Under the pieces are notes generated by a model. The model did no database searches. It was not told the DNA's origin and worked only from the letters and a program-made list of their open reading frames with translations. Below are positions 1-64,000 of a stretch of 64,000 bases of DNA, piece by piece. The position numbers and the translations under genes were made by a program. The DNA is taken from positions 310,001-374,000 of the forward strand of contig NZ_JACHDY010000002.1 of assembly GCF_014201315.1 (NCBI RefSeq), in the 5' to 3' direction. Within the stretch, counting starts at the first letter, position 1. Every line of letters starts with the position of its first letter. This DNA comes from Edaphobacter lichenicola. GTDB taxonomy: Bacteria; Acidobacteriota; Terriglobia; Terriglobales; Acidobacteriaceae.

Positions 1-205
1 TCGCGGTACGGTTCTCCAGACGCGTCATGCGCTCCTGCGCAATCTTCGGCAAAACAACTTGGCTTTGTGTCAACATAGTCTCGATTATCGCATCCACCTT
101 CCGCACTTCATCATTTTGAAACTCGATCAAAACATCGGAGTTCCAGTAAATTATTCGCCTTCTCAACCACGCTTCACACTTCGCACGCAAACCGCATGAA
201 ACCAT
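1..205 (-). CDS. Possible 5' end of an unidentified gene running off the left edge
   Basis: An open minus-strand frame of 68 codons continues past the left edge. The furthest ATG (205) follows a GGGGGAT-like ribosome site; a later in-frame ATG at 76 is also possible. The visible product is hydrophilic and helical near its end (IIETMLTQSQVVLPKIAQER), but its AGA, AGG and ATA codons are unlike the neighbouring genes. I do not recognise it. It would be divergent from the epimerase gene at 465. Confidence 0.35.
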   Translation of the reverse strand, partial: MVSCGLRAKCEAWLRRRIIYWNSDVLIEFQNDEVRKVDAIIETMLTQSQVVLPKIAQERMTRLENRTA

Positions 206-464
206 GCGGGCTGTATCCCCCAGAAAGCCCTAAGCCGTCCAATTATTTTTACTTCATCCTGCCGGCGATCGATCAGCCCTCTTCGGTCGTCCGGGTCGCA
301 CGAAAGTCGCATTGACCTGCATCTTCCCGCTCCTCAAACTTAAATCACGCTGCCCTCTGCCAGCGGCACTAGCTTTCGTCCTGCAAACCCTGATAATAAG
401 GGAGGCATCACGTCACTAAACATCTTTGCAACGCCCCAGCACGGTACGTCTGGGTGGAGGAATG

Positions 465-1436
465 ATGGCCCGTTATCTCATCACCGGAATCGCAGGCTTC
501 ATCGGCTCATCCCTGGCCCACACTCTCGTCGAGCAGGGACACGACGTACGCGGCATCGACAACCTCTCCACCGGCAACCTCGACAACCTCGCCGACATCC
601 GCCACGCCATCGACTTTCATGAGATGGACCTCCAGGATGCCACCGGCATGAAGTCCGCCTGCGACGGCATCGACTACATCCTCCATCAGGGTGCCCTCGC
701 CTCGGTCCCGCGCTCGGTCAAAGATCCCCTTACCTCGCACGAATCCAACATCAACGGCACGCTGAACCTGCTCATCGCAGCGCGTGACGCCAAGGTTCGC
801 CGCATCGTCTACGCGGCCTCCTCCTCGGCCTACGGCGACCAGCCCACCCAGCCCAAGCAGGAAGACATGCTCCCCCGCCCGCTCTCGCCCTACGCCGTCC
901 AGAAGCTCACCTGCGAGTACTACCTCCAGTCCTTCTACCGAGCCTACGGCCTCGAAGGCGTCTGCCTGCGCTACTTCAACATCTTCGGCCCCCGCCAGGC
1001 CGCCGACTCGCCCTACTCCGGCGTCATCGCCCAGTTCACCTTCAAGATGATGGAGGGCACCGCCCCTACCATCTTCGGCGACGGCCTCACCAGCCGCGAC
1101 TTCAACTACGTCGACAACGCCGTCAGCGCCAACCTCCTCGCCTGCCTCGCGCCCAGCGAAGTAGCCACCGGCCGCGTCTTCAACATCGGCACCGGCAAGA
1201 GCCACACCCTCAACGAGGTCTACGCCACCATCGCTGGCCAGCTCGGCTTCACCGCCCAGCCGATCTACGGCCCCCCAAGAGCAGGCGACATCCAGCACTC
1301 CCTGGCCGACATCACCCGCGCCAGCACCGAGCTGGGCTATCTACCCAAAGCCCACTTCCACGAAGGCCTCAAGAAGACCGTCGCCTGGTACCTCGAAGAG
1401 AAGCAGAAAAAGGAAGTCACAGCTCTCAAAGCCTGA
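465..1436 (+). CDS. NAD-dependent sugar-nucleotide epimerase (extended SDR)
   Basis: Predicted cytoplasmic UDP-sugar 4-epimerase of the GalE/WbpP type, 323 residues, close to the family norm. Seen in the sequence: the N-terminal Rossmann glycine motif TGIAGFIG, the catalytic serine region AASSSAYGD, the YAVQK catalytic Tyr-Lys pair, and the RYFNIFGPRQ substrate-side motif. The start at 465 is preferred because GGTGGAGG ends 4 bases before it; the ATG at 462 is too close to that site. Known for the family: it interconverts UDP-glucose/galactose or the N-acetyl forms for surface polysaccharide. The exact substrate cannot be read from sequence. Nearby glycosyltransferase and FkbM genes fit a role in the envelope. 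Confidence 0.9.
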   Translation: MARYLITGIAGFIGSSLAHTLVEQGHDVRGIDNLSTGNLDNLADIRHAIDFHEMDLQDATGMKSACDGIDYILHQGALASVPRSVKDPLTSHESNINGTLNLLIAARDAKVRRIVYAASSSAYGDQPTQPKQEDMLPRPLSPYAVQKLTCEYYLQSFYRAYGLEGVCLRYFNIFGPRQAADSPYSGVIAQFTFKMMEGTAPTIFGDGLTSRDFNYVDNAVSANLLACLAPSEVATGRVFNIGTGKSHTLNEVYATIAGQLGFTAQPIYGPPRAGDIQHSLADITRASTELGYLPKAHFHEGLKKTVAWYLEEKQKKEVTALKA

Positions 1437-1566
1437 CTTGCTCAAGGCCTGACTTGAAAAACGAACGAACACGAAGAGGCCGCCGGCAAACCAGGCGGCC
1501 CCTCACCATGACGTTCTCTCCTCTCACCAGGGGCTGCTCCGCAACCTCCGATGAGATCCACTCAAA

Positions 1567-2271
1567 CTACGCGCGCATCCGACGCAACAATGCACCCGCA
1601 GAACCAATCAGGCCCGTTCCCAGAAGCAGCAGCGAACTCGGCTCCGGAACCGGTGAGACCTCACCGGAAAAATCGACGCCGTAGTCCGCACCATTAGCCT
1701 GGAGAACTTGAAACGTCAACGTATTGACTCCGCTGACAAAATCGTTCGAGTTGAGCGACACCCGCGTAGGATCGCCGATACAGGTTGGTATACCGTTCGA
1801 GCAATGCGGATACGAGTCTCCCGTCGGCGTGATCTCCAGGTTCCCATTCAGAAATACCGCAACCGTATCGTCCGCGTAGATATTCAGGTAGCCGCTCGCG
1901 CCGCTAGGATTCTTGGTGTCAAGGGTGAACGTGCTGGTGAAGAAGTAGTTGGCATTTGGCGTCGCGACAAACGGACTCGACTGTGGTCCCGTCTGGGCCC
2001 AGGAGACCCAGCTCGAATTCGGCAGTGCGGTGTTCCACACCGACCCATCGGAGGCAAGATCCACCGTACCGGAGCCCGGCAGCTGACCAAACCCGAACCC
2101 GTCGCTATACGCGAAGCCCGGATAGTTGGAGTTTGCCAAAACCGTATTGTCGTTGCCAAAGTTACCGCCATCCGATCCATAGCTTCCAATTTGAAGAGTG
2201 TCGGCAGAGGCGAACGTGGTTGCAACCACGAACACCACTCCCAAGGCAGAGAGTTTCGAAAACAGCTTCAT
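1567..2271 (-). CDS. PEP-CTERM sorted exported protein
   Basis: A 234-residue secreted protein. It begins with a signal peptide (MKLFSKLSALGVVFVVATTFASA) and ends with a textbook PEP-CTERM tail: a VPEPSS motif, a hydrophobic helix rich in Leu and Gly, and a terminal basic RRMRA. Such tails are recognised by exosortase/archaeosortase-type enzymes for export to the surface or matrix; no exosortase is in this window. The body is rich in Gly, Ser and Asn and looks beta-stranded, possibly a lectin-like sandwich. The start at 2271 has GGAGG seven bases upstream; earlier in-frame starts lack this. It has no operon partner. Confidence 0.85.
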   Translation of the reverse strand: MKLFSKLSALGVVFVVATTFASADTLQIGSYGSDGGNFGNDNTVLANSNYPGFAYSDGFGFGQLPGSGTVDLASDGSVWNTALPNSSWVSWAQTGPQSSPFVATPNANYFFTSTFTLDTKNPSGASGYLNIYADDTVAVFLNGNLEITPTGDSYPHCSNGIPTCIGDPTRVSLNSNDFVSGVNTLTFQVLQANGADYGVDFSGEVSPVPEPSSLLLLGTGLIGSAGALLRRMRA

Positions 2272-2753
2272 GAAAGGGCCTCCTGAAATTCCGCTTAAAG
2301 CGGTTCGATCCTGAACCATGGCTTGCCACGATCTCGTACATGCGCGCCCGTCACTGCCCTCAATTTGGCCAGCCGAATTAGTGGCGGGGTCTGAAAGGCG
2401 ATCATGTCACTCTTAGAGCAGCTTGCCCCCCAAACAAAAACCATTTTGAATGAGATAGTTAGCAGCCAAATGTGAAAACCAAGTGCAAAAGAATGCACAT
2501 TCCCGCCGCAAATGTGACAATGTTTGCCACCCGACCGCTAAGGATTGCGCACACGTCAGATATCACCAAACGGTCTTCTTCCCCAAGCCTCTAAACGAAA
2601 GAGATTGCCTTGCTCCAGTTCCTCCAGGCGACTGCGCTTCCAACTCGCATCTCAGAAAAAAGAGCCGCGCAAAGTCCTCCCATCAGACACAATTCCTCTC
2701 GCAAAGCTTTAAAACCAAAGCGCACTTTCAAGCCAATGAGGTAAAAGAAAAGA
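2272..2753. other. Intergenic region between divergent genes
   Basis: 482 bases with no convincing gene. It must hold the promoters of the PEP-CTERM gene (leftward) and the exported helical protein (rightward). A small inverted repeat, GTGCA-AAAGAA-TGCAC, lies at 2483-2498. No clear terminator is visible. Confidence 0.5.
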
Positions 2754-3635
2754 ATGCGTCTTTCGTCTCCGGCAGCCCGGACCGCCCCACCCTCGGCCAG
2801 AATCACCCGGCGCCTCGCGCTCTCCGGATCCCTCCTGCTGTTTTTTTTTGCAGCCCCCGTCCTCGCCTTCAGCGCACCCCTCACCGGCACCCCGCTCAAC
2901 GACGGCTACTACGCCCTCTACAACCTCGACTTCAACGTCGCCCACGGGCACTTCGGCCAATGGATGAGCGCGCATCCCGACGATTGCCTCGGCTCGGCCT
3001 CCGACGCGGCCGCCTACCTCTTCAACGAGTTCAACACCCTCGGCGTCCTCGATATCGAGCTCTTCGCCGACGACAACCGCTTCCAGTCCCGCACCCGCCC
3101 CCCCGTCGACCCGGCGATGAAGCAGGGCTTCAACAGCCGCATCGACCAGTCCAACCGCCTCGCCGATGCCGCCCTCCAGCACAACCCCGGCGACTCGAAC
3201 GCGCTCTACTGCAAGGCCGTCACCTCAGGCATGCAGGCCGATTGGGCCTCCCTCATCGACCGCCACGAGTACGGTGCCTTCAAATACAGCGAGCTCGCCA
3301 GCAAGTACGCCAAGCAGGCCCTCGCCGCCAACCCCACCCTCTACGACGCCAACCTCGCCGTAGGCATCGAAAACTACATGCTCAGCCTTAAGGCCGCGCC
3401 CATCCGCTGGTTCCTCGGCATGGCCGGAGCAGGCACCAACAAGGCGGAAGGCGTTCGCCTCCTCAAACTTACCGCCGAACGCGGTCACTATCTCGCCCCC
3501 TTCGCCCGCCTCATGCTCGCCGTCGGGGAGCTTCGCGATGGCCGCACCCAATCCGGCAAACAGATCCTGATCGGCCTCTCCCAGGAGTTCCCAAAAAACA
3601 CCCTCTACCAGCGCCAGATCGCCCGCCTTCACTAG
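2754..3635 (+). CDS. Exported TPR-like protein of unknown function
   Basis: A 293-residue protein with an arginine-rich N-region and a strong hydrophobic segment ending at about residue 39 (AAPVLAFSA), consistent with a signal peptide. The remainder is helical and Ala/Leu/Tyr-rich with phrases such as FNVAHGHFGQWMSAHPDD and YAKQALAANPTLYDANLAVG that match the tetratricopeptide pattern. That implies a periplasmic scaffold or binding role; no enzyme motif is visible. The signal-peptide coding region contains nine consecutive T (2841-2849). The gene stands alone ahead of the polyketide genes and a link to them is only positional. Confidence 0.75.
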   Translation: MRLSSPAARTAPPSARITRRLALSGSLLLFFFAAPVLAFSAPLTGTPLNDGYYALYNLDFNVAHGHFGQWMSAHPDDCLGSASDAAAYLFNEFNTLGVLDIELFADDNRFQSRTRPPVDPAMKQGFNSRIDQSNRLADAALQHNPGDSNALYCKAVTSGMQADWASLIDRHEYGAFKYSELASKYAKQALAANPTLYDANLAVGIENYMLSLKAAPIRWFLGMAGAGTNKAEGVRLLKLTAERGHYLAPFARLMLAVGELRDGRTQSGKQILIGLSQEFPKNTLYQRQIARLH

Positions 3636-3796
3636 CCGCACGTCGAAATTCAACACTGAACCTCTCTCAGCGTGTACCTTTAAACCATCGCTCCAACTCA
3701 CGCCTCCAGACACCCTCGCAGGCGTGCAACTATCGACCATCACGCACCGTCAACAACAGCACTTCAATTTTCGTCACTAAAAGGGTTCTCATAAGC

Positions 3797-4873
3797 ATGC
3801 GCATTGCATCTGTCGGCACGGCCTATCCACCTCACCGCTACTCCCAGGCACAAATCTCAGAAGCACTTACCGCGCGCTGGCAGGACCGCATGGAAGAACC
3901 CCGGCTCATCAACCGGCTCTTCGTCAACTGTGGTGTCGACTTCCGCAACCTCGTCTTCCCCCTCGACGTCTATGAGAACCTCTCCGGCTTCGGCCCCACC
4001 AACGACGCCTGGATCGTCGCCGCCGTCGAGCTCGGCGAAAAAGCCATCGACACTGCGCTGGCCCGCGTAGGCCTCACCCCCGCCGACATCTCCGCCATCT
4101 TCTTCGCCTCGGTCACCGGCATCGCCAGCCCCACCATTGACGCCCGCCTCATCAACCGCATGCCCTTCCCCACCAGCATCAAGCGCACGCCCATCTTCGG
4201 CCTCGGCTGCGTCGCTGGCGCCGCAGGCATCTCTCGCGCCTCCGACTACGTCCGCGCCTTCCCCAACCAGTACGCTCTGCTCCTCTCCGTCGAGCTCTGC
4301 TCCCTCACCTGGCAGGACAACGACCAGTCCATCGCCAACCTCATCTCCTGCGGCCTCTTCGGCGACGGCGCCGCCGCCGTCATCATCGCAGGCTCTGAGA
4401 CCGCCCTCGCCAAGCGCACCTGCGCCACCTGCATCTCCGGCCCAAAGATCCTCGATACCCGCTCGACCTTCTATCGACACACCGAACACATCATGGGCTG
4501 GGACATCGGCGACATGGGCTTCAAAATCGTCCTCTCCCCCGACGTCCCCAAGGTCGTCAACGAACATCTTCGAGGCAACGTTGAGTCTTTTCTCACCGAC
4601 AACGGTCTAACCCTCGATGACATTTCGAGCTACATCTTCCACTCCGGCGGCCCCAAAGTTCTTGAAGCCATGGAAACCACCCTCAACCTTCCAGATAACG
4701 CCCTCGAGCCTTCGTGGCGCAGCCTCCGCGAGGTCGGCAACCTCTCCGCAGCCTCGGTCCTTGCCGTACTCGAAGACGTACTCGTCAACGCCCCCGGCAA
4801 GCCCGGCACCTACAGCATCCTCGCTGCCATGGGTCCAGCCTTCTGTTCCGAGCTCGTTCTCCTGCAGTGGTAG
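3797..4873 (+). CDS. Type III polyketide synthase (chalcone/stilbene synthase family)
   Basis: A 358-residue homodimeric-type ketosynthase that extends an acyl starter with malonyl-CoA and cyclises the product. The catalytic triad of the family is visible: Cys138 in FGLGCVAGAAG, His282 in IFHSGGPKV and Asn315 in EVGNLSAASV, together with the GDGAAAVI loop. Bacterial relatives make alkylresorcinols, alkylpyrones or similar phenolic lipids from long-chain starters. The FAD oxidoreductase starts 43 bases downstream and a stand-alone acyl carrier protein follows, suggesting one transcription unit that supplies and modifies the starter or product. The product itself is inferred, not shown. Confidence 0.93.
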   Translation: MRIASVGTAYPPHRYSQAQISEALTARWQDRMEEPRLINRLFVNCGVDFRNLVFPLDVYENLSGFGPTNDAWIVAAVELGEKAIDTALARVGLTPADISAIFFASVTGIASPTIDARLINRMPFPTSIKRTPIFGLGCVAGAAGISRASDYVRAFPNQYALLLSVELCSLTWQDNDQSIANLISCGLFGDGAAAVIIAGSETALAKRTCATCISGPKILDTRSTFYRHTEHIMGWDIGDMGFKIVLSPDVPKVVNEHLRGNVESFLTDNGLTLDDISSYIFHSGGPKVLEAMETTLNLPDNALEPSWRSLREVGNLSAASVLAVLEDVLVNAPGKPGTYSILAAMGPAFCSELVLLQW

Positions 4874-4916
4874 CAGCCGTCTCTGCAGCATAAAACAAAG
4901 CCGAAAGCAGTCCCCG

Positions 4917-6080
4917 ATGAACCTCCGCAACGGTCGATCCGCAGCGGAGGTTCTCATCGTTGGCGCAGGCCCAGCCGGCCTCGCTGCCGCCATCGCCTCC
5001 GCAACCAACGGCCTCCACGTCGAAGTCATCGACTCCAGGCAGCCGCCCATCGACAAGGCCTGCGGCGAAGGCCTCATGCCCGATGCCCTCCACGCCCTCG
5101 CCAACCTCGGCTTCAACCTCAATCGCGATCTGCACAACACCGAGAACTATCTCCTCAGCGGCATCCGCTTCCTCAACGACCACCCCGAGCGCAACCCCAC
5201 CACCGCCGAAGCCATCTTTCCCGAAAACCCCGGCCGAGGCATCCGCCGCACCGTCCTTCACCAGCTTCTACTCGACCGCGCCCTCTCGCTCGGCGTCCGT
5301 TGCCACTGGGACAACTCCGTCCAAAGCATCGAGCCCGCCCCCACCGGCCACCACGTCCACACCAACCGTCAAATCATCCGCACCCGCTACCTCATCGGCG
5401 CCGACGGCCATCACTCCCGCATCGCCGCCTGGGCCGGCCTCACCGCCGCCACCGTTCACTCCCGCCGCATCGGCCTCCGGCAGCACTACGCCATCGCCCC
5501 CTGGACCAACTTCGTCGAGGTCTATTGGAGCAACCACGGTCAGGCCTACGTCACCCCAACCTCCTCCAACGAGGTCTGCGTCGCCTTCATCTCCAATAAA
5601 AAAATCCCCAGCCCCGATCTGGCCCTCACCCACTTCCCCACCCTCCAACGCCACCTCGCAGCAGCCACTCCCAGCAGCGCGCCGCGCGGCTCCATCACCC
5701 TCGGCCGCTCCCTCCGCCGAGTCACAGCAAACAACATCGCACTCCTCGGCGACTCCTCAGGCTCCGTCGATGCCGTCACCGGCGAAGGCCTCGCCCTCTG
5801 CTTCCGTCAGGCCTCAGCGCTCGCCCGCGCCCTCAACGCCGACGACCTCCCCTCCTACCAGCACGCCCATAGCCGCATTCAACTCGCTCCCAGCCTCATG
5901 TCCCGCAGCCTGCTTCAGATGGATCGCTCCCCTCGCCTCCGCGCCCGAGTCCTCAACACCTTCGAACGCTACCCCATCCTCTTCCAGCGTCTCCTCGAGG
6001 TCCACATCGACCACCGCGCCTGCATCTTCCCAGGTATTGACGAACTACTGGCAACCGGATTACACCTGCTGACAAGCTAA
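4917..6080 (+). CDS. FAD-dependent oxidoreductase, geranylgeranyl-reductase type
   Basis: A 387-residue flavoprotein. The FAD dinucleotide motif VGAGPAGLAAAIA is at residues 15-27, the CGEGLMPDAL segment typical of the geranylgeranyl reductase/aromatic-ring hydroxylase group follows, then GADGHHSRIA and the second FAD site LLGDSSGSVDAVTGEG. Related enzymes reduce or hydroxylate lipid or polyketide products, and similar genes often sit beside type III polyketide synthases. The ATG at 4917 is chosen because the FAD motif begins a few residues later; the frame stays open upstream only because it overlaps the polyketide synthase gene. It probably tailors the type III product. Confidence 0.9.
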   Translation: MNLRNGRSAAEVLIVGAGPAGLAAAIASATNGLHVEVIDSRQPPIDKACGEGLMPDALHALANLGFNLNRDLHNTENYLLSGIRFLNDHPERNPTTAEAIFPENPGRGIRRTVLHQLLLDRALSLGVRCHWDNSVQSIEPAPTGHHVHTNRQIIRTRYLIGADGHHSRIAAWAGLTAATVHSRRIGLRQHYAIAPWTNFVEVYWSNHGQAYVTPTSSNEVCVAFISNKKIPSPDLALTHFPTLQRHLAAATPSSAPRGSITLGRSLRRVTANNIALLGDSSGSVDAVTGEGLALCFRQASALARALNADDLPSYQHAHSRIQLAPSLMSRSLLQMDRSPRLRARVLNTFERYPILFQRLLEVHIDHRACIFPGIDELLATGLHLLTS

Positions 6081-6168
6081 ACTAGACCAGGGCGGCGGCC
6101 CCTGTGACCTTTACAGCGGCACTCGCCTCCCTGTAAGTTGAGCCTATCCCCGAGGACGCTGGAGTTCC

Positions 6169-6426
6169 ATGACCGATATCGCTACACGCTGCATTGACAT
6201 CATCGCAAAATCCAAGAGCATCCCCGCGGACTCCATCTCCCTCGCCAACACCTTCGACGAGCTCAACATCGACTCCCTCGACAAGATCAACATCTCCTTC
6301 GAGGTCGAAGAGGCCTTCAACATCGAGATCCCCGACGAAGCCCTCAGCACCCTCCGCACCGTAGGCGACATGGTCGAAGGCGTCGCCAAGCTCACCACCG
6401 CCCCCGCCCACATCACCACCCCCTGA
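6169..6426 (+). CDS. Stand-alone acyl carrier protein
   Basis: An 85-residue acidic, helical protein of normal acyl-carrier size. The 4'-phosphopantetheine attachment serine is Ser36 in NIDSLDKINI, followed by the expected acidic helix II (FEVEEAFNIEIPDEAL). It begins 88 bases after the FAD oxidoreductase. Its position inside the type III polyketide group, away from general fab genes, suggests a dedicated carrier for a fatty starter or intermediate, perhaps working with the ketoacyl synthase at 10013. No phosphopantetheinyl transferase is nearby. Confidence 0.92.
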   Translation: MTDIATRCIDIIAKSKSIPADSISLANTFDELNIDSLDKINISFEVEEAFNIEIPDEALSTLRTVGDMVEGVAKLTTAPAHITTP

Positions 6427-6500
6427 TCTCCCTGCCAAAACTCAACACCGCAAACAAAGCGTCGTAGTCTCCCCCGCGCGCCCGTGTATCATTCGCTCGT

Positions 6501-7928
6501 ATGTACGTAGGCGACCCTCAACTGACAGCCAGTCAGGTTCTGCGGACCTTTCATCACGACGAGCTCTATCTCTTCCTGGGCGCCGCCATCACTGCCCTCG
6601 GACTAGTCTCGATCGCATTCGCCTTTCTCAGTCGCAAGTTCGACGCCATGCTCTTCTGGCTCGCCCTCTTCGCCATCTTCTACGGCCAAAGACTCTGGCT
6701 CCGGCTGGGACTGCTCACCCTCATCATCCCGCCCTCGCACTTCTTCAACGACCTCCGCGCCATCGGCAACTACCTCGTGCCCATCCCCGGATTCTTCTAC
6801 TTCCTGACAGCAGGCTTCCTCGGCCGCTCTGGCCGCAAGATCGTCCTCGCTCTCACCACCGTGTTCCTGGCTCTAGCCGTCGCAACCATGTTCGTCGGCC
6901 AGAGGGACGCCTTTCAGATGACGAACAACATCGTAGTCATCGCTAGTCTGTTCGCACTCATCCTCCAATCCATGACGCGCAAGCAGACAGACCGGGACTT
7001 CATCATCGCCCGCCGCGGCATCTTCGTCTTCGTCGCCTTCGCGCTCTTCGACAACATCGGCCAAGCCCTCGGATACAGTCCGTTCATCGAGCCGATAGGC
7101 TTCACCATCTTCCTCGTAATCCTCGGCTACGTAGCCGCAAAGCGCAGCCTCCATCGCGATCAGCAGTTCAGCGACCTGCAAAAAGAACTCGACATCGCCC
7201 GGCGAATCCAGACCTCGATTCTCCCCCCGGCCTATCCCCAGTCCGCCCACTTCCACGTCGCCGCCCGCTACGTCCCCATGACCGCCGTCGCCGGCGACTT
7301 CTACGACTTCCTCATCGCCGATCAAACCCAGGCCGGCCTCCTCATCGCCGACGTCTCCGGCCACGGCGTTCCCGCCGCCCTCATCGCCGCCATGGTCAAA
7401 CTCGCCGCCACGTCCCAGCGCTCCAACGCCGCCGAGCCCGCCCTCCTCCTCGCCGGAATGAACTCCGTCCTCTGCGGCAACACGCAGGAGCAGTTCGTCA
7501 CCGCCGCCTACGTCTATCTCGACGCCGCATCCTCCACCCTCCGCTACTCTGCCGCCGCGCACCCGCCCATGTTGTTACTGCGTGGAGGAAGCGTGATCGA
7601 ACTCACCGAAAACGGCCTCATGCTCGCAGCGTTCACCTTCGCAACTTACACAACCGCCGAATACGCACTCCAGTCCAGCGACCGCCTCCTCCTCTACACC
7701 GACGGCATCCTCGAAGCCACCAACGCCCAGGGAGAAGAGTTCGGATCAAGCCGCCTCCACACTCTGCTCAAAGAGGCCGCCGGCCTCAGCGCCGAAGCCG
7801 CCGCCGCCAGCATCCTCTCCTCGCTGGAAAGTTGGTCGTCCAAGTCCCAAAACGACGACCTCACCCTCCTCATCTGCGACTACTTCTCAGAAAACATCCC
7901 AGAAAATATCTCTGAGCCGCGACTCTAG
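6501..7928 (+). CDS. Membrane PP2C-type serine/threonine phosphatase (SpoIIE/RsbU-like)
   Basis: A 475-residue protein with two parts. Residues ~20-235 hold about seven hydrophobic helices resembling the 7TM sensor region of 7TMR-DISM proteins. A short linker helix (LQKELDIARRIQTSILPP) leads into a PP2C/SpoIIE domain with the metal-binding motifs VAGDFYDF, IADVSGHGVPAA, LLYTDGILEA and NDDLTLL. Family members dephosphorylate STAS anti-anti-sigma factors in partner-switching stress control. No STAS or kinase partner is adjacent; the nearest STAS gene is at 37485. It starts 74 bases after the acyl carrier gene and might be co-transcribed, but a functional link is speculative. Confidence 0.9.
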   Translation: MYVGDPQLTASQVLRTFHHDELYLFLGAAITALGLVSIAFAFLSRKFDAMLFWLALFAIFYGQRLWLRLGLLTLIIPPSHFFNDLRAIGNYLVPIPGFFYFLTAGFLGRSGRKIVLALTTVFLALAVATMFVGQRDAFQMTNNIVVIASLFALILQSMTRKQTDRDFIIARRGIFVFVAFALFDNIGQALGYSPFIEPIGFTIFLVILGYVAAKRSLHRDQQFSDLQKELDIARRIQTSILPPAYPQSAHFHVAARYVPMTAVAGDFYDFLIADQTQAGLLIADVSGHGVPAALIAAMVKLAATSQRSNAAEPALLLAGMNSVLCGNTQEQFVTAAYVYLDAASSTLRYSAAAHPPMLLLRGGSVIELTENGLMLAAFTFATYTTAEYALQSSDRLLLYTDGILEATNAQGEEFGSSRLHTLLKEAAGLSAEAAAASILSSLESWSSKSQNDDLTLLICDYFSENIPENISEPRL

Positions 7929-8010
7929 AGAAAAAAGGTCGACGGTTCTCCCGTTGGTCGAAATCAATCTCTCCCCCGACCAAAGGGAGGACCAGCCGAA
8001 GGGGTATACA

Positions 8011-8025
8011 AGTCACGAAGTGACC
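8011..8025. repeat. Small hairpin between convergent genes
   Basis: GTCAC-GAA-GTGAC inverted repeat in the 129-base gap between the phosphatase gene and the leftward methyltransferase gene. It resembles the short palindromes of REP-like elements but lacks the sequence of the main REP family described at 28199. It has no T tract, so terminator function is doubtful. Confidence 0.3.
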
Positions 8026-8057
8026 GCCGCCCGCGCAGGGCGCCCGTCCGGCAGGAC

Positions 8058-8984
8058 CTAATCGCGAGAGCGGAAAAGCACGATCCGATCCATCTCTGGC
8101 ACTGCGGCAGCCTCAAGCCACGGCTCTTCCGCAACCACAGACGTACAAGGACCATAGGTGCAGACACGGATCCGGCGAGTAGCAGCCTCCCGCCTCAGAC
8201 GTTCGAGCACATCGCGCAGGATGGCCCCCACAAAAGGAGTGTAAAGATAGAAGACTGTGCCGCGCGAAAGATCCGCCACTCGCGCATCCCCACAAAGGAA
8301 CGTAGCCTTATTCACATTCAGCCGCTGCGCACACTGCCGCGCACGTTCCACATAGGCCGCCTCCAACTCAATCCCTACGCTGTTGGCGCCAGTGCAGATC
8401 GAAACCAGCAAGGGAACATGGCCCAGCCCCGAGCCAAGATCGACAACGACGTCCTCCGCAGTCAGCCCAGCCCCGCCAATCAGATCCCCGCCAATCAGGT
8501 CAAAGATATGGCGCGCTGGAGTCGGCTGATAAAACACCATCTCAGGCTCCCTCGCAACCTCTCCCGCGTCAGGCTCTTCGAACTGCAACACGCCACTGAC
8601 CAGCTCATCCAGGTAGTCATAGCCCACGTCGGCATCCACGCTATTGGCCGCCCCGCCCCCTGCGTCCCTCTCCGGAGGCGACTGAACCCACCGAAGCAAA
8701 GCATCATGCCCGCGCCCAAGCCGAATATCACCTCGAATGGCTTCGTACAGCTCTCCATTCGCAGCCTCCAGCCTGGCGCAAACCGCCTTCGCGCGAAGAT
8801 AAAGTTCCGCATCCTTCGACTCAACCCCGAGTACCGATTGAGGGACATCCGGGACATCCGGACGAAAAGCAAGATAAGCATCAAGTCGGTCCAGCGCCTC
8901 CAACCGTTCGCGAAGCCGATCCGGCTCAAGCAGCGACCGATCCTCTTCCAGCTGCCGCACAACGCGCTCAATGGCATCGATCAA
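8058..8984 (-). CDS. Class I SAM-dependent methyltransferase, unknown substrate
   Basis: A 308-residue cytoplasmic protein. The N-terminal ~130 residues are helical and without a known motif. The C-terminal half carries motif I of class I methyltransferases (VVVDLGSGLGHVPLL), an acidic ribose-binding position in VGIELEAAY, and a later FYLYTPFVG segment, an arrangement reminiscent of Dot1-like enzymes. The start is a TTG with AGGAG about 11 bases upstream and no better ATG in frame. The gene is single and convergent with the phosphatase. The substrate is unknown. Confidence 0.8.
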   Translation of the reverse strand: MIDAIERVVRQLEEDRSLLEPDRLRERLEALDRLDAYLAFRPDVPDVPQSVLGVESKDAELYLRAKAVCARLEAANGELYEAIRGDIRLGRGHDALLRWVQSPPERDAGGGAANSVDADVGYDYLDELVSGVLQFEEPDAGEVAREPEMVFYQPTPARHIFDLIGGDLIGGAGLTAEDVVVDLGSGLGHVPLLVSICTGANSVGIELEAAYVERARQCAQRLNVNKATFLCGDARVADLSRGTVFYLYTPFVGAILRDVLERLRREAATRRIRVCTYGPCTSVVAEEPWLEAAAVPEMDRIVLFRSRD

Positions 8985-9135
8985 CTATGGGAAAGCTCCT
9001 TTCCTAAGCAACTCCTGCTGGCTTCCTCTCAGGGTTCATTTGGCGAAACGCTTCCATACGGTCACTTGTCCGAAGACCCGGCTTATTTGGCTCTAGGTTA
9101 TCGCGTCTGAGATCATGTGCGAACGGGGAGAATTC

Positions 9136-9489
9136 ATGTCAAGAGAACAGAAAGTCGCTGCAGTTGAAGCTTATTTGGATTGCTTTGTAACAAAGGATTT
9201 GTCGAAGGTGTCCTTTGCCGAAGACGTAACATTTGAAGGCCCGCGCATGCCAAAGTTGACGGGGCGGCCAACTGTATTTGGATTTCTCACGCATATTCTC
9301 CCTATGGTTAAGGGTATTCAGTTAAAGCAGCACATCGTCGAAGGAGATTACGTCGCGACCGTCTTCGACATGGAGACAGTGAACGGAGTGGATCACGTCT
9401 GCGACCGAATTCACATCGTAGACGGACAGATTAAGGCGATACACGCGTTCTATTACCCAGACGAGATACCCGAGGGACAGACTAGTTAG
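9136..9489 (+). CDS. SnoaL/NTF2-like fold protein
   Basis: A 117-residue protein with the NTF2-like pattern: an N-terminal helix (KVAAVEAYLDCFVTKDL), a strand with FAEDVTFEGP, and later beta strands (GDYVATVFDMETVNGVDHV, HIVDGQIKAIHAFY). Such small cones bind ligands or act as isomerases or hydrolases; nothing here fixes the role. The ATG at 9136 is preferred over 9115 because GGGGAG lies six bases before it. The gene is flanked by unrelated genes and has somewhat lower GC than its neighbours. Confidence 0.72.
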   Translation: MSREQKVAAVEAYLDCFVTKDLSKVSFAEDVTFEGPRMPKLTGRPTVFGFLTHILPMVKGIQLKQHIVEGDYVATVFDMETVNGVDHVCDRIHIVDGQIKAIHAFYYPDEIPEGQTS

Positions 9490-10012
9490 CGCGTGCGTCT
9501 GGCAATCGCGGTGTCCCGAAAAGGGTAGCTTGTAGAGATAGTTTTAGTCCTTCTATCGACCGAAAGAGGTCCTGTCCTGACCTGGAGATTTGAGAGCAAT
9601 GCCGGGACGGACCTCAAAGTTCCGTAATCTTCCCCGGCACGGTCTCCTCCCCCAAACCCTGTCAACCCCCGAAACCCCCAAACCCCGCGTCAATCCAGCG
9701 TAAAAGCGTGGCGTATGAGTTTGCTCCAGACAGATATAATGGAAACAGAACAAGAAAGCCCCTGAGATCAACAGGGGCTTTTCTTTGACAACTGATAGGC
9801 AGATCATGGACAGCACACCGACAGGATCCCGTAACCCATTTGGATGGAATATTTTGCAAGCAACCCCTTTCAATACAATACTTTGCAGACCCACACTCCA
9901 TGCAAACCATTCAAAACAAGTATTTTAGCCGCAAAATACCCCCAGGGGGAGGGGGGAGGGGTCAGCCCCCGGCAGAATCTACAATCACCAAAAGCACCAT
10001 CAGGGAGAAGAA
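9490..10012. other. Intergenic region with a terminator and a G/C homopolymer-rich stretch
   Basis: 523 bases without a convincing gene. It holds the hairpin terminator at 9755-9785 with a TATAAT box just before it (9735-9740), and a strongly strand-biased run of C and G blocks at 9941-9970 just upstream of the ketoacyl synthase. Open frames on the minus strand here lack ribosome sites and recognisable protein sequence. Confidence 0.5.
9755..9785. terminator. Rho-independent terminator hairpin
   Basis: A ten-base-pair stem AAAGCCCCTG / CAGGGGCTTT with a seven-base loop (9765-9771), followed by TTCTTT. The reverse direction also has T-rich flanks, so it could work both ways. It lies 266 bases after the SnoaL-like gene. 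Confidence 0.6.
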
Positions 10013-11248
10013 GTGAATCGTGTCGTAGTCACCGGCCTCGGATGCATCACCCCCATCGGCAATACCGTCGCGGACTTCCGCACCTCCCTCTTCGCCGGCA
10101 CCACCGGCATCGCCCCCTTCCCCCCCTACCCCGAAGCCCCCGCCCGCGCCGCTGACGACAAGACCCAGGGCCTCCGCTTCACCCAGACCGCCGCCGTCAA
10201 AGACTTCGACGCCCGCCAGCACCTCGACTCCGGCATCCTCACCGCCACCGACCGCACCGTACACTTCGCCGTCGTAGCCGCCCGGCAGGCCGTCGCAGAG
10301 TCCCAGCTCACCAGCCACTACGCACCAGACAGAATCGCCATCGTAGTCGGCTGCGCCTGCGGGGGCCGCCAGGCCGAAGAGACCGAGACCAACAAGCTCT
10401 ACACCCGCGACGCCCGCGTCCATCCCCTCACCGTCGTCCGCACCATGGCCTCGGCCGGCGCCAGCAACATCTCCATCGACCAGAAGATCACCGGCCCAGC
10501 CCTCAACATCTCCACCGCCTGCGCCTCCGGCACCCACGCCATCGGCCTCGCCTTCCAGATGATCCGCTCCGGCATGATCGACGCGGCAATCACCGGCGGC
10601 CACGAAGCCCCCCTCACCTTCGGCTTCCTCCGCGCGTGGGACAGCATGCGAGTCGTCTCCCCCACCTACTGCCGCCCCTTCTCTGCCGACCGCGACGGCA
10701 TGACCCTCGGCGAAGGCGCCGCCATGTTCACCCTCGAAACCCTCGAGTCCGCCAGGGCCCGCAACGCCACCATCTACGCCGAGATCGTAGGCACCGGCAG
10801 CTCCGCCGACGCCAGCCACGTCACCCAGCCCCACCCCGACGGCGCAGCCGCCGCCATGCGCGCCGCCCTCAAGGACGCCAGCGCCTCATCTGATGAGGTC
10901 GGCTACCTCAGCGCCCACGGCACCGGCACCCTGGTCAACGACGTCACCGAAGCCGCCGCCATCCATCAGGTCTTCGGCCCCCTCGCATCAAAGATCCCCG
11001 TCAGCTCCACCAAATCCCTCCACGGCCACTCCATTGGAGCCAGCGGAGCCCTCGAAGCCCTCGCCACCATCCTCGCCCTCAAGGAGAGTCTCCTCCCCGC
11101 CAACACCGGCATCACCCAGGTCGACCCGGCCATCGACCTCGACATCATCCTCGGCGCCCCCCGCAAAGCCTCGCCAAAACTAGCCCTCTCCAACTCCCTC
11201 GCCTTCGGAGGCCTCAACGCCGTCCTCGCCATCCGCTCCATCGAATAA
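10013..11248 (+). CDS. Beta-ketoacyl-ACP synthase (KAS II-like)
   Basis: A 411-residue condensing enzyme of the thiolase fold. The KAS triad is present: Cys170 in ISTACASGTH, His302 in LSAHGTGT and His339 in KSLHGHSIGASG, with the conserved lysine at 334. It is not the housekeeping FabF copy (see 15433): the sequences differ considerably and it begins with GTG, with an AGGGAGAAG ribosome site. Placed 3.6 kb from the type III polyketide synthase/acyl-carrier genes, it could make a dedicated fatty starter, but separate genes lie between. Cytoplasmic. Confidence 0.92.
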   Translation: MNRVVVTGLGCITPIGNTVADFRTSLFAGTTGIAPFPPYPEAPARAADDKTQGLRFTQTAAVKDFDARQHLDSGILTATDRTVHFAVVAARQAVAESQLTSHYAPDRIAIVVGCACGGRQAEETETNKLYTRDARVHPLTVVRTMASAGASNISIDQKITGPALNISTACASGTHAIGLAFQMIRSGMIDAAITGGHEAPLTFGFLRAWDSMRVVSPTYCRPFSADRDGMTLGEGAAMFTLETLESARARNATIYAEIVGTGSSADASHVTQPHPDGAAAAMRAALKDASASSDEVGYLSAHGTGTLVNDVTEAAAIHQVFGPLASKIPVSSTKSLHGHSIGASGALEALATILALKESLLPANTGITQVDPAIDLDIILGAPRKASPKLALSNSLAFGGLNAVLAIRSIE

Positions 11249-11259
11249 ATCAAAAAAAG

Positions 11260-12807
11260 TCACTCAACCCGCGCGGGCGTCGGCCTTCCCTCAATCAGCA
11301 ACGCCGCACTCAAAGCACTCGCCACCGAGAGCCCCACTGCAATCCACAGCACCACCCCATAAGCACTGACAAACGACTCCCCAATCAGCCGCTGCACCCG
11401 CACATCGTCACTCTTCGCGGCAGCCAGCTTCGCCCTCTGGGCCTCGACACTCTGCCGCTCCGCCGCAGGCAGCCCCAGCTCATCGAGCCCCCGTCCCAGC
11501 CTCCCGTTGAACGTCAAAGAAAACACCAGCCCCATCACCGCAACCGCCAGCAACCCCGCCACGCGCGACACCGCATTATTGATCCCAGAAGCCACACCAG
11601 CCCGGCTCTGATCGATCGAACTCATTACCGTAGTCGTCAACGGAGCCACGCTCACCGCCAACCCCAGCCCAAGCACAATCACCGCCGGAAACACTGTCGA
11701 CCAGTAAGAACCACCCATCCCACCCCGCCGAAACAAACCAAATCCCAGCCCCGAGATCAACGGCCCAACGATAAGCGGAAGCCGCGCCCCATACTTCACA
11801 ATCAACCCACCCGACCAGCGCGACAGCACAAAGATCAACAAGATCAGCGGAAGCAACGCCCCACCCGCCTGCGTAGCCGAGTAGTGCTGCACCTGGATCA
11901 GATCCAACGGCAGAAAAAACAACGCCCCACCCAGGGCCCCATACAAAAACAACGTCATCAGATTCGCCCCGCTGAAGGTCCGCGATCGAAACAGCCCCAG
12001 CGGCAGCATCGGAGCCTCAGACCGCGATTCCACCACAAAGAACGCCGCAAGAGCCGCCACGCCAACCACTCCAGCAACCACCGCCCGCCTCCCACCGCCC
12101 CCAGCCTCAATCAAGCCAAACGTAATCCCGCACAATCCCACCGTAGCCAGAGCCGCCCCCCACCCATCCAGCCTCTGCACCATCCCCTCATCGCGACTCT
12201 CCGGCACCCGTGCCAAAGAGATCAACACCACCAGCCCCGCCAGCGGCAAGTTGATAAAGAACACCCAACGCCAAGAGAGATGCTCGATCAACCAACCACC
12301 GAGCACGGGCCCCACAGCCGTAGTGATCGCAGTAAACCCCGACCACGTCCCGATCGCACTCCCTCTCTCCTCTGCGCAGAATGACGAACTGATCAGCGCA
12401 AGGCTACCCGGCACCAGCAAAGCCCCACCCACTCCCTGCAACCCCCGCGCCACAATCAGCGCACGAACATCGTCAGCAAACCCGCACCACGCCGAAGCCC
12501 CGGCAAACAGCACCACCCCAATCAAAAAGATCTTCCGCCGCCCATAGAGATCGCCGAGCGACCCGCCCACCAGCAGCAGCGCCGCCAAAAATAACGCATA
12601 AGCCTCAACCACCCACTGCACATCGGTCACAGTCGCATTCAGAGCACTCTGCAACGCCGGCAGCGCAACGTTCACCACCGTCCCATCGATGAACACCATG
12701 CTCGATCCAAGAATCGTCGCCGCGAGCACCCACACTCCGCCCCGCGTCTTCTCCGGTGCTGAGGCCAAACTGCGCATCGCACCTTCTTCACAAGGCAAAT
12801 TCGGCAT
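11260..12807 (-). CDS. MFS drug/lipid exporter, DHA2 (14-helix) family
   Basis: A 515-residue inner-membrane antiporter with about fourteen hydrophobic segments. Family marks: FIDGTVVNVALPAL in helix 1, the motif A loop GSLGDLYGRRKIF, motif C-like GPVLGGWLIEHLSWRW and the FINLPL segment of EmrB/QacA proteins. The start at 12807 is taken from where homology begins; a shorter start at 12777 has a better ribosome site (GAAGG). It converges on the ketoacyl synthase gene with only 11 bases between stops. A role exporting a lipid or toxic compound is a family-level inference. Confidence 0.92.
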   Translation of the reverse strand: MPNLPCEEGAMRSLASAPEKTRGGVWVLAATILGSSMVFIDGTVVNVALPALQSALNATVTDVQWVVEAYALFLAALLLVGGSLGDLYGRRKIFLIGVVLFAGASAWCGFADDVRALIVARGLQGVGGALLVPGSLALISSSFCAEERGSAIGTWSGFTAITTAVGPVLGGWLIEHLSWRWVFFINLPLAGLVVLISLARVPESRDEGMVQRLDGWGAALATVGLCGITFGLIEAGGGGRRAVVAGVVGVAALAAFFVVESRSEAPMLPLGLFRSRTFSGANLMTLFLYGALGGALFFLPLDLIQVQHYSATQAGGALLPLILLIFVLSRWSGGLIVKYGARLPLIVGPLISGLGFGLFRRGGMGGSYWSTVFPAVIVLGLGLAVSVAPLTTTVMSSIDQSRAGVASGINNAVSRVAGLLAVAVMGLVFSLTFNGRLGRGLDELGLPAAERQSVEAQRAKLAAAKSDDVRVQRLIGESFVSAYGVVLWIAVGLSVASALSAALLIEGRPTPARVE

Positions 12808-13082
12808 GATCTTTTTACCCCGCCGCCGCAGATGATACCAGCATTCAGCAATGACGCCCTTCCTGCCGACAGTGCGCCTCTCTCCCAAGACTTCGCTTCT
12901 CCGCTGCCCAATGCACCTTCATACAGTTTCAATGGCGTCGCGGGCATTCACGCGTACGCACACGATCGTTTCTGTTTCCTTAAGCAGTAGCACTAAAAAT
13001 ACTTATCGGCGGGCTATACTGCTCGCAACGGAACCGGTTTTATAAGGCCTTCCGAATGTGGCACTCATTCCATGGAGCAGCA

Positions 13083-13808
13083 ATGCCTCTAAAGCAGATC
13101 GCACTGAAGTACCTTCCCGATTCTGTCCTCAAGCCTGTTCGTGCCCGTCATTACCAGGACCAGTTGAAGCATTACGACCTCAACGATGAGCCCGATCTCC
13201 TAGGTTGCAAAGCGCTCCTGCGTGCCGGCGATGTCGTGTTCGACATTGGCGCCAACATCGGTGTCTACACCCGTTTCTGTTCGGAGTTCGTTGGCCCAAC
13301 CGGACAGATTCATTCCCTTGAACCCGTCCCCGAGACCTTCTCTTACCTCACCTCCAACGTCCGCGCCCTCAACCTCCCCAACGTCACCTGCTACAACCTT
13401 GCCGCCTCGGACCGTGACCAGGACCACGCCGCAATGAGCATGCCGCAGTACGCCTCGGGAGGCGCAAACATCTACGAGTCCACCCTCTCAGAGACGGGAG
13501 ACATTCCCGTCAAAGTAACGCGACTCGACACCCTCTTTCCAACTCTCAGCCCGCGGCTCATCAAGTGCGATGTCGAGGGGCACGAGATCCCATGCATCAA
13601 CGGCGCGCTCGAGCTGATCGCTCGTTCCCGTCCCGTATGGGTTGTTGAGGTCTCCAGCTCTCGCACCTTCGAGCTCTTCGCCTCGCTCGACTACGATGCA
13701 TACATCTACGAACACGGTACCTTCCGGATCGTGACTCCCTCCGACAAAACACCAAACTACTTCTTCCTTCCTCACGAGCAGAGCTCTTTGGTGAGCAATC
13801 CCGCTTAG
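13083..13808 (+). CDS. FkbM family SAM-dependent methyltransferase
   Basis: A 241-residue methyltransferase. The SAM-binding motif DVVFDIGANIGVYT is at about residues 57-70 and the FkbM-type LKCDVEGHE-like motif appears as LIKCDVEGHEIPCINGALELI. Family members O-methylate sugars or polyketides, commonly in polysaccharide clusters. The ATG at 13083 is used because GGAGCAGCA precedes it; an upstream ATG at 13056 lacks this. It sits upstream of a decayed barrel gene and a glycosyltransferase. Confidence 0.9.
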   Translation: MPLKQIALKYLPDSVLKPVRARHYQDQLKHYDLNDEPDLLGCKALLRAGDVVFDIGANIGVYTRFCSEFVGPTGQIHSLEPVPETFSYLTSNVRALNLPNVTCYNLAASDRDQDHAAMSMPQYASGGANIYESTLSETGDIPVKVTRLDTLFPTLSPRLIKCDVEGHEIPCINGALELIARSRPVWVVEVSSSRTFELFASLDYDAYIYEHGTFRIVTPSDKTPNYFFLPHEQSSLVSNPA

Positions 13809-14039
13809 GGCTTGAGGGATCGTGACACTAGCTGCTGCCAGCCTCGGGATTCTAGAGGCGGAGCAGCAACGCGAACAGCCATCTCCTCCATTTCACCTAA
13901 TCAAATCGTCCTCCGTGGCCACTTCATCGGAGCCGACAGCCGCCTAATTTTCTTTCCTAAACTTCGCTCCCGACGAGCCCGCTCCTACGTCGGCCAACGT
14001 CCGTTACTTGTGCAGCATCAAGGCTTACAGCTAACCTTA

Positions 14040-14553
14040 ATTCACGAGACGGCTAACATCCTCCCCCTCCTTCTACTGTCAACTCTTACCGCCTGTCTTC
14101 ATGCACAGGCGAAACTCGCCATCTCGAAATTTGCCATCTATGGAACAGTGGAGGCGAAAAGAGCCTTCCCAACCAAGGCTGGACCACTGCCGGAACCGTG
14201 GGTCTTTACGTAGGCGTCGCGAACCTGGGCCCCATCGCACTAGCAGTCGACGGTCGCGCCGATCTCTCCAGCAACCTCAATAGCGGCCTCATCGGCCTCG
14301 CCTCGCCGTTCATCTCCCAGCCTTCCCCCTCAAGCCATACGCCGAAATTCTCATCGGAGGTTCCAGCTACAGCAAAACCGCAGCTGGTCTAAAAGATCCC
14401 AGCCAGTTCACCTCCCGTGCAGTCTTCGGTGCCGATACAACGATCCTTCCCCACATCGACTGGCGCATCGCCGACTTCAGCTATAGCCTCAATAACTCCT
14501 CGAACGGTGACAACGCAAAGACTCTCACCACAGGGCTGGTCCTGCGCTTCTAG
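14040..14553 (+). pseudogene. Frameshifted outer-membrane beta-barrel protein
   Basis: Three successive reading frames together read as one small barrel protein. A signal peptide (ILPLLLLSTLTACLHAQ) is in the first frame at ~14055-14107. The middle (SLPNQGWTTAGTVGLYVGV... to GLIGL) is in the second frame to ~14298. The C-terminal part (LAVHLPAFPLKPYAEILIGG... ending TTGLVLRF) is in the third, stopping at 14553. The last shift fits a single-base deletion near 14299: restoring one C gives GLIGLRLAVHLPAF. The terminal aromatic strand ending in Phe is the outer-membrane insertion signal. No start codon precedes the signal peptide closely, and the region between residues ~25 and 45 appears shortened. 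Not functional as it stands. Confidence 0.75.
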
Positions 14554-14611
14554 ACTCAAGTCCTGCGCTTCTAGTCTCAACCGGAGATCATCGCGATACC
14601 ATAGTCGATAG

Positions 14612-15430
14612 ATGATCTCCGTTCTCATCCTCACCCGCAACGAGCAGCACGATCTCCCCGACTGCCTCTCCTCCGTCTCCTGGTCCGACGACATTCACGT
14701 CTTCGACTCCCACTCCACAGACAACACCGTCGAGATCGCCAATGCCGCCGGCGCCCACATCCACACCCGCACGTTCGACGACTACGCCACCCATCGCAAC
14801 GCCGCCCTCACTACCATCCCCTTCAAACACACCTGGGTCTTCATCCTCGACGCCGACGAGCGCCCCACCCCAGAGCTCTCTCGCGAGATGCAACAACTCT
14901 CCCTCGCCGCTCCCGACCAGACCGCAGCCTTCCGAGTACGGCGCCGTGACTTCCTCTTCGGCACCTGGCTCAAACACGCGCAGATCTCTCCGTTCTACAT
15001 CCGCCTCGTACGCCCCGAGCACGCCCGCTACACCCGCGCCATCAACGAAGTCCTTGAGATCGACGGTCCCGTAGCCCAGCTCAGCTACCCACTCGATCAC
15101 TACCCCTTCTCCAAGGGCATCGTCCGCTGGATCGAGAAGCACAACCTCTACTCCACCATGGAGGCTGAGCTCATCGTCCGCAATCAAGGCCTGCAAAATC
15201 CCTCCTTCATCACAGCCTTCCGCGACCCAGACTTCCACACCCGGCGCCTCCACCAGAAGGCCATCTTCTACCGCCTGCCCGGACGCCCTCTCCTCAAGTG
15301 GCTCTACATGGTCTTCTTCCGCGGAGCGATCCTCGACGGGAGCGCTGGCCTCACCTACGCCACCCTCCAGGCCTTCTACGAGTACCTCATCGTCCTCAAG
15401 ACCAAAGAGCTGCGCAGCGGCGGAGCATAA
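14612..15430 (+). CDS. Family 2 glycosyltransferase (WaaE-like)
   Basis: A 272-residue GT-A fold transferase. Visible marks: the N-terminal strand ISVLILTRNEQHDLPDCL, a nucleotide-binding FDSHSTDNT segment, the metal-binding FILDADERPTPEL (DxD), and the lipid-A-core type segment LYSTMEAELI. Family members such as WaaE add sugars to lipopolysaccharide core or glycolipids at the inner face of the membrane. It starts 58 bases after the barrel pseudogene and its stop is two bases from the convergent fabF stop. The donor and acceptor cannot be assigned. Confidence 0.9.
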   Translation: MISVLILTRNEQHDLPDCLSSVSWSDDIHVFDSHSTDNTVEIANAAGAHIHTRTFDDYATHRNAALTTIPFKHTWVFILDADERPTPELSREMQQLSLAAPDQTAAFRVRRRDFLFGTWLKHAQISPFYIRLVRPEHARYTRAINEVLEIDGPVAQLSYPLDHYPFSKGIVRWIEKHNLYSTMEAELIVRNQGLQNPSFITAFRDPDFHTRRLHQKAIFYRLPGRPLLKWLYMVFFRGAILDGSAGLTYATLQAFYEYLIVLKTKELRSGGA

Positions 15431-15432
15431 AC

Positions 15433-16704
15433 TCATCCCTCAGAGTGATGTACCCGGAAGATCAGCGAAGCGTTCGTCCCTCCAAATCCGAACGAGTTCG
15501 ACATCGCATACTCCATCGGCACGCTGACAGCTTTGTCCCTCACTAATCCAAACTTAACCACCTCATCCAGATCTTCGATGTTCGTAGTCGGAGGAGCGAT
15601 CTGATCCCGCAGCGCCAGCACCGTAATGCCCGCCTCAAGACTCCCCGCACCACCCAGCAGATGTCCCGTCATCGACTTCGTCGAACTCACCAGAAGACTC
15701 TTCGCGTGATCCCCAAACGTCTCGTCGATCGCCCGCGCTTCCGCTCTGTCTCCCAGCGGAGTAGACGTAGCATGCGCATTCAAATACTGAATCGCGCTCG
15801 GCTCGAGATCAGCATCCTTGAGCGCCAACTGCATCACACGCCGAACTCCGCGCCCATCCTCCGGCGGAGCGTTCGTATGAAATGCATCCGAGTTCGCAGC
15901 ATAGCCCACAATCTCAGCCAGTATCGTAGCTTCTCGCTTCAGCGCATGCTCCCGCTCCTCAAGCACAAGAACTCCCGCGCCCTCGCCCACAACAAATCCG
16001 TCGCGCCCGCGATCCCACGGCCGTGAAGCCCGCGCCGGATCATCATTGCGCGTCGACAGAGCCCGCATCGCACCGAACCCACCCACCGAAAGAGGCGTGA
16101 CCGCAGCTTCACTCCCGCCGCAGATCATCGCATCCGCATCGCCCCTCTGAAGTATCCTGAACGCCTCACCAACTCCATGCGCCCCAGTCGTACACGCAGT
16201 GGCACACGTCAGGTTCGGTCCGGTAGCCCCGTAACGTATCGAGATCTGACCCGCCGCCAGATTAGCGATCGTCGCCGTAATAAAGAACGGCGAAATCCTA
16301 TCGGGGCCGCCACTCTGCAGCTTCGTATGCTCCCGCTCGATCACCTCGAACGCCCCAATCCCGCTGCCGACGTACACGCCCACGCGCTCCGCATCCTCAG
16401 CCGACATATCCAGTCCCGACTGCTCCATCGCAAACTGCGCCGCAGCCATCGCAAACTGAATGAAGCGCCCCATCTTCTTCACCTCCTTGCGATCGACAAA
16501 GTTCTCAGCAACAAATCCCTTTACCTCTCCGGCAAACTGGCAGCTGAATCTCTCCGGATCAAACAGTGAAATTCTGTCGATACCGGAGTCCCCTCTTTGC
16601 AGCGCGGCCCAGGTCGCTTCCGTGCCAACCCCTACCGGACTCACCAGCCCAACCCCCGTCACCACAACGCGAAACTGCTCTCTCATATCTGTCTTCGAAG
16701 TCAT
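15433..16704 (-). CDS. fabF: 3-oxoacyl-ACP synthase II
   Basis: A 423-residue fatty-acid elongation condensing enzyme, close to the normal FabF length. It has the start motif VVVTGVGLVSPVG, the active cysteine in TCATACTTGAHGVG, the first histidine in YLNAHATSTPLGD and the second in TKSMTGHLLGGAG. The start at 16704 has GAGGAG just upstream; the ATG at 16686 is an alternative and loses only six residues. No acpP partner gene is adjacent, so it is isolated from the usual fab operon. Cytoplasmic, type II fatty acid synthesis. Confidence 0.94.
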   Translation of the reverse strand: MTSKTDMREQFRVVVTGVGLVSPVGVGTEATWAALQRGDSGIDRISLFDPERFSCQFAGEVKGFVAENFVDRKEVKKMGRFIQFAMAAAQFAMEQSGLDMSAEDAERVGVYVGSGIGAFEVIEREHTKLQSGGPDRISPFFITATIANLAAGQISIRYGATGPNLTCATACTTGAHGVGEAFRILQRGDADAMICGGSEAAVTPLSVGGFGAMRALSTRNDDPARASRPWDRGRDGFVVGEGAGVLVLEEREHALKREATILAEIVGYAANSDAFHTNAPPEDGRGVRRVMQLALKDADLEPSAIQYLNAHATSTPLGDRAEARAIDETFGDHAKSLLVSSTKSMTGHLLGGAGSLEAGITVLALRDQIAPPTTNIEDLDEVVKFGLVRDKAVSVPMEYAMSNSFGFGGTNASLIFRVHHSEG

Positions 16705-17328
16705 CCAACTCCTCTTTTCGCAACGGGCAGCCATCACCTCGCACGTCGAACGCCTGTCCTTCGAAGACAAACAGCTGTCTCGAAAAACATTTTATTTACA
16801 TGATAATCATAATTTATTTCTACCAAATCTAGAGAGAGCCTTGAAAGCGAAGTCACCCAGACTCCAACGCGAAATCGGCCCAACAACTCGCAATCATCTG
16901 TCTGAAAAAGACTCCCAAAAAGCGATGCGTCGCCCGAAACTGGAACCGACTTCGCAAAGTTATGTCGACTCACGCTCCCGCCAGACAGCCCTGCAAAACC
17001 CGTCGGCAACGCTTCGCAGTCAGACTTCCTCTCGACTCTCAAAGTTACAAATCTTTTTCTCCCAATCTGAGATCCCTGTCTTTCAGGCCGTTAAATTCGT
17101 TGTGTAATATCTCAAAAAAATTCTTGCAATATTCGTGAAAGCCATTTACGGTTGGCTCACTCTTTCTTAATTTGCCGTTTTCGCCACACTTCTAGCAGCC
17201 GCTTGGCCCTTGGAACACAGTGACGCACCCGCAGCATTCCGCTGCGACGCCGGCTTGTTGTCTAAAACGACTTCAAAAAATCGCTTAAGAGCGATCAAGG
17301 AGATTCTTTGTCTTTTTTCGGAGGTCCT
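16705..17328. other. Long intergenic region before the TonB-dependent receptor
   Basis: 624 bases with lower GC than the neighbours and no credible gene. It separates divergent fabF and the receptor and must contain both promoters. The only promoter-like signal I can point to for the receptor is at 17124-17152. About 175 bases of leader lie between that and the start codon. Confidence 0.5.
17124..17152 (+). promoter_or_regulatory. Candidate promoter of the orphan TonB-dependent receptor
   Basis: TTGCAA (17124-17129), 17-base spacer, TACGGT (17147-17152). The weak TAC-GT type -10 resembles the -10 boxes of the sugar-locus promoters. It predicts a leader of about 170 bases. Confidence 0.35.
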
Positions 17329-20300
17329 ATGCATAGGCAATCGGTAAGCCCCCTACAGGCTGTGCTCTACAGTCTCGCCGCCATTCTGCTAACCACTCTC
17401 GGAACATCGTTTGCGAACGCCCAGACCTTCCGTGGAGGAATCAACGGTACCGTAACCGACCGCACCGGCGCCGCCATCGCCAACGCAACCGTCATCGCCG
17501 TCCAAACCGACACCGACATCAAGCACACCACCACCAGCTCCAGCGGCGGAGAGTTCCTCTTCCAGGATCTTCCTCTCGGCAGCTACAGCGTCACCGTCAG
17601 CTTCTCAGGCTTCCAGACCGTGAAAACCGACAAGATCTCCGTACAGGCCGGAGTCATCTTCACTCTCCCAGTCTCCCTTCCACTCTCCAGCTCCGCCACT
17701 ACGGTAGAAGTCGATGCAGCAGCCGTAGCTCTCGACACAACAACCACCACGCAGACCACGGTGCTTGACGCCAAGGTCGTCGCAGACCTCCCACTCAACG
17801 GCCGCGACTTCACCCAGATGATCTCGCTCACTCCCGGCTACGCCGGATACAGCGGCGGCGGCTACGGCTCGCTCAACGGCACCCGCGCCAACCAGATGAA
17901 CTGGCAGATCGACGGCGTGGACAACAACGATCTCTGGCATAACATCCCTGCGGTCAATCAAGGCGGCGTCTCCGGCATCGCCGGCATCATCCTCCCACTC
18001 GACGCAGTCGATCAGTTCTCTGCCCAGACACAGTCAGGTCCCGAAGGCGGCCGCAACCCAGGTGGCACCGTCAACCTGACTCTTCGTTCTGGCACCAATC
18101 AGCTTCACGGTACCGCATACTACTTCAATCGCAACGAAGTCTTCGGAGCCAAGAGCCCCTTCTCCTCCACCAAGCAGAAGGTTCGCAACTACAACACCGG
18201 CTTCTCCGTCGGCGGCCCCTTCCTCAAAGACAAACTCTTCGGCTTCGCCACCTTTGAACATCAGCGCTTCGTCATCGGCCAATCCGGGAACGCAACCGAG
18301 CCCTCCGTAGGCTGGCAGAGTCAAGCACAGGCAATCCTTGCGCAGAACGGAATTGCGGTCAACCCAGTCATGCAGAGCGTCCTCAACAGACTCTGGGGTT
18401 CAAGTGTCCTCGCGAAAGACACGGTGGGAACCGTAAACAACTTCCATTCCAGCGATCCCGAGTACGGATACAGCTGGAACGGTCTCGGCAAGGTTGACTA
18501 TCGCCTCAGCGACAAAGACAACCTCAGCGCTCACTGGTTCGTCGGTCAAGGAAGTCAGGTTGCACCCGTCGGCTCGCAGCTCCTCGCTTACTACGAAGTC
18601 GCACCCATTCACGTACAAAACATCGCTATCGTCTACAACCGCGTCATCTCGTCCAGCATCTCCAACCAGGTTCTCGCCGGAGTCAACTACTTCAATCAGG
18701 TTTTCAACGACAACCAGACCGGACAGGATGTTCAAAGCCTCGGTTTCATCACTGGCGCCACCTTCCCGAACGCTCCGAACATCACCATCGGCAGGCCCGC
18801 CACCACAGGCGGTGGCACAAGCGCCGCAAGCAGCAACTTCGACCCCGTCGGCCTGACTCCTCCCGAGGGTCGCAACGACATCACAGGTCACCTCACCGAC
18901 CAGCTCTCCTGGACCAAAGGAAAACACCAGATGCGCTTCGGCGGAGAATACCGTCAGGCACAGTTGGATGAGTTCTATCATCGCCATGCAACCGGCAGTT
19001 TCACCTTCGATGGAACTCAGACGACTGCGGTCGCTACCCAAAGAAATGGCGGCAACGCGCCGACACCGAATCCAGATGGTCTGGACGGATACCGCTACTC
19101 CCTCGCCGACTTTTTGGCTGGGACAACCTCCGCCGCCAGCATCACCATCGGCGACCCCGAGCGTCAGGTCTTCGTCAACACCTGGTTCCTCAACGCCGGC
19201 GATTCATGGCAACTCTCGCCAAAGCTGAACGTCAACTACGGAATCCGTTACGACTACGAAGGTCCACTCCACAACTCGAACAAGGATATGTCCGTTTTCC
19301 GTCCAGGCCTGACCGCCACCAACGGCCTCGCATTCCAGGGCAGCGAAATCGACTCTCTTTATCCCAAGTACTACAAGAACTTCAGCCCGCGCGTCGGCCT
19401 CAGCTATGCTCTCGATTCCAACACCGTCATTCGTGCAGGCTACGGATGGTACGCTGACACCCCAAACCTCAATCCCTTCCTCGACAATCGCCCCGGCAAT
19501 CAGGCTCCCAACGGCGTCGAAGGCAATCCCGGCGGCGCAAGCCCTGTCTACTCTGTCTCAGCTGCAAATGGCGGATCAAACACAACCATTGTGCAGGGAG
19601 TCCCCATCTTTCCGTCCTCGGTTGGCTATCCGTGCAAACCAACTTCGCCCTGCGGCGTCTTCTCCGTCAACCCCAACTTCCGCCCCTCCTACAACGAGAA
19701 CTACAACGTCAACCTCGAGCACACTCTGGCACCCAGCGTAATCTTTCAACTGGGTTATGTAGGCTCGTCAGCCCGTCATCTCCTCAGCCTCCTCGACATC
19801 AACCAGGCCACTCCCGGCGTCTATGTAAGTGACCCGCCAACGCTCCCAAATGCTGAGTCCGCTGACTTCAAACGCCAGCAACATCGTCCCTTCTACAGCC
19901 AATACGGCCAGTACGGAAACATCAACCAGATCGAAAGCATCGGCACCGCAAACTACAACTCGCTTCAAGCACAAATTCGCATCACCAACTGGCATCACTT
20001 CTCCACACAAACCATCTACACCTGGTCTCACGCCCTTGACGAAGTCAGCGCCTACCGCGGCGCTCTCCCTCAAGACAGCACCAACTTCAAAGGGGACTAC
20101 GGCAACTCAGACTTCGACACCCGGAACACCTTCGTCAGCTTCATGAGCTACGAAGTTCCTGGCTCGCAGCATCTGAAAGGCCTCACCGGTGGCTGGCAGG
20201 TCAACGGTCTGCTCTCCTTCCATGGTGGCCAGCCTTTCACCGTTCACGCCTCCGGGGACCTCAGCGGAACCAACGAAGGCAACGACCGCGCAGTTCAAAT

Positions 20301-20661
20301 TGCTCCCGCGCGCGTCGGCTATCAAGGCCAGTCCACAACCGCGAACTGGATCGACCTCAGCGCGTTCCAGGATCCCACTCCGGGCACCTTCGGCACCGTT
20401 CGCCGCAACTCCTTCTACGCTCCCGGCTACAGTGACGTCGATCTCTCCGTCTTCAAAAACACGAGAATCGGCGAGCGGCTCACCATCCAGTTACGCGCAG
20501 AGATGTTCAACCTCCTCAACCGGAATAACTTCGCTCCTCCTTCCCCCTCCGTCGGCGGCAGCTCACAACTCAGCGACACCATCGGCGACTACAACGGCGC
20601 ACCCGGCATCGGCGCTGGCGAAGCCTTCAACACACAATTCGGTGGAAAGATCATCTTCTAA
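17329..20661 (+). CDS. Oar-like TonB-dependent receptor with carboxypeptidase-regulatory-like domain
   Basis: An 1110-residue outer-membrane protein. It has a signal peptide ending at TSFANAQ, an immunoglobulin-like carboxypeptidase regulatory domain at about 37-120 (GGINGTVTDRTGAAIANATV), a plug region with PLNGRDFTQM and NGTRANQMNWQIDGVDNND, and a long beta barrel ending in GGKIIF with a terminal Phe. Proteins of this group are numerous in Terriglobia and are thought to import large substrates or act in adhesion. The ATG at 17329 follows GGAGG by five bases; a TTG at 17308 after AAGGAG is a weaker alternative. No enzyme or regulator is linked, so the ligand is unknown. Confidence 0.93.
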   Translation: MHRQSVSPLQAVLYSLAAILLTTLGTSFANAQTFRGGINGTVTDRTGAAIANATVIAVQTDTDIKHTTTSSSGGEFLFQDLPLGSYSVTVSFSGFQTVKTDKISVQAGVIFTLPVSLPLSSSATTVEVDAAAVALDTTTTTQTTVLDAKVVADLPLNGRDFTQMISLTPGYAGYSGGGYGSLNGTRANQMNWQIDGVDNNDLWHNIPAVNQGGVSGIAGIILPLDAVDQFSAQTQSGPEGGRNPGGTVNLTLRSGTNQLHGTAYYFNRNEVFGAKSPFSSTKQKVRNYNTGFSVGGPFLKDKLFGFATFEHQRFVIGQSGNATEPSVGWQSQAQAILAQNGIAVNPVMQSVLNRLWGSSVLAKDTVGTVNNFHSSDPEYGYSWNGLGKVDYRLSDKDNLSAHWFVGQGSQVAPVGSQLLAYYEVAPIHVQNIAIVYNRVISSSISNQVLAGVNYFNQVFNDNQTGQDVQSLGFITGATFPNAPNITIGRPATTGGGTSAASSNFDPVGLTPPEGRNDITGHLTDQLSWTKGKHQMRFGGEYRQAQLDEFYHRHATGSFTFDGTQTTAVATQRNGGNAPTPNPDGLDGYRYSLADFLAGTTSAASITIGDPERQVFVNTWFLNAGDSWQLSPKLNVNYGIRYDYEGPLHNSNKDMSVFRPGLTATNGLAFQGSEIDSLYPKYYKNFSPRVGLSYALDSNTVIRAGYGWYADTPNLNPFLDNRPGNQAPNGVEGNPGGASPVYSVSAANGGSNTTIVQGVPIFPSSVGYPCKPTSPCGVFSVNPNFRPSYNENYNVNLEHTLAPSVIFQLGYVGSSARHLLSLLDINQATPGVYVSDPPTLPNAESADFKRQQHRPFYSQYGQYGNINQIESIGTANYNSLQAQIRITNWHHFSTQTIYTWSHALDEVSAYRGALPQDSTNFKGDYGNSDFDTRNTFVSFMSYEVPGSQHLKGLTGGWQVNGLLSFHGGQPFTVHASGDLSGTNEGNDRAVQIAPARVGYQGQSTTANWIDLSAFQDPTPGTFGTVRRNSFYAPGYSDVDLSVFKNTRIGERLTIQLRAEMFNLLNRNNFAPPSPSVGGSSQLSDTIGDYNGAPGIGAGEAFNTQFGGKIIF

Positions 20662-20675
20662 CCCAACCCCGCGAC

Positions 20676-20717
20676 AAAAAGCCCCATCCAGCAGAGCATC
20701 GCAGGATGGGGCTTTTT
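20676..20717. terminator. Strong bidirectional terminator
   Basis: A 14-base-pair perfect stem (20676-20689 with 20704-20717), GC-rich core GCCCCATCC, with five A on one side and five T on the other. It lies between the convergent receptor and phosphoketolase genes and should stop transcription in both directions. Confidence 0.85.
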
Positions 20718-20735
20718 CACGTCGAGGCAATCGAT

Positions 20736-23156
20736 CTACAAAGGCCACTTCCACTCCCGAATCTCCTTGCTATCAATCCCGTTCTCATGCGCGTAGTTCA
20801 CCGCTTCGATAATCTGCCCCTTCAGCCACTCCTTCGTATGCGCCGCCGTCATCTGCAGCCGCGGCACTCGATCGATCACATCGATCGCCAGGTCAAACCG
20901 ATCGATCTGATTCAGAATTGCCAGCTCCAACGGAGTATTGATATTCCCCTTCTCCTTGTACCCGCGCACATGAAAGTTCTCATGATTCGTCCGCTTATAC
21001 GTCAACTTATGAACCAGCGAAGCATAGGCATGGAAGTTGAAGATCACCGGCTTATCCTTCGTAAACAGGCTATCGAACTCCCTCTCCGAAAGCCCATGCG
21101 GATGCTCCGTCTCCGGCATCAACCGAAAGAGATCCACCACGTTCACAAACCGAATCTTCACATCCGCACATCGCTCCCGCAGAATCGCAACCGCAGCCAA
21201 CGCCTCCTCCGTCGGAATATCCCCGGCACAAGCAATCACCACATCCGGCTCATCCCCCGCATCGCTGCTCGCGAAGTCCCAGATCCCGATCCCCTTCGTG
21301 CAGTGCGTTATCGCATCCTCCATATTCAGATACTGCAGATGCGGTGCCTTATCCGCGACGATCACATTCACGTAGTTTGAACTGCGCAGACAGTGATCCC
21401 CAACACTCAACAAGCAGTTCGCATCCGGCGGCAGATAGATCCTCGTCACCTCCGGACTCTTATTCGTCACCACATCCAGAAATCCCGGGTCCTGATGCGT
21501 AAATCCATTGTGATCCTGCCGCCACACCAGCGAAGTAATCAGCAGATTGATCGACGAAATCGGCGCCCGCCATCTCAGCTCCAGCTTGCTCTTCTCCAGC
21601 CACTTCGCATGCTGGTTGAACATCGAATCGATGATGTGCACAAACGATTCATACGTCGAAAAGAAGCCATGCCGCCCCGTCAGCACATAGCCTTCGAACC
21701 AGCCTTCCAGCGTATGCTCGCTCAAAATCTCCATCACGCGGCCCTCACGCGAGAGGTCTCCACCGTCCGCATCCTCCGGCAGCAGCTTCGCCATCCATGT
21801 CTTCCCGTGGCTCCCTTCATAAATCGCCTGCAGCTTATTCGACGCCGTCTCATCCGGCCCAAACACGCGAAAGCTCGTCATGTTCCTCTTCATCGCATCA
21901 CGCAAGAAATGCGCCAACACATCCGTCGGCGGAACCTCGACCTGGCCCGGCTTCTCCACGTTTACCGCATAGTCGCGAAAGTCCGGCAGCTCCATCGGTT
22001 TTCGCAGCAGTCCGCCATTCGCGTGCGGATTCGCAGTGATCCTTCGTTGCCCGACAGGAGCCATCTCCCTCAACTCCGCGATCAGCTTGCCCGATTCATC
22101 GAACAACTCCTCAGGCTTATAGCTCTTCATCCACTTCTCAACCAGCTTCAAGTGCTTCGGATTCGTCACCGGATCGAGAACCGGCATCTGGTGCGCTCGC
22201 CACGAGCCCTCCAGCTTGTGCCCATCAATCTCCTTCGGGCAAGTCCATCCCTTCGGCGAGCGCAGAATAATCATTGGCCATCGTGGTCGCTCAGGCTCTG
22301 TCCCCTTACGCGCACTCCTGGCCTTCTTCTGAATCGCGCGAATCTCCTTCACGCAATCCTCCATCACCCCCGCCATCAACTGATGCATCGTCGCCGGATC
22401 ATCTCCTTCGACGACATGCGGCTCCCAGCCATATCCTTTGAACATCCACGCCAGCTCTTCAGGCGAAATACGCGCCAACACCGTCGGATTCGCAATTTTG
22501 TAACCGTTAAGGTGCAGTATTGGCAGCACCGCACCATCCCGCACAGGATTCAGAAATTTATTCGAATGCCACGACGTGGCCATCGGCCCGGTCTCGGCCT
22601 CTCCATCTCCCACAACCACGGTCACAATCAAATCAGGATTATCGAACGCCGCACCAAACCCATGCGACAAGCTATACCCAAGCTCGCCGCCCTCATGGAT
22701 CGACCCCGGCGTCTCCGGCGTGCAGTGACTCCCAATACCCCCGGGAAACGAAAACTGTTTAAAGAACTTCTGCATTCCCGAAATGTCTTCGCTCTTATCC
22801 GGATACACCTCCGAATAAACACCCTCCAGATAGCTATTCGACAGAGTCGCAGGCGCCCCGTGACCCGGCCCCGACAGGTAAATCAAATCCAGATCGTACT
22901 TCTTAATCAGCCGGTTCAAATGCACCCACACAAACGTCTGCCCAGGGTCCGACCCCCAATGCCCAAGCAACCGATTCTTAATGTGCTCCGGTTTCAAAGG
23001 CTCCCGCAACAACGGATTCGCCCGCAGATAGAGCATTCCCACACAAAGATAGTTACAGGCGCGCCAATAGGCATCCATCTTTCGCAGCTCGTCAGCCGAA
23101 AGCGGCTTACCACCCTGACTCTTATCTTTAACCAACTCCTTGGAAACATTGCTCAT
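20736..23156 (-). CDS. xfp: D-xylulose-5-phosphate/D-fructose-6-phosphate phosphoketolase
   Basis: An 806-residue thiamine-diphosphate enzyme of full family length. It splits xylulose-5-P or fructose-6-P with phosphate to acetyl-phosphate plus glyceraldehyde-3-P or erythrose-4-P. Visible marks: the N-terminal domain [28 protein letters not shown], the ThDP motif [33 protein letters not shown], and the C-terminal [13 protein letters not shown]. Acetate kinase lies 77 bases upstream on the same strand, giving a route from acetyl-phosphate to acetate and ATP. Whether it prefers the C5 or C6 substrate cannot be told. Cytoplasmic. Confidence 0.95.
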
Positions 23157-23233
23157 AGATAAACTCCGTCGGTCGTAGTTCAGTAAAGTCGAAAATAAGA
23201 AGCAAGCTCAGACAATTTGTAACCATAAGAGAT

Positions 23234-24433
23234 CTATTTGGAAGATTGAGCCATTTGATGAACATGAATCGCGATCATCCAATCCTCTTTAGCCGGGACA
23301 ACAAGCACGGCCGCTGCTGAGTCAGATGCGCTTATCCGTCTGACAGCGTTGCCCTTGGCCTCGTTCAACTCAGAATTAATAGAAATGCCCAATCCGTCCA
23401 TTCCAGCCAGTATCTCCGCGCGCGACCGCGCATCATGCTCCCCGATTCCACCCGCAAACACGATCGCATCGATCCCACCCATCAGCGCAAGAAAGCCCCC
23501 CAACGCCTTCTTCACACTCCGCGTAAAAATCTCCGCCGCCAGACCTGCCCGTGCATCGCCCTTCGCCACGGCCTCCCGCACAGCCTTCATATCGTTCGGC
23601 ATCCCCGAAAGCGCCACCATCCCCGCATCATGGTTCAGCATCTTCTCCAACGCCCCTACCTGGTCGCCCTTCCTCTGCCGCAACAGATAAAGCACCAGCC
23701 CCGGATCGAGATCTCCCGGCCGAGTCCCCATCACCACGCCACCCGTCGGCGTAAGCCCCATCGTCGTGTCGATCGAGCATCCATCCACCAATGCCGTAAC
23801 GCTGCACCCGCTCCCCAGGTGCGCAATCGCCATCCGCTTCGGAAACGAAATCTCCTTCTCCGCTCGCAGCTGCTGCACAATCGACTCGCAGCTCAAGCCA
23901 TGAAATCCATACCGCCGAACTCCCCGCTCGCGATACTCCACCGGAATCGGATACGTCGTCGCGGCCTGAGGCATCGTCTGGTGAAACACCGTGTCAAAGC
24001 AGGCGTAGTGGGCCACACTCGGAAACTTCGCCATCATGTCCTTGATCACCTCAATCACCGCAGGATCATGCAGCGGCGCAAACACCACCGCCTCCTCCAG
24101 ATCCTTCAGCACCTCCCCGGTAATCCGCTGATGCCGATCCAGCTTCGCTCCCGGATGCACGACGCGATATCCCACCGCGTCCACCCTCGGCAGACCCTCC
24201 CCACTCACCGCTCCAACCACCAGTCCAATCGCCTCCACCGCCGTCTGGGCCTTTACCTCGCTGCGGCCGCCACTTAAATCCCGCCCACCAGCGTCGCGAA
24301 ACTTAAAACTCCCCTTGGCCCCGCCAATGCCGGTCACCTCACCCTCAAACAGCGACCGGGTCTCCTCCCCCTCAGCTTCAAACAGGGAAAACTTTATCGA
24401 CGAAGATCCGCTATTGATAACGAGTATGTGCAC
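23234..24433 (-). CDS. ackA: Acetate kinase
   Basis: A 399-residue ASKHA-fold kinase, typical length. It converts acetyl-phosphate and ADP to acetate and ATP. Seen: the N-terminal VINSGSSSIKFSLF signature, the second signature YGFHGLSCESIV, HLGSGCSVTAL (phosphate loop), DTTMGLTPTGGVVMGTRPGDLDPG and FAGGIGEHDA. It is the first gene of a two-gene minus-strand unit with phosphoketolase, so the pair forms the energy-yielding end of the phosphoketolase shunt. No phosphotransacetylase gene is present here. Confidence 0.96.
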   Translation of the reverse strand: MHILVINSGSSSIKFSLFEAEGEETRSLFEGEVTGIGGAKGSFKFRDAGGRDLSGGRSEVKAQTAVEAIGLVVGAVSGEGLPRVDAVGYRVVHPGAKLDRHQRITGEVLKDLEEAVVFAPLHDPAVIEVIKDMMAKFPSVAHYACFDTVFHQTMPQAATTYPIPVEYRERGVRRYGFHGLSCESIVQQLRAEKEISFPKRMAIAHLGSGCSVTALVDGCSIDTTMGLTPTGGVVMGTRPGDLDPGLVLYLLRQRKGDQVGALEKMLNHDAGMVALSGMPNDMKAVREAVAKGDARAGLAAEIFTRSVKKALGGFLALMGGIDAIVFAGGIGEHDARSRAEILAGMDGLGISINSELNEAKGNAVRRISASDSAAAVLVVPAKEDWMIAIHVHQMAQSSK

Positions 24434-24711
24434 AGCACCCCTGTCGCAAAAACCCTTCCCTACGTTACACCCAGCCCATCACAGACCCGTAAATTCTCCC
24501 TGCAAGCGCTTCCCTCCAGCTAGTGTCGCCCGATGTCGGACATTTGTCTCGTCGTTCAAAAAAAGATTGCAGCACCGGCACCGTCTTCACTCTAGGCAGC
24601 GCATCCAACTCCACCCCGAGCTTCCGCAACTCGCCATCGCCTGGCACCCTCCCCCAAAAGTCCCACCCCCTTCCTCGCGCAAAATCCGCCCCAGCCATCT
24701 AAACTCAATCC

Positions 24712-26904
<2,193 letters not shown>

Positions 26905-27135
26905 TCGTGAGTTTGATAGCTGGTTCTTCACTAATGTGTACTCCAGCCTAGTCTATAGCCAACTGGATGCGGCTGATGCTCTTGTAAACCCTTCGAAGAG
27001 TATTTGCATTACGTTATGGGCAGAGCGCATAATGCACTGGTCGATTCATTTTCTTTCCAGAAATTTGCCGTCATCGGCAGGTCCCGTCAAAAAAGCAATC
27101 TTGTCAACGGATCACTGAGCGCCCACCGAAATCAA

Positions 27136-27417
27136 ATGCGCACCATAAACACCAAATATTTTGTGTTAATCTTTACCGCGGCCGTTGCATTAATCATAGT
27201 GGTGTTATCTCTGCTTTTTTTCTACGAAGCGTTTAATCTTAATCTTCCGGCGGATCGTCTCGGTGCGATAAAAGAAACGTACGATCTTGCTGTTTCTAAA
27301 GTGCTCTTGTCTATGTTTACGACGCTCGTTACGGCTGTACTTACCTACATTTTTGGTAAGCAGTTGATCTCCGCAGTGGCCGATCGAATCCGCTCCAAAG
27401 CGGGTGGAAATTCATGA
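27136..27417 (+). CDS. Small two-helix membrane protein of unknown function
   Basis: A 93-residue protein, not recognised. Two hydrophobic segments are visible, residues ~7-32 (YFVLIFTAAVALIIVVLSLLFFY) and ~53-73 (VLLSMFTTLVTAVLTYIF), with a basic C-terminal tail. The ATG at 27136 is preferred because the helix follows directly; the frame is open further upstream. Its stop lies ten bases before the next gene's GTG. GC is clearly lower than in glmS, suggesting acquired DNA. The size and topology are holin-like but no holin motif is visible. Confidence 0.5.
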   Translation: MRTINTKYFVLIFTAAVALIIVVLSLLFFYEAFNLNLPADRLGAIKETYDLAVSKVLLSMFTTLVTAVLTYIFGKQLISAVADRIRSKAGGNS

Positions 27418-27427
27418 GGAGGTAAAT

Positions 27428-27766
27428 GTGAGTGTATACGGTCTCACAATCGATTTCACCGGAGGAAATATTCGTCTCAAAATAGAGGATTCCGCCAAGT
27501 GGGTTTTGGGACCTTTCGCAGACTTCAACGCAGGATCCGGAAACACTGTAATTTTTAACATATCGATCAATCAACCCTTTGTGAGTCTGCAATCGGCGGA
27601 CTCACGAACACCTGTCGTCGCGCATTTGATTATCTCCGTTGATTCGACTTTGGCAACGTTGACGCTGGACGTCTTGAATGACGGAATAGTTCAGGTTAAA
27701 TCGCCTGTAGATTCGTTTGTCGATTTGACCCCGGGTCAAAGAGTTCATCATCTCAAATTGAAGTGA
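27428..27766 (+). CDS. Unknown beta-rich protein, second gene of a small cassette
   Basis: A 112-residue protein I do not recognise. It alternates hydrophobic and polar residues in strand-like blocks (YGLTIDFTGGNIRLKIED, HLIISVDSTLATLTLDVLND) and has no signal peptide or helix long enough for a membrane. The GTG start at 27428 has a very strong ribosome site, GAGGAGG, that overlaps the end of the previous gene, pointing to translational coupling. The gene shares the lower-GC composition of its neighbours. Confidence 0.5.
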   Translation: MSVYGLTIDFTGGNIRLKIEDSAKWVLGPFADFNAGSGNTVIFNISINQPFVSLQSADSRTPVVAHLIISVDSTLATLTLDVLNDGIVQVKSPVDSFVDLTPGQRVHHLKLK

Positions 27767-27808
27767 TTACTTGGCCATGTCGCTCAGAATCTGCATAGGA
27801 GTTCCTCA

Positions 27809-28189
27809 ATGGCTACCAACTCAAAGCTTCCCGACCCTCCACCGGGACCAAAACTCGAGATTGGACCGATAGATAACTATCCCAAGGATTACCCCCAGAA
27901 ATCCTTTCTAGCCCGTCAGTTTGTAGCATATGCAGGCCCCATGAAGTGGGGGCCATGGGTAGTCATTGCACATCATGCAGGGCCTGTCACATACAGCATT
28001 TCGTACTCTGCCGAAGGGAGCACTCAAGTCATCGGCGCTGTGAATTACATCAATCAACAAGGTAATGCTGTAACACAGCAGTTCAATGGCGCAATCAGCA
28101 TCCATACGGGAAATGTTTATGCCGGAGTCTCCGTTGCTTTCATTGGTCGCCCATTTGGCTCTGTTGTTAGAGGCTCAGTGCAGCCATAA
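27809..28189 (+). CDS. Unknown protein, third gene of a small cassette
   Basis: A 126-residue protein, not recognised. It opens with a Pro-rich hydrophilic arm (PDPPPGPKLEIGPIDNYPKDYP) and continues with strand-forming segments (VVIAHHAGPVTYSISYSAEG, GNVYAGVSVAFIGRP). No signal peptide. AGGAG precedes the ATG by eight bases, and the gap to the previous gene is 42 bases, so the three genes probably form one transcript. The first REP-like repeat begins ten bases after its stop. Shape alone hints at a beta-sandwich, perhaps a lectin or pore-forming type, but that is a guess. Confidence 0.55.
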   Translation: MATNSKLPDPPPGPKLEIGPIDNYPKDYPQKSFLARQFVAYAGPMKWGPWVVIAHHAGPVTYSISYSAEGSTQVIGAVNYINQQGNAVTQQFNGAISIHTGNVYAGVSVAFIGRPFGSVVRGSVQP

Positions 28190-28198
28190 ATGGCGTTG

Positions 28199-28295
28199 GC
28201 GGGTGGCCCGAACATAAAACCAAGCCACAACCTTGGGTGCCTCACTCATGCAGTCTCACCGCATGAGTGGGCATTCGTGCGAAAGCACGAACCGC
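28199..28295 (+). repeat. REP-like repeat, full copy A
   Basis: About 97 bases. Order of parts: GGGTGGCCC, a short AT-rich ACATAAAACC stretch, TTGGGTGCC, a hairpin TCATGC/GCATGA with a nine-base loop, and a second hairpin TTCGTGC-GAAA-GCACGAA closed by a GAAA loop and followed by CCGC. It lies between the unknown cassette and the RAYT remnant; a TAAAAT box follows at about 28313-28318. Confidence 0.85.
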
Positions 28296-28324
28296 CTTCC
28301 CGCCCCAGCCGATAAAATCCAACC

Positions 28325-28747
28325 ATGCCCTTAGGCCTAGAACGACGCCAGAACACAGGACAACTCCACTTCATCACCTTCAGCTGCTACTACCGTCTTC
28401 CCTACCTCGAATCCGCCAAATCCAAAGACATCCTCGAACAAGTCATCGAACGAACCCGCCGCTCCCATAACTTCACCATCTACGCCTACGTCCTCATGCC
28501 CGAGCACGTCCATCTCCTCCTCAGCGAACCCGAGCGCCACCAACTCTCTTCCACCATCCGAGTACTCAAAGGAGAATCTTCCAAGCTACTCAAAGGCACC
28601 GGCGAACGATCCTGGCAGCCCCGGACGGGTGGCCCATACATAAAACCACCCACACCCTTGGGTGCCCCATTCATGCAGTCTCACCGCATGAGGGGGCATT
28701 CGTGCGAAAGCACGAACCGCTCCAACAAAATGCTATTCGCCGCCTGA
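28325..28747 (+). pseudogene. REP-associated tyrosine transposase (RAYT), cut off by a REP copy
   Basis: The first ~100 codons are a clear Y1/RAYT transposase: LHFITFSCYYRLPYLES, YVLMPEHVHLLLSEP with the HUH metal-binding motif, and IRVLKGESSKLLKG. At about 28620 the homology stops in GERSWQPR and REP copy B begins; the frame then merely reads through the repeat to a stop at 28747. The part that should carry the catalytic tyrosine is missing, so the enzyme is dead. RAYTs are the known mobilisers of REP elements, and this one lies between two copies of the local REP family. Confidence 0.82.
28626..28720 (+). repeat. REP-like repeat, full copy B
   Basis: Same parts and orientation as copy A, with CATTCATGC and a GGGGGCATTCGTGC variant. 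It sits inside the RAYT reading frame and replaces its 3' part. Confidence 0.85.
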
Positions 28748-28909
28748 CCCCGACTCCTCATAAATCGCGTGCAACTGTTTTGCCAGCATTGCAGCTATCA
28801 ACTGTTTCATCGCAGTTAGATCGATGCCGCCGTTAGCGAATGCCTGATCCGCAGCTTCTTCATTGCTCAAGAGTCTCTCAAATACGAGTAGCCAAACACT
28901 ACTCTCCAT
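28733..28909 (-). CDS. Possible small protein of unknown function
   Basis: A 58-codon minus-strand frame with a protein-like, helical composition (FERLLSNEEAADQAFANGG, MKQLIAAMLAKQLHAIYEE). No ribosome site is visible before the ATG, and its stop lies 13 bases from REP copy B. It could be a short gene or the surviving piece of a longer one cut by the repeat. Confidence 0.3.
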   Translation of the reverse strand: MESSVWLLVFERLLSNEEAADQAFANGGIDLTAMKQLIAAMLAKQLHAIYEESGSGGE

Positions 28910-29000
28910 GAGAATATGAGCGAAAAGCTCGCATATGTCTTAGTGCCTCTCAAGCGCTTTCGACACAGCGGCCGGGAGAACAAGAGTGCCTTTTCTATCG

Positions 29001-29858
29001 ATGACAAGCCGCAGACTGAAGCCGGTCCGAAGGAGAGGCCCAACGATCATTCACAGAACCATATCGTGTGTGGTGGTTACGGTTGCGTGCGCTGTTCCAA
29101 CATTAGCCCAGTTCGAGCAAGAGGGCGAGGTCGGCTACCACTCAATTGCTTGCATCAAGGTAAAGCCGGAGAAAGCCGGCGAATTCCGCGCGTGGGCGGC
29201 TTCAGATTTGCATAAGTACGCGCAATCAATGGTGGACACAGGGGTCCTGTCAGGATGGTTCCTGGCGAGATCGGTTCAGCCTCAGGGCACATCGGCAGAG
29301 TGCGACTACCTGGCATTTTCAATGTATCCCACCACACCGCCCGAGCCCCTCAGTCCTGAGGCACTGGACGAGGTGCTAAAAAAGGCGCGGCTCGCAGTGA
29401 CCGGACAGCAATTCATTGATCGCCGCGATTCCCTTGCCACACTTGTCTCGAACAGCCTCTTCCAGAATCGCGCCTTAGTGGGAGGTTCTCCTAAGATAGG
29501 AAACTATCTGGTAGTGAATTACATGAAAGCAGTGAACGTTGATGATTGGATTGCTTTTGAGAAGGAGGTCTGGCGACCGGTCGCCGAGGCAATGGTGAAA
29601 GATGGTAAAAGATTAGGCTGGTCGCTCAACGTACAGGTTCTGCCTGGGGGCACCGATTTGAAATTCCAGGGAGTGGCGATAGATGTGTACCCACGTTGGG
29701 ACGACGTTTTCAAAGACGACCCGCAGTCGAGTGAGCGTTTTAAGAGGGTGCATCCAGACAGGGAGTTGGGAGCGACTTTCGGGCAGTTCCAAAAGCTGCG
29801 TACCCTTGTTTCAGTCCAATTGTTCACTGCAATCGACGCGGTGACACCTATCAAGTAA
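29001..29858 (+). CDS. Exported protein with two ferredoxin-like halves, unknown function
   Basis: A 285-residue protein. The N-terminus has many arginines and then a hydrophobic stretch ending in AVPTLAQ, consistent with a signal peptide (possibly Tat-like, though no clear twin-arginine consensus). The mature part seems to repeat an alpha/beta pattern twice (YHSIACIKVKPEKAGEFRAW and NYLVVNYMKAVNVDDWIAFE), as in dimeric alpha-beta barrel proteins. The ATG at 29001 is preferred over a GTG at 28986, though neither has a good ribosome site. It ends just before REP copy C. I cannot assign a function. Confidence 0.68.
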   Translation: MTSRRLKPVRRRGPTIIHRTISCVVVTVACAVPTLAQFEQEGEVGYHSIACIKVKPEKAGEFRAWAASDLHKYAQSMVDTGVLSGWFLARSVQPQGTSAECDYLAFSMYPTTPPEPLSPEALDEVLKKARLAVTGQQFIDRRDSLATLVSNSLFQNRALVGGSPKIGNYLVVNYMKAVNVDDWIAFEKEVWRPVAEAMVKDGKRLGWSLNVQVLPGGTDLKFQGVAIDVYPRWDDVFKDDPQSSERFKRVHPDRELGATFGQFQKLRTLVSVQLFTAIDAVTPIK

Positions 29859-29859
29859 G

Positions 29860-29996
29860 GCGGGTGGCCCATACATAAAACCAACCGCAACCTTGGGTGC
29901 CCATTCATGCAGTCTCACCGCATGCCGGGGTCCCCAGCGAGCGGCCTTTTGCTCGTTGGGGTGGATGAGTGGGCATTCGTGCGAAAGCACGAACCG
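29860..29996 (+). repeat. REP-like repeat, copy C with a nested hairpin
   Basis: Same two ends as copies A and B, but about 40 extra bases interrupt the first hairpin. The insert forms its own stem, CCCCAGCGAGC / GCTCGTTGGGG (about 29932-29960), with one wobble pair. The GAAA-loop hairpin and CGAACCGC end are intact. Confidence 0.8.
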
Positions 29997-30067
29997 CTCT
30001 CTGCTTCACCCAACACCGTGCTAGACTCCTCACGGGCCCGATTCACACTCCCCCTAAGGAGCACGCC

Positions 30068-30592
30068 ATGAACCCTGGGCCCACCATCCGAACCCTCACC
30101 CTCTGCGCCGCACTCCTCTTCCTCAGCGTCTCCGCGCTCACCGCTCAGGTCGCAGACCTCCCCATCAAGCCCGGCCTCTGGAACACCCAGGTCGTCGTCA
30201 AAATGGGAGCCGACGACAAAGATACTCAGCCCATCTCGCAGCAGGCATGCTTCTCCGCCGGAAGCACCATCAGCGGCTACCTCACAGCGATCACCAAATC
30301 GCATCCCGACATCAAGTGCACCGTCGCCAACAAGGTCCAGACCGGCCACCATCTCGTCTTCGACACCATCTGCACCAGCCCCACCGTCTCCTCGAAATCC
30401 CACCACGACTTCGACCTCGCCGACCCCGGCCACTTCTCCGGCTCCAGTCACACCGCCATGACCGGTTCCATGCAAGGCCACCCCATCAACATGGAGATGG
30501 ACAAGACCTTCACCGGAACCTTCCTGTCCTCAGACTGCGGCACCGTAAAGCCCCTGGATCTTGCCCCCGCCCTCGCCCCCGCCAAGCCCTGA
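30068..30592 (+). CDS. Exported DUF3617 family protein
   Basis: A 174-residue periplasmic protein with a signal peptide (LTLCAALLFLSVSALTAQ). The mature start IKPGLWNTQVVVKMG and spaced cysteines (QQACFSAGS, IKCTV, DTICTS, SSDCGT) match the DUF3617 pattern, a family of unknown role common in Proteobacteria and Acidobacteria. AAGGAG is six bases before the ATG at 30068; longer frames starting at 29969 begin inside REP copy C and are artefacts. Single gene. Confidence 0.8.
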   Translation: MNPGPTIRTLTLCAALLFLSVSALTAQVADLPIKPGLWNTQVVVKMGADDKDTQPISQQACFSAGSTISGYLTAITKSHPDIKCTVANKVQTGHHLVFDTICTSPTVSSKSHHDFDLADPGHFSGSSHTAMTGSMQGHPINMEMDKTFTGTFLSSDCGTVKPLDLAPALAPAKP

Positions 30593-30637
30593 CCCCATCC
30601 CCGAACGAACCGCACCACTCACCACCCTGACTGCACT

Positions 30638-30830
30638 ATTCCCAAAACGGGAAGCCCGGAAATAAATCCCAAAAACCTGGCGCACTTTCCACCCCGAAAA
30701 AGTGACTGCCAAAACACCACGTTTACCACGCATTCCACCACGTTCTCACCATCAAAAAACCACCTCAAAACACCCCTTTTTCGCAAAATCCCCCGCAAAA
30801 CACCACAACTCCCCGCCCACAAAAAAAATC
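30638..30830. repeat. Second dispersed repeat, copy 1
   Basis: About 190 bases nearly identical to 41184-41375 in the same orientation. The plus strand is very poor in G and rich in CCAC motifs and A runs. The two copies differ by small insertions and deletions that are not multiples of three, so the open frame on the minus strand is not conserved and the element is probably non-coding. It is followed directly by REP copy D. Confidence 0.8.
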
Positions 30831-30833
30831 TGA

Positions 30834-30930
30834 GCGTGCAGCCCATACATAAAAACCAACCCACATCTCGGGTGACCAACTCATACAGTTTCACCGCATG
30901 AGTCGGCATTCGTGCGGAAGCACGAACCGC
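30834..30930 (+). repeat. REP-like repeat, full copy D
   Basis: Diverged full copy: CAGCCCATACATAAAAACC, GGGTGACC, CTCATAC/GCATGAG region and TTCGTGCGGAAGCACGAACCG. A TAAAAT box follows at about 30948, just before the SDR gene. Confidence 0.75.
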
Positions 30931-30966
30931 TCTCCTCCCCTCACGATAAAATCCAAGTAACTGACA

Positions 30967-31908
30967 ATGAATAAAAAGATCGTAATCACCGGCGCGGCGG
31001 GGCTCGTCGGCCAGAATCTGATTCCACGCCTCATCTTGAGCGAACTAACCAATATCGTTGCGATCGATAAGCATCCGGTCAATACGGCGATTCTCCGCAA
31101 AAGCCATCCTGCGCTCAGGGTGCTGGAGTGCGACCTGGCCGACGAGAACAGCACAGCAGAGTGGCAGACCGAACTCGCCGGTTGTGACGTGCTCGTTATC
31201 GGTCATGCGCAAATCGGAGGAGTTGTGCCCGAAGACTTTGTCCGCAATAACATCCGGGCAACTGAGAAACTGCTGGAGGCAGCGCTGCGGCACAAAGTGC
31301 CCTACCTCGTCAGTATCTCCTCTTCCGTGGTCAACTCCATGGCCGTCGATCACTACACGGAGACAAAGAAAGCCCAGGAGACCCTTGTCGCCGCATCCGG
31401 AATTAAGCAGATTGTCGTTCGTCCCACCCTCATGTTTGGTTGGTTCGACCGCAAGCATGTTGGCTGGTTGGCCCGCTTCATGCAGCGAACCCCTGTCTTC
31501 CCAATCCCGGGTTCAGGAAAATATCTGCGCCAACCTCTCTTCGTTGGTGACTTCTGCGAAATCATCGCATCAGCGATCAACACCGAGGCCACAGGAGCCT
31601 ACAACATCACCGGGCGGGAGCGCATCGACTACATCGACCTCATCCGAGCTGTCAAAAAAGCAACAAGAGCCAAAACCCGGATCCAACGTATCCCATATAG
31701 CCTCTTTTGGTCTTTGCTGGCATTGAACGCCCTCTTCGATCGCAATCCCGCATTCACCGTCGGTCAACTCAAAGCGCTCGTCACACCGGATGTCTTCGAG
31801 GTCATCGACTGGCCGTCTATCTTTGGCGTCCAGGCGACACCCCTCGATGAGGCGCTCAAAATCACCTTCTGCGACCCCGTCTATTCCCACATCACACTGG
31901 ACTTTTAA
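30967..31908 (+). CDS. NAD(P)-dependent epimerase/dehydratase (extended or atypical SDR)
   Basis: A 313-residue Rossmann protein. The N-terminal nucleotide motif is VITGAAGLVGQNLIPRL, and the active-site strand is LVSISSSVVNS with the Tyr-Lys pair in HYTETKKAQ. The family acts on sugar nucleotides, flavonoids or quinone-like compounds; the C-terminal substrate part has no recognisable signature. It is a single gene whose promoter probably overlaps the end of REP copy D. Codon use is less GC-biased than in the first 26 kb. Confidence 0.87.
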   Translation: MNKKIVITGAAGLVGQNLIPRLILSELTNIVAIDKHPVNTAILRKSHPALRVLECDLADENSTAEWQTELAGCDVLVIGHAQIGGVVPEDFVRNNIRATEKLLEAALRHKVPYLVSISSSVVNSMAVDHYTETKKAQETLVAASGIKQIVVRPTLMFGWFDRKHVGWLARFMQRTPVFPIPGSGKYLRQPLFVGDFCEIIASAINTEATGAYNITGRERIDYIDLIRAVKKATRAKTRIQRIPYSLFWSLLALNALFDRNPAFTVGQLKALVTPDVFEVIDWPSIFGVQATPLDEALKITFCDPVYSHITLDF

Positions 31909-31909
31909 G

Positions 31910-31926
31910 CCGGGTGGCCCATACCA
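31910..31926 (+). repeat. REP-like repeat fragment E (5' end only)
   Basis: GCCGGGTGGCCCATACC starts at the stop codon of the SDR gene and then diverges; only the first part of the REP unit remains. Confidence 0.5.
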
Positions 31927-32116
31927 AACGCACCCTTCCTCCGCTCCGAACACCAGATATCAGCGAGCAATCGTAGAAGGGGGTGGAGTATCCTTCCTTG
32001 GGAACGAGTTCGATTGTCCCTGCATCAATTGTGAGTCCACCTTCCGGGCCGAGAGAGGTGACTCCTCAACCACTCATTTGAAAACGAACTCAATTTCTCT
32101 TAGGGAGCAAACACAA

Positions 32117-33241
32117 ATGCGCATGAGTCCTTCGATCCGCCATCTTTTGCTCGGTCTTTTATTGGTATTAATCTCTTCGACCTCCTTCGCACAGATTGGC
32201 ATCTCCGTCTCCTTCGGGCCGCCTGCTCTGCCGGTCTACGAGCAACCGCTCTGTCCCGGCGATGGATATATCTGGACGCCCGGCTACTGGGCCTACGATA
32301 ACGACTACGGCTACTACTGGGTACCAGGCACTTGGGTTCTGGCCCCCGAAGTCGGATATCTTTGGACACCAGGCTGGTGGGGATGGGGCGACGGCGGATA
32401 CTTCTTTCACGAGGGGTACTGGGGACCGCATGTTGGGTACTACGGTGGAATCAGCTACGGCTTCGGCTACTTCGGCACAGGCTATGAGGGAGGCAGATGG
32501 GACCGAGGACACTTCTTCTATAACCGCGCCGTCAACAACGTGAACATCACAAATATTCACAACACATACAACACAACGGTGATCAACAACACCGAAAACC
32601 GGGTTAGCTACAACGGTGGTAGAGGTGGCATCGCTGCGCGCCCAACATCAGAAGAAGAAGCTGTTGCGCACGAACGACACATCGCCCCAGTACAATCTCA
32701 GGTTCAACACCTGCAGACAGCGCGCTCCAACCCACAACTCCGAGCTTCAGCGAACCAGGGCAGGCCTCCAATCGCCGCGACCGCCAGACCCGCAGAGTTT
32801 AGCGGACAAGGCGTTGTTGCCGCTCACGCAGCCGGAGCGCCCTATCACCCCGAGGCCAACCGTCCCGAGGCCAACCGTCCTGAGGCCAACCGTCCCGAGG
32901 CAGCCACTCATCCCGCCAACCCTGCGCATGCCAGCGAGGTACAACCCCACCAGCCACCTCCTCCACCGCCCAACACCGGAAACGCCAAACTCGATCAAAG
33001 GTACCAGCAACAACAATCCAACCTGATTGCAAAACAGAATCAGGAACACCAGCAACTTCAGCAAAAGCAGGAGGCACAACATCAGCAACTTGCACAGCGG
33101 AATGCGAATGATGCGAGAAAACAGCAGGTGGAGCAACAGCATCAACAACAGACTCAACAGATGGAACAACGCCACTCCCAACAGCAGCAGAAACTAGAGC
33201 AGCGGCAGCCGCAACCCCATAACGAAGCACGGCCAAAGTAG
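32117..33241 (+). CDS. Exported WxPGxW-repeat protein with Gln-rich tail
   Basis: A 374-residue protein: signal peptide ending STSFAQ, then several aromatic repeats of the YxWxPGxW type (YIWTPGYWAY, YYWVPGTWVL, YLWTPGWWGW, FFHEGYWGP) that mark the BcpO-related/YXWGXW family. Next are a Gly/Tyr-rich stretch, an Asn-rich NNVNITNIHNTYNTTVINN segment, five-residue NRPEA repeats, and a Gln/His-rich, probably coiled tail. Likely an envelope or matrix structural protein; no enzyme is implied. AGGGAGC precedes the ATG at 32117. Single gene. Confidence 0.85.
   Translation: MRMSPSIRHLLLGLLLVLISSTSFAQIGISVSFGPPALPVYEQPLCPGDGYIWTPGYWAYDNDYGYYWVPGTWVLAPEVGYLWTPGWWGWGDGGYFFHEGYWGPHVGYYGGISYGFGYFGTGYEGGRWDRGHFFYNRAVNNVNITNIHNTYNTTVINNTENRVSYNGGRGGIAARPTSEEEAVAHERHIAPVQSQVQHLQTARSNPQLRASANQGRPPIAATARPAEFSGQGVVAAHAAGAPYHPEANRPEANRPEANRPEAATHPANPAHASEVQPHQPPPPPPNTGNAKLDQRYQQQQSNLIAKQNQEHQQLQQKQEAQHQQLAQRNANDARKQQVEQQHQQQTQQMEQRHSQQQQKLEQRQPQPHNEARPK
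32852..32902 (+). repeat. 15-bp tandem repeat inside the WxPGxW gene
   Basis: Three and a third copies of a 15-base unit encoding EANRP. Copies differ at one base only, so they are recent and could change in number by slippage without a frameshift. Confidence 0.85.
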
Positions 33242-33274
33242 CGGAGAGCAGCACACAACCCGGCTTCAAAAGGA

Positions 33275-33330
33275 ATGCCCAGATCTCACGATTGAGATCT
33301 GGGCATTCACGCGAAAGCGCGACCCGTTTC
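33275..33330 (+). repeat. Perfect 14-bp inverted repeat joined to a REP 3' end (fragment F)
   Basis: Arms 33275-33288 and 33293-33306 are perfect complements around a CGAT loop. The right arm runs straight into a variant of the GAAA-loop hairpin (ACGCGAAAGCGCG) and CCCG of the REP family. It lies 33 bases after the WxPGxW gene and may act as its terminator despite lacking a T tract. Confidence 0.75.
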
Positions 33331-33378
33331 AGACCGACAGTAAAAAGTGCCAGGGAAGTAAGACAAACTATGAGACAG

Positions 33379-33430
33379 CGCGTGCTAACCTTGCCTGAAA
33401 GTACCGCGTGCTAACCTTGCCTGAAAGTAC
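33379..33430 (+). repeat. 26-bp direct tandem duplication
   Basis: Two perfect copies (33379-33404, 33405-33430) directly upstream of the zinc-ribbon gene, ending 18 bases before its ATG. The unit contains CGTGCTAACC and a GAAAGTAC end, so it may duplicate a promoter or operator element. Confidence 0.85.
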
Positions 33431-33448
33431 TCAGAGAGGGCAACAATC

Positions 33449-33892
33449 ATGGCGCAGAGTCTCAGCCTATCCTCGGTAGTTAGCGTCTTCCCTTGCCCGA
33501 ACTGCAAAGAAACCATTAACACCTCAATGCAGCAATGCTCCTTCTGCCACACTCCCATCGACAGATCTGCCGCCGAACAATCCGCCGCTATAACCAGCAC
33601 AATTAGCCAAGCCTGCAGCGACGCCAGCTACTTGAAGGTCATGCTGGGCATTCTGATTCCTTTTGGTGCGCTAATCTTCTTTCCTTTCCTGGGCCTCGCG
33701 GGTCTCATCGGCTTTGTCTTCATCAAGTACGCCGTCCCGGTTATGGCTATTCGTTGGTGGGTCAAGTACGGTCGCATCAAGACGACTGACCCCGATTTTC
33801 GTAGAGCTCGCGGCATTGTCATACCTGTGAGCGCTATCTCGCTCATCATCCTCCTCTTCCTGCGCGTCACCTTGTTTGGCATGCGACTTTGA
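33449..33892 (+). CDS. Zinc-ribbon membrane protein of unknown function
   Basis: A 147-residue protein. A CxxC-x(10)-CxxC zinc ribbon is at residues 16-33 (CPNCKETINTSMQQCSFCH), followed by a Ser/Ala linker and three hydrophobic segments (VMLGILIPFGALIFFPFLGL, IGFVFIKYAVPVMAI, IVIPVSAISLIILLFL). The ribbon probably faces the cytoplasm. The architecture recurs in many bacteria without an assigned role. Single gene between repeats. Confidence 0.72.
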   Translation: MAQSLSLSSVVSVFPCPNCKETINTSMQQCSFCHTPIDRSAAEQSAAITSTISQACSDASYLKVMLGILIPFGALIFFPFLGLAGLIGFVFIKYAVPVMAIRWWVKYGRIKTTDPDFRRARGIVIPVSAISLIILLFLRVTLFGMRL

Positions 33893-33903
33893 TCCCGCAA
33901 TTG

Positions 33904-33990
33904 GCGGGTGGCCCCCTTTCACTTCCGAACCAGATACAAAAGCTCGGGTGCCCCATCCTTCGCGCTTTTTGAAGGGTGGGATGTAAACCG
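33904..33990 (+). repeat. Diverged REP-like repeat G
   Basis: Shares GCGGGTGGCCC and GGGTGCCCCAT with the family, but the GAAA-loop hairpin is replaced by CATCCTTCGCGC-TTTTTG-AAGGGTGGGAT, an imperfect stem. It lies between convergent genes. Confidence 0.55.
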
Positions 33991-34048
33991 TCGACACAGC
34001 CATGCGCACCAGCATCGCGAAGTCCTGCCGGCACGCAATCTGTTCAGC

Positions 34049-34933
34049 TTAGTAGTGCATCTGTTCGAGATCGGCAATCAAGCCAGGGCCGGTCGGATGC
34101 CATCCCAGCCGTTGCTGGGTTAGCGTGCTTGAAGCTGGCATATCGAAGCCCGCGAACATCGCCATCCAGCCAAAATGAGCTGGCGCCTCCTCCGCAGAGA
34201 GGCTGACCACGGGCACCTTCAAGCCCCGGCCAATGACCTCAGCGATCTCCCGCATCGAGATTCCTTCTTCAGCGACCGCGTTGTACCTGCTGCCTGCTTC
34301 GTCCTTCTCCAACGCAAGCCTGTAGAGATGGGCAACATCGAGAACATGCGCCGCTGGCCAGCGATTGAGTCCGTCCCCTATGTACGCCGAGACTCCCTTC
34401 TCACGAGCCAGCTGGACCGCGTAGGTGATCAGGCCCTGCTTGACCGTGTCGTGGACCTGAGGAAGACGCACCACCGACACGTTCACCCCCCGCTCGGCTA
34501 CGGAAGCCCCTGCTACTTCCGAAGCTTTGCGTGGATTCGGGTGGTTGCGATCGAAATGGTCTTCGGTTGCGAGTTGACCTGGAGCAGCGTTCCCCATTCC
34601 GGTCCCGGAGGTGATGAGCAGGGGGCGGTCCGAGCCGACAAGCACGTCGCCCATCGCCTCGATGGCCTTTCGGTCTTTCTCACAGATCGCGACGAAGTTC
34701 GAAAAGTCGTGATCAAAGGCACAGTGGATGACGCCGTCCGACACGGCCGCTCCACGGCGCAGAGTTTCCAGGTCTTCAAGATTGCCCCGATGCACCTCGG
34801 CTCCGGCCGCGGTCAGAGACTGAACGCCCTCCTCAGACCGCGTTAATCCGAGCACCTGATGGCCCGCCTTGATGAGCTCCGGAACAATGGCCGAACCGAT
34901 AAAGCCGGTAGCGCCAGTGAGAAAAATACGCAT
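34049..34933 (-). CDS. NAD(P)-binding SDR family oxidoreductase/epimerase
   Basis: A 294-residue atypical SDR with the N-terminal FLTGATGFIGSAIVPELI motif and the GLTRSEEGV segment that suggests NADP preference (Arg after the second strand). The later LITSGTGMGN region replaces a canonical Tyr-Lys site, as in NmrA-like or related proteins. The ATG at 34933 follows AAAGGAGAG. It is divergent from an AraC-type regulator 127 bases away, the usual arrangement for a regulator and its target. Substrate unknown. Confidence 0.87.
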   Translation of the reverse strand: MRIFLTGATGFIGSAIVPELIKAGHQVLGLTRSEEGVQSLTAAGAEVHRGNLEDLETLRRGAAVSDGVIHCAFDHDFSNFVAICEKDRKAIEAMGDVLVGSDRPLLITSGTGMGNAAPGQLATEDHFDRNHPNPRKASEVAGASVAERGVNVSVVRLPQVHDTVKQGLITYAVQLAREKGVSAYIGDGLNRWPAAHVLDVAHLYRLALEKDEAGSRYNAVAEEGISMREIAEVIGRGLKVPVVSLSAEEAPAHFGWMAMFAGFDMPASSTLTQQRLGWHPTGPGLIADLEQMHY

Positions 34934-35060
34934 GATGAACTCTCCTTTACTTCGGTTGAGGACGCTGCTGATTGGCGGCCTGTCCTTAGCTAGATGGGCC
35001 ATAGACGCATACGATCTATACTGATAGTCCGCATTACCGGTTCAATCGTCCGGAGGCTGT

Positions 35061-36038
35061 ATGGACCCACTCTCAGATGTCTTGTCGCTGCTCAAACCTC
35101 AGAGTTATTCGGCGGGCGGCTTTCCGGTGGATGGCGATGTGGCCATCCAGTTTCCAAAGCATCAGGGCATCAAGTGCTATGCCGTGGTCTCAGGCCAGTG
35201 CTGGCTGTCTGTGGAAGGCATCCCGGAACCCGTACTCCTTACAACAGGAGAGTGTTTCCTTTTGCCGCGTGGGCTGCCCTTCAGCCTCTCCACGAACCTG
35301 TCCCTCACGCCGGTCGACTATCGCGTGCTTCTTGAAGCGCTGAAGAACGGTGATGCCGCGGCACCTCACGAAGGAAGGGAGCACTATATCGTCGGCGGCC
35401 ACTTTGCACTTACCGGCAGTCACGCCGACATCCTGCTGAGCTCTCTGCCACCCATCGTGCACATCCGGAAAGAGTCGGATAAGGCGACGATGCGTTGGTC
35501 GCTGGAACGCATGAAGGAGGAGGTGCGCAACCCGCAGCCGGGCAGCTCTTTGATCGCGCAACAACTCGCCTACATGATGCTCGTTCAAGCTCTTCGACTG
35601 CACCTGGCAGATGGGACCACAAGGGGCGCCGGCTGGCTCTTTGCGCTGGCAGATAAACAGATGAGCGCAGCGATCACCTGCATGCACGACGATCCGGGGC
35701 ATCCATGGACACTGCAAAAACTGGCCGAGCGTGTCGGTATGTCGCGATCGATCTTTGCTCTAAGGTTCAAAGAGACGGTGGGGGCGACCCCCATGGAGTA
35801 CCTGACGCGCTGGCGCATGCTGCTGGCCGGAGACAGGCTGAAGAGTTCAGACGATTCCATCTCCGTAATCGCCTCATCGCTTGGTTACGAATCCGAAAGC
35901 GCCTTCGGTAAAGCCTTCAGGAGGACTATGGGTTGTTCGCCGCGACAACACAGCCGAGGGAGTAGCCACATGCCGCGTTCTTCAACCGCCCATGAAGCCA
36001 GCAAAGACCATCAGATCGAACTGACTGCGGGGCGATAG
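35061..36038 (+). CDS. AraC family transcriptional regulator
   Basis: A 325-residue regulator. Residues 1-190 form a cupin-type ligand domain (YAVVSGQCWLSVEG, GECFLLPRGLPFSL), and residues ~205-305 hold the paired helix-turn-helix of AraC proteins (WTLQKLAERVGMSRSIFALRFKETVG and ISVIASSLGYESESAFGKAFRRTMG). CGGAGG is four bases before the ATG. The likely target is the divergent SDR gene through sites in 34934-35060. Ligand unknown. Confidence 0.92.
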   Translation: MDPLSDVLSLLKPQSYSAGGFPVDGDVAIQFPKHQGIKCYAVVSGQCWLSVEGIPEPVLLTTGECFLLPRGLPFSLSTNLSLTPVDYRVLLEALKNGDAAAPHEGREHYIVGGHFALTGSHADILLSSLPPIVHIRKESDKATMRWSLERMKEEVRNPQPGSSLIAQQLAYMMLVQALRLHLADGTTRGAGWLFALADKQMSAAITCMHDDPGHPWTLQKLAERVGMSRSIFALRFKETVGATPMEYLTRWRMLLAGDRLKSSDDSISVIASSLGYESESAFGKAFRRTMGCSPRQHSRGSSHMPRSSTAHEASKDHQIELTAGR

Positions 36039-36178
36039 ATGGTTCTCTCACAAGATCCTCTCCTCAGGATGGAAGTCTCGCCAGCCAGTTCTTTGCCTTT
36101 TCGGAGGCATAATTTAATGCACAAAGAGAGTTGCCTGGAAGTACGCTAATTCTTAGAAGGGATTCTGCGACATGGAAG

Positions 36179-37258
36179 TTACTGTTCCTGTTTCCCTGCT
36201 GTCCCCTTAGCCTTATCAGCCGAACTCTTCTTAGGCAGCTTGATCGCTCCTTTGACCGAGATGGTATCCGAGTCATCCTTCTTCTCTTGCGCATCCATAG
36301 CCTCTGCGACAACCGTAAAGTTGCCACCCACAACACCCTCCCGGGTCGTCTCGCAAGGCTTATCTAACCCTGACAACTCCGTATGATCATGCTTATAGAC
36401 GGTCGTCGTCAGACTGTACTTATAACTGAAAGACCCCGTAGGCGTCGGCCAACCTGGCAGCGCTGGACAGGAAAACCTTACCCTCTCCGGCACTAGAGCG
36501 GGCGTAGCCACTCCAGAAGTCGCAGGAGCAGCCGCTGCCGCAGGAGCGCTCGCACCAGACCCCCCACCAAGAAAATCGCCTACCAGAGAGGTAGCGGCAT
36601 TCAGAATCGTAGACCAGGTCTCATCGTCTACCTGTGCACTTGCTTCTGTAAGTGTCCCATCGCTACCCAGCTTCGCATTCACCTGCGCCGTCCCAATCCA
36701 CGGAGACTTCGTATTCAGGTAGTAGACATTCTTGTAGTCCACCTCCGTAACAACCGCTGCACTATCTCCTACCCGAACAATATTGCCGACCGCTTCAGCA
36801 GCCCCTAGTCCACCACTTGTCTCCAACGCCGCAACAGGAGAGTACGACTTGTTAGCAGCTACTCTATCCCAGATAGCCCCTACGCTCGATGGACATGCAC
36901 TGGCGTCGTTCGCATCAACCTTGTGTTCGCCCGACAAAGCATTCATCGACGTGATAAGCGTCTGAACTTCATCGTTCAGATAAGCCTGCCGCGTCACCGT
37001 CATCGTCTTCGTAACCGGAAGCTGTTTGTCAGCAGTCACGGAGATACTAAGCGTGTACTGCGGCTCCAGCCACACCGTCTCCCTCTTGCACACGCCATGT
37101 TTCGTATAAAAAGGAAGTCCCGGTAATGAGGGCGCGGTCCCCGCAGGCCCAGGCCCTGTCACTATCATCGTCGGGTGAGAACAGCCCACGGCGAGGAACG
37201 CAATCAGAGCCTGGCAGCAAAACACACCCCGTCTAACACACGAACCGGAAAAGTACAT
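36179..37258 (-). CDS. Putative lipoprotein of unknown function
   Basis: A 359-residue exported protein. The N-terminus has a hydrophobic stretch ending in LIAFLAVGC, a lipobox, so it is probably lipid-anchored. The body is rich in Thr, Ser, Ala and Val with a low-complexity Gly/Ala region (GGGSGASAPAAAAAPATSG) and a basic, Lys-rich C-terminus. I recognise no domain. GGAGG five bases before the ATG at 37258 decides the start. Single gene. Confidence 0.68.
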   Translation of the reverse strand: MYFSGSCVRRGVFCCQALIAFLAVGCSHPTMIVTGPGPAGTAPSLPGLPFYTKHGVCKRETVWLEPQYTLSISVTADKQLPVTKTMTVTRQAYLNDEVQTLITSMNALSGEHKVDANDASACPSSVGAIWDRVAANKSYSPVAALETSGGLGAAEAVGNIVRVGDSAAVVTEVDYKNVYYLNTKSPWIGTAQVNAKLGSDGTLTEASAQVDDETWSTILNAATSLVGDFLGGGSGASAPAAAAAPATSGVATPALVPERVRFSCPALPGWPTPTGSFSYKYSLTTTVYKHDHTELSGLDKPCETTREGVVGGNFTVVAEAMDAQEKKDDSDTISVKGAIKLPKKSSADKAKGTAGKQEQ

Positions 37259-37386
37259 CTTCGCCTCCAAAAAGTCGTGAGTAACTCGAGACCGCGAGAA
37301 AGGCCCGGAACAACTGCGTTGCAGGTCCAGGTAGATCTGTGAATAAGATGAAACCTACAACGCTGCAAATAAGTTGTCAAAGCCGG

Positions 37387-37438
37387 TCAGCCCATACCGC
37401 AATCTCACCGCGAGCGGGCATTCGCGCAAAAACACGAA
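37387..37438 (+). repeat. Diverged REP-like repeat H
   Basis: GCCCATACC, CTCACCGCGAG and GGGCATTCGCGCAAAAACACGAA correspond to the family order; the last hairpin is partly decayed. A TAGAAT box follows at about 37459 and then the STAS gene. Confidence 0.6.
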
Positions 37439-37484
37439 TCCTCTCCCACTCCGAGCGATAGAATGGGCTCCCAAAGGAGCACCC

Positions 37485-37832
37485 ATGCCTGCATCCACAA
37501 CCCCGCCGCCCTTCACGCTCGAGATCGAAGACCACGGCAACACAGCCGTCATACGCTGTCACGGCAAACTGGTAGCGGGCCACACCGAGCTCCTCTACGC
37601 TCCCGTCTCCCAGCTCCTCCCCACCCACCGGCGCCTCATCCTCGACCTCTCCCACCTCACCCACATGGACAGCATGGGCCTGGGCGCACTCGTCCGCCTC
37701 TACGTCTCTTCCCGCACCAAAGGCTGCGAGCTCGAACTCCGCCACATCGGCAAAAAGGTCCGAGACCTCCTCATCATGACCAACCTCCTCCCGGCCTTCA
37801 CCATCGTCGGAGAACACGACATCAGAATGTGA
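37485..37832 (+). CDS. STAS-domain anti-sigma factor antagonist
   Basis: A 115-residue single-domain STAS protein. The pattern VIRCHGKLVAGHT, LILDLSHLTHMDSMGLGALVRLY and LLIMTNLLPAFTIVG matches anti-anti-sigma factors, with the phosphorylatable serine in HMDSMGL. Such proteins are dephosphorylated by PP2C enzymes like the one at 6501, but the genes are 30 kb apart and pairing is unproven. AAAGGAG precedes the ATG at 37485; upstream starts fall in REP H. Confidence 0.88.
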   Translation: MPASTTPPPFTLEIEDHGNTAVIRCHGKLVAGHTELLYAPVSQLLPTHRRLILDLSHLTHMDSMGLGALVRLYVSSRTKGCELELRHIGKKVRDLLIMTNLLPAFTIVGEHDIRM

Positions 37833-37860
37833 CAGGCATCAGAATGTGGCAGAGGAACAG

Positions 37861-38595
37861 CTACTCCGCCTCGCTCCCGGTCTCGGTCCACTCCACCGAT
37901 TGAGTCCACGGAAACTCCCGCAGCTCTTCAGCGATTCCATCCAGAAGAGTGGCGTCATGCGCAGGCGACTCAAGAATGACCTGGATCACCGAGTTGTCTG
38001 TATCTTCAACCTGCTCCGAGATCGTCTTTCGCAATACCAGCGAACGCGCCGCGATCTCGCGGGTCAATTGATACAGCGCCTCCCCTTGAAACTCCGTCTC
38101 GCAGAAGAGCCTCAGCCGATAAAACGTGTGAGTCTCCAGCACCGACAGAGACCGCTGATCGATATAGCGCGACAGCGGACGCAGCACCGAATTGATCGCC
38201 ACCAGCAACACCGCCACAAAAACCGCATCGAGCAACTCACCCGCACCGGCACATGCGCCCACAGCGGCCGAACACCATAGCGTGGCAGCCGTATTCAATC
38301 CGCGCACATTGCCGCCGTCCTTCATAATCGCCCCCGCACCCAGAAAGCCCACGCCGGAGACCACGTATGCGATCACCTGCGTCGTTCCCGGCGCGATCGT
38401 CGAACCCAGATCGACGAACGCCGCAGATCCAAAGCACACCAGCGTATTCGTGCGCAGCCCCGCCGCACGCTGCCGCCACTGTCGTTCCGTTCCAATGCAG
38501 GCGCCGAGAACCAATGCCAGCATCAGGCGCGGAAACGTCGGCTGTTGCAGCAGTGACGCCGAATCCGTCCACCAATGGAGCCAGGGATTCGTCAT
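37861..38595 (-). CDS. MgtC/SapB family inner-membrane protein
   Basis: A 244-residue protein with the MgtC signature: LALVLGACIGTERQWRQRAAGLRTNTLVCFGSAAF and VSGVGFLGAGAIMKDGGNVRGLNTAATLWCSAAVG, spread over about five membrane helices. The cytoplasmic C-terminal ~90 residues look like the ACT-type tail of longer MgtC proteins. Family members affect magnesium homeostasis, ATP synthase activity and acid tolerance. It converges on the STAS gene (28-base gap). No Mg-sensing leader could be identified upstream. Confidence 0.9.
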   Translation of the reverse strand: MTNPWLHWWTDSASLLQQPTFPRLMLALVLGACIGTERQWRQRAAGLRTNTLVCFGSAAFVDLGSTIAPGTTQVIAYVVSGVGFLGAGAIMKDGGNVRGLNTAATLWCSAAVGACAGAGELLDAVFVAVLLVAINSVLRPLSRYIDQRSLSVLETHTFYRLRLFCETEFQGEALYQLTREIAARSLVLRKTISEQVEDTDNSVIQVILESPAHDATLLDGIAEELREFPWTQSVEWTETGSEAE

Positions 38596-38957
38596 AAATT
38601 ACCTATCGCCCTCTCCCGTATAGCTTTGCACATTCACCCCGCGGAAGCGCAAATCTTCTTCACCCGTCGATTCGATAAAGAACCAGCCTGGATAAATGAC
38701 CAGCTTTGATAAATAGCTAGCCCTTCTTCCAAAACGTGTTGCCTTTAACTATCTTTCCCTTCAGCCCCCGATACTGATAAGCTTCTCCGAAACTTACGAA
38801 ACAAATCTGGGCACAAAATGCTGCATACGAACAACTCGCCGGAACGGAATGTCCTCTGAAAGATTGCACCCCCCGGATGTGAGCCGCAGGTATCGATCCG
38901 AACGCCACTCCGACACAGCTGCCCGGGCCCCTATCTCAATTCTCAGGAGAGTTCGAA
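38596..38957. other. Intergenic region between divergent mgtC-like and ymgE-like genes
   Basis: 362 bases with no convincing gene; it holds both promoters. A minus-strand frame at 38717-38908 has no ribosome site and unusual Cys/Phe content. GGAG lies before the YmgE-like start codon. I see no clear hairpin. Confidence 0.45.
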
Positions 38958-39218
38958 ATGTTTATCATCTGGTGGATCATTGTTGGCCTCATCGCTGGTT
39001 TTCTCACCGGCAAGCTCATGAAGGGCAGCGGCTACGGCGCAATCGGTGACATCGTCATCGGCATCATCGGAGCCGTCATAGGCGGCTTCATCATGCAGAA
39101 GCTCGGTTATGCAGGATCAGGCGGCCTTATCTACACCGTCATCGTCGCCATCGTCGGCGCAGTCCTTCTCACCTTGCTCCTTCGCCTCGTCACCGGCAAC
39201 AGAGCTCGAAACCTCTAA
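38958..39218 (+). CDS. GlsB/YeaQ/YmgE family stress membrane protein
   Basis: An 86-residue, almost wholly hydrophobic protein with three glycine-rich helices (WWIIVGLIAGFLTGKLM, IGDIVIGIIGAVIGGFIMQKLG, IYTVIVAIVGAVLLTLLLRLV). This is the transglycosylase-associated protein family; despite the name it has no enzyme domain. Expression in other bacteria is linked to envelope or acid stress. Ribosome site CAGGAGAG is seven bases upstream. Single gene. Confidence 0.9.
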   Translation: MFIIWWIIVGLIAGFLTGKLMKGSGYGAIGDIVIGIIGAVIGGFIMQKLGYAGSGGLIYTVIVAIVGAVLLTLLLRLVTGNRARNL

Positions 39219-39296
39219 GTCGGCCGGTCGAACTGATACCTCCGAGCGCTCATCAATCCGCGTGCCCATGTCTCGATTTCGATTCCGACTTCGAAG

Positions 39297-39332
39297 ACGT
39301 GGGCATTCGTGCGAAGGCGCGCGCGACCCGCC
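39297..39332 (+). repeat. REP-like repeat fragment I (3' end)
   Basis: GTGGGCATTCGTGCGAAGGC then CGCGACCCGCC: only the GAAA-loop hairpin part remains, with one arm mutated. A TAGTAT box follows at about 39348. Confidence 0.6.
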
Positions 39333-39388
39333 TCCCTCCCCTAAAGGTAGTATCGCTAAAACCTCTCAGGGCAGACGAAGCTAGTACC

Positions 39389-39931
39389 ATGAGCATCTCA
39401 AAAGGCATCCTCTTCGCAAGCCTCCTCTCCTTCTCGGCGCACGTCCGCGCAGAGGACTGCCTGAACAACCTCCCTCCATCAATCCGCGCCGCCGTCGAGC
39501 AGGACAACTGGACCATCCTGCAACCCCAGGATCTCGCCGGCACCGACCCGCAACGATGGAAGGGCAACCACCCCGGCGAATGCCCCGGAGTAACCTCCGG
39601 AAACTTCTACCCCAAAGGCAAGACCTCGTACCTCCTCGCCCTCATCCAGCGCAACCCCGCACAAGCAGGCGAGCAGACCAGCCAGCTCGAACAACTCACC
39701 CTCGTCTACCTGAAAAAAAACAGCCCTGTCACCGTATCCGTCATCCCTCCCACCCAGGTCGCGGCCCCCATGGTCGTCTGGAAGCTCCACCCCGGAAGCT
39801 ACCAGAACCTCTACGGCTCTAAAAAAGTGACCATCTCACGAGAGTCCTTCGTCTACGAAAAACTGGTAGGCACCGCAAACCAGTTCTACTACGACGGAAG
39901 CCACCTCAAATCCCTCGTTCTCTCAAAATAG
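39389..39931 (+). CDS. Exported protein of unknown function
   Basis: A 180-residue protein with a signal peptide (GILFASLLSFSAHVRAE). The mature part has two cysteines near the start (EDCLNN and GECPG), probably a disulfide, and strand-like segments with no known motif. The start at 39389 is chosen because the signal peptide follows; a frame from 39299 begins within a REP fragment. Single gene. Confidence 0.65.
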   Translation: MSISKGILFASLLSFSAHVRAEDCLNNLPPSIRAAVEQDNWTILQPQDLAGTDPQRWKGNHPGECPGVTSGNFYPKGKTSYLLALIQRNPAQAGEQTSQLEQLTLVYLKKNSPVTVSVIPPTQVAAPMVVWKLHPGSYQNLYGSKKVTISRESFVYEKLVGTANQFYYDGSHLKSLVLSK

Positions 39932-39973
39932 AACTCTCTCCTCATCGGTCAGCCAAAGTGATAGGCTCTCCTC

Positions 39974-40150
39974 ATGAGTGGCCCCACCCTGCAAGAGCGC
40001 CTGGCCCACATCACCCAGGGCCTCACCGAAGCCCAGCGTCGCTTCGCCGCCGATGAGCCCTACCCCGACCCCGAAGGCTCCTGGCCCCAAAAGATCGCCC
40101 AGCTCCAGCAGCACCTCGCAGAAGTTCGCGAGATGATTGCCAACGAATAG
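39974..40150 (+). CDS. Small hydrophilic helical protein
   Basis: A 58-residue frame with coding-like composition and C-ending codons like its neighbours (LQERLAHITQGLTEAQRRFA, KIAQLQQHLAEVREMIANE). It looks like two amphipathic helices joined by a Pro-rich turn. No family recognised. No strong ribosome site is seen (CTCTCCTC precedes the ATG), which lowers confidence. Confidence 0.5.
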   Translation: MSGPTLQERLAHITQGLTEAQRRFAADEPYPDPEGSWPQKIAQLQQHLAEVREMIANE

Positions 40151-40206
40151 CGCTCACTTCGCGCAAGGCCACCACCCGTCTCGCCTTCACGACCTCCTAA
40201 GCCGCC

Positions 40207-40980
40207 TCAATGCACATGCGCAACGTCGTCGTTCATCGAAAAGACGTCTTTCACGTTGCTCTCATAGGGAAAGACGTGGATCATCCACGTAAACAGATAA
40301 GGATGGAAGATCCCGCCCTCGGCCTCGCAGGCCTCTCTGGTATGGATCGATCCAAACATGCCGAACTTTGGATGCGCAGCCTGATAGTCCCTCACACGAT
40401 CTGCCGGAGCCTCGCAGAAGTTGATGTGCTCATGCCACCGCGCCACGCTGAGCGGGATCCGCTCGTTCAGCTCCTCCTCCGTCGAGTTCGGCCGCGCCGT
40501 GTACATCACCCCCTCCAGCCTGTACTGCTTGTACTCCGTGTGCCGGTAGAGCAAGGACGTCGGCTTGCTTGGATCGAAGTGTAGATCGGACGCACGTGCG
40601 TTGGCCTCGTTATTGAAGTGGTACTGCGGCTGTTCCAGCTTCGGGTTCGCAATCACGTATCCATCCGCCAGGGCCTTGCGGTAGTCCTTGTACCGCTCCA
40701 TCGCCGCCTTGGCCTGGGCCACCACCTCCTTCGCCTTCGCTTCATCGCCCGGCTGCTTCGGCAACACGGGAGTAACGGCCATATGGCCGGCCATGGCAGC
40801 CATGCTCGGCCCCATGTCCTTCATGTCAGCCATATCGCCCATCTTGCCCTTGCCGCCACTCATGTCCATCCCAGCCATGCTGTCCTTGCCCTGGTCCTGC
40901 AACCCCCGCCCGGGCAAAGCAACCAGCAGAACAGCCTCCAGGATCAACGTCGCCGAAAGCATAGTACGAATGTTGAACAT
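40207..40980 (-). CDS. Exported protein with Met/His-rich N-terminus, conserved unknown family
   Basis: A 257-residue exported protein. After a signal-like segment (MLSATLILEAVLLVALPGRG) comes a run rich in Met, Asp, Gly and Lys (MAGMDMSGGKGKMGDMADMKDMG), typical of copper- or silver-binding arms. The folded part has conserved-looking phrases (YHFNNEANARASDLHFD, SLLYRHTEYKQYRLEG, LSVARWHEHINFC, CEAEGGIFHPYLFTWMIHVFPYE) with many His and two Cys that could hold metal. GGAGG five bases upstream fixes the start at 40980. Function unknown. Confidence 0.75.
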   Translation of the reverse strand: MFNIRTMLSATLILEAVLLVALPGRGLQDQGKDSMAGMDMSGGKGKMGDMADMKDMGPSMAAMAGHMAVTPVLPKQPGDEAKAKEVVAQAKAAMERYKDYRKALADGYVIANPKLEQPQYHFNNEANARASDLHFDPSKPTSLLYRHTEYKQYRLEGVMYTARPNSTEEELNERIPLSVARWHEHINFCEAPADRVRDYQAAHPKFGMFGSIHTREACEAEGGIFHPYLFTWMIHVFPYESNVKDVFSMNDDVAHVH

Positions 40981-41410
40981 CGCAACCTCCGTCACGATCA
41001 TCATGCCCATCAAAGGTCATGGCATCTCAAGGGTCATGGCATCAGACAGCATAGGCCATAAACACCAGCCACCCCTCCATTCATTCACGATGCAGCCCCC
41101 AGCAACAGCACCACCTCAGCGACGCTCAGCATAGCCACTTTCGGCTACTTTCGATGGATCAACAGGCCGCGCTGCCCCCTCGCATTCCCAAAACGGGAAG
41201 CCAAAGAAAATAAATCTCCAAAACCTGGCGCATTTTTCCACCCCGAAAAAGTGACTGCCAAAACACCACGTTTACCACGCAATCCACCACGTTCTCACCA
41301 TCAAAAAACCACCTCAAAACACCCGTTTTTCGCAAAAACCCCTGCAAAAACGTCACACACCAGCCCCAAAAAAATGTGCGAAACAATCGCACCTCTCATC
41401 TGGTAAGAGC
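40981..41410. other. Intergenic region carrying the second dispersed repeat
   Basis: 430 bases between two leftward genes. Apart from the ~190-base repeat at 41184-41375 there is nothing gene-like. The part next to 40980 should hold the promoter of the Met-rich protein. Confidence 0.5.
41184..41375. repeat. Second dispersed repeat, copy 2
   Basis: Near-identical to 30638-30830, beginning ATTCCCAAAACGGGAAG in both. The central 100 bases match almost without change; differences cluster near the ends as one- to three-base indels. It is located just downstream of the GH36 stop. Confidence 0.8.
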
Positions 41411-43714
41411 TCACCTCTCGACCCTTTCCAGAGTGAAGGCGCAGGCCTGGAAGTCGCCCCGCAACTCCACATCCACGCCATTCTGCATCCAGAAAGACCC
41501 CGACGCCACCGCTGGAGTATCCGCCGAAAGCTTCCCATCAAGCGCAGCAATCCGATACATCGCGTCCGGCCTCAACCCACGAAGGTAAATGCGCGGAAAG
41601 GGATAAAGCATCTGGCTGGAGTGCAGAAACGCAAACGCAACGGCGTGATTCTGATCCTCTGATACAGTCTCGGTTACAGATTGCTCGCTTCCCTTTTGCG
41701 GGGAAATTAGCCGGTAGAGCGAGCCACGCTGCACCGTCTGCCGAATCCGCTTGTACTGTTCCACCATTTTTTTTGCCGTCGCAAAATCGTCAGGCTTCCA
41801 GTTGTTGAGATTTGCGCCAATACCCAGCGATCCCTGCATCGATGAGAGAAAACGGTACTCAAGAGAGAGCGATCGTTGATTCACCCACGTAGGGGAGTCG
41901 GTCACCCACGCCATCATCACACCCGGCGCATAGGCATAGGTGAAGCCATCCTGAATCAGCAGGCGATCAAACGCATCCGTGTTATCCGAAGGCCACACCT
42001 CATCGGTATATCGCATGATGCCCAGATCGACTCGGCTGCCGCCGCCGGAGCAGCTTTCAATCTCTAATTTGGGGTGTTTCGCGCGCAACTCTTCGAGAAT
42101 CGAATAAAGGTTCTGAATGTAGTTGATGTAGACCTTCTTCTGATCTTCGGGCGCTACTGCAGGCCATCCCGGTTCGGACCAGTTGCGGTTATAGTCCCAC
42201 TTGAGAAAAGCAATGTCATTTTCGTCAAGCAACTTGTCGAGAAACTGGAAGACATACTCACGCACATCCGGCCTCGCCAGGTTAAGCATCAACTGATTGC
42301 GCCCCTCACTGCGAGGCCGGCCAGTGAAATTCAGAACCCAGTCGGGATGCTTGCGATAGAGATCACTGTCCGGGTTCACCATCTCAGGTTCGACCCAGAG
42401 TCCGAAGTCCATGCCAAGCGAATGCACCTTGTCGATCAGAGGCTTCAAGCCATGTGGAAACTTCACTGGGTTCACATACCAGTCCCCCAGCCCGGCGCGA
42501 TCACTGGCGCGTTGACCAAACCAACCGTCGTCAACAACGAAGCGCTCGACCCCGATACTTGCGGCCTTTTCGGCCAGCGTCTCCTGCCCAGCTTCATCCA
42601 CTTTGAACTCCGTGGCCTCCCAAGAGTTATAGAGCACCGGCCGCAGCTTCGCGTCAGTCCCATGCGGCACGATGCTGGAGATCTCGAAGCGATGCAGCAG
42701 CCTCGACGCGCCGCCAATGCCATCATGCGAATAACCAGCATAGAAGTCAGTCGACTGGAGGTGCTCGCCCGCAGCCAGTCTGTACCCAAAATCAAAGCTG
42801 TTAGGCCCTCCCGTAACTCGGATCTGATGAATCTCGTCCTGCTCGATGCTCATCTGCCAGGAACCGCTCCATCCCAGCGCCCCAAACCAGACATCGCCGC
42901 TGTCTTGATCGTTCGAGCCATTTCGGTCGATGGCAAACCACGGGTTGTTCTGATCGCCGGTAGATCCTCGACGACTCTCGAGGATCGCCTTTCCGGGTTG
43001 AATCAGCTGCTCGTGCAGGCTCCACTCTCCAGCCCAGCGCCCCGTCAGGTAACGCAGTCGATAGTCGGTCCCGCGCGGTAGATTCCAAGTGCCCGCAGCG
43101 ACCTGTTCAATCGTCAACGAAGATGCAGTCCTATTTTGCACCTGTGCCGATCGACGAAGAACTCCCGTCGCTGCGTCTACCTGATACTGCAACTCGACGT
43201 AAACCTCTCGTGAAATGTCCTTAAGCAGAATCCTCAATCGGTTCCCGTCGACATTGTGGGAGACATATTGCAGAACCAGATCTCGATTACCGTCCGGAAA
43301 AGCTACTTTCAGATCGGGCTCAACGTAAAGACCTCCACCCCAGGCCACAAACTCCTGCCGCGTAGTGTTGATCGAGGAATCAAAAGAAGAGATCCCAGGG
43401 TCCGCGTGTGACATTGCAAAGGTATCCGCCGCGCTAAGCCTCTTTCCCCAATACAAAGTTTGCACCTGTTTCTTATCATTGATACCGAGCACATAGGACA
43501 TATCCCCGGCGTCGATGCGAAAGACCTGAGTCCGACTATCGAAGCGAATCGTGGCATTGTTCGACTGTGCCCGGACAAATCGTGGGGCGACGATGCTGAC
43601 AGAGGCTATCCAGATCAAGACACCGAAGTTAAAACGGGTTCGAAGCAAATGCGAACCACAGAAAAAAACTTTATCGCTTCGTAAATCTCTCATTCCCCAG
43701 CTCCAAATCTTCAT
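41411..43714 (-). CDS. Alpha-galactosidase, glycoside hydrolase family 36
   Basis: A 767-residue retaining alpha-galactosidase of normal GH36 length. It has an N-terminal beta-sandwich, a barrel with WVEPEMVNPDSDLYRKHPDW, the nucleophile Asp in FLKWDYNRNW, the substrate motif IESCSGGGSRVDLGIM and the acid/base Asp region WPSDNTDAFDRL. A hydrophobic stretch ending in VAPRFVRAQ suggests export to the periplasm, though the region before it is long. The start at 43714 has GAGGGAG upstream; a TTG at 43717 is less likely. It follows the GH95 gene by 84 bases on the same strand and is probably co-transcribed. It would remove terminal alpha-galactose. Confidence 0.94.
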   Translation of the reverse strand: MKIWSWGMRDLRSDKVFFCGSHLLRTRFNFGVLIWIASVSIVAPRFVRAQSNNATIRFDSRTQVFRIDAGDMSYVLGINDKKQVQTLYWGKRLSAADTFAMSHADPGISSFDSSINTTRQEFVAWGGGLYVEPDLKVAFPDGNRDLVLQYVSHNVDGNRLRILLKDISREVYVELQYQVDAATGVLRRSAQVQNRTASSLTIEQVAAGTWNLPRGTDYRLRYLTGRWAGEWSLHEQLIQPGKAILESRRGSTGDQNNPWFAIDRNGSNDQDSGDVWFGALGWSGSWQMSIEQDEIHQIRVTGGPNSFDFGYRLAAGEHLQSTDFYAGYSHDGIGGASRLLHRFEISSIVPHGTDAKLRPVLYNSWEATEFKVDEAGQETLAEKAASIGVERFVVDDGWFGQRASDRAGLGDWYVNPVKFPHGLKPLIDKVHSLGMDFGLWVEPEMVNPDSDLYRKHPDWVLNFTGRPRSEGRNQLMLNLARPDVREYVFQFLDKLLDENDIAFLKWDYNRNWSEPGWPAVAPEDQKKVYINYIQNLYSILEELRAKHPKLEIESCSGGGSRVDLGIMRYTDEVWPSDNTDAFDRLLIQDGFTYAYAPGVMMAWVTDSPTWVNQRSLSLEYRFLSSMQGSLGIGANLNNWKPDDFATAKKMVEQYKRIRQTVQRGSLYRLISPQKGSEQSVTETVSEDQNHAVAFAFLHSSQMLYPFPRIYLRGLRPDAMYRIAALDGKLSADTPAVASGSFWMQNGVDVELRGDFQACAFTLERVER

Positions 43715-43798
43715 CAATTCGCTCCCTCTCTTATCACTGCCAGGCCTATCGCATAAAGTGCCTAAACCGTCCCGCTGTTCATGACTCGGACGTCTTAG

Positions 43799-46189
43799 CT
43801 ACGTCACAAACGATCTCGCCGTAAGACGTACTGTCTGACCTGCTTCTACGTGAATTGACTTCAAAGTTTTTCCATACCGAACCGTGCAGTCTCCTCCGCG
43901 TTTGCTACGAATCGCAGCCAGTGTGAGCCGGTTCGATCGCCAATTCATATCAACCTCAAATCCGCCTCGTGCGCAAAGACCACTAACACTGCCAGTGGGC
44001 CACGCCGATGGCAGCGCAGGCAAAAGATGGATTGAGTCCCCCTGCGATTCCAGCAGCATCTCGGCGATACCCGCAGCGCCGGCAGTGTTGCCGTCGATCG
44101 CGAAGATATTCTGGGACGCGCCCGCCACACCAGCTCGCGAGTACGTCAGCAGGTTGTCTTCAGTTGTCTTCGAGAGCAGGCCGATGAGATGTTGATGGGC
44201 TGCTTCGCCATCCCAGAGTCTGGCATAGTAATTCACAAGATTAGCGCGGCTCCATTCAGTATCCTCCCACTTCGGATGGTGGATACGCCGCTCCAGAGTG
44301 ACGCGCGCAGCCTTTGCCAACGCCGGAGTCTTCTCCGGCGATATCTGGTTCTCCGGATAAAGAGCAATGAGGTGCGAGGTGTGCCGATGATTCGGCTCAG
44401 CCTCCTCAAAATCCTCAAGCCACTCCTGCAGTTGACCGTAACGCCCAATCTGTAGAGGCGGCAACTTCTCTCGTGTCTGCTGGAGCTTGCTGCCGAGGTC
44501 TGAATCAATTGAGAGCAACTTCTCCGCCTCTAAACACACACTTAAGAGTGAATAGACCAAAACCCGATCGCAAGTCGGCCCCATCGACTCGCTACAGTAC
44601 TCTCCCGACGGCGCCCGGAACGCATTCTCCGGTGAATCGGATGGACCAGTCACAAGCCAGCCGTGTTTTGGATGCTCCACCATATAGGCGAGAAAGAACT
44701 CGGCCGATTCTTTGAATATGGGATACAACCGCTCCCGAAGAAACTCCATATCTGGATTAAAGCGAAAGTGCTCCCACATCTGAAGTGCAATCCAGATACC
44801 GGATGTGACGAAGATCCCCCAGCCCAGCCCCCAGCCGGGTGCAGTAAAGCCCCAGGGATTTGTAACCACATGGCTGACCCAGCCAGGCGCTCCGTACATC
44901 GTTTCCGCCGTCTTCCCGCCCGACTGACGCAGCTTCTCGGTCAAAACAAAGAGCGGAGCTTGCGACTCTGAGAGGTTCCCTACCTCGGCGAGCCAGTAGT
45001 TTTGTTCTGTATTGATGTCCAGGTGAAAGTCGTCGGTCCAACCCATACTGGATGCCAGCCCGTCATTCCAGATTCCCTGCAGAGCAAGAGGAAGCGGAGA
45101 GTTTGAACGCGAGCCAGCGATAGTCAGATACCGTCCATACTGGAAAAAGAGCGCACACAGCTCTGGATCACTGGCTCCCCCTTCCAACAGCCTTCGCCGC
45201 TGATCCGTTGGAATATTGGCAGCATCACTCCGAGATCCCAGATCGATCCGAACCCTGCTGAATAGTTCTCGATAGTCGGCAACATGATTCCGACGAAGCT
45301 CCGCGTAGGATTTTACGGCTGCGGCCTGCAAAGACTCGTCACAGATCTTCCCTGGGTTGCGGCCACCATAGTTCGTCGCGATTGCGACCAGCAACGTAAC
45401 TGCATCTGCGACTTTTACCTGCAGCGAATCCTTTCCCACCGAAATCTCTCCCCCTTGGTGCAGGAGACGGAGATGGCACTCAATCTCGACGCCCTGATTC
45501 CCATTGCTGTGCAGCCTCTCGAAGGCATTCCCCCGAAAGATAAGGGTGTCGTTTCCGAGAGAGTTCACCGCACCAGGAATCTTGATCCCATCGAATGTCG
45601 CCGCAAAACTGATCTGTCCGGCGATAGGGCTTGCAAGATGCAGGACAAGCACTTGATCGGGGTTGGAGCAGAACGACTCACGCGTGAAAAGATGCGGCCC
45701 CACTCGATATTTGACCCCTGCGATTCCGGTCTCGAGGTCTAACACCCGCCGATAAGCCGTTTCATGCCCCGGTTCCTCGAACTCCAACAAAAGATCAAAC
45801 AAAGGCAGATTTGTGCCGAACGAGGTCGGGTGGCTTAGAAGGTGTTTTTCACACATCTTCCGCGCTTCACCGTACTCGCCCCGAAAAAGTAGCTCGCGTA
45901 TCTCCCCGATATGTTGGAGCGCCCCAGGGTTCACGTCCGATTCGCTCGCTGCACCCGACCAGGCAGTCGACTCGGTCAGGGCAACGCGCTCTTTGCGAAC
46001 GCCCCCGAAGACCATCCCGCCAATTCGGCCATTCCCAATGGGGACCGCCTCCAGCCACCGTTTCGCCTCGGTTGCATACCAGAGCGTGTTGCGCTCAGCG
46101 GCTAGTTCCGTAAATGCGACATGAGTGGTGGCTGGAACAGCGGCCAATGCTAGGCCGCCACGTAGAAACTCCCGTCTTGTCGGACTCAT
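43799..46189 (-). CDS. Glycoside hydrolase family 95 (alpha-L-fucosidase/galactosidase)
   Basis: A 796-residue inverting glycosidase of usual GH95 length. The N-terminus has a twin-arginine signal (SPTRREFLRGGLALAAVPA), so it is exported folded. Family marks: LWYATEAKRWLEAVPIGNGRIGGMVFGG, DINTEQNYWLAEVGNLSE in the (alpha/alpha)6 barrel, and NHRHTSHLIALYPENQISP. GH95 enzymes remove alpha-1,2-L-fucose or alpha-L-galactose from plant or host glycans. GAGGAG lies before the ATG. It is first in a two-gene unit with GH36 and divergent from the LacI gene. Confidence 0.93.
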   Translation of the reverse strand: MSPTRREFLRGGLALAAVPATTHVAFTELAAERNTLWYATEAKRWLEAVPIGNGRIGGMVFGGVRKERVALTESTAWSGAASESDVNPGALQHIGEIRELLFRGEYGEARKMCEKHLLSHPTSFGTNLPLFDLLLEFEEPGHETAYRRVLDLETGIAGVKYRVGPHLFTRESFCSNPDQVLVLHLASPIAGQISFAATFDGIKIPGAVNSLGNDTLIFRGNAFERLHSNGNQGVEIECHLRLLHQGGEISVGKDSLQVKVADAVTLLVAIATNYGGRNPGKICDESLQAAAVKSYAELRRNHVADYRELFSRVRIDLGSRSDAANIPTDQRRRLLEGGASDPELCALFFQYGRYLTIAGSRSNSPLPLALQGIWNDGLASSMGWTDDFHLDINTEQNYWLAEVGNLSESQAPLFVLTEKLRQSGGKTAETMYGAPGWVSHVVTNPWGFTAPGWGLGWGIFVTSGIWIALQMWEHFRFNPDMEFLRERLYPIFKESAEFFLAYMVEHPKHGWLVTGPSDSPENAFRAPSGEYCSESMGPTCDRVLVYSLLSVCLEAEKLLSIDSDLGSKLQQTREKLPPLQIGRYGQLQEWLEDFEEAEPNHRHTSHLIALYPENQISPEKTPALAKAARVTLERRIHHPKWEDTEWSRANLVNYYARLWDGEAAHQHLIGLLSKTTEDNLLTYSRAGVAGASQNIFAIDGNTAGAAGIAEMLLESQGDSIHLLPALPSAWPTGSVSGLCARGGFEVDMNWRSNRLTLAAIRSKRGGDCTVRYGKTLKSIHVEAGQTVRLTARSFVT

Positions 46190-46277
46190 GGACTCCTCTT
46201 TGCGGAATTGCTTCGCTTGCTTTTCAGGACGCGATAGCGACCACGCCCCCCGATCGTACGGTCGACATGGCCCGGAC

Positions 46278-46330
46278 CAGCAACAAATTGCTGCTGTAGG
46301 ATTGACTGGCTCCGGAAGTCTCGGTAGGCT
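46278..46330 (+). promoter_or_regulatory. Candidate LacI-gene promoter and an inverted repeat in the divergent region
   Basis: An inverted repeat CAGCAA-CAAA-TTGCTG (46278-46293) sits next to TTGACT (46302-46307), 17 bases, TAGGCT (46325-46330), a plausible rightward promoter for the LacI gene. The GTGTwCGTTACCG operator of the other sugar-locus promoters is not present in this 227-base region. Confidence 0.35.
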
Positions 46331-46416
46331 CGGCGTAAACCAAAACGGAAGATACGCGGCCGATAGGTTAGCGCCGTAGTATAGGTCTTACATCTCTTGC
46401 TCCATCTTCGAACCCT

Positions 46417-47490
46417 ATGAATAGCAACTCTAAAACTGCCGGCATCAAAGACATCGCACAGGCCCTCGGCATCTCGATCGGCACAGTAGATCGGGCACTC
46501 CATGAACGAACTGGCGTAAGCCCGAAGACCAAAGCACGCGTTCTGCAGATAGCCGAGCAGCTGGGCTACAAACCCAATCTTGCGGCACAGGCATTGAAGC
46601 TCAATCGAAGAATCGAAATTGCAGCCGTTCTTCCAAAACAGATCTCCCACTTTTTCGACCCACTGCGAGCCGGGATACGGGCTGCCGCCGAGGCAACTGT
46701 AGGCTTGCATGTAAAAGTCACTTTTTATGAGTACCAGCGGCTCGGCCAGGGCGATGTCGAACTGCTGGAGGCAAGATTGAAGGACAAATACGACGGCATT
46801 ATCTTCACGCCAGGCAATCCGAGAAAACTTGATCCAGTCATTCGTCGCCTGACCGCGCACGGCACGGCGATGCTTTGCGTTGCCAGCGATGCACCTGGCA
46901 GTGACCGCATTGGCCTGGTCTCCGCACACGCCTATACCAGCGGTGCGTTGGCGGCGGAGCTCCTCGCGCACAAGCTCTATCGCAAGACGAACGTCGCAAC
47001 TATCACCGGAGAACTCACCACGCTCGACCACGCCGAAAAGCTTAGAGGCTTCGCAGCCACGCTTGCCATGATCGCTCCCCATCTCAGCTTGCTCCCCGCA
47101 GTGGAATCTCATGAACGCCCAAAGGAAGCTTACCGACAGACTCTCACGCTGCTCCACGGCGACTCCAAACCACAAGGCCTGTACATAAGCACAGCAAACA
47201 GTATCCCAGTCCTCCAGGCTCTCGAAGAAGAGGGCATGCTTGGAAAGATTCAGGTAGTAACAACCGACCTCTTTCAGGAGTTGGTGCCGCTGATCGAAAC
47301 CGGCAAAATTCTTGCGACCCTCTACCAGCGGCCATTCACACAAGGAAAGGTCGCGTTTGAGAGCCTCATCACGCATCTGCTCGAAGACAAGAAGACCTCT
47401 CCGATGATTCGTCTCGCACCGCATATTATCTTCCGCAGCAACCTCCCGCTTTTTACGGACCGCTTGGATGATCTACCAGACTCAGGGTGA
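46417..47490 (+). CDS. LacI family transcriptional regulator
   Basis: A 357-residue repressor. The N-terminal helix-turn-helix and hinge are clear (IKDIAQALGISIGTVDRALHER, VSPKTKARVLQIAEQLGYKPN... hinge helix AAQALKLN), followed by a periplasmic-binding-protein-like sugar sensor (IEIAAVLPKQISHFFDPLRAGIRAA). It is embedded between glycosidase genes and divergent from GH95, so it most likely controls this locus in response to a sugar released from the glycan. It is the obvious candidate to bind the paired operators near 53.3, 58.6 and 61.6 kb. Confidence 0.93.
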   Translation: MNSNSKTAGIKDIAQALGISIGTVDRALHERTGVSPKTKARVLQIAEQLGYKPNLAAQALKLNRRIEIAAVLPKQISHFFDPLRAGIRAAAEATVGLHVKVTFYEYQRLGQGDVELLEARLKDKYDGIIFTPGNPRKLDPVIRRLTAHGTAMLCVASDAPGSDRIGLVSAHAYTSGALAAELLAHKLYRKTNVATITGELTTLDHAEKLRGFAATLAMIAPHLSLLPAVESHERPKEAYRQTLTLLHGDSKPQGLYISTANSIPVLQALEEEGMLGKIQVVTTDLFQELVPLIETGKILATLYQRPFTQGKVAFESLITHLLEDKKTSPMIRLAPHIIFRSNLPLFTDRLDDLPDSG

Positions 47491-47524
47491 CCCTAAGACC
47501 GGCCCCAGATAAGCTTCTGACGAT

Positions 47525-49543
47525 CTAGTTCCCATTCCCTTCACGCTGAGGAACAAAACGGATCGCGCATCCACCCCCCTTGGCCAGGTGAAGCACTAAC
47601 TCTTCATCTTTCCGGACGGTCTGTCTCTTGATCTCTACGTTTTTGGGATGATCTCCTGCATCCGCCGCATCCTGATAGATCTCCGCAGTGTACCGGCCTG
47701 CCCCAAGAAAGTTCAGCGAGACGCGTAAGTCGCGCGGAGTCCAGTTGGTAATACTTCCCAGATACCATTCCTCCCCGTGACTGCGTGCAATTGTCACGAA
47801 CTCCCCGGGCTCTCCGCTGAGAACATGCATCGAGTCCCATTGGGTGGGGACATCGCGAATAAACTTGAACGCTGGTTGATGCGCATAGGCCAGCGGACTA
47901 TCAGACACCATCTGGAATGGAGTTTGAAAGACAACGTAAAGCGCCAACTGCTGTGCTCGCGTCCCCATCACCATGGGACTTTGATCGCGGCCAACGAAAT
48001 CGTTCTCGGTGACGTTGTCAAAACCGCCCGGAGTGTAGTCCAACGGCCCCGCCACCATGCGCGTGAATGGAAAGACGGTACGGTCGACCGGACTATCTCG
48101 TCGCGCGACCTTGTTGTTTTCCATCCCTAAAACCGCTTCATAGCTGAGCACATTTGGGTACGTACGCTCGATACCCCAGGGCTTGCTGGCTCCGTGAAAG
48201 TCCACCATCAGGTGGTGTTCTGCCGCTTCCCGAGCAACATCGTAATAAAATTTGATCCCGTCCTGATCGTCCCGATTGATGAAATCGATCTTCACGCCTG
48301 CGACGCCCCACTTTTCAAACAGAGGAAAGGCATCCTTCATCTGGTTCATCACCGAAGTGGAGTAGAGCCATATCCAGACCTTGACATTCTTCGTGCTGGC
48401 ATAGCGAATCAGCTCCGGCACATCTACATTGCCGCGCATCTTTGTAATGTCACGTACATCCGCCCAGCCAGCATCGAGCAGCATATAGGGAAACCCGGAT
48501 TGTGCGGCGAAATCCACGTAGTACTCCATGTTCTTCGTGGTGTACTCCGCTTTTCCGTCAGGCCCCAGGTCTCCGGCCCACCAGTTCCATGAAGCCTTTC
48601 CGGGATGAATCCAGCTCGTATCCTGGACGCGATTCGGAGAATTCAGATCCGAGATAATGTTGGACTCCATAAGCTTGCCCGGTTCGTCCGCAACCAGTAG
48701 AACTCGCCACGCCGAGTGATGCGGCAGAGTTCCCGTCAGGGCAAGATTGGGGTCCTCGAATCGCGGCGAAAGCTTCGAGATGAATAGATGACCAGCCCAG
48801 TTGCCCGATGGGTTGGTGACGTACATGGCGGAATTTCCTTCGAGGTCCGCCTCGGTAAGCGTCATCCATGCTGTACCGGGAGAATGCATCAGCAATGGCA
48901 AACCAATCAGAAAACTACTCGAAACCCCTCCCTGATTACTGAAAGCTGTTATAGGCAGCTTCACGTATTCGCTCTCGTAACTGCTTCGATAATTGGGAAG
49001 CGCCAACGCCCAGGTTGTAGCATCTGTGCTAATGCGAAACTCCGTATCCTCCTGCTTCAAACGAAGTTCTTTAATCGCATCCTGCTCGGGTAAGACATAA
49101 CGAAAAGCGATTCCATCGTTGTAGGCGCGCGCCTCAATCTCGAGCGAACGTTTCGGTTCGTTGCCCTCGATAACACGTACAACCACGCTGTTGTACTGAT
49201 CATGAACACTTCCGACCTTACCCGCTATCAGGCTATAGGCGTCGCTACCCCGCCCTGGAGTACTCGCAGCGATTTGTACATTGCTGCCCAGCGCAGGCTG
49301 GTCGCCTAGTTCAAGCGCAAGCGCGGATTGATCGAGCAATGGTCTTCCGCGAAAAGAAACCGAGTAAACCAATTTACCCGCTGCGCCATTGGATTCTTTC
49401 TCCGCAACGGTGGCGAACTGCATGACAAGCCGTTCATCAGGAGACTGCAACGTAACAGGCCCCGACTGCGCGATACCCTCCGAAACACCAGTTACTACTA
49501 ATAAAGCTGACACAACGATCAGACTGCTCAAAACCAAACGCAT
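47525..49543 (-). CDS. Glycoside hydrolase family 97, probable retaining alpha-galactosidase type
   Basis: A 672-residue exported enzyme: signal peptide ending VSEGIAQ, N-terminal beta-sandwich (VTLQSPDERLVMQFATVAE), and a barrel with WAGDLG, YYVDFAAQSGFPYMLLDAGW, VAGVKIDFINRDDQD and LMVDFHGASKPWG. In GH97 the retaining alpha-galactosidases keep a nucleophile Asp at the KxDF position, while the inverting SusB-type glucosidases have Gly; here Asp is present. It therefore probably cleaves alpha-galactosides. Its start is 34 bases from the LacI stop on the other side, and its own upstream region follows the receptor terminator. Confidence 0.92.
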   Translation of the reverse strand: MRLVLSSLIVVSALLVVTGVSEGIAQSGPVTLQSPDERLVMQFATVAEKESNGAAGKLVYSVSFRGRPLLDQSALALELGDQPALGSNVQIAASTPGRGSDAYSLIAGKVGSVHDQYNSVVVRVIEGNEPKRSLEIEARAYNDGIAFRYVLPEQDAIKELRLKQEDTEFRISTDATTWALALPNYRSSYESEYVKLPITAFSNQGGVSSSFLIGLPLLMHSPGTAWMTLTEADLEGNSAMYVTNPSGNWAGHLFISKLSPRFEDPNLALTGTLPHHSAWRVLLVADEPGKLMESNIISDLNSPNRVQDTSWIHPGKASWNWWAGDLGPDGKAEYTTKNMEYYVDFAAQSGFPYMLLDAGWADVRDITKMRGNVDVPELIRYASTKNVKVWIWLYSTSVMNQMKDAFPLFEKWGVAGVKIDFINRDDQDGIKFYYDVAREAAEHHLMVDFHGASKPWGIERTYPNVLSYEAVLGMENNKVARRDSPVDRTVFPFTRMVAGPLDYTPGGFDNVTENDFVGRDQSPMVMGTRAQQLALYVVFQTPFQMVSDSPLAYAHQPAFKFIRDVPTQWDSMHVLSGEPGEFVTIARSHGEEWYLGSITNWTPRDLRVSLNFLGAGRYTAEIYQDAADAGDHPKNVEIKRQTVRKDEELVLHLAKGGGCAIRFVPQREGNGN

Positions 49544-49616
49544 GATGGACGACTCCCAAAGAATGTCACGACCGCAGAATCAATTTGACTATTGAGAATG
49601 CGGCTAAGGTGGATAA

Positions 49617-49653
49617 GGGAAGAGGGAACTCGAAAATAAAGCTCCCTCTTCCC
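49617..49653 (-). terminator. Terminator after the sugar-locus receptor
   Basis: A perfect 11-base-pair stem, arms 49617-49627 and 49643-49653 (GGGAAGAGGGA type), with a 15-base A-rich loop. It lies 40 bases after the receptor stop, between that gene and GH97. There is only a short T-rich tail, so termination may be partial and allow some read-through into GH97. Confidence 0.75.
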
Positions 49654-49692
49654 CGCATATCTACATCTTCACTTTGAGATCCGCACTTTTAT

Positions 49693-52600
49693 TTAGAAAG
49701 CGTATCTCAGTGATAGCTGGAAGAACCGCGCATCCGGCGTATTGTTCTGGAACGTCTTCGGACCGTTGATCAGCCCTCCACTCGCAGTGTTGTCGTGAAT
49801 TGCCGGATTGGCAAGAGTTGGATGGTTGAGAACGTTGAATCCGTCAGCGCGGAACTGGAGAAACTGCTCGTGGAATGTCGTGAAGTTTTTGAAGATCGAC
49901 ATATTCACTCCGTAGTAGCCAGGACCGTAGATCTGATTGGATCGTCCACCGAGATACTGGATCGCTGTCGCGATATCCGTTACTGGTGACGTAATCAAGT
50001 TGCCAGACAGCGGATTGGCAAATGAGCACGGGTTGTAATAGTGTTCACGAGTTCTGGTTTGGGTGGGGCAGCCCGGACCGCCGCCCGGTGCAAAGGGATC
50101 GTTGATTGCGATGGCACGCCTGTCGCCCGCCCCTGAGGGCCCGTTGTTGCTCGGATTGACCGTGAAAGGAGTTCCACTCTGAGCTACCCAGGTTAGGCTG
50201 CTTGACCATCCGCCTGCGGCCAGATCGAGCAGCCTCGAGTGATTCAAGTAGGTTCGCCCGAGCCCAAAGGGCAGAGCGTAGTTGCCATTCAACGTGAATC
50301 GGTTGCGAACATCGTAGACCGAGTTGGTGTATTCATCGATGACTGGAATAATGGCTAACTGCCGATCACCTATTGCCGTCGAGAGACCGCCCGCAGAACT
50401 CGTGTCATCCAATGCGTGAGCCCACGTATAGGTCGCCAGGAAGCTCAACCCATGCGAGACACGCTTCTCGGCTTTAGCCTGCAGCGAGTTGTACGTGCTT
50501 ACACCGCCGTAATGAATCGTTCCGATTCCTCCGAGATCCGGGAACGGTTGCAAGGACTGCGTTCCAGTTCCCGACGGATACAGCGCACGAATCGTATTTG
50601 GATCGTAGTAGGTCCCGAGATGACGCACGACATTACCTACATAGCTGATAGTGCTCGACAGGTTGGACGACCACTGATGCTGGAAGGACAAGTTGTAGTT
50701 CTGGGTGTAGGGTGTCTTGGTATTGCCGTCGGTCGCATGAAACCCAGGGTCATTGACAGCATTCAGCAATCCATTGGCTAGGCCACCAGCCAGACCGGTC
50801 TCAAGAGTAATTCCATTCGAAGGGCAATTCCCCAGAGAACAGCTCACCGGATTGGTATTCACCTGAGCCCTGAAAGGAAACTGATCACCAAGATTATTGC
50901 CTCCATTGCTCTCCAGGCCACCATAGAAGATGCCATAACCCGCTCGAATCACCGTCTGCGAATCCAACTGATACGCCAGGCCTATGCGCGGAGCGAAGTT
51001 TGTCAACTGAGTTGAGACAAGGCGCTCGTTATTCACATACTTGATAGTTACATTGTCCTTCGCCAAAATGGACGGGAACAAAGTGCCGAGAGGAACTGTA
51101 TTCTGAATACTCCTTGGCAACTCCAACGCGCCTGTGCCGGCTCCGTTTGCCAGCGGGGGACCGGGAATAAAGTTTTCCTGACGTCCTGAGTTTTCCTTAT
51201 ACGGCTGGTAGTAGTCGTACCGCACTCCTAGATTGAGCGTAAGCCGGGTGGAAATCTTCCAGTCATCCTGAGCGTACACGGAGTCATACCACCGGGCATC
51301 ATTGACGTTTGGAGCAGTCGAGATTGCCGAAGTGTTGACCTGATCTGCAAGAAAGTCCGCGATGCCGGAACCGGTAGTAAAGGTTGATGAACTATTAACC
51401 GCGGGGTCACTGGTGTAGAGCCCCGTGAAGTAATAGTTCCCCAGAGAAGAAGGTGCATACCGATAGAAGTTTCGAACCGATTGAAACGCCACACCGAACT
51501 TCAGGGAATGGTTCCCCACTGTCTTGGTTACGTTATCTAGGATCTGATAAACATTCTGGGTCTCGTTCGATGTGCCCTGTGAGCCGAAGTTGCTGACTCC
51601 TCCCCCTGACTGCGGAGTGGCATAAACCTGAAACAGTGGCAGACCGCCTTCGTTAGGAGAAAACGGAATACCGCCTAAACCAAGCGTCGGAGCAAGGTCG
51701 ACATTTGCATTTGGCTGAAGGAAGGACGACCTGCCCGCGCTGAAGCTGAAACGAAACTCATTGGCGAGTGTAGGCGTAAAGAAATGAGTCTCACTTCCAA
51801 CAAAGCTCTGGTACAGATTGATGTCGTGCTCTCCTCCGTATCCAGTGCCATCAAGAGGATTGCCAAGCGGAAGGCCATTGACCGCGATCTGATGCACATA
51901 GCTATAACGCGCATACGCTTGATCCTGGGCGGTGATGTTCCAGTCCACGCGATGATCGAACTGAACGGTATTGTTATGGGTTGGAGTATTTACCACGTAG
52001 TTCTGGTAGGTCTTCCCGCCATTCGTATTAGGCTGCGGAAACAGACTAAGTAGATTCTGAGCGACTTTGTTGATCTGGCCTGGGCAAAAGACATTGTTTT
52101 GACCGTTGCAGGACAACGTGTTGGCCGCCCCCCCCCCAGAGTTAGGTTGATAGAGCTGAACCACCTGTCCGTTATTCAAACTCGGATTGAGCAGTTCGGA
52201 GAAATTTCCCTGCCGTATCAATGGCGTGGGCACGGTATACGTACCTGGATTACCGTATGCGATGCGGTTAGCCTCTACATCGCCGAAGTAGAAAAGTTTG
52301 TCACGAATAATTGGAAACCCGAGCGTTCCTCCAAACTGGTTTTCGTGATACGGAGGATTGGTCAGCGCATTCCATGCCTTTGCATCCAGGCTCGTATTGC
52401 GAACATACTCCCACAGGCTGCCATGAATCTTGTTGGTTCCGGATTTGATACTTGCCTGCAATACAGCGCCGGCCGAGTGTCCAAACTCCGCACTGAAGTT
52501 GCTGGTCTGGATACTGAACTCCGACAACGCGTCGGGAGGAGGACGCACGACGTAGCTCGAACCGTTGAGAAAGTCGACGAGATTGGTGTTATTGTCTACG

Positions 52601-53217
52601 CCGTCCAGAATGAAGTTGTTCTGCGACGTACGCTGTCCATTAGCAACGAAGTCTCCTGTGCCACTGCCGCGCGTGTTTCCAAAGGGCGGTGCGACTCCGG
52701 CGGTCAGCTGTGCAATATAGACAAAATTGCGTCCATTGAGAGGCGTAGTGTTGATGGTATCGGTGCTGATCACCTGTCCTACCGAACTGGTTTGGGTCTC
52801 TAGCAGCGGCGCCGCCTCCGTGACGGTCACTGTATCCGATACGGAGCCTGGCTTGAGATCGAAGACGATATTCAATCTTTGCTGGGCGTCCAGGTGGAGA
52901 TTCTCGCGCATGGTTGTCTCGAAGCCTTTCGCAGTGACAACCATCTTGTAGTTGCCGATCTTCAACGGTGAAAACACGTAGAAGCCGCTACCGTTCGAAG
53001 TTCCTTGCAGCACCAGACCCGTATCGACGTTCGTCACAGTGACTGCGGCACCCGGGACTATCGCCCCGCTGCTGTCCTGCACAACCCCCGTTATAGCGCC
53101 CTGGTCGACCTGCGCGACTGCACTCTGGGTTATCATCCACAACCCCAACAAGAACGCAAAGAAGAGCGAATAGAACCTGGCTCCTTCATAACCTCGTATA
53201 AATCGACTCTTTGTCAT
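49693..53217 (-). CDS. Oar-like TonB-dependent receptor of the sugar locus
   Basis: An 1174-residue outer-membrane receptor: signal segment ending ITQSAVAQ, carboxypeptidase-regulatory-like domain (GAITGVVQDSSGAIVPGAAVTVTN), plug with TPLNGRNFVYIAQLTAGV and ILDGVDNNTN, and a barrel ending FFQLSLRYAF with terminal Phe. No SusD-like partner is present, as usual for Acidobacteria. It probably transports oligosaccharides into the periplasm for the locus glycosidases. The ATG at 53217 has GAGGG seven bases upstream. The coding strand carries ten consecutive G (52128-52137) within SGGGAAN. Its promoter carries two operators (see 53329 and 53441). Confidence 0.93.
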   Translation of the reverse strand: MTKSRFIRGYEGARFYSLFFAFLLGLWMITQSAVAQVDQGAITGVVQDSSGAIVPGAAVTVTNVDTGLVLQGTSNGSGFYVFSPLKIGNYKMVVTAKGFETTMRENLHLDAQQRLNIVFDLKPGSVSDTVTVTEAAPLLETQTSSVGQVISTDTINTTPLNGRNFVYIAQLTAGVAPPFGNTRGSGTGDFVANGQRTSQNNFILDGVDNNTNLVDFLNGSSYVVRPPPDALSEFSIQTSNFSAEFGHSAGAVLQASIKSGTNKIHGSLWEYVRNTSLDAKAWNALTNPPYHENQFGGTLGFPIIRDKLFYFGDVEANRIAYGNPGTYTVPTPLIRQGNFSELLNPSLNNGQVVQLYQPNSGGGAANTLSCNGQNNVFCPGQINKVAQNLLSLFPQPNTNGGKTYQNYVVNTPTHNNTVQFDHRVDWNITAQDQAYARYSYVHQIAVNGLPLGNPLDGTGYGGEHDINLYQSFVGSETHFFTPTLANEFRFSFSAGRSSFLQPNANVDLAPTLGLGGIPFSPNEGGLPLFQVYATPQSGGGVSNFGSQGTSNETQNVYQILDNVTKTVGNHSLKFGVAFQSVRNFYRYAPSSLGNYYFTGLYTSDPAVNSSSTFTTGSGIADFLADQVNTSAISTAPNVNDARWYDSVYAQDDWKISTRLTLNLGVRYDYYQPYKENSGRQENFIPGPPLANGAGTGALELPRSIQNTVPLGTLFPSILAKDNVTIKYVNNERLVSTQLTNFAPRIGLAYQLDSQTVIRAGYGIFYGGLESNGGNNLGDQFPFRAQVNTNPVSCSLGNCPSNGITLETGLAGGLANGLLNAVNDPGFHATDGNTKTPYTQNYNLSFQHQWSSNLSSTISYVGNVVRHLGTYYDPNTIRALYPSGTGTQSLQPFPDLGGIGTIHYGGVSTYNSLQAKAEKRVSHGLSFLATYTWAHALDDTSSAGGLSTAIGDRQLAIIPVIDEYTNSVYDVRNRFTLNGNYALPFGLGRTYLNHSRLLDLAAGGWSSSLTWVAQSGTPFTVNPSNNGPSGAGDRRAIAINDPFAPGGGPGCPTQTRTREHYYNPCSFANPLSGNLITSPVTDIATAIQYLGGRSNQIYGPGYYGVNMSIFKNFTTFHEQFLQFRADGFNVLNHPTLANPAIHDNTASGGLINGPKTFQNNTPDARFFQLSLRYAF

Positions 53218-53328
53218 TTCAGTGCCCTCTCTAACTATCGGTTTCTCAGCTGTTACCACTACAGGCCTCGCATAATCGAAAAATAATAACCAGCATCAGT
53301 TGCCCAACTCCAGATGGTGATTCGTAAT

Positions 53329-53346
53329 GTGTACGTTACCGGAAAA
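53329..53346 (-). promoter_or_regulatory. Operator O1 of the receptor gene
   Basis: GTGTACGTTACCGGAAAA on the plus strand, placed directly after the -10 box so that a bound repressor would cover the transcription start. Same motif and position as at 58557 and 61646. Confidence 0.75.
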
Positions 53347-53347
53347 C

Positions 53348-53377
53348 ACGGTATGCCTCTATAATAGAGACTGTCAA
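53348..53377 (-). promoter_or_regulatory. Promoter of the receptor gene
   Basis: Perfect TTGACA (53372-53377 read leftward), 18-base spacer, TACCGT -10 (53348-53353). Confidence 0.7.
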
Positions 53378-53440
53378 GTATAATTATTAACTCTCTTTTT
53401 CTAGTTGTAACTACCCTGCGTGGATGCTTCCCAAGAATTC

Positions 53441-53458
53441 GTGTACGTTCCCATAAAT
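53441..53458 (-). promoter_or_regulatory. Upstream operator O2 of the receptor gene
   Basis: GTGTACGTTCCCATAAAT, 112 bases upstream of O1 in the direction of transcription. It matches O1 at most positions and could support looping. Confidence 0.6.
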
Positions 53459-53599
53459 GAGCCAATCTAATGAGCTTCCGCAACGGGTGCGTTGGAAATA
53501 GTTGCATGCCATGGGCTTAGCTGGCGCTGAATCCGCAACAGTGATTTTTCGCTGGCGGAGTTCGTCGCGAGCATTCGATCTCGATAAGGAATGGCCCCG

Positions 53600-55033
53600 T
53601 CACTTCACTGAAAGTACTTGAGCTTCAATCTCTTCAAGAGTTCGCCCTTTCGTCTCAGGCACGAAGAAGAAGACGAAAGCCACACCCAGCACGCAGATGA
53701 CTCCATACCCTAAGAAAGTACCTGAGCTGCCGAGCGCATGATTAATCAGAGGAAAGGTATAAGTCAGCACAAAGGATGCTATCCAGAGGGCGCTCACAGC
53801 GATAGAGACCGCCTGGGAGCGAACTCGGTTCGGAAAAATCTCGGAGATCAGAACCCAGGTAACAGGGGCCAGAGTGAGGGCGTAACACGCGATCGCACTC
53901 AGCGTCAGCACCAGAACTGCGCTGCCATGCCAGCCTGCACGATAAGCCATTCCAGAGAGTAAGTGAGAGATACCTATACCAATACACCCAAACAGCATCA
54001 TCGGACGGCGTCCGACGCGATCGACGATCAGCATTGCCATGACGGTGAAGATAAGATTGATGGCTCCCGTAATCACGATGTTGAGGAGGATGTCGTTTTC
54101 CCCATACCCCGCGCTGCGATAAACCTCGGCTGCGTAGTTGAAGAGGATGTTGATGCCTGTCCATTGCTGCAGCACGGCCAGAGCCGCTCCTATCAGCACT
54201 ATCTTCCGAACACCCGGTAACCAGAGTTCTCTCCATGAGGTTTTCAGGGCCGTTTCCAGTTGCAGTGTTTTTTTAATGTTCGCGCCCTCGCTCAACGCAT
54301 AGGAGAGCCCTCCAACCTTGGTCAAGACTTTATAGGCAGAAGCTTCATCGCCTTTGGCCAACAGCCAACGCGGACTCTCGGGAATGAAGAGGGACATGAC
54401 CGTAAACATAATTGCCGGCACCATAACGGCGCAGAACATCCAACGCCATCCATACTGGACGTTCCACGTCTGTAGAAATACTGCATGACTTATCCGATCC
54501 GGAATCGGACGAGCAATCTGCCAGTTTGCAATCTGCGCTAATAAGATACCGACCACAATGGCAAACTGATTGAGACTGACCAGACGGCCTCGAACGGGCG
54601 CCGGACTGATCTCCGCAATGTAGAGAGGGGAGATATTCGAGCTAAGTCCAATCGCTGTGCCACCGATAATGCGCCAAAAGATGAACGCCGAAAAGGAATA
54701 GGTCCAGCCAGTCAGCCCTGAGGAGATCGCAAAGAGAATCGCAGAGACAAGAAGTACCCGCCTGCGCCCGAAGCGATCTCCCAGGTATCCAGCCGCGAAG
54801 GATCCCACGAAACAGCCAACCAGAGCGCAGCTGTTGGCCCATCCTACGAGTTGCTCAGAATTGAGTTGGAAATAAGCCTCATAGAATTGCCGAGCTCCGC
54901 CGATCACCACCCAGTCATAACCAAACAGCAGCCCTCCCATCGCCGCCACCAGCGTAATAGCCCAAAGGTAAACGGTGTTTTGAACCTCGATCGGCGAAAC
55001 GTCCGTACCAGGACGAACAGGAAGAGTTTGCAT
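53600..55033 (-). CDS. MFS sugar porter (XylE/GalP-like)
   Basis: A 477-residue inner-membrane symporter with twelve predicted helices. Sugar-porter marks are all present: GYLGDRFGRRRVLL, the PESPRWLLAKG motif after helix 6, VDRVGRRPMML, and the C-terminal VPETKGRTLEEIE. It likely imports galactose or another monosaccharide released by the locus enzymes with protons. The gene starts three bases after the stop of the DUF5107-TPR gene, so they are one operon under the promoter at 58578. Confidence 0.93.
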   Translation of the reverse strand: MQTLPVRPGTDVSPIEVQNTVYLWAITLVAAMGGLLFGYDWVVIGGARQFYEAYFQLNSEQLVGWANSCALVGCFVGSFAAGYLGDRFGRRRVLLVSAILFAISSGLTGWTYSFSAFIFWRIIGGTAIGLSSNISPLYIAEISPAPVRGRLVSLNQFAIVVGILLAQIANWQIARPIPDRISHAVFLQTWNVQYGWRWMFCAVMVPAIMFTVMSLFIPESPRWLLAKGDEASAYKVLTKVGGLSYALSEGANIKKTLQLETALKTSWRELWLPGVRKIVLIGAALAVLQQWTGINILFNYAAEVYRSAGYGENDILLNIVITGAINLIFTVMAMLIVDRVGRRPMMLFGCIGIGISHLLSGMAYRAGWHGSAVLVLTLSAIACYALTLAPVTWVLISEIFPNRVRSQAVSIAVSALWIASFVLTYTFPLINHALGSSGTFLGYGVICVLGVAFVFFFVPETKGRTLEEIEAQVLSVK

Positions 55034-55036
55034 AGG

Positions 55037-58000
55037 TCAGCTCACCACCGTTTCAACTGCTGCCAACAGATCGGCGGCCCCTGCGTGGTTTCTATCGAGC
55101 CGACATACCTCGTTCAGCAGAATGACCGCAGGGCCTATCTGGCCCAGACCCAGTAATGCCTGGGCGCGCAAAAACTTCGCCGAGATCTCTTGCCGCTGAA
55201 CCAGGTTCTCTTCGAAGAGGAGCATCGCAGGCAGCGAGGTAGCGAAGTAGTCGATCTTAGGGGTTTGCCGCTCCAAGTCGAAAGAGTAGTCGTATATCTC
55301 CTGAAAAATTCGCATCGCCTCTTCGTTCCGTCCCAGACTGGCGAGAGATTGAGCGCTCCAATAGGTGTTATCCGAAATGGAATAGACCTGCATCTGTTGA
55401 AAGTCACCGCGATGTTGTGCAGCACGCTCCCAATGCAGCGCAGCATTGGCATGATCACAATTTGCCGCAAACGCGGTGCCCAACCAGTAGTCGATCATGC
55501 TTAGATTCATAAGAAGATGTTTTGCTTCGCTTATGCTCTCCGGCGGATTCCATGCGGCTTGAAATAACCGAATCGCCGTCGGTCCATCCTTTTCCGTTAG
55601 GGCCTTGAATCCAAGCAGCAGATTGGATCGAACATACTGTGACAGCACCAGGCCTTCCCCGCCCTCCCATGGCTGAAATCTACGAGACTGCAATATCTTC
55701 AATGAATCCGCAGGCCGGCCTACCTGGTTATAGAGGGTGGCCAGTTCGACTGATAGATCGTCACGCAATGCGACCAAGTCCAACGACTCTTCTAACACCG
55801 AGAGCCGCTGTGAAGCAGGTTCACCAGTGCGCTTCAGCAATTGGTCCTGTTCATAAAGTATCCGACCATCCTCTGGGGAAAGCACGCGAGCACGCGCATA
55901 GGCTTCACGCGCTTTCTTCTCGTCCCCATCGACGTTGTAATATGCGAAGCCAAGATTGCGCCAGATAGTTGCGAACTGTGAATCAAGTTCCCCCGCACGT
56001 TCCCACAGTTTAATGGCTTCTTCGTGGCGTCGCCTGTCGTACAGCAGATTACCGAGATAGTAGGGAGCGCGCATATCCAGTGAATCCCGCTCCATCGCGG
56101 CTTCAAGTAGGAGCAACTCCTCTAACCTGCTGGGGAATACATAGTCCACGTTCGCAGCAGAAGCTAACTGGTAAGTCTTTTCACTTTCATCTTCCCTACC
56201 AAGAAGCCCGTAGACGTATGCTAGAGCGTAAAGCATCATGGCCGACGAGCCAGCTTCCACTTCTTCCGTACCGGCTGAGAAGACCTTCAAAGCGTCGTCC
56301 AGAAGGTTGCAACGCAAAAAATCGAGACCAAGGTCTAGCCTCTGCTGACCATTCTGGGGAATACTGCCGGTATCGAGATATCTACTCCAGTTATCAAGAG
56401 GATCAAGATCGAGAGTCGCCTTGATCAATGTCTTTGCCTCCGCGATTCTGCCGAAGCGCTGCAAGACGACAGCCTTGAGATTACGCGCGTTCAGATTGTC
56501 CGCCTCTGCCCTCAGAGAACGCTCAATATGATCGAACGCACGTGGCCACTCCCGACGGCCGCAGTCAATCTCCGCCAGTCGATGATAGGCGGGGCCGCGC
56601 CAAGCGGCGTTCCATGTAGATTTATAGAAAGCCTCATAAGCTTCATCGATTTTGCCCTGATAGCGCAGTGTCAATCCGAGGTTGTAGTGTGGCTCACCAT
56701 CATAAGGATTTGGATTGCGCGCCGTAAGTCTCGCGATAGCAGTTCGCAGATATCGTTCGGCGATCGAGAACTCGCCTCGTCTAAGATACCAGCGTCCCAG
56801 TGTGTGATTTGATCGGCTATCTCCTGCATCTCTACGAATAGCTTCCAGCCAATAATCTTCAGGAGTTCTCGTCGCATGGCGATACTGCTCAAGGTGCAGC
56901 CCAATCAGGTACAACTCATCGCTAGTTAAAATGGTCTCTGGCAAACCTGGCTCAGTGGCCACCTCAGGAGCGGATGCCGCAACAATCTCAGTCGGGACGT
57001 ATCGAAGAATCACGTCTTCTTCTAATTCGTCCCCTTCTATCAATAAGAGTTCGAACAGACCAGAGTCATCACCGACAGATAACTCCATGTGGAGCGGCGT
57101 CTCAGGCTGCAACCTACCCCGCCATTCCGCGACCTTCTTTCCTCCATTTTTTAGACAGACAAGAGCGTTGAGGATAGAGCGAGTGACCAGGAGATGTACA
57201 ACGACTTTACCTCTTGCCCTTTCAAGTCGAACTGCAGCGTCAAGATTCGCCAGATCCGGCACACCAATTTCGCGAATGGGATACCAATATTGACTAAAGC
57301 TCTTCGTCTCTCCTGGTGCGAGGAAAGAGAAATCGGGCTGATTATCCGTGTAAACTCCCGCCATCAACTCGATGTAAGGCCCGTCTGACTCAGTAAGACT
57401 TCGGTCCCAGGCGTATCCAAAGTCGTGATTCCCCCACGTCCACTGTTTCTTCCCAGGGGCGATATGGTGATTGGCGACATGCACCATGCCGGCATTGACG
57501 GCATGATCGTACCCTCCAGCAAAATCTCCTTTAGAGTTCGCAACCATATAGCTGGTTGGAACCGGAATGTTCGAGTACCAACTCAGATCATTGGGTGGGT
57601 AAGACCCATCCGGCACAAACTTCGACGGCTTTTCCTCCTCTGGAACCCCACTCACGGCACGCTGTCCATAGTCGACTCCGTAATAGCATCCTTGACTGAG
57701 AGGAAACTCCGTCACCGCGCGTTTGGCGTGGTCGGCAACGAATCGCACGTCCGTCGGAAAGAAAGACTGATACTTCTCATGGACACGCGTCGCAACATTC
57801 GCCCACCACAGAAAAGTCTGTGTATCCTGCGTGCGATTGTAGAGGCGTACTTTGAGCTCGAGATAAGCTTTACCAGGACGCAGGCAAAGACCATGCATGC
57901 CTTTCATCCTCACCATCGGATCATGATCGCTGCACCAGATCGTGACCGATCCATCCGGATCCCGCTCAATTGCCACTTCAACCGGCATAAAGGTCGCAGG

Positions 58001-58465
58001 ACGATGGTGCTGCGGCCAGTTGAACTCCACTCCTCCCGACACCCACGGTCCCGCGAGTCCAACCAGAGCGGGCTTGATTACATTCTGTCGATAGAAGAAG
58101 TCGTAGCCGTTGAGCTTGTCGTACCCGACATGAATACGGCCCCCAATCTCCGGCAAAACCATCAGTCGAACGTACTCATTTTCGATGTGTACGGCTCTCC
58201 ACTCATGGAGCCGGGGCTCCGTATCGACGCGGTCGATCACTGGCAACGGATACACCCGACCGCTGCTTCCCTGGTAGACGCGTTTCTCGAGGAACATCGG
58301 ATGAGAATCTGGCGCGGCGGCCATGTAAGTTCGCATGACGACCGGCTCTTCCCATACTTTCACCGCCCCTAGTTCAGAGGCCGGAGCAGGTGGAAGTTGC
58401 AGCTTCTGAAACTCCGCTCCGTTGGAAGAAGCTTCGTTCCCATTCGAGTCTTTTTTCTGCGTCAT
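55037..58465 (-). CDS. DUF5107 and tetratricopeptide-repeat protein
   Basis: A 1142-residue protein without signal peptide, probably cytoplasmic. Residues ~30-400 form a DUF5107 domain, a galactose-mutarotase-like beta-sandwich (VRLMVLPEIGGRIHVGYDKLNGYDFFYRQ, GGVEFNWPQHHRPATFMPV, WTWGNHDFGYAWDRSL). The remaining ~650 residues are helical tetratricopeptide repeats (HYNLGLTLRYQGKIDEAYEAF, YYLGNLLYDRRRHEEAIKLWERAGELD). The family is often found with sugar-degradation genes, but its activity is not established. Coupled to the sugar porter downstream, it may process or sense imported sugar. The start at 58465 is set by the operator/promoter position and the local ribosome site. Confidence 0.9.
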   Translation of the reverse strand: MTQKKDSNGNEASSNGAEFQKLQLPPAPASELGAVKVWEEPVVMRTYMAAAPDSHPMFLEKRVYQGSSGRVYPLPVIDRVDTEPRLHEWRAVHIENEYVRLMVLPEIGGRIHVGYDKLNGYDFFYRQNVIKPALVGLAGPWVSGGVEFNWPQHHRPATFMPVEVAIERDPDGSVTIWCSDHDPMVRMKGMHGLCLRPGKAYLELKVRLYNRTQDTQTFLWWANVATRVHEKYQSFFPTDVRFVADHAKRAVTEFPLSQGCYYGVDYGQRAVSGVPEEEKPSKFVPDGSYPPNDLSWYSNIPVPTSYMVANSKGDFAGGYDHAVNAGMVHVANHHIAPGKKQWTWGNHDFGYAWDRSLTESDGPYIELMAGVYTDNQPDFSFLAPGETKSFSQYWYPIREIGVPDLANLDAAVRLERARGKVVVHLLVTRSILNALVCLKNGGKKVAEWRGRLQPETPLHMELSVGDDSGLFELLLIEGDELEEDVILRYVPTEIVAASAPEVATEPGLPETILTSDELYLIGLHLEQYRHATRTPEDYWLEAIRRDAGDSRSNHTLGRWYLRRGEFSIAERYLRTAIARLTARNPNPYDGEPHYNLGLTLRYQGKIDEAYEAFYKSTWNAAWRGPAYHRLAEIDCGRREWPRAFDHIERSLRAEADNLNARNLKAVVLQRFGRIAEAKTLIKATLDLDPLDNWSRYLDTGSIPQNGQQRLDLGLDFLRCNLLDDALKVFSAGTEEVEAGSSAMMLYALAYVYGLLGREDESEKTYQLASAANVDYVFPSRLEELLLLEAAMERDSLDMRAPYYLGNLLYDRRRHEEAIKLWERAGELDSQFATIWRNLGFAYYNVDGDEKKAREAYARARVLSPEDGRILYEQDQLLKRTGEPASQRLSVLEESLDLVALRDDLSVELATLYNQVGRPADSLKILQSRRFQPWEGGEGLVLSQYVRSNLLLGFKALTEKDGPTAIRLFQAAWNPPESISEAKHLLMNLSMIDYWLGTAFAANCDHANAALHWERAAQHRGDFQQMQVYSISDNTYWSAQSLASLGRNEEAMRIFQEIYDYSFDLERQTPKIDYFATSLPAMLLFEENLVQRQEISAKFLRAQALLGLGQIGPAVILLNEVCRLDRNHAGAADLLAAVETVVS

Positions 58466-58556
58466 CTCTCGTTCCCCGACAAAGTCACGATTGCGCAAAC
58501 GAAGGATAGGTAGAAACCTCTAAGATCGATAAAGGCATTTCACTCCTTCACCCTTC

Positions 58557-58574
58557 GTGCACGTTACCGTAAAT
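58557..58574 (-). promoter_or_regulatory. Operator O1 of the DUF5107/sugar-porter operon
   Basis: GTGCACGTTACCGTAAAT, four bases after the -10 box, 92 bases before the start codon. Confidence 0.75.
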
Positions 58575-58577
58575 GAA

Positions 58578-58606
58578 ACTGTAGGCACGGATCAGGGCAT
58601 TGTCAA
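58578..58606 (-). promoter_or_regulatory. Promoter of the DUF5107/sugar-porter operon
   Basis: Perfect TTGACA (58601-58606 read leftward), 17-base spacer, TACAGT -10 (58578-58583). Confidence 0.75.
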
Positions 58607-58661
58607 GAAAATGCGGAATTTGGTTATTTAACCCACAGCTTGCTTCACAATATAACCTACC

Positions 58662-58679
58662 GTGGTCGTACACGTAAAT
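58662..58679 (-). promoter_or_regulatory. Upstream operator O2 of the DUF5107 operon
   Basis: GTGGTCGTACACGTAAAT, weaker match, 105 bases upstream of O1, which is close to ten helical turns. Confidence 0.45.
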
Positions 58680-58953
58680 CATTGCTTTGATTCCAATTGA
58701 CTTCCATTGCACAGTAAAACTTCATTTCGGACCACCCATAGATGGCTTGCATGGCGCCTCGACCCAGGAGCCTCTGACGTGACGTCATGCTGGGATGAGC
58801 CATGCCGAAGTTTCGGACCACGGATTGTACGTGCCTGCCTCCCGCAGGAGAGGTAGGTGGGAGTGGCAGAGTCGGGAGTGGCAGCCGGGATGCTCTTAAC
58901 CGTTGCCTCTTCCCACTCTTCTAGTGACTCCAATCAATTGAAACGAAAAAACT

Positions 58954-61500
58954 CTACCGTATCTCCGAACTGCCGCCGAGGCTTCCAACATCAGCTCCAT
59001 TATTTGCGCTGAACACGAGATTCACATTGAACTGTGCGTTGTTTGAACACTTCGAAAAATCGATCGGAACCTTGATGTTGGAGTGGCCATTCGAAACAAT
59101 ATCTCCCAATTCGATCGGCAGTCGCCCGATCACTTTCGGGTAACAAGTTCCATCCCCGCTCGACTGAGTTAATGAAAAAGTATTAATCTCAGACCTGGCA
59201 GCACGGCCCTCACCGAGGTTGTTCAGCGATATCTTCCAGACGCGCAGATTCTGAGCTCCAGCCTTACCCACGATGGATGCAGACAGGTTTGCGGACTCAA
59301 CAACCGGCGCAATCGCGATTCGGTCCAACGCCGGAGCGTATCCTGTGGCATTGCCGAACTGGATCGTATTGGATCCAGCCTGCAACTGCACCGAAATTAC
59401 CGCGCTGGTAGGCAAGCTGAAGCTACTTCCATTCAGGTCGAGTTCTGTGCTGGTTCCACCGTTGACGGTCATAAAGAACGACCGCGGACCGCTCGTCAGG
59501 TAGTCGATCTCCATCAGATACGCTCCAGCCTTATCCACGATGACGTTCGGAAAGGTTACAGTGTTGCCGCTGCCCCCACCTATGTTGCCCGCCTCCGCGG
59601 CACCCGAGCAGTACTCGCAGTAGGGAGGAGTGACGGTTCCCGCCAACGTGGCGTTTTCCGCCTCATACGTAACTGAATTCGGAAGCGGAGGAGCCCCAAA
59701 TCCGCCTCCACGAATCACAATACGGTCCATATCTGGCGGATAACTCGTAGGGCTGCCAAATTGAAGGCTGTTGACTCCTGCATTCAGTGGCACTGAAACA
59801 GTGGTGCTCGACGGAAGAAAGAAGCTTCCTCCGCCAACATTCAGTGTCGTAAGAGGACCGTTGTTCACCTTGTAGATCAGAGACCTCGGCCCCTGAGTCA
59901 ACGAATCTATCTGCATCTGATACACGCCGCTTCGACGTACCGTGACATTGTTGAAGGTCACGGTGTTATTCGCACCCACAGCCAGTCCACCGACCTTCTC
60001 TCCACCCGAACACCCCGCACAGGCCGCGATCACGGCTGTGCCGCTCAACGTAGCCGCCTCTGCCTCATAGCTCTGCGCTTCGGCAGGTTGGACGCGTCCT
60101 TGCCCCTTGACCTTCAAAAGCCGTACACCATGACCCAGAATCGTTGTGCTGAAGGCTTTGCCATAACTACCCAGTTCAATGTGATTCCACAGGTCACGAA
60201 CGCTCGGCGCATTCGCGAAGCCCAGACTACTCCACGGCACCGTCACACGGGATGGAAATGCATTCAGATTGAACACGGCCACATAGTAGCTCCCGTCACC
60301 CAGGTCGGAGACCCACACCGGAGTATCTCCGCCCAGTGCCTGCTTCGCCGGATGGCCGGACTGATTGATAGCGAGCACCTCATCATTGGTCAAGATCTGT
60401 TTGCCGAAGTCGTCCAGACTTGTCAGATCTCCGCCCAGGTACATCGGCGCATTCGCCATCGCCCAAAGCGTAGTGATCGATTGCCGTTCTTCCGAGCTCA
60501 GGCCAGAGGTGGTATTGTTCATCACCTCAAGCGAATCCAGGTCATTCCAGCCGACCGCGGCACTTGCATCGTTCTGCCATCCCACAAGATCGTAGAACCG
60601 CCACGAAGCCATGGCCCAATTCGTAATCGTCGCGCAGTTGCCTTCACAGTCAATGTCGCCTTCGATCCTGCGAGCATTCGCGTACTGCTGCCACACGCTG
60701 AGATAGTCCTTATCCAGGGCCCACGAGATCGTAAACCAGATCGGACGGCCACTCTGCGCAATTGCCTTTCCCCAAGCCGCCACGTCCGCACGATTGTCTA
60801 TCGACAGGTCGTAGCTGTACGACCCCGGAGTAACCGCATCGAGTTTGATCGCGTCGATGCCCCAGGAAGCGAACAGATCCACTACCGAATTGATGTACTC
60901 CTGCGCGCCCGGCTTGGTGAAGTCGATCTTGTAGTGATAAGGAGAGGTTCCAGGAGCACCAAAGGCATTCCCCGCCTGGTACGGAACCGTCAGGATGTCC
61001 TGGATATGGTACGGAGTGCCAAGGATCGGAGAGTTGGCAACAACGGCCGGATATTCCACCCCTGGAATCCAGTAAATTCCTGCCTTCTGTCCGTTCTCAT
61101 GAATGTGCGCCACCAGAGCAGTGATATCGGGGAAGGTCGTCAGATTTGGAGTGGGACGACCGTACGCGTCAAAGCTGCCTTGCCAGCCAGAGTCCATATT
61201 GATGTAGTTGAAGCCATGAGCCTGCAATCCGGAAGATAGCAGCGCGTCCGACTGAGCGGCCATATTTGCCTGCGTCAGGAAGTTGCTCGAGATCGTCTGT
61301 TGGCTAAAGCTGCTCCAGCCGAGATAAGGCCGCTCTGCAATTCCGGGTGTCTGCGCTTCCACCGAAACAACGGCCACGAAGAGTGAAGCGGCAGCAAAAA
61401 ACAATGCAAGAAGGAAGCGATGAAGGTTTCGTAGAGGCTGATCCTCGACCTGCCTCTGGAACGTCCGGGGTTCGGCGAAGCAGAACTGTTTCTCTGTCAT
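58954..61500 (-). CDS. Alpha-galactosidase, glycoside hydrolase family 27 with carbohydrate-binding modules
   Basis: An 848-residue exported enzyme. A long N-terminus ends in a signal segment (FLLALFFAAASLFVAVVSVEAQ). The GH27 barrel follows: RPYLGWSSFS, INMDSGWQG, nucleophile Asp in IDAIKLDAVTPG, acid/base Asp in VGWNDLDSLEV, then a beta-sandwich cap. Residues ~460-600 and ~610-735 are two related CBM35/CBM6-like modules (each SYEAEAATLSG / TYEAENATLAG, ending LQFGSPTSYPPDMDRI / IQFGNATGYAPALDRI). The last ~110 residues are a CARDB-like adhesion domain. It should remove alpha-galactose from a bound polysaccharide. Own promoter at 61665. Confidence 0.94.
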   Translation of the reverse strand: MTEKQFCFAEPRTFQRQVEDQPLRNLHRFLLALFFAAASLFVAVVSVEAQTPGIAERPYLGWSSFSQQTISSNFLTQANMAAQSDALLSSGLQAHGFNYINMDSGWQGSFDAYGRPTPNLTTFPDITALVAHIHENGQKAGIYWIPGVEYPAVVANSPILGTPYHIQDILTVPYQAGNAFGAPGTSPYHYKIDFTKPGAQEYINSVVDLFASWGIDAIKLDAVTPGSYSYDLSIDNRADVAAWGKAIAQSGRPIWFTISWALDKDYLSVWQQYANARRIEGDIDCEGNCATITNWAMASWRFYDLVGWQNDASAAVGWNDLDSLEVMNNTTSGLSSEERQSITTLWAMANAPMYLGGDLTSLDDFGKQILTNDEVLAINQSGHPAKQALGGDTPVWVSDLGDGSYYVAVFNLNAFPSRVTVPWSSLGFANAPSVRDLWNHIELGSYGKAFSTTILGHGVRLLKVKGQGRVQPAEAQSYEAEAATLSGTAVIAACAGCSGGEKVGGLAVGANNTVTFNNVTVRRSGVYQMQIDSLTQGPRSLIYKVNNGPLTTLNVGGGSFFLPSSTTVSVPLNAGVNSLQFGSPTSYPPDMDRIVIRGGGFGAPPLPNSVTYEAENATLAGTVTPPYCEYCSGAAEAGNIGGGSGNTVTFPNVIVDKAGAYLMEIDYLTSGPRSFFMTVNGGTSTELDLNGSSFSLPTSAVISVQLQAGSNTIQFGNATGYAPALDRIAIAPVVESANLSASIVGKAGAQNLRVWKISLNNLGEGRAARSEINTFSLTQSSGDGTCYPKVIGRLPIELGDIVSNGHSNIKVPIDFSKCSNNAQFNVNLVFSANNGADVGSLGGSSEIR

Positions 61501-61586
61501 GAAACCTCTCCTGTCTACTCAAATAAAGATCTGGCTCTTTGAAGAAGGCAATTCATCTACCCACCGGTGTAAGAAGTACTTGCAGT

Positions 61587-61603
61587 GTGTAGGTACACGA
61601 AAT
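61587..61603 (-). promoter_or_regulatory. Second operator of the GH27 gene, in the leader
   Basis: GTGTAGGTACACGAAAT, containing a perfect GTGTA/TACAC palindrome, 59 bases downstream of O1 and about 90 bases before the start codon. Confidence 0.45.
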
Positions 61604-61645
61604 AAAGGTCACGCACTTGTACAAATTTGGATGAACAGAAATAAC

Positions 61646-61663
61646 GTGTTCGTTACCGCAAAA
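61646..61663 (-). promoter_or_regulatory. Operator O1 of the GH27 gene
   Basis: GTGTTCGTTACCGCAAAA, immediately after the -10 region. It also lies 89 bases upstream of the divergent epimerase-like gene and could affect both. Confidence 0.72.
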
Positions 61664-61664
61664 A

Positions 61665-61694
61665 ACAATGTCACAGAAGAAACCACACTGTCAA
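61665..61694 (-). promoter_or_regulatory. Promoter of the GH27 gene
   Basis: Perfect TTGACA (61689-61694 read leftward), 17-18-base spacer, weak -10 of the CATTGT/ACATTG type (61665-61671). Confidence 0.6.
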
Positions 61695-61751
61695 GATATT
61701 TTTTGAAAGAGACCTGTAGCGTAAAGTCGACGAGAGGAATGGACATCCCAA

Positions 61752-62717
61752 ATGAACGAGCACGAACCCCTTTCCCTTCAAAACGAACTCCTGCGAATCG
61801 AGGTGCTCCCCTCGTTTGGAGGCAAAATTTCCTCCCTGGCCAGTATGAGAACAGGAGAAGAATTTTTGCTGCCACCGCTCAACGGCTATCATCCTGCCTC
61901 GCCAAACGCCGACTTCAGCCAAAGCGATGGGGGAGGCTTTGACGAATGTCTACCAAGCGTCGCGAGGAGCGAAAGCATTGCCGACGAACACCCTATCCCC
62001 GACCACGGCGATCTATGGCGACAAAGGTGGCAAGTCGATTCGCAGAACGCAGCCATTACCCTTCACGTCGACGCAGTATCACGCCCTCTTAGACTGACAA
62101 GGAAGATCTCCTTGAAGGGTTCATCAGTGATCCTCGACTACGACCTCTTCAACAGGTCGAACTCACCAACAACCTGGCTCTGGTCTGCTCATCCTCTCCT
62201 TCGTGTCGATGCAGGGGACCACATCGTATTACCCAATGGGATCAATGAACTTTCGGTAGAGTACTCCGCCGGCAACCTCTTTCGTACCGATAGCTCCATC
62301 GCGTGGCCACTTGCAAAATCAACATCGGGTGCGATCGTCGATTTAAGCGAAGTTGCTGACAAGGACGGCGTAACAGCGCACAAGTTATTTGCTCGCATAG
62401 GCAATTTGGGTTGGGGTGGTCTCTACCGGCGCAGGATAAGCCAAGGTCTTATCCTGCGGTTCGATCCCTCTGCCCTCCCTTTCATAGGCATATGGATCTG
62501 TTCAGGAGCGTGGCCGGAAAACGGAGCGAAGAAGCAATACACCGTAGCGCTCGAGCCCACAACGTCCAACAAGGACTCACTGGCCTCTGCCGTACATCAC
62601 GGAACCGCATGCCATCTCGACAGCCAGGAGCACTTTCGATGGAGACTCGAGCTCCAACTTGCCGGAGCTTCTTCACCAATTAGTTTTGAGGATTTCTGTA
62701 CTGAGGCAAAGTCTTAG
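61752..62717 (+). CDS. Aldose-1-epimerase-like (galactose mutarotase fold) protein
   Basis: A 321-residue cytoplasmic-looking protein with the mutarotase beta-sandwich pattern: LRIEVLPSFGGKISSLAS, GGGFDECLPSV, DHGDLWRQRW, WLWSAHPLLRVDAGD and FIGIWICSGAW. The HGDLW and AHPLL segments hold the histidines that line the sugar site in this family, and a late Glu would act as base. It is divergent from GH27 across 251 bases containing the operators, so it is likely part of the same regulon and anomerises released sugar. A clear ribosome site close to the ATG is missing. Confidence 0.85.
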   Translation: MNEHEPLSLQNELLRIEVLPSFGGKISSLASMRTGEEFLLPPLNGYHPASPNADFSQSDGGGFDECLPSVARSESIADEHPIPDHGDLWRQRWQVDSQNAAITLHVDAVSRPLRLTRKISLKGSSVILDYDLFNRSNSPTTWLWSAHPLLRVDAGDHIVLPNGINELSVEYSAGNLFRTDSSIAWPLAKSTSGAIVDLSEVADKDGVTAHKLFARIGNLGWGGLYRRRISQGLILRFDPSALPFIGIWICSGAWPENGAKKQYTVALEPTTSNKDSLASAVHHGTACHLDSQEHFRWRLELQLAGASSPISFEDFCTEAKS

Positions 62718-62845
62718 CGCATCCAGTCGAGTAACTGATCCATCTTTGCGGATGCTGTAGAAGTCGTTCCCCGAGCCAGCGTAGGAGCGATAGCACATGC
62801 GAGTCCATGACCTTCAAACCACGCGAGAAAGCGGGATTGATCCGC

Positions 62846-63943
62846 TCAGGCCAATCTGGACTGGTTGATCCACGCATAGTACGCACCCATATCCGCGTCG
62901 ATCAGTGAGCCTTCCTGATCCTGCGCCTGTTGAAGAGGATCGCGCATCAGCAACTGTTCCATCGGCGCGTTCGCCTGTCGCGTTCCAAATCGAGCGAACA
63001 AGGTAAGCGGCTCCGCACGATGCAGACACTCGCGCGATGCCCATTGAACAAAGGTCGTGCTGAATATCTGGCAGCCCGCCCCTTGTGTCAGCAGATTCAC
63101 TTCAAAGTGTCGCAGCGAGGCATCATCGGCTGTACCTCTGAGATCCACATCCTCCGGACTGAGACCCGCCATATAGGAACTTATAGCCTCCGCCCCTGCA
63201 ACTCCGCCATTCTCCGCTCTATGCGTGAATTGATTCAGCAGCGCAAACTCTCGCTTCGCCACAGGAACGAGCCTGTTGTACGACATCACAGTCAATCCCT
63301 CAGCATCGACGGCCGCGATGTGCGGCTCACTTCCTTCGATATACCAATGGCCGTATCTCAAAGGATGTTGCTTCGTTCGCGCCTTCACCTCGGCCACCAG
63401 AGTCTTCAGTCCATCTGCAGGGTCCAGCTGTGTAAACATCGTGCCGTGGGGTGCCAGCTTCCGAAACAGTGGCTGCTTCACCTCCTCGGATCCTTGCCCG
63501 ATGACGACAATCGTCCAGCGCGGAGTGACCGGAGTCCTTTCTCCAAGAGCCTTTTGCAGATACTCGTGATAATCCTGTGCGGCCTTATGGAAACTATCAA
63601 TCTCGTGTTGAGACCACAGGTAGCCAGTCAGTTGCTCGCTAAACTGTTGCGGCCTGTTAATCCAATCCGCTCTCCGCAACTCAGGCGAGAGTTGAATAGC
63701 GAAGAAAGGCGCCATCAACGCTTCAAAGGATGCTGCCTCTGTCCGCCTCAACAAATCGAATTCTAGGCGTAGCTGTTCCCTCTCTGCGGGAAAACACCAG
63801 TCGTACTGAATCACCTGCCTCAGCACAACAGAAAGCAAGATCAGCGGCATACGCTTCAGCACCGAAAGATTCTCCACAGAAAACGACCGCGCCTGTGGCG
63901 GATAGTGAGCAAAGCTTTCGACGCGCAGATCGCCTGGAACCAT
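62846..63943 (-). CDS. Conserved protein of unknown function
   Basis: A 365-residue protein without signal peptide. The middle (RWTIVVIGQGSEEVKQPLFRKLAPHGTMFTQLDPADGLKTLV) has an alpha/beta look with a possible nucleotide-binding glycine turn; the C-terminal part is rich in Leu, Phe and Arg without known motif. The ATG at 63943 overlaps the upstream gene's stop in TGATG, so translation is coupled and the two proteins probably work together. I do not recognise the family. Confidence 0.65.
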   Translation of the reverse strand: MVPGDLRVESFAHYPPQARSFSVENLSVLKRMPLILLSVVLRQVIQYDWCFPAEREQLRLEFDLLRRTEAASFEALMAPFFAIQLSPELRRADWINRPQQFSEQLTGYLWSQHEIDSFHKAAQDYHEYLQKALGERTPVTPRWTIVVIGQGSEEVKQPLFRKLAPHGTMFTQLDPADGLKTLVAEVKARTKQHPLRYGHWYIEGSEPHIAAVDAEGLTVMSYNRLVPVAKREFALLNQFTHRAENGGVAGAEAISSYMAGLSPEDVDLRGTADDASLRHFEVNLLTQGAGCQIFSTTFVQWASRECLHRAEPLTLFARFGTRQANAPMEQLLMRDPLQQAQDQEGSLIDADMGAYYAWINQSRLA

Positions 63944-64000
63944 CAAAGCACCTCAACAACCGGTCTGCCCATGGCAAGCGGCGTAGCGAAACTCATCATC
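63943..64000 (-). CDS. 3' end of a gene running off the right edge
   Basis: The last 18 codons (FATPLAMGRPVVEVL then stop) of a minus-strand frame whose stop overlaps the next gene's start in TGATG. Identity cannot be judged. Confidence 0.45.
   Translation of the reverse strand, partial: MMSFATPLAMGRPVVEVL

Follow-up and report, generated by a model that had tools for sequence, protein, structure and literature searches.

A LacI-type regulator as the very probable repressor of three promoters with a half-symmetric operator in a glycan locus of Edaphobacter lichenicola

Three promoters in one glycan locus of Edaphobacter lichenicola, those of a TonB-type receptor, a DUF5107-sugar porter operon and a GH27-like gene, share one promoter-operator design, which raises the question of whether they obey a single regulator and, if so, which one. 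In the window, by which we mean the whole stretch of 64,000 nucleotides analysed, they read in gene sense TTGACA-N18-TACCGT-N6-CGGTAACGTACAC (receptor), TTGACA-N17-TACAGT-N8-CGGTAACGTGCAC (DUF5107-porter) and TTGACA-N18-CATTGT-N6-CGGTAACGAACAC (GH27). An earlier note on this DNA had described a perfect TTGACA, a spacer of 17-18 bp and an operator behind the -10 at each promoter, and all of these elements are found where it placed them, on the minus strand (Table 1). From sequence comparison, we propose that the three sites are very probably operators of one local regulon, in which the LacI-type protein encoded at 46417-47490 would repress receptor-GH97, DUF5107-porter and GH27 until a sugar releases it.

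The locus comprises genes for a GH36 alpha-galactosidase, GH95, LacI, GH97, receptor, porter, DUF5107-TPR protein and GH27-like enzyme, and by inference serves alpha-galactoside utilisation; the GH97 product scores 453 bits against the NCBIfam model of a retaining alpha-galactosidase, below the cut-off of 800. The protein encoded at 46417 carries an N-terminal LacI helix-turn-helix (PF00356, 47.8 bits, cut-off 27) and a periplasmic-binding-protein-like sensor (Peripla_BP_4, PF13407, 137.5 bits, cut-off 35.1). Its structural model (pLDDT 88) has sugar-binding proteins and LacI-family repressors as nearest solved folds, with the sensor closest to glucose-, galactose- and arabinose-binding proteins; the modelled sensor fold thus fits a galactose-like inducer without proving one. 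The recognition helix SIGTVDR recurs in nearly all LacI orthologs.

Table 1. Genes, core promoters and predicted operators of the locus in window coordinates (operator sequences in gene sense).
Feature	Position	Strand	Basis or remark
GH95 (43799-46189) and GH36 (41411-43717) genes, same glycan locus	41411-46189	-	
lacI-type regulator, 357 aa, helix-turn-helix with SIGTVDR, Peripla_BP_4 sugar sensor; proposed repressor	46417-47490	+	Pfam, co-occurrence
GH97 glycoside hydrolase, probably co-transcribed behind receptor	47525-49543	-	Pfam GH97
Outer-membrane TonB-type receptor, CarboxypepD_reg + OMP_b-brl_4; proposed target	49693-53259	-	Domain search
Receptor operator O1, CGGTAACGTACACA	53328-53341	-	34.2 bits, matrix from other genomes; conserved in relatives
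Receptor core promoter: -35 TTGACA 53372-53377, 18-bp spacer, -10 TACCGT 53348-53353	53348-53377	-	Start site predicted
Auxiliary operator O2, TGGGAACGTACACG	53440-53453	-	112 bp upstream of O1, same orientation as O1; 19.5 bits
Sugar porter family MFS transporter; proposed target operon	53600-55033	-	Domain search
DUF5107-TPR protein, first gene of porter operon	55037-58498	-	Domain search
DUF5107-porter operon operator, CGGTAACGTGCACG	58556-58569	-	25.8 bits, same matrix
DUF5107-porter core promoter: -35 TTGACA 58601-58606, 17-bp spacer, -10 TACAGT 58578-58583	58578-58606	-	
GH27-like alpha-galactosidase (Melibiase_2) with CBM35; proposed target	58954-61500	-	Domain search
GH27 operator, CGGTAACGAACACG	61645-61658	-	29.9 bits, same matrix
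GH27 core promoter: -35 TTGACA 61689-61694, 18-bp spacer, -10 CATTGT 61665-61670	61665-61694	-	

Comparative data support the assignment to LacI. Within the genus, TTGACAN{24,38}GGTAACGNNCA yields 28 matches in 20 of 62 genomes, and 26 of the matches have a LacI ortholog no further than about 16 kb away; of the other two, that in G018 sits next to GH97 on a contig of 9.4 kb that lacks LacI, and that in G024 is unrelated. The composite site occurs in 15 of 17 genus genomes with a close LacI ortholog (E<=1e-100, a cut-off chosen after seeing the table) versus 2 of 38 others (Fisher p 1.4e-9, ignoring relatedness); at the search's own threshold of 1e-40 the counts are 15/20 versus 2/35. G033, which has a close LacI, carries the operator before DUF5107 without an exact TTGACA. 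In the locus of G028 (L080), likewise with a close LacI, no site exceeds 14 bits; the LacI, GH97 and DUF5107 matches of this genome are split, either by decay of the whole unit or by indel errors. Gene order varies among the loci, yet the sites still precede DUF5107-porter, receptor, GH97, GH27 or GH36, and the regulator gene lies next to its proposed targets, as in a local regulon.

The same association extends across the family. A LacI protein search of named genomes returned 49 loci, nine of them with close orthologs of 62-88% identity (seven isolates, namely four Granulicella, Edaphobacter aggregans, Terracidiphilus gabretensis and Acidicapsa dinghuensis, and two MAGs) and 40 with distant ones. 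The operator core is present at target promoters of all nine close loci, the TTGACA not always being exact; no such operator was found at the LacI genes of the 40 distant loci, which are partial or align over long stretches at less than 31% identity. A pattern open in the left half-site and at two positions of the right one, TTGACAN{26,33}CGNNNACGTNNAC, gives 132 matches in 89 of 299 family genomes (reversed control, 78), and 65 of the 132, in 36 genomes, are of regulon type by our own choice of half-site letters, led by CGGTAACGTACAC (36) and CGTTAACGTACAC (11). A close LacI ortholog (E<=1e-96) occurs in 27 of the 28 site-bearing genomes, which are all those outside the genus, versus 4 of 28 hand-picked site-less genomes (p 2e-10, ignoring relatedness), the latter count rising to 6/28 at the search's 1e-50. 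Two of the four site-less genomes with LacI (L240, L247) have, close to lacI, operators that escape the composite pattern, and none was found in the 4-kb stretches of the other two. On the same contig and within 16 kb of a LacI ortholog lie 44 of the 49 regulon-type sites of the 28 genomes; five are unlinked. G315 holds a full promoter-operator (G315:C23:482121) on another contig than its LacI locus, possibly an unlinked regulon member.

Part of this co-occurrence is co-inheritance of one locus. It is also conceivable, although improbable, that another transcription factor, encoded elsewhere, binds the sites and that lacI is a mere neighbour: one of the five unlinked family sites lies in an 85%-complete genome where no LacI ortholog was found, and the matrix scan of the window places no operator before lacI, so that autoregulation is not indicated here. 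In Ravcheev et al. 2014 (PMC4052901), lacI autoregulation is not universal (72%). Against a regulator from elsewhere stand the joint occurrence of site and lacI across the family and across reshuffled loci, the presence of sites flanking lacI, directly beside it, in several relatives, and the LacI-type character of a site with a central CG and a G at both outer positions. The AraC-type gene at 35061-36038 was considered as regulator and rejected, as it has no ortholog in the other stretches fetched from relatives. In many related species the switch sequence is found next to the same LacI-type gene, and we therefore regard it as very probably the on/off element by which this regulator controls the use of galactose-containing plant sugars; the co-occurrence counts in genus and family support the proposal of the earlier note that one regulon stands probably under the LacI at 46417. 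Speaking against it, the matrix scan of the window found no operator before GH95-GH36 in this genome.

How LacI would act is suggested by the position of the site. One module, TTGACA-N17/18-TANN(G/T)T-N4-9-CGGTAAC·GTACAC (the dot marks the centre), returns in reshuffled loci at the promoters of receptor, DUF5107-porter, GH97, GH27 and GH36. When the gap was left free at 20-60 bp, the distance from the -35 (TTG(A/T)CA) to the operator was 28-33 bp in 41 of 43 matches, a count that we prefer to the SD of 1.1 bp, which came from a pre-set range of 28-36 bp; the distance from the operator to the predicted start codon has an SD of 36 bp in 38 promoters, with start codons extrapolated from protein alignments. 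As the site keeps its distance to the -35 box but not to the start codon, an RNA element is unlikely. The fixed distance behind the -35 marks the site as a promoter element that overlies the region where transcription is expected to start, as a blocking operator would. Among 45 distinct promoters with a perfect -35 (48 before duplicates and the CGATAAC variant were dropped), 44 have 4-9 bp between the -10 and the start of the operator and one has 16 bp, which agrees with the repressor-type position over the predicted start site that had been claimed for the window promoters. A variant arrangement, TTGACA-x-CGGTAACGATAACG, whose operator falls between the -35 and the -10, precedes GH97 and another receptor in G029 and G052 (L071, L075-L076).

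The -10 hexamers had been called weak. TACCGT, TACAGT and CATTGT are indeed present, but nothing sets them apart as a special feature of these promoters. In the 45 distinct promoters, position 5 is G in 34 and T in 11, with hexamers chosen by a TA...T rule that favours positions 1, 2 and 6. Strings of the form TTGACA-N17/18-TANNNT are rare in this genome (38 places, control 20), and G is also commonest at position 5 in the 36 others (16/36). Because the genome's other promoter-like strings lean likewise, we take this preference mostly as a lineage habit and reject a special -10.

The receptor promoter carries a second operator, O2, a fourth and weaker site that emerged from the matrix scan of the window and was absent from the earlier list. 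Of 16 promoters of O1 type (15 of them receptor promoters, the other that of G018), 7 have a further site upstream of O1 at 112-125 bp and oriented like it, at 112 bp in the window, 121 in G035, 122 in G018, 123 in G058, 124 in G060 and 125 bp in both G014 and G002. Elsewhere the second site is placed differently, 273 bp (G039) or 377 bp (G048) upstream of O1 or 33 bp downstream of it (L122 and L124), and G011 has a weak one at 143. The matrix scan found no upstream second site above 11 bits at the O1-type promoters of G036, G001, L117 and L120.

Taken together, these positions suggest the following switch. In the absence of sugar, the LacI protein would sit on CGGTAAC·GTACAC; as the operator begins a few bases behind the -10, it would cover the predicted start site, and bound LacI would block transcription of receptor(-GH97), DUF5107-sugar porter and GH27. 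At the receptor promoter, O2 probably strengthens repression by looping. A sugar freed by the alpha-galactosidases of the locus, most likely galactose or a close relative, would then bind the Peripla_BP_4 domain and release LacI from the operator. A LacI that binds these sites but acts mainly as an activator, or together with a second regulator (e.g. catabolite control), would be compatible with the upstream location of O2, where activators or loops act, and with operators within the -35/-10 spacer in G029, G052 and G030; we consider it very unlikely, since the strongest site lies just downstream of the -10, behind a perfect -35, in all but one of the distinct promoters, an arrangement that suits blocking.

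The sites also occur more often than chance would give. The 18-mer of the earlier note, with at most one mismatch, has four matches in the 4.88-Mb genome (the three window sites exactly and one stray with one mismatch; control 0), and the composite TTGACAN{26,36}CGGTAACG has three, all in this locus (control 0). Both patterns are derived from the three window sites themselves, and a test with independent data therefore carries more weight. For this, a matrix was built from 50 distinct sites of other genomes, all with GGTAACG...AC by selection; excluded were the window sites and the CGATAAC/CGACAAC variants, as well as any site that fell within a gene or had no target nearby. In the window it ranks the three sites on top (34.2, 29.9 and 25.8 bits), followed by 53440-53453 at 19.5 and the next at 10.6 bits; in 20 Markov sequences of 64 kb the top score on one strand ranged from 3.4 to 13.6. 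That the repeats are recent copies of one promoter, or chance, rather than selected binding sites is hardly credible, for although each window promoter has the same architecture, spacer and flank sequences are unrelated between promoters while -35 and operator stay fixed, the sites are conserved across genera, and a matrix trained on other genomes contradicts this reading.

Further regulon members in this genome were sought and rejected: SGGTAACGNNNAC has 17 matches versus 38 in the control, with TTGACA in place only at the three window sites, and the next best genome match after the window sites scores 19.0 bits (C2:287939) and lacks TTGACA. The exact 18-mer occurs in 5 of 150 genomes, the own genome included, and is too strict for relatives.

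The operator itself is half-symmetric. Its consensus is CGGTAAC·GTACAC, and the proposed fit of its core to the central CG of LacI-family operators holds in all three window sites; in the 45-promoter set the central CG is fixed by the selecting pattern and is likewise contained in the matrix and in the right-half selection, so that its universality there is by construction. Full palindromic symmetry, assessed over the 45 distinct promoters, is absent. Symmetry holds at pairs 1, 2 and 6 in 45, 44 and 45 promoters, largely set by the selecting pattern; at pair 7 it is seen in 24, and at pairs 3, 4 and 5 it drops to 4, 10 and 5. If matches are chosen by the -35 and the right half, with the left half free, 36 of 36 have a left half opening with CG (positions 7 and 6; control pattern, 1 match). 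A G thus stands at position 6 of both half-sites, the right-hand one being part of the selection, and would face a conserved LacI Arg, R26, which is invariant in a 29-row alignment. Both halves share a frame of outer CG and inner AC·GT and differ in the middle three bases (CG-GTA-AC versus CG-TGT-AC).

Symmetric versions are scarce. A census of 983 kb of fetched loci counts GGTAACGTACAC 37 times and GGTAACGTAAAC 11 times, and the palindromes GTGTACGTACAC once and GGTAACGTTACC and GTTTACGTAAAC not at all. The perfect palindrome CGTGTACGTACAC was rejected as the ideal site, as it is not enriched (11 matches in 10 of 150 family genomes versus 21 control matches); one perfect copy is found in a promoter of the second G036 locus. 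Counted like for like in the same 983 kb, the half-sites occur 43 times in the usual order versus twice reversed, once in a real promoter (GH27 of G002) and once as the main G035 receptor site read from the opposite strand. One tentative and rather doubtful reading is that this LacI clade recognises a built-in mixed operator of fixed polarity, with a variable half CG(GT/TT/TG)AAC facing the promoter and a constant half GTACAC downstream. If so, the two dimer heads would make different contacts, direction would matter for repression or looping, and such a dependence on direction would be unusual in a LacI operator.

In E. coli lac, operator O1 lies over the start site, has unequal half-sites with an extra base near the centre, and is joined by an auxiliary operator at a distance. 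The locus described here resembles it in the predicted operator over the start, the unequal halves and the distant auxiliary site, but differs in its even spacing, in an asymmetry that falls on specificity positions and in the TVDR recognition helix. TonB-receptor sugar loci of Xanthomonas are a possible further parallel; a paper on plant-sugar uptake (PMC1790865) mentions both LacI and TonB-dependent. PMC2978694 discusses the asymmetric lac O1, assigns specificity to the two bases inside G6, which is faced by the Arg of TVSR, notes that mixed sites exist, and gives a recognition code covering the TVSR helix. As described by Ravcheev et al. (PMC4052901), LacI sites are mostly even palindromes with a central CG; the local sugar regulons treated there likewise have the regulator beside sugar-uptake targets and an operator with central CG, but their motifs are palindromes, highly conserved inverted repeats, whereas half-site positions 3 to 5 differ systematically here. 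The main text of that paper does not contain the word Acidobacteria, and the full-text literature (open-licence papers) yielded no described LacI operator for Acidobacteria or Granulicella, nor the operator letters. Systems of this kind are known; the novelty lies in the well-supported regulon and its depth within the family, in the conserved half-symmetry and in the second operator of the receptor promoter, which, like the incomplete palindrome, refines the earlier note. The analysis provides a testable regulon spread across the Acidobacteriaceae, which are soil degraders. It also links alpha-galactoside use with a DUF5107-TPR protein whose function is unknown, and yields tens of natural operators of LacI proteins whose TVDR helix lies outside the published TVSR code.

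Related designs appear at greater distance. A LacI from another family, 39% identical and carrying the same SIGTVDR helix, accompanies TTGACA-N17-TAGTAT-N5-CGTGTAC·GTTCACG before a TonB-type receptor and lends the proposal support from a distance. At distant TVDR loci, CGNNNACGTNNNCG occurs 7 times in 39 kb versus two backgrounds with 24 occurrences in 312 kb, regulon sites among them, and 6 in 61 kb, which is suggestive only. Between a distant lacI and a TonB-type receptor, L040:1004-1051 forms a perfect 48-bp inverted repeat centred on CGGTAACGTTACCG, which could be real or an assembly fold-back. Finally, G059, G202, G261, G329 and G398 show the same promoter design with another half-site, CGTAAACGTTTAC or CGTAAACGTAAAC, and probably represent other LacI regulons of the same build.
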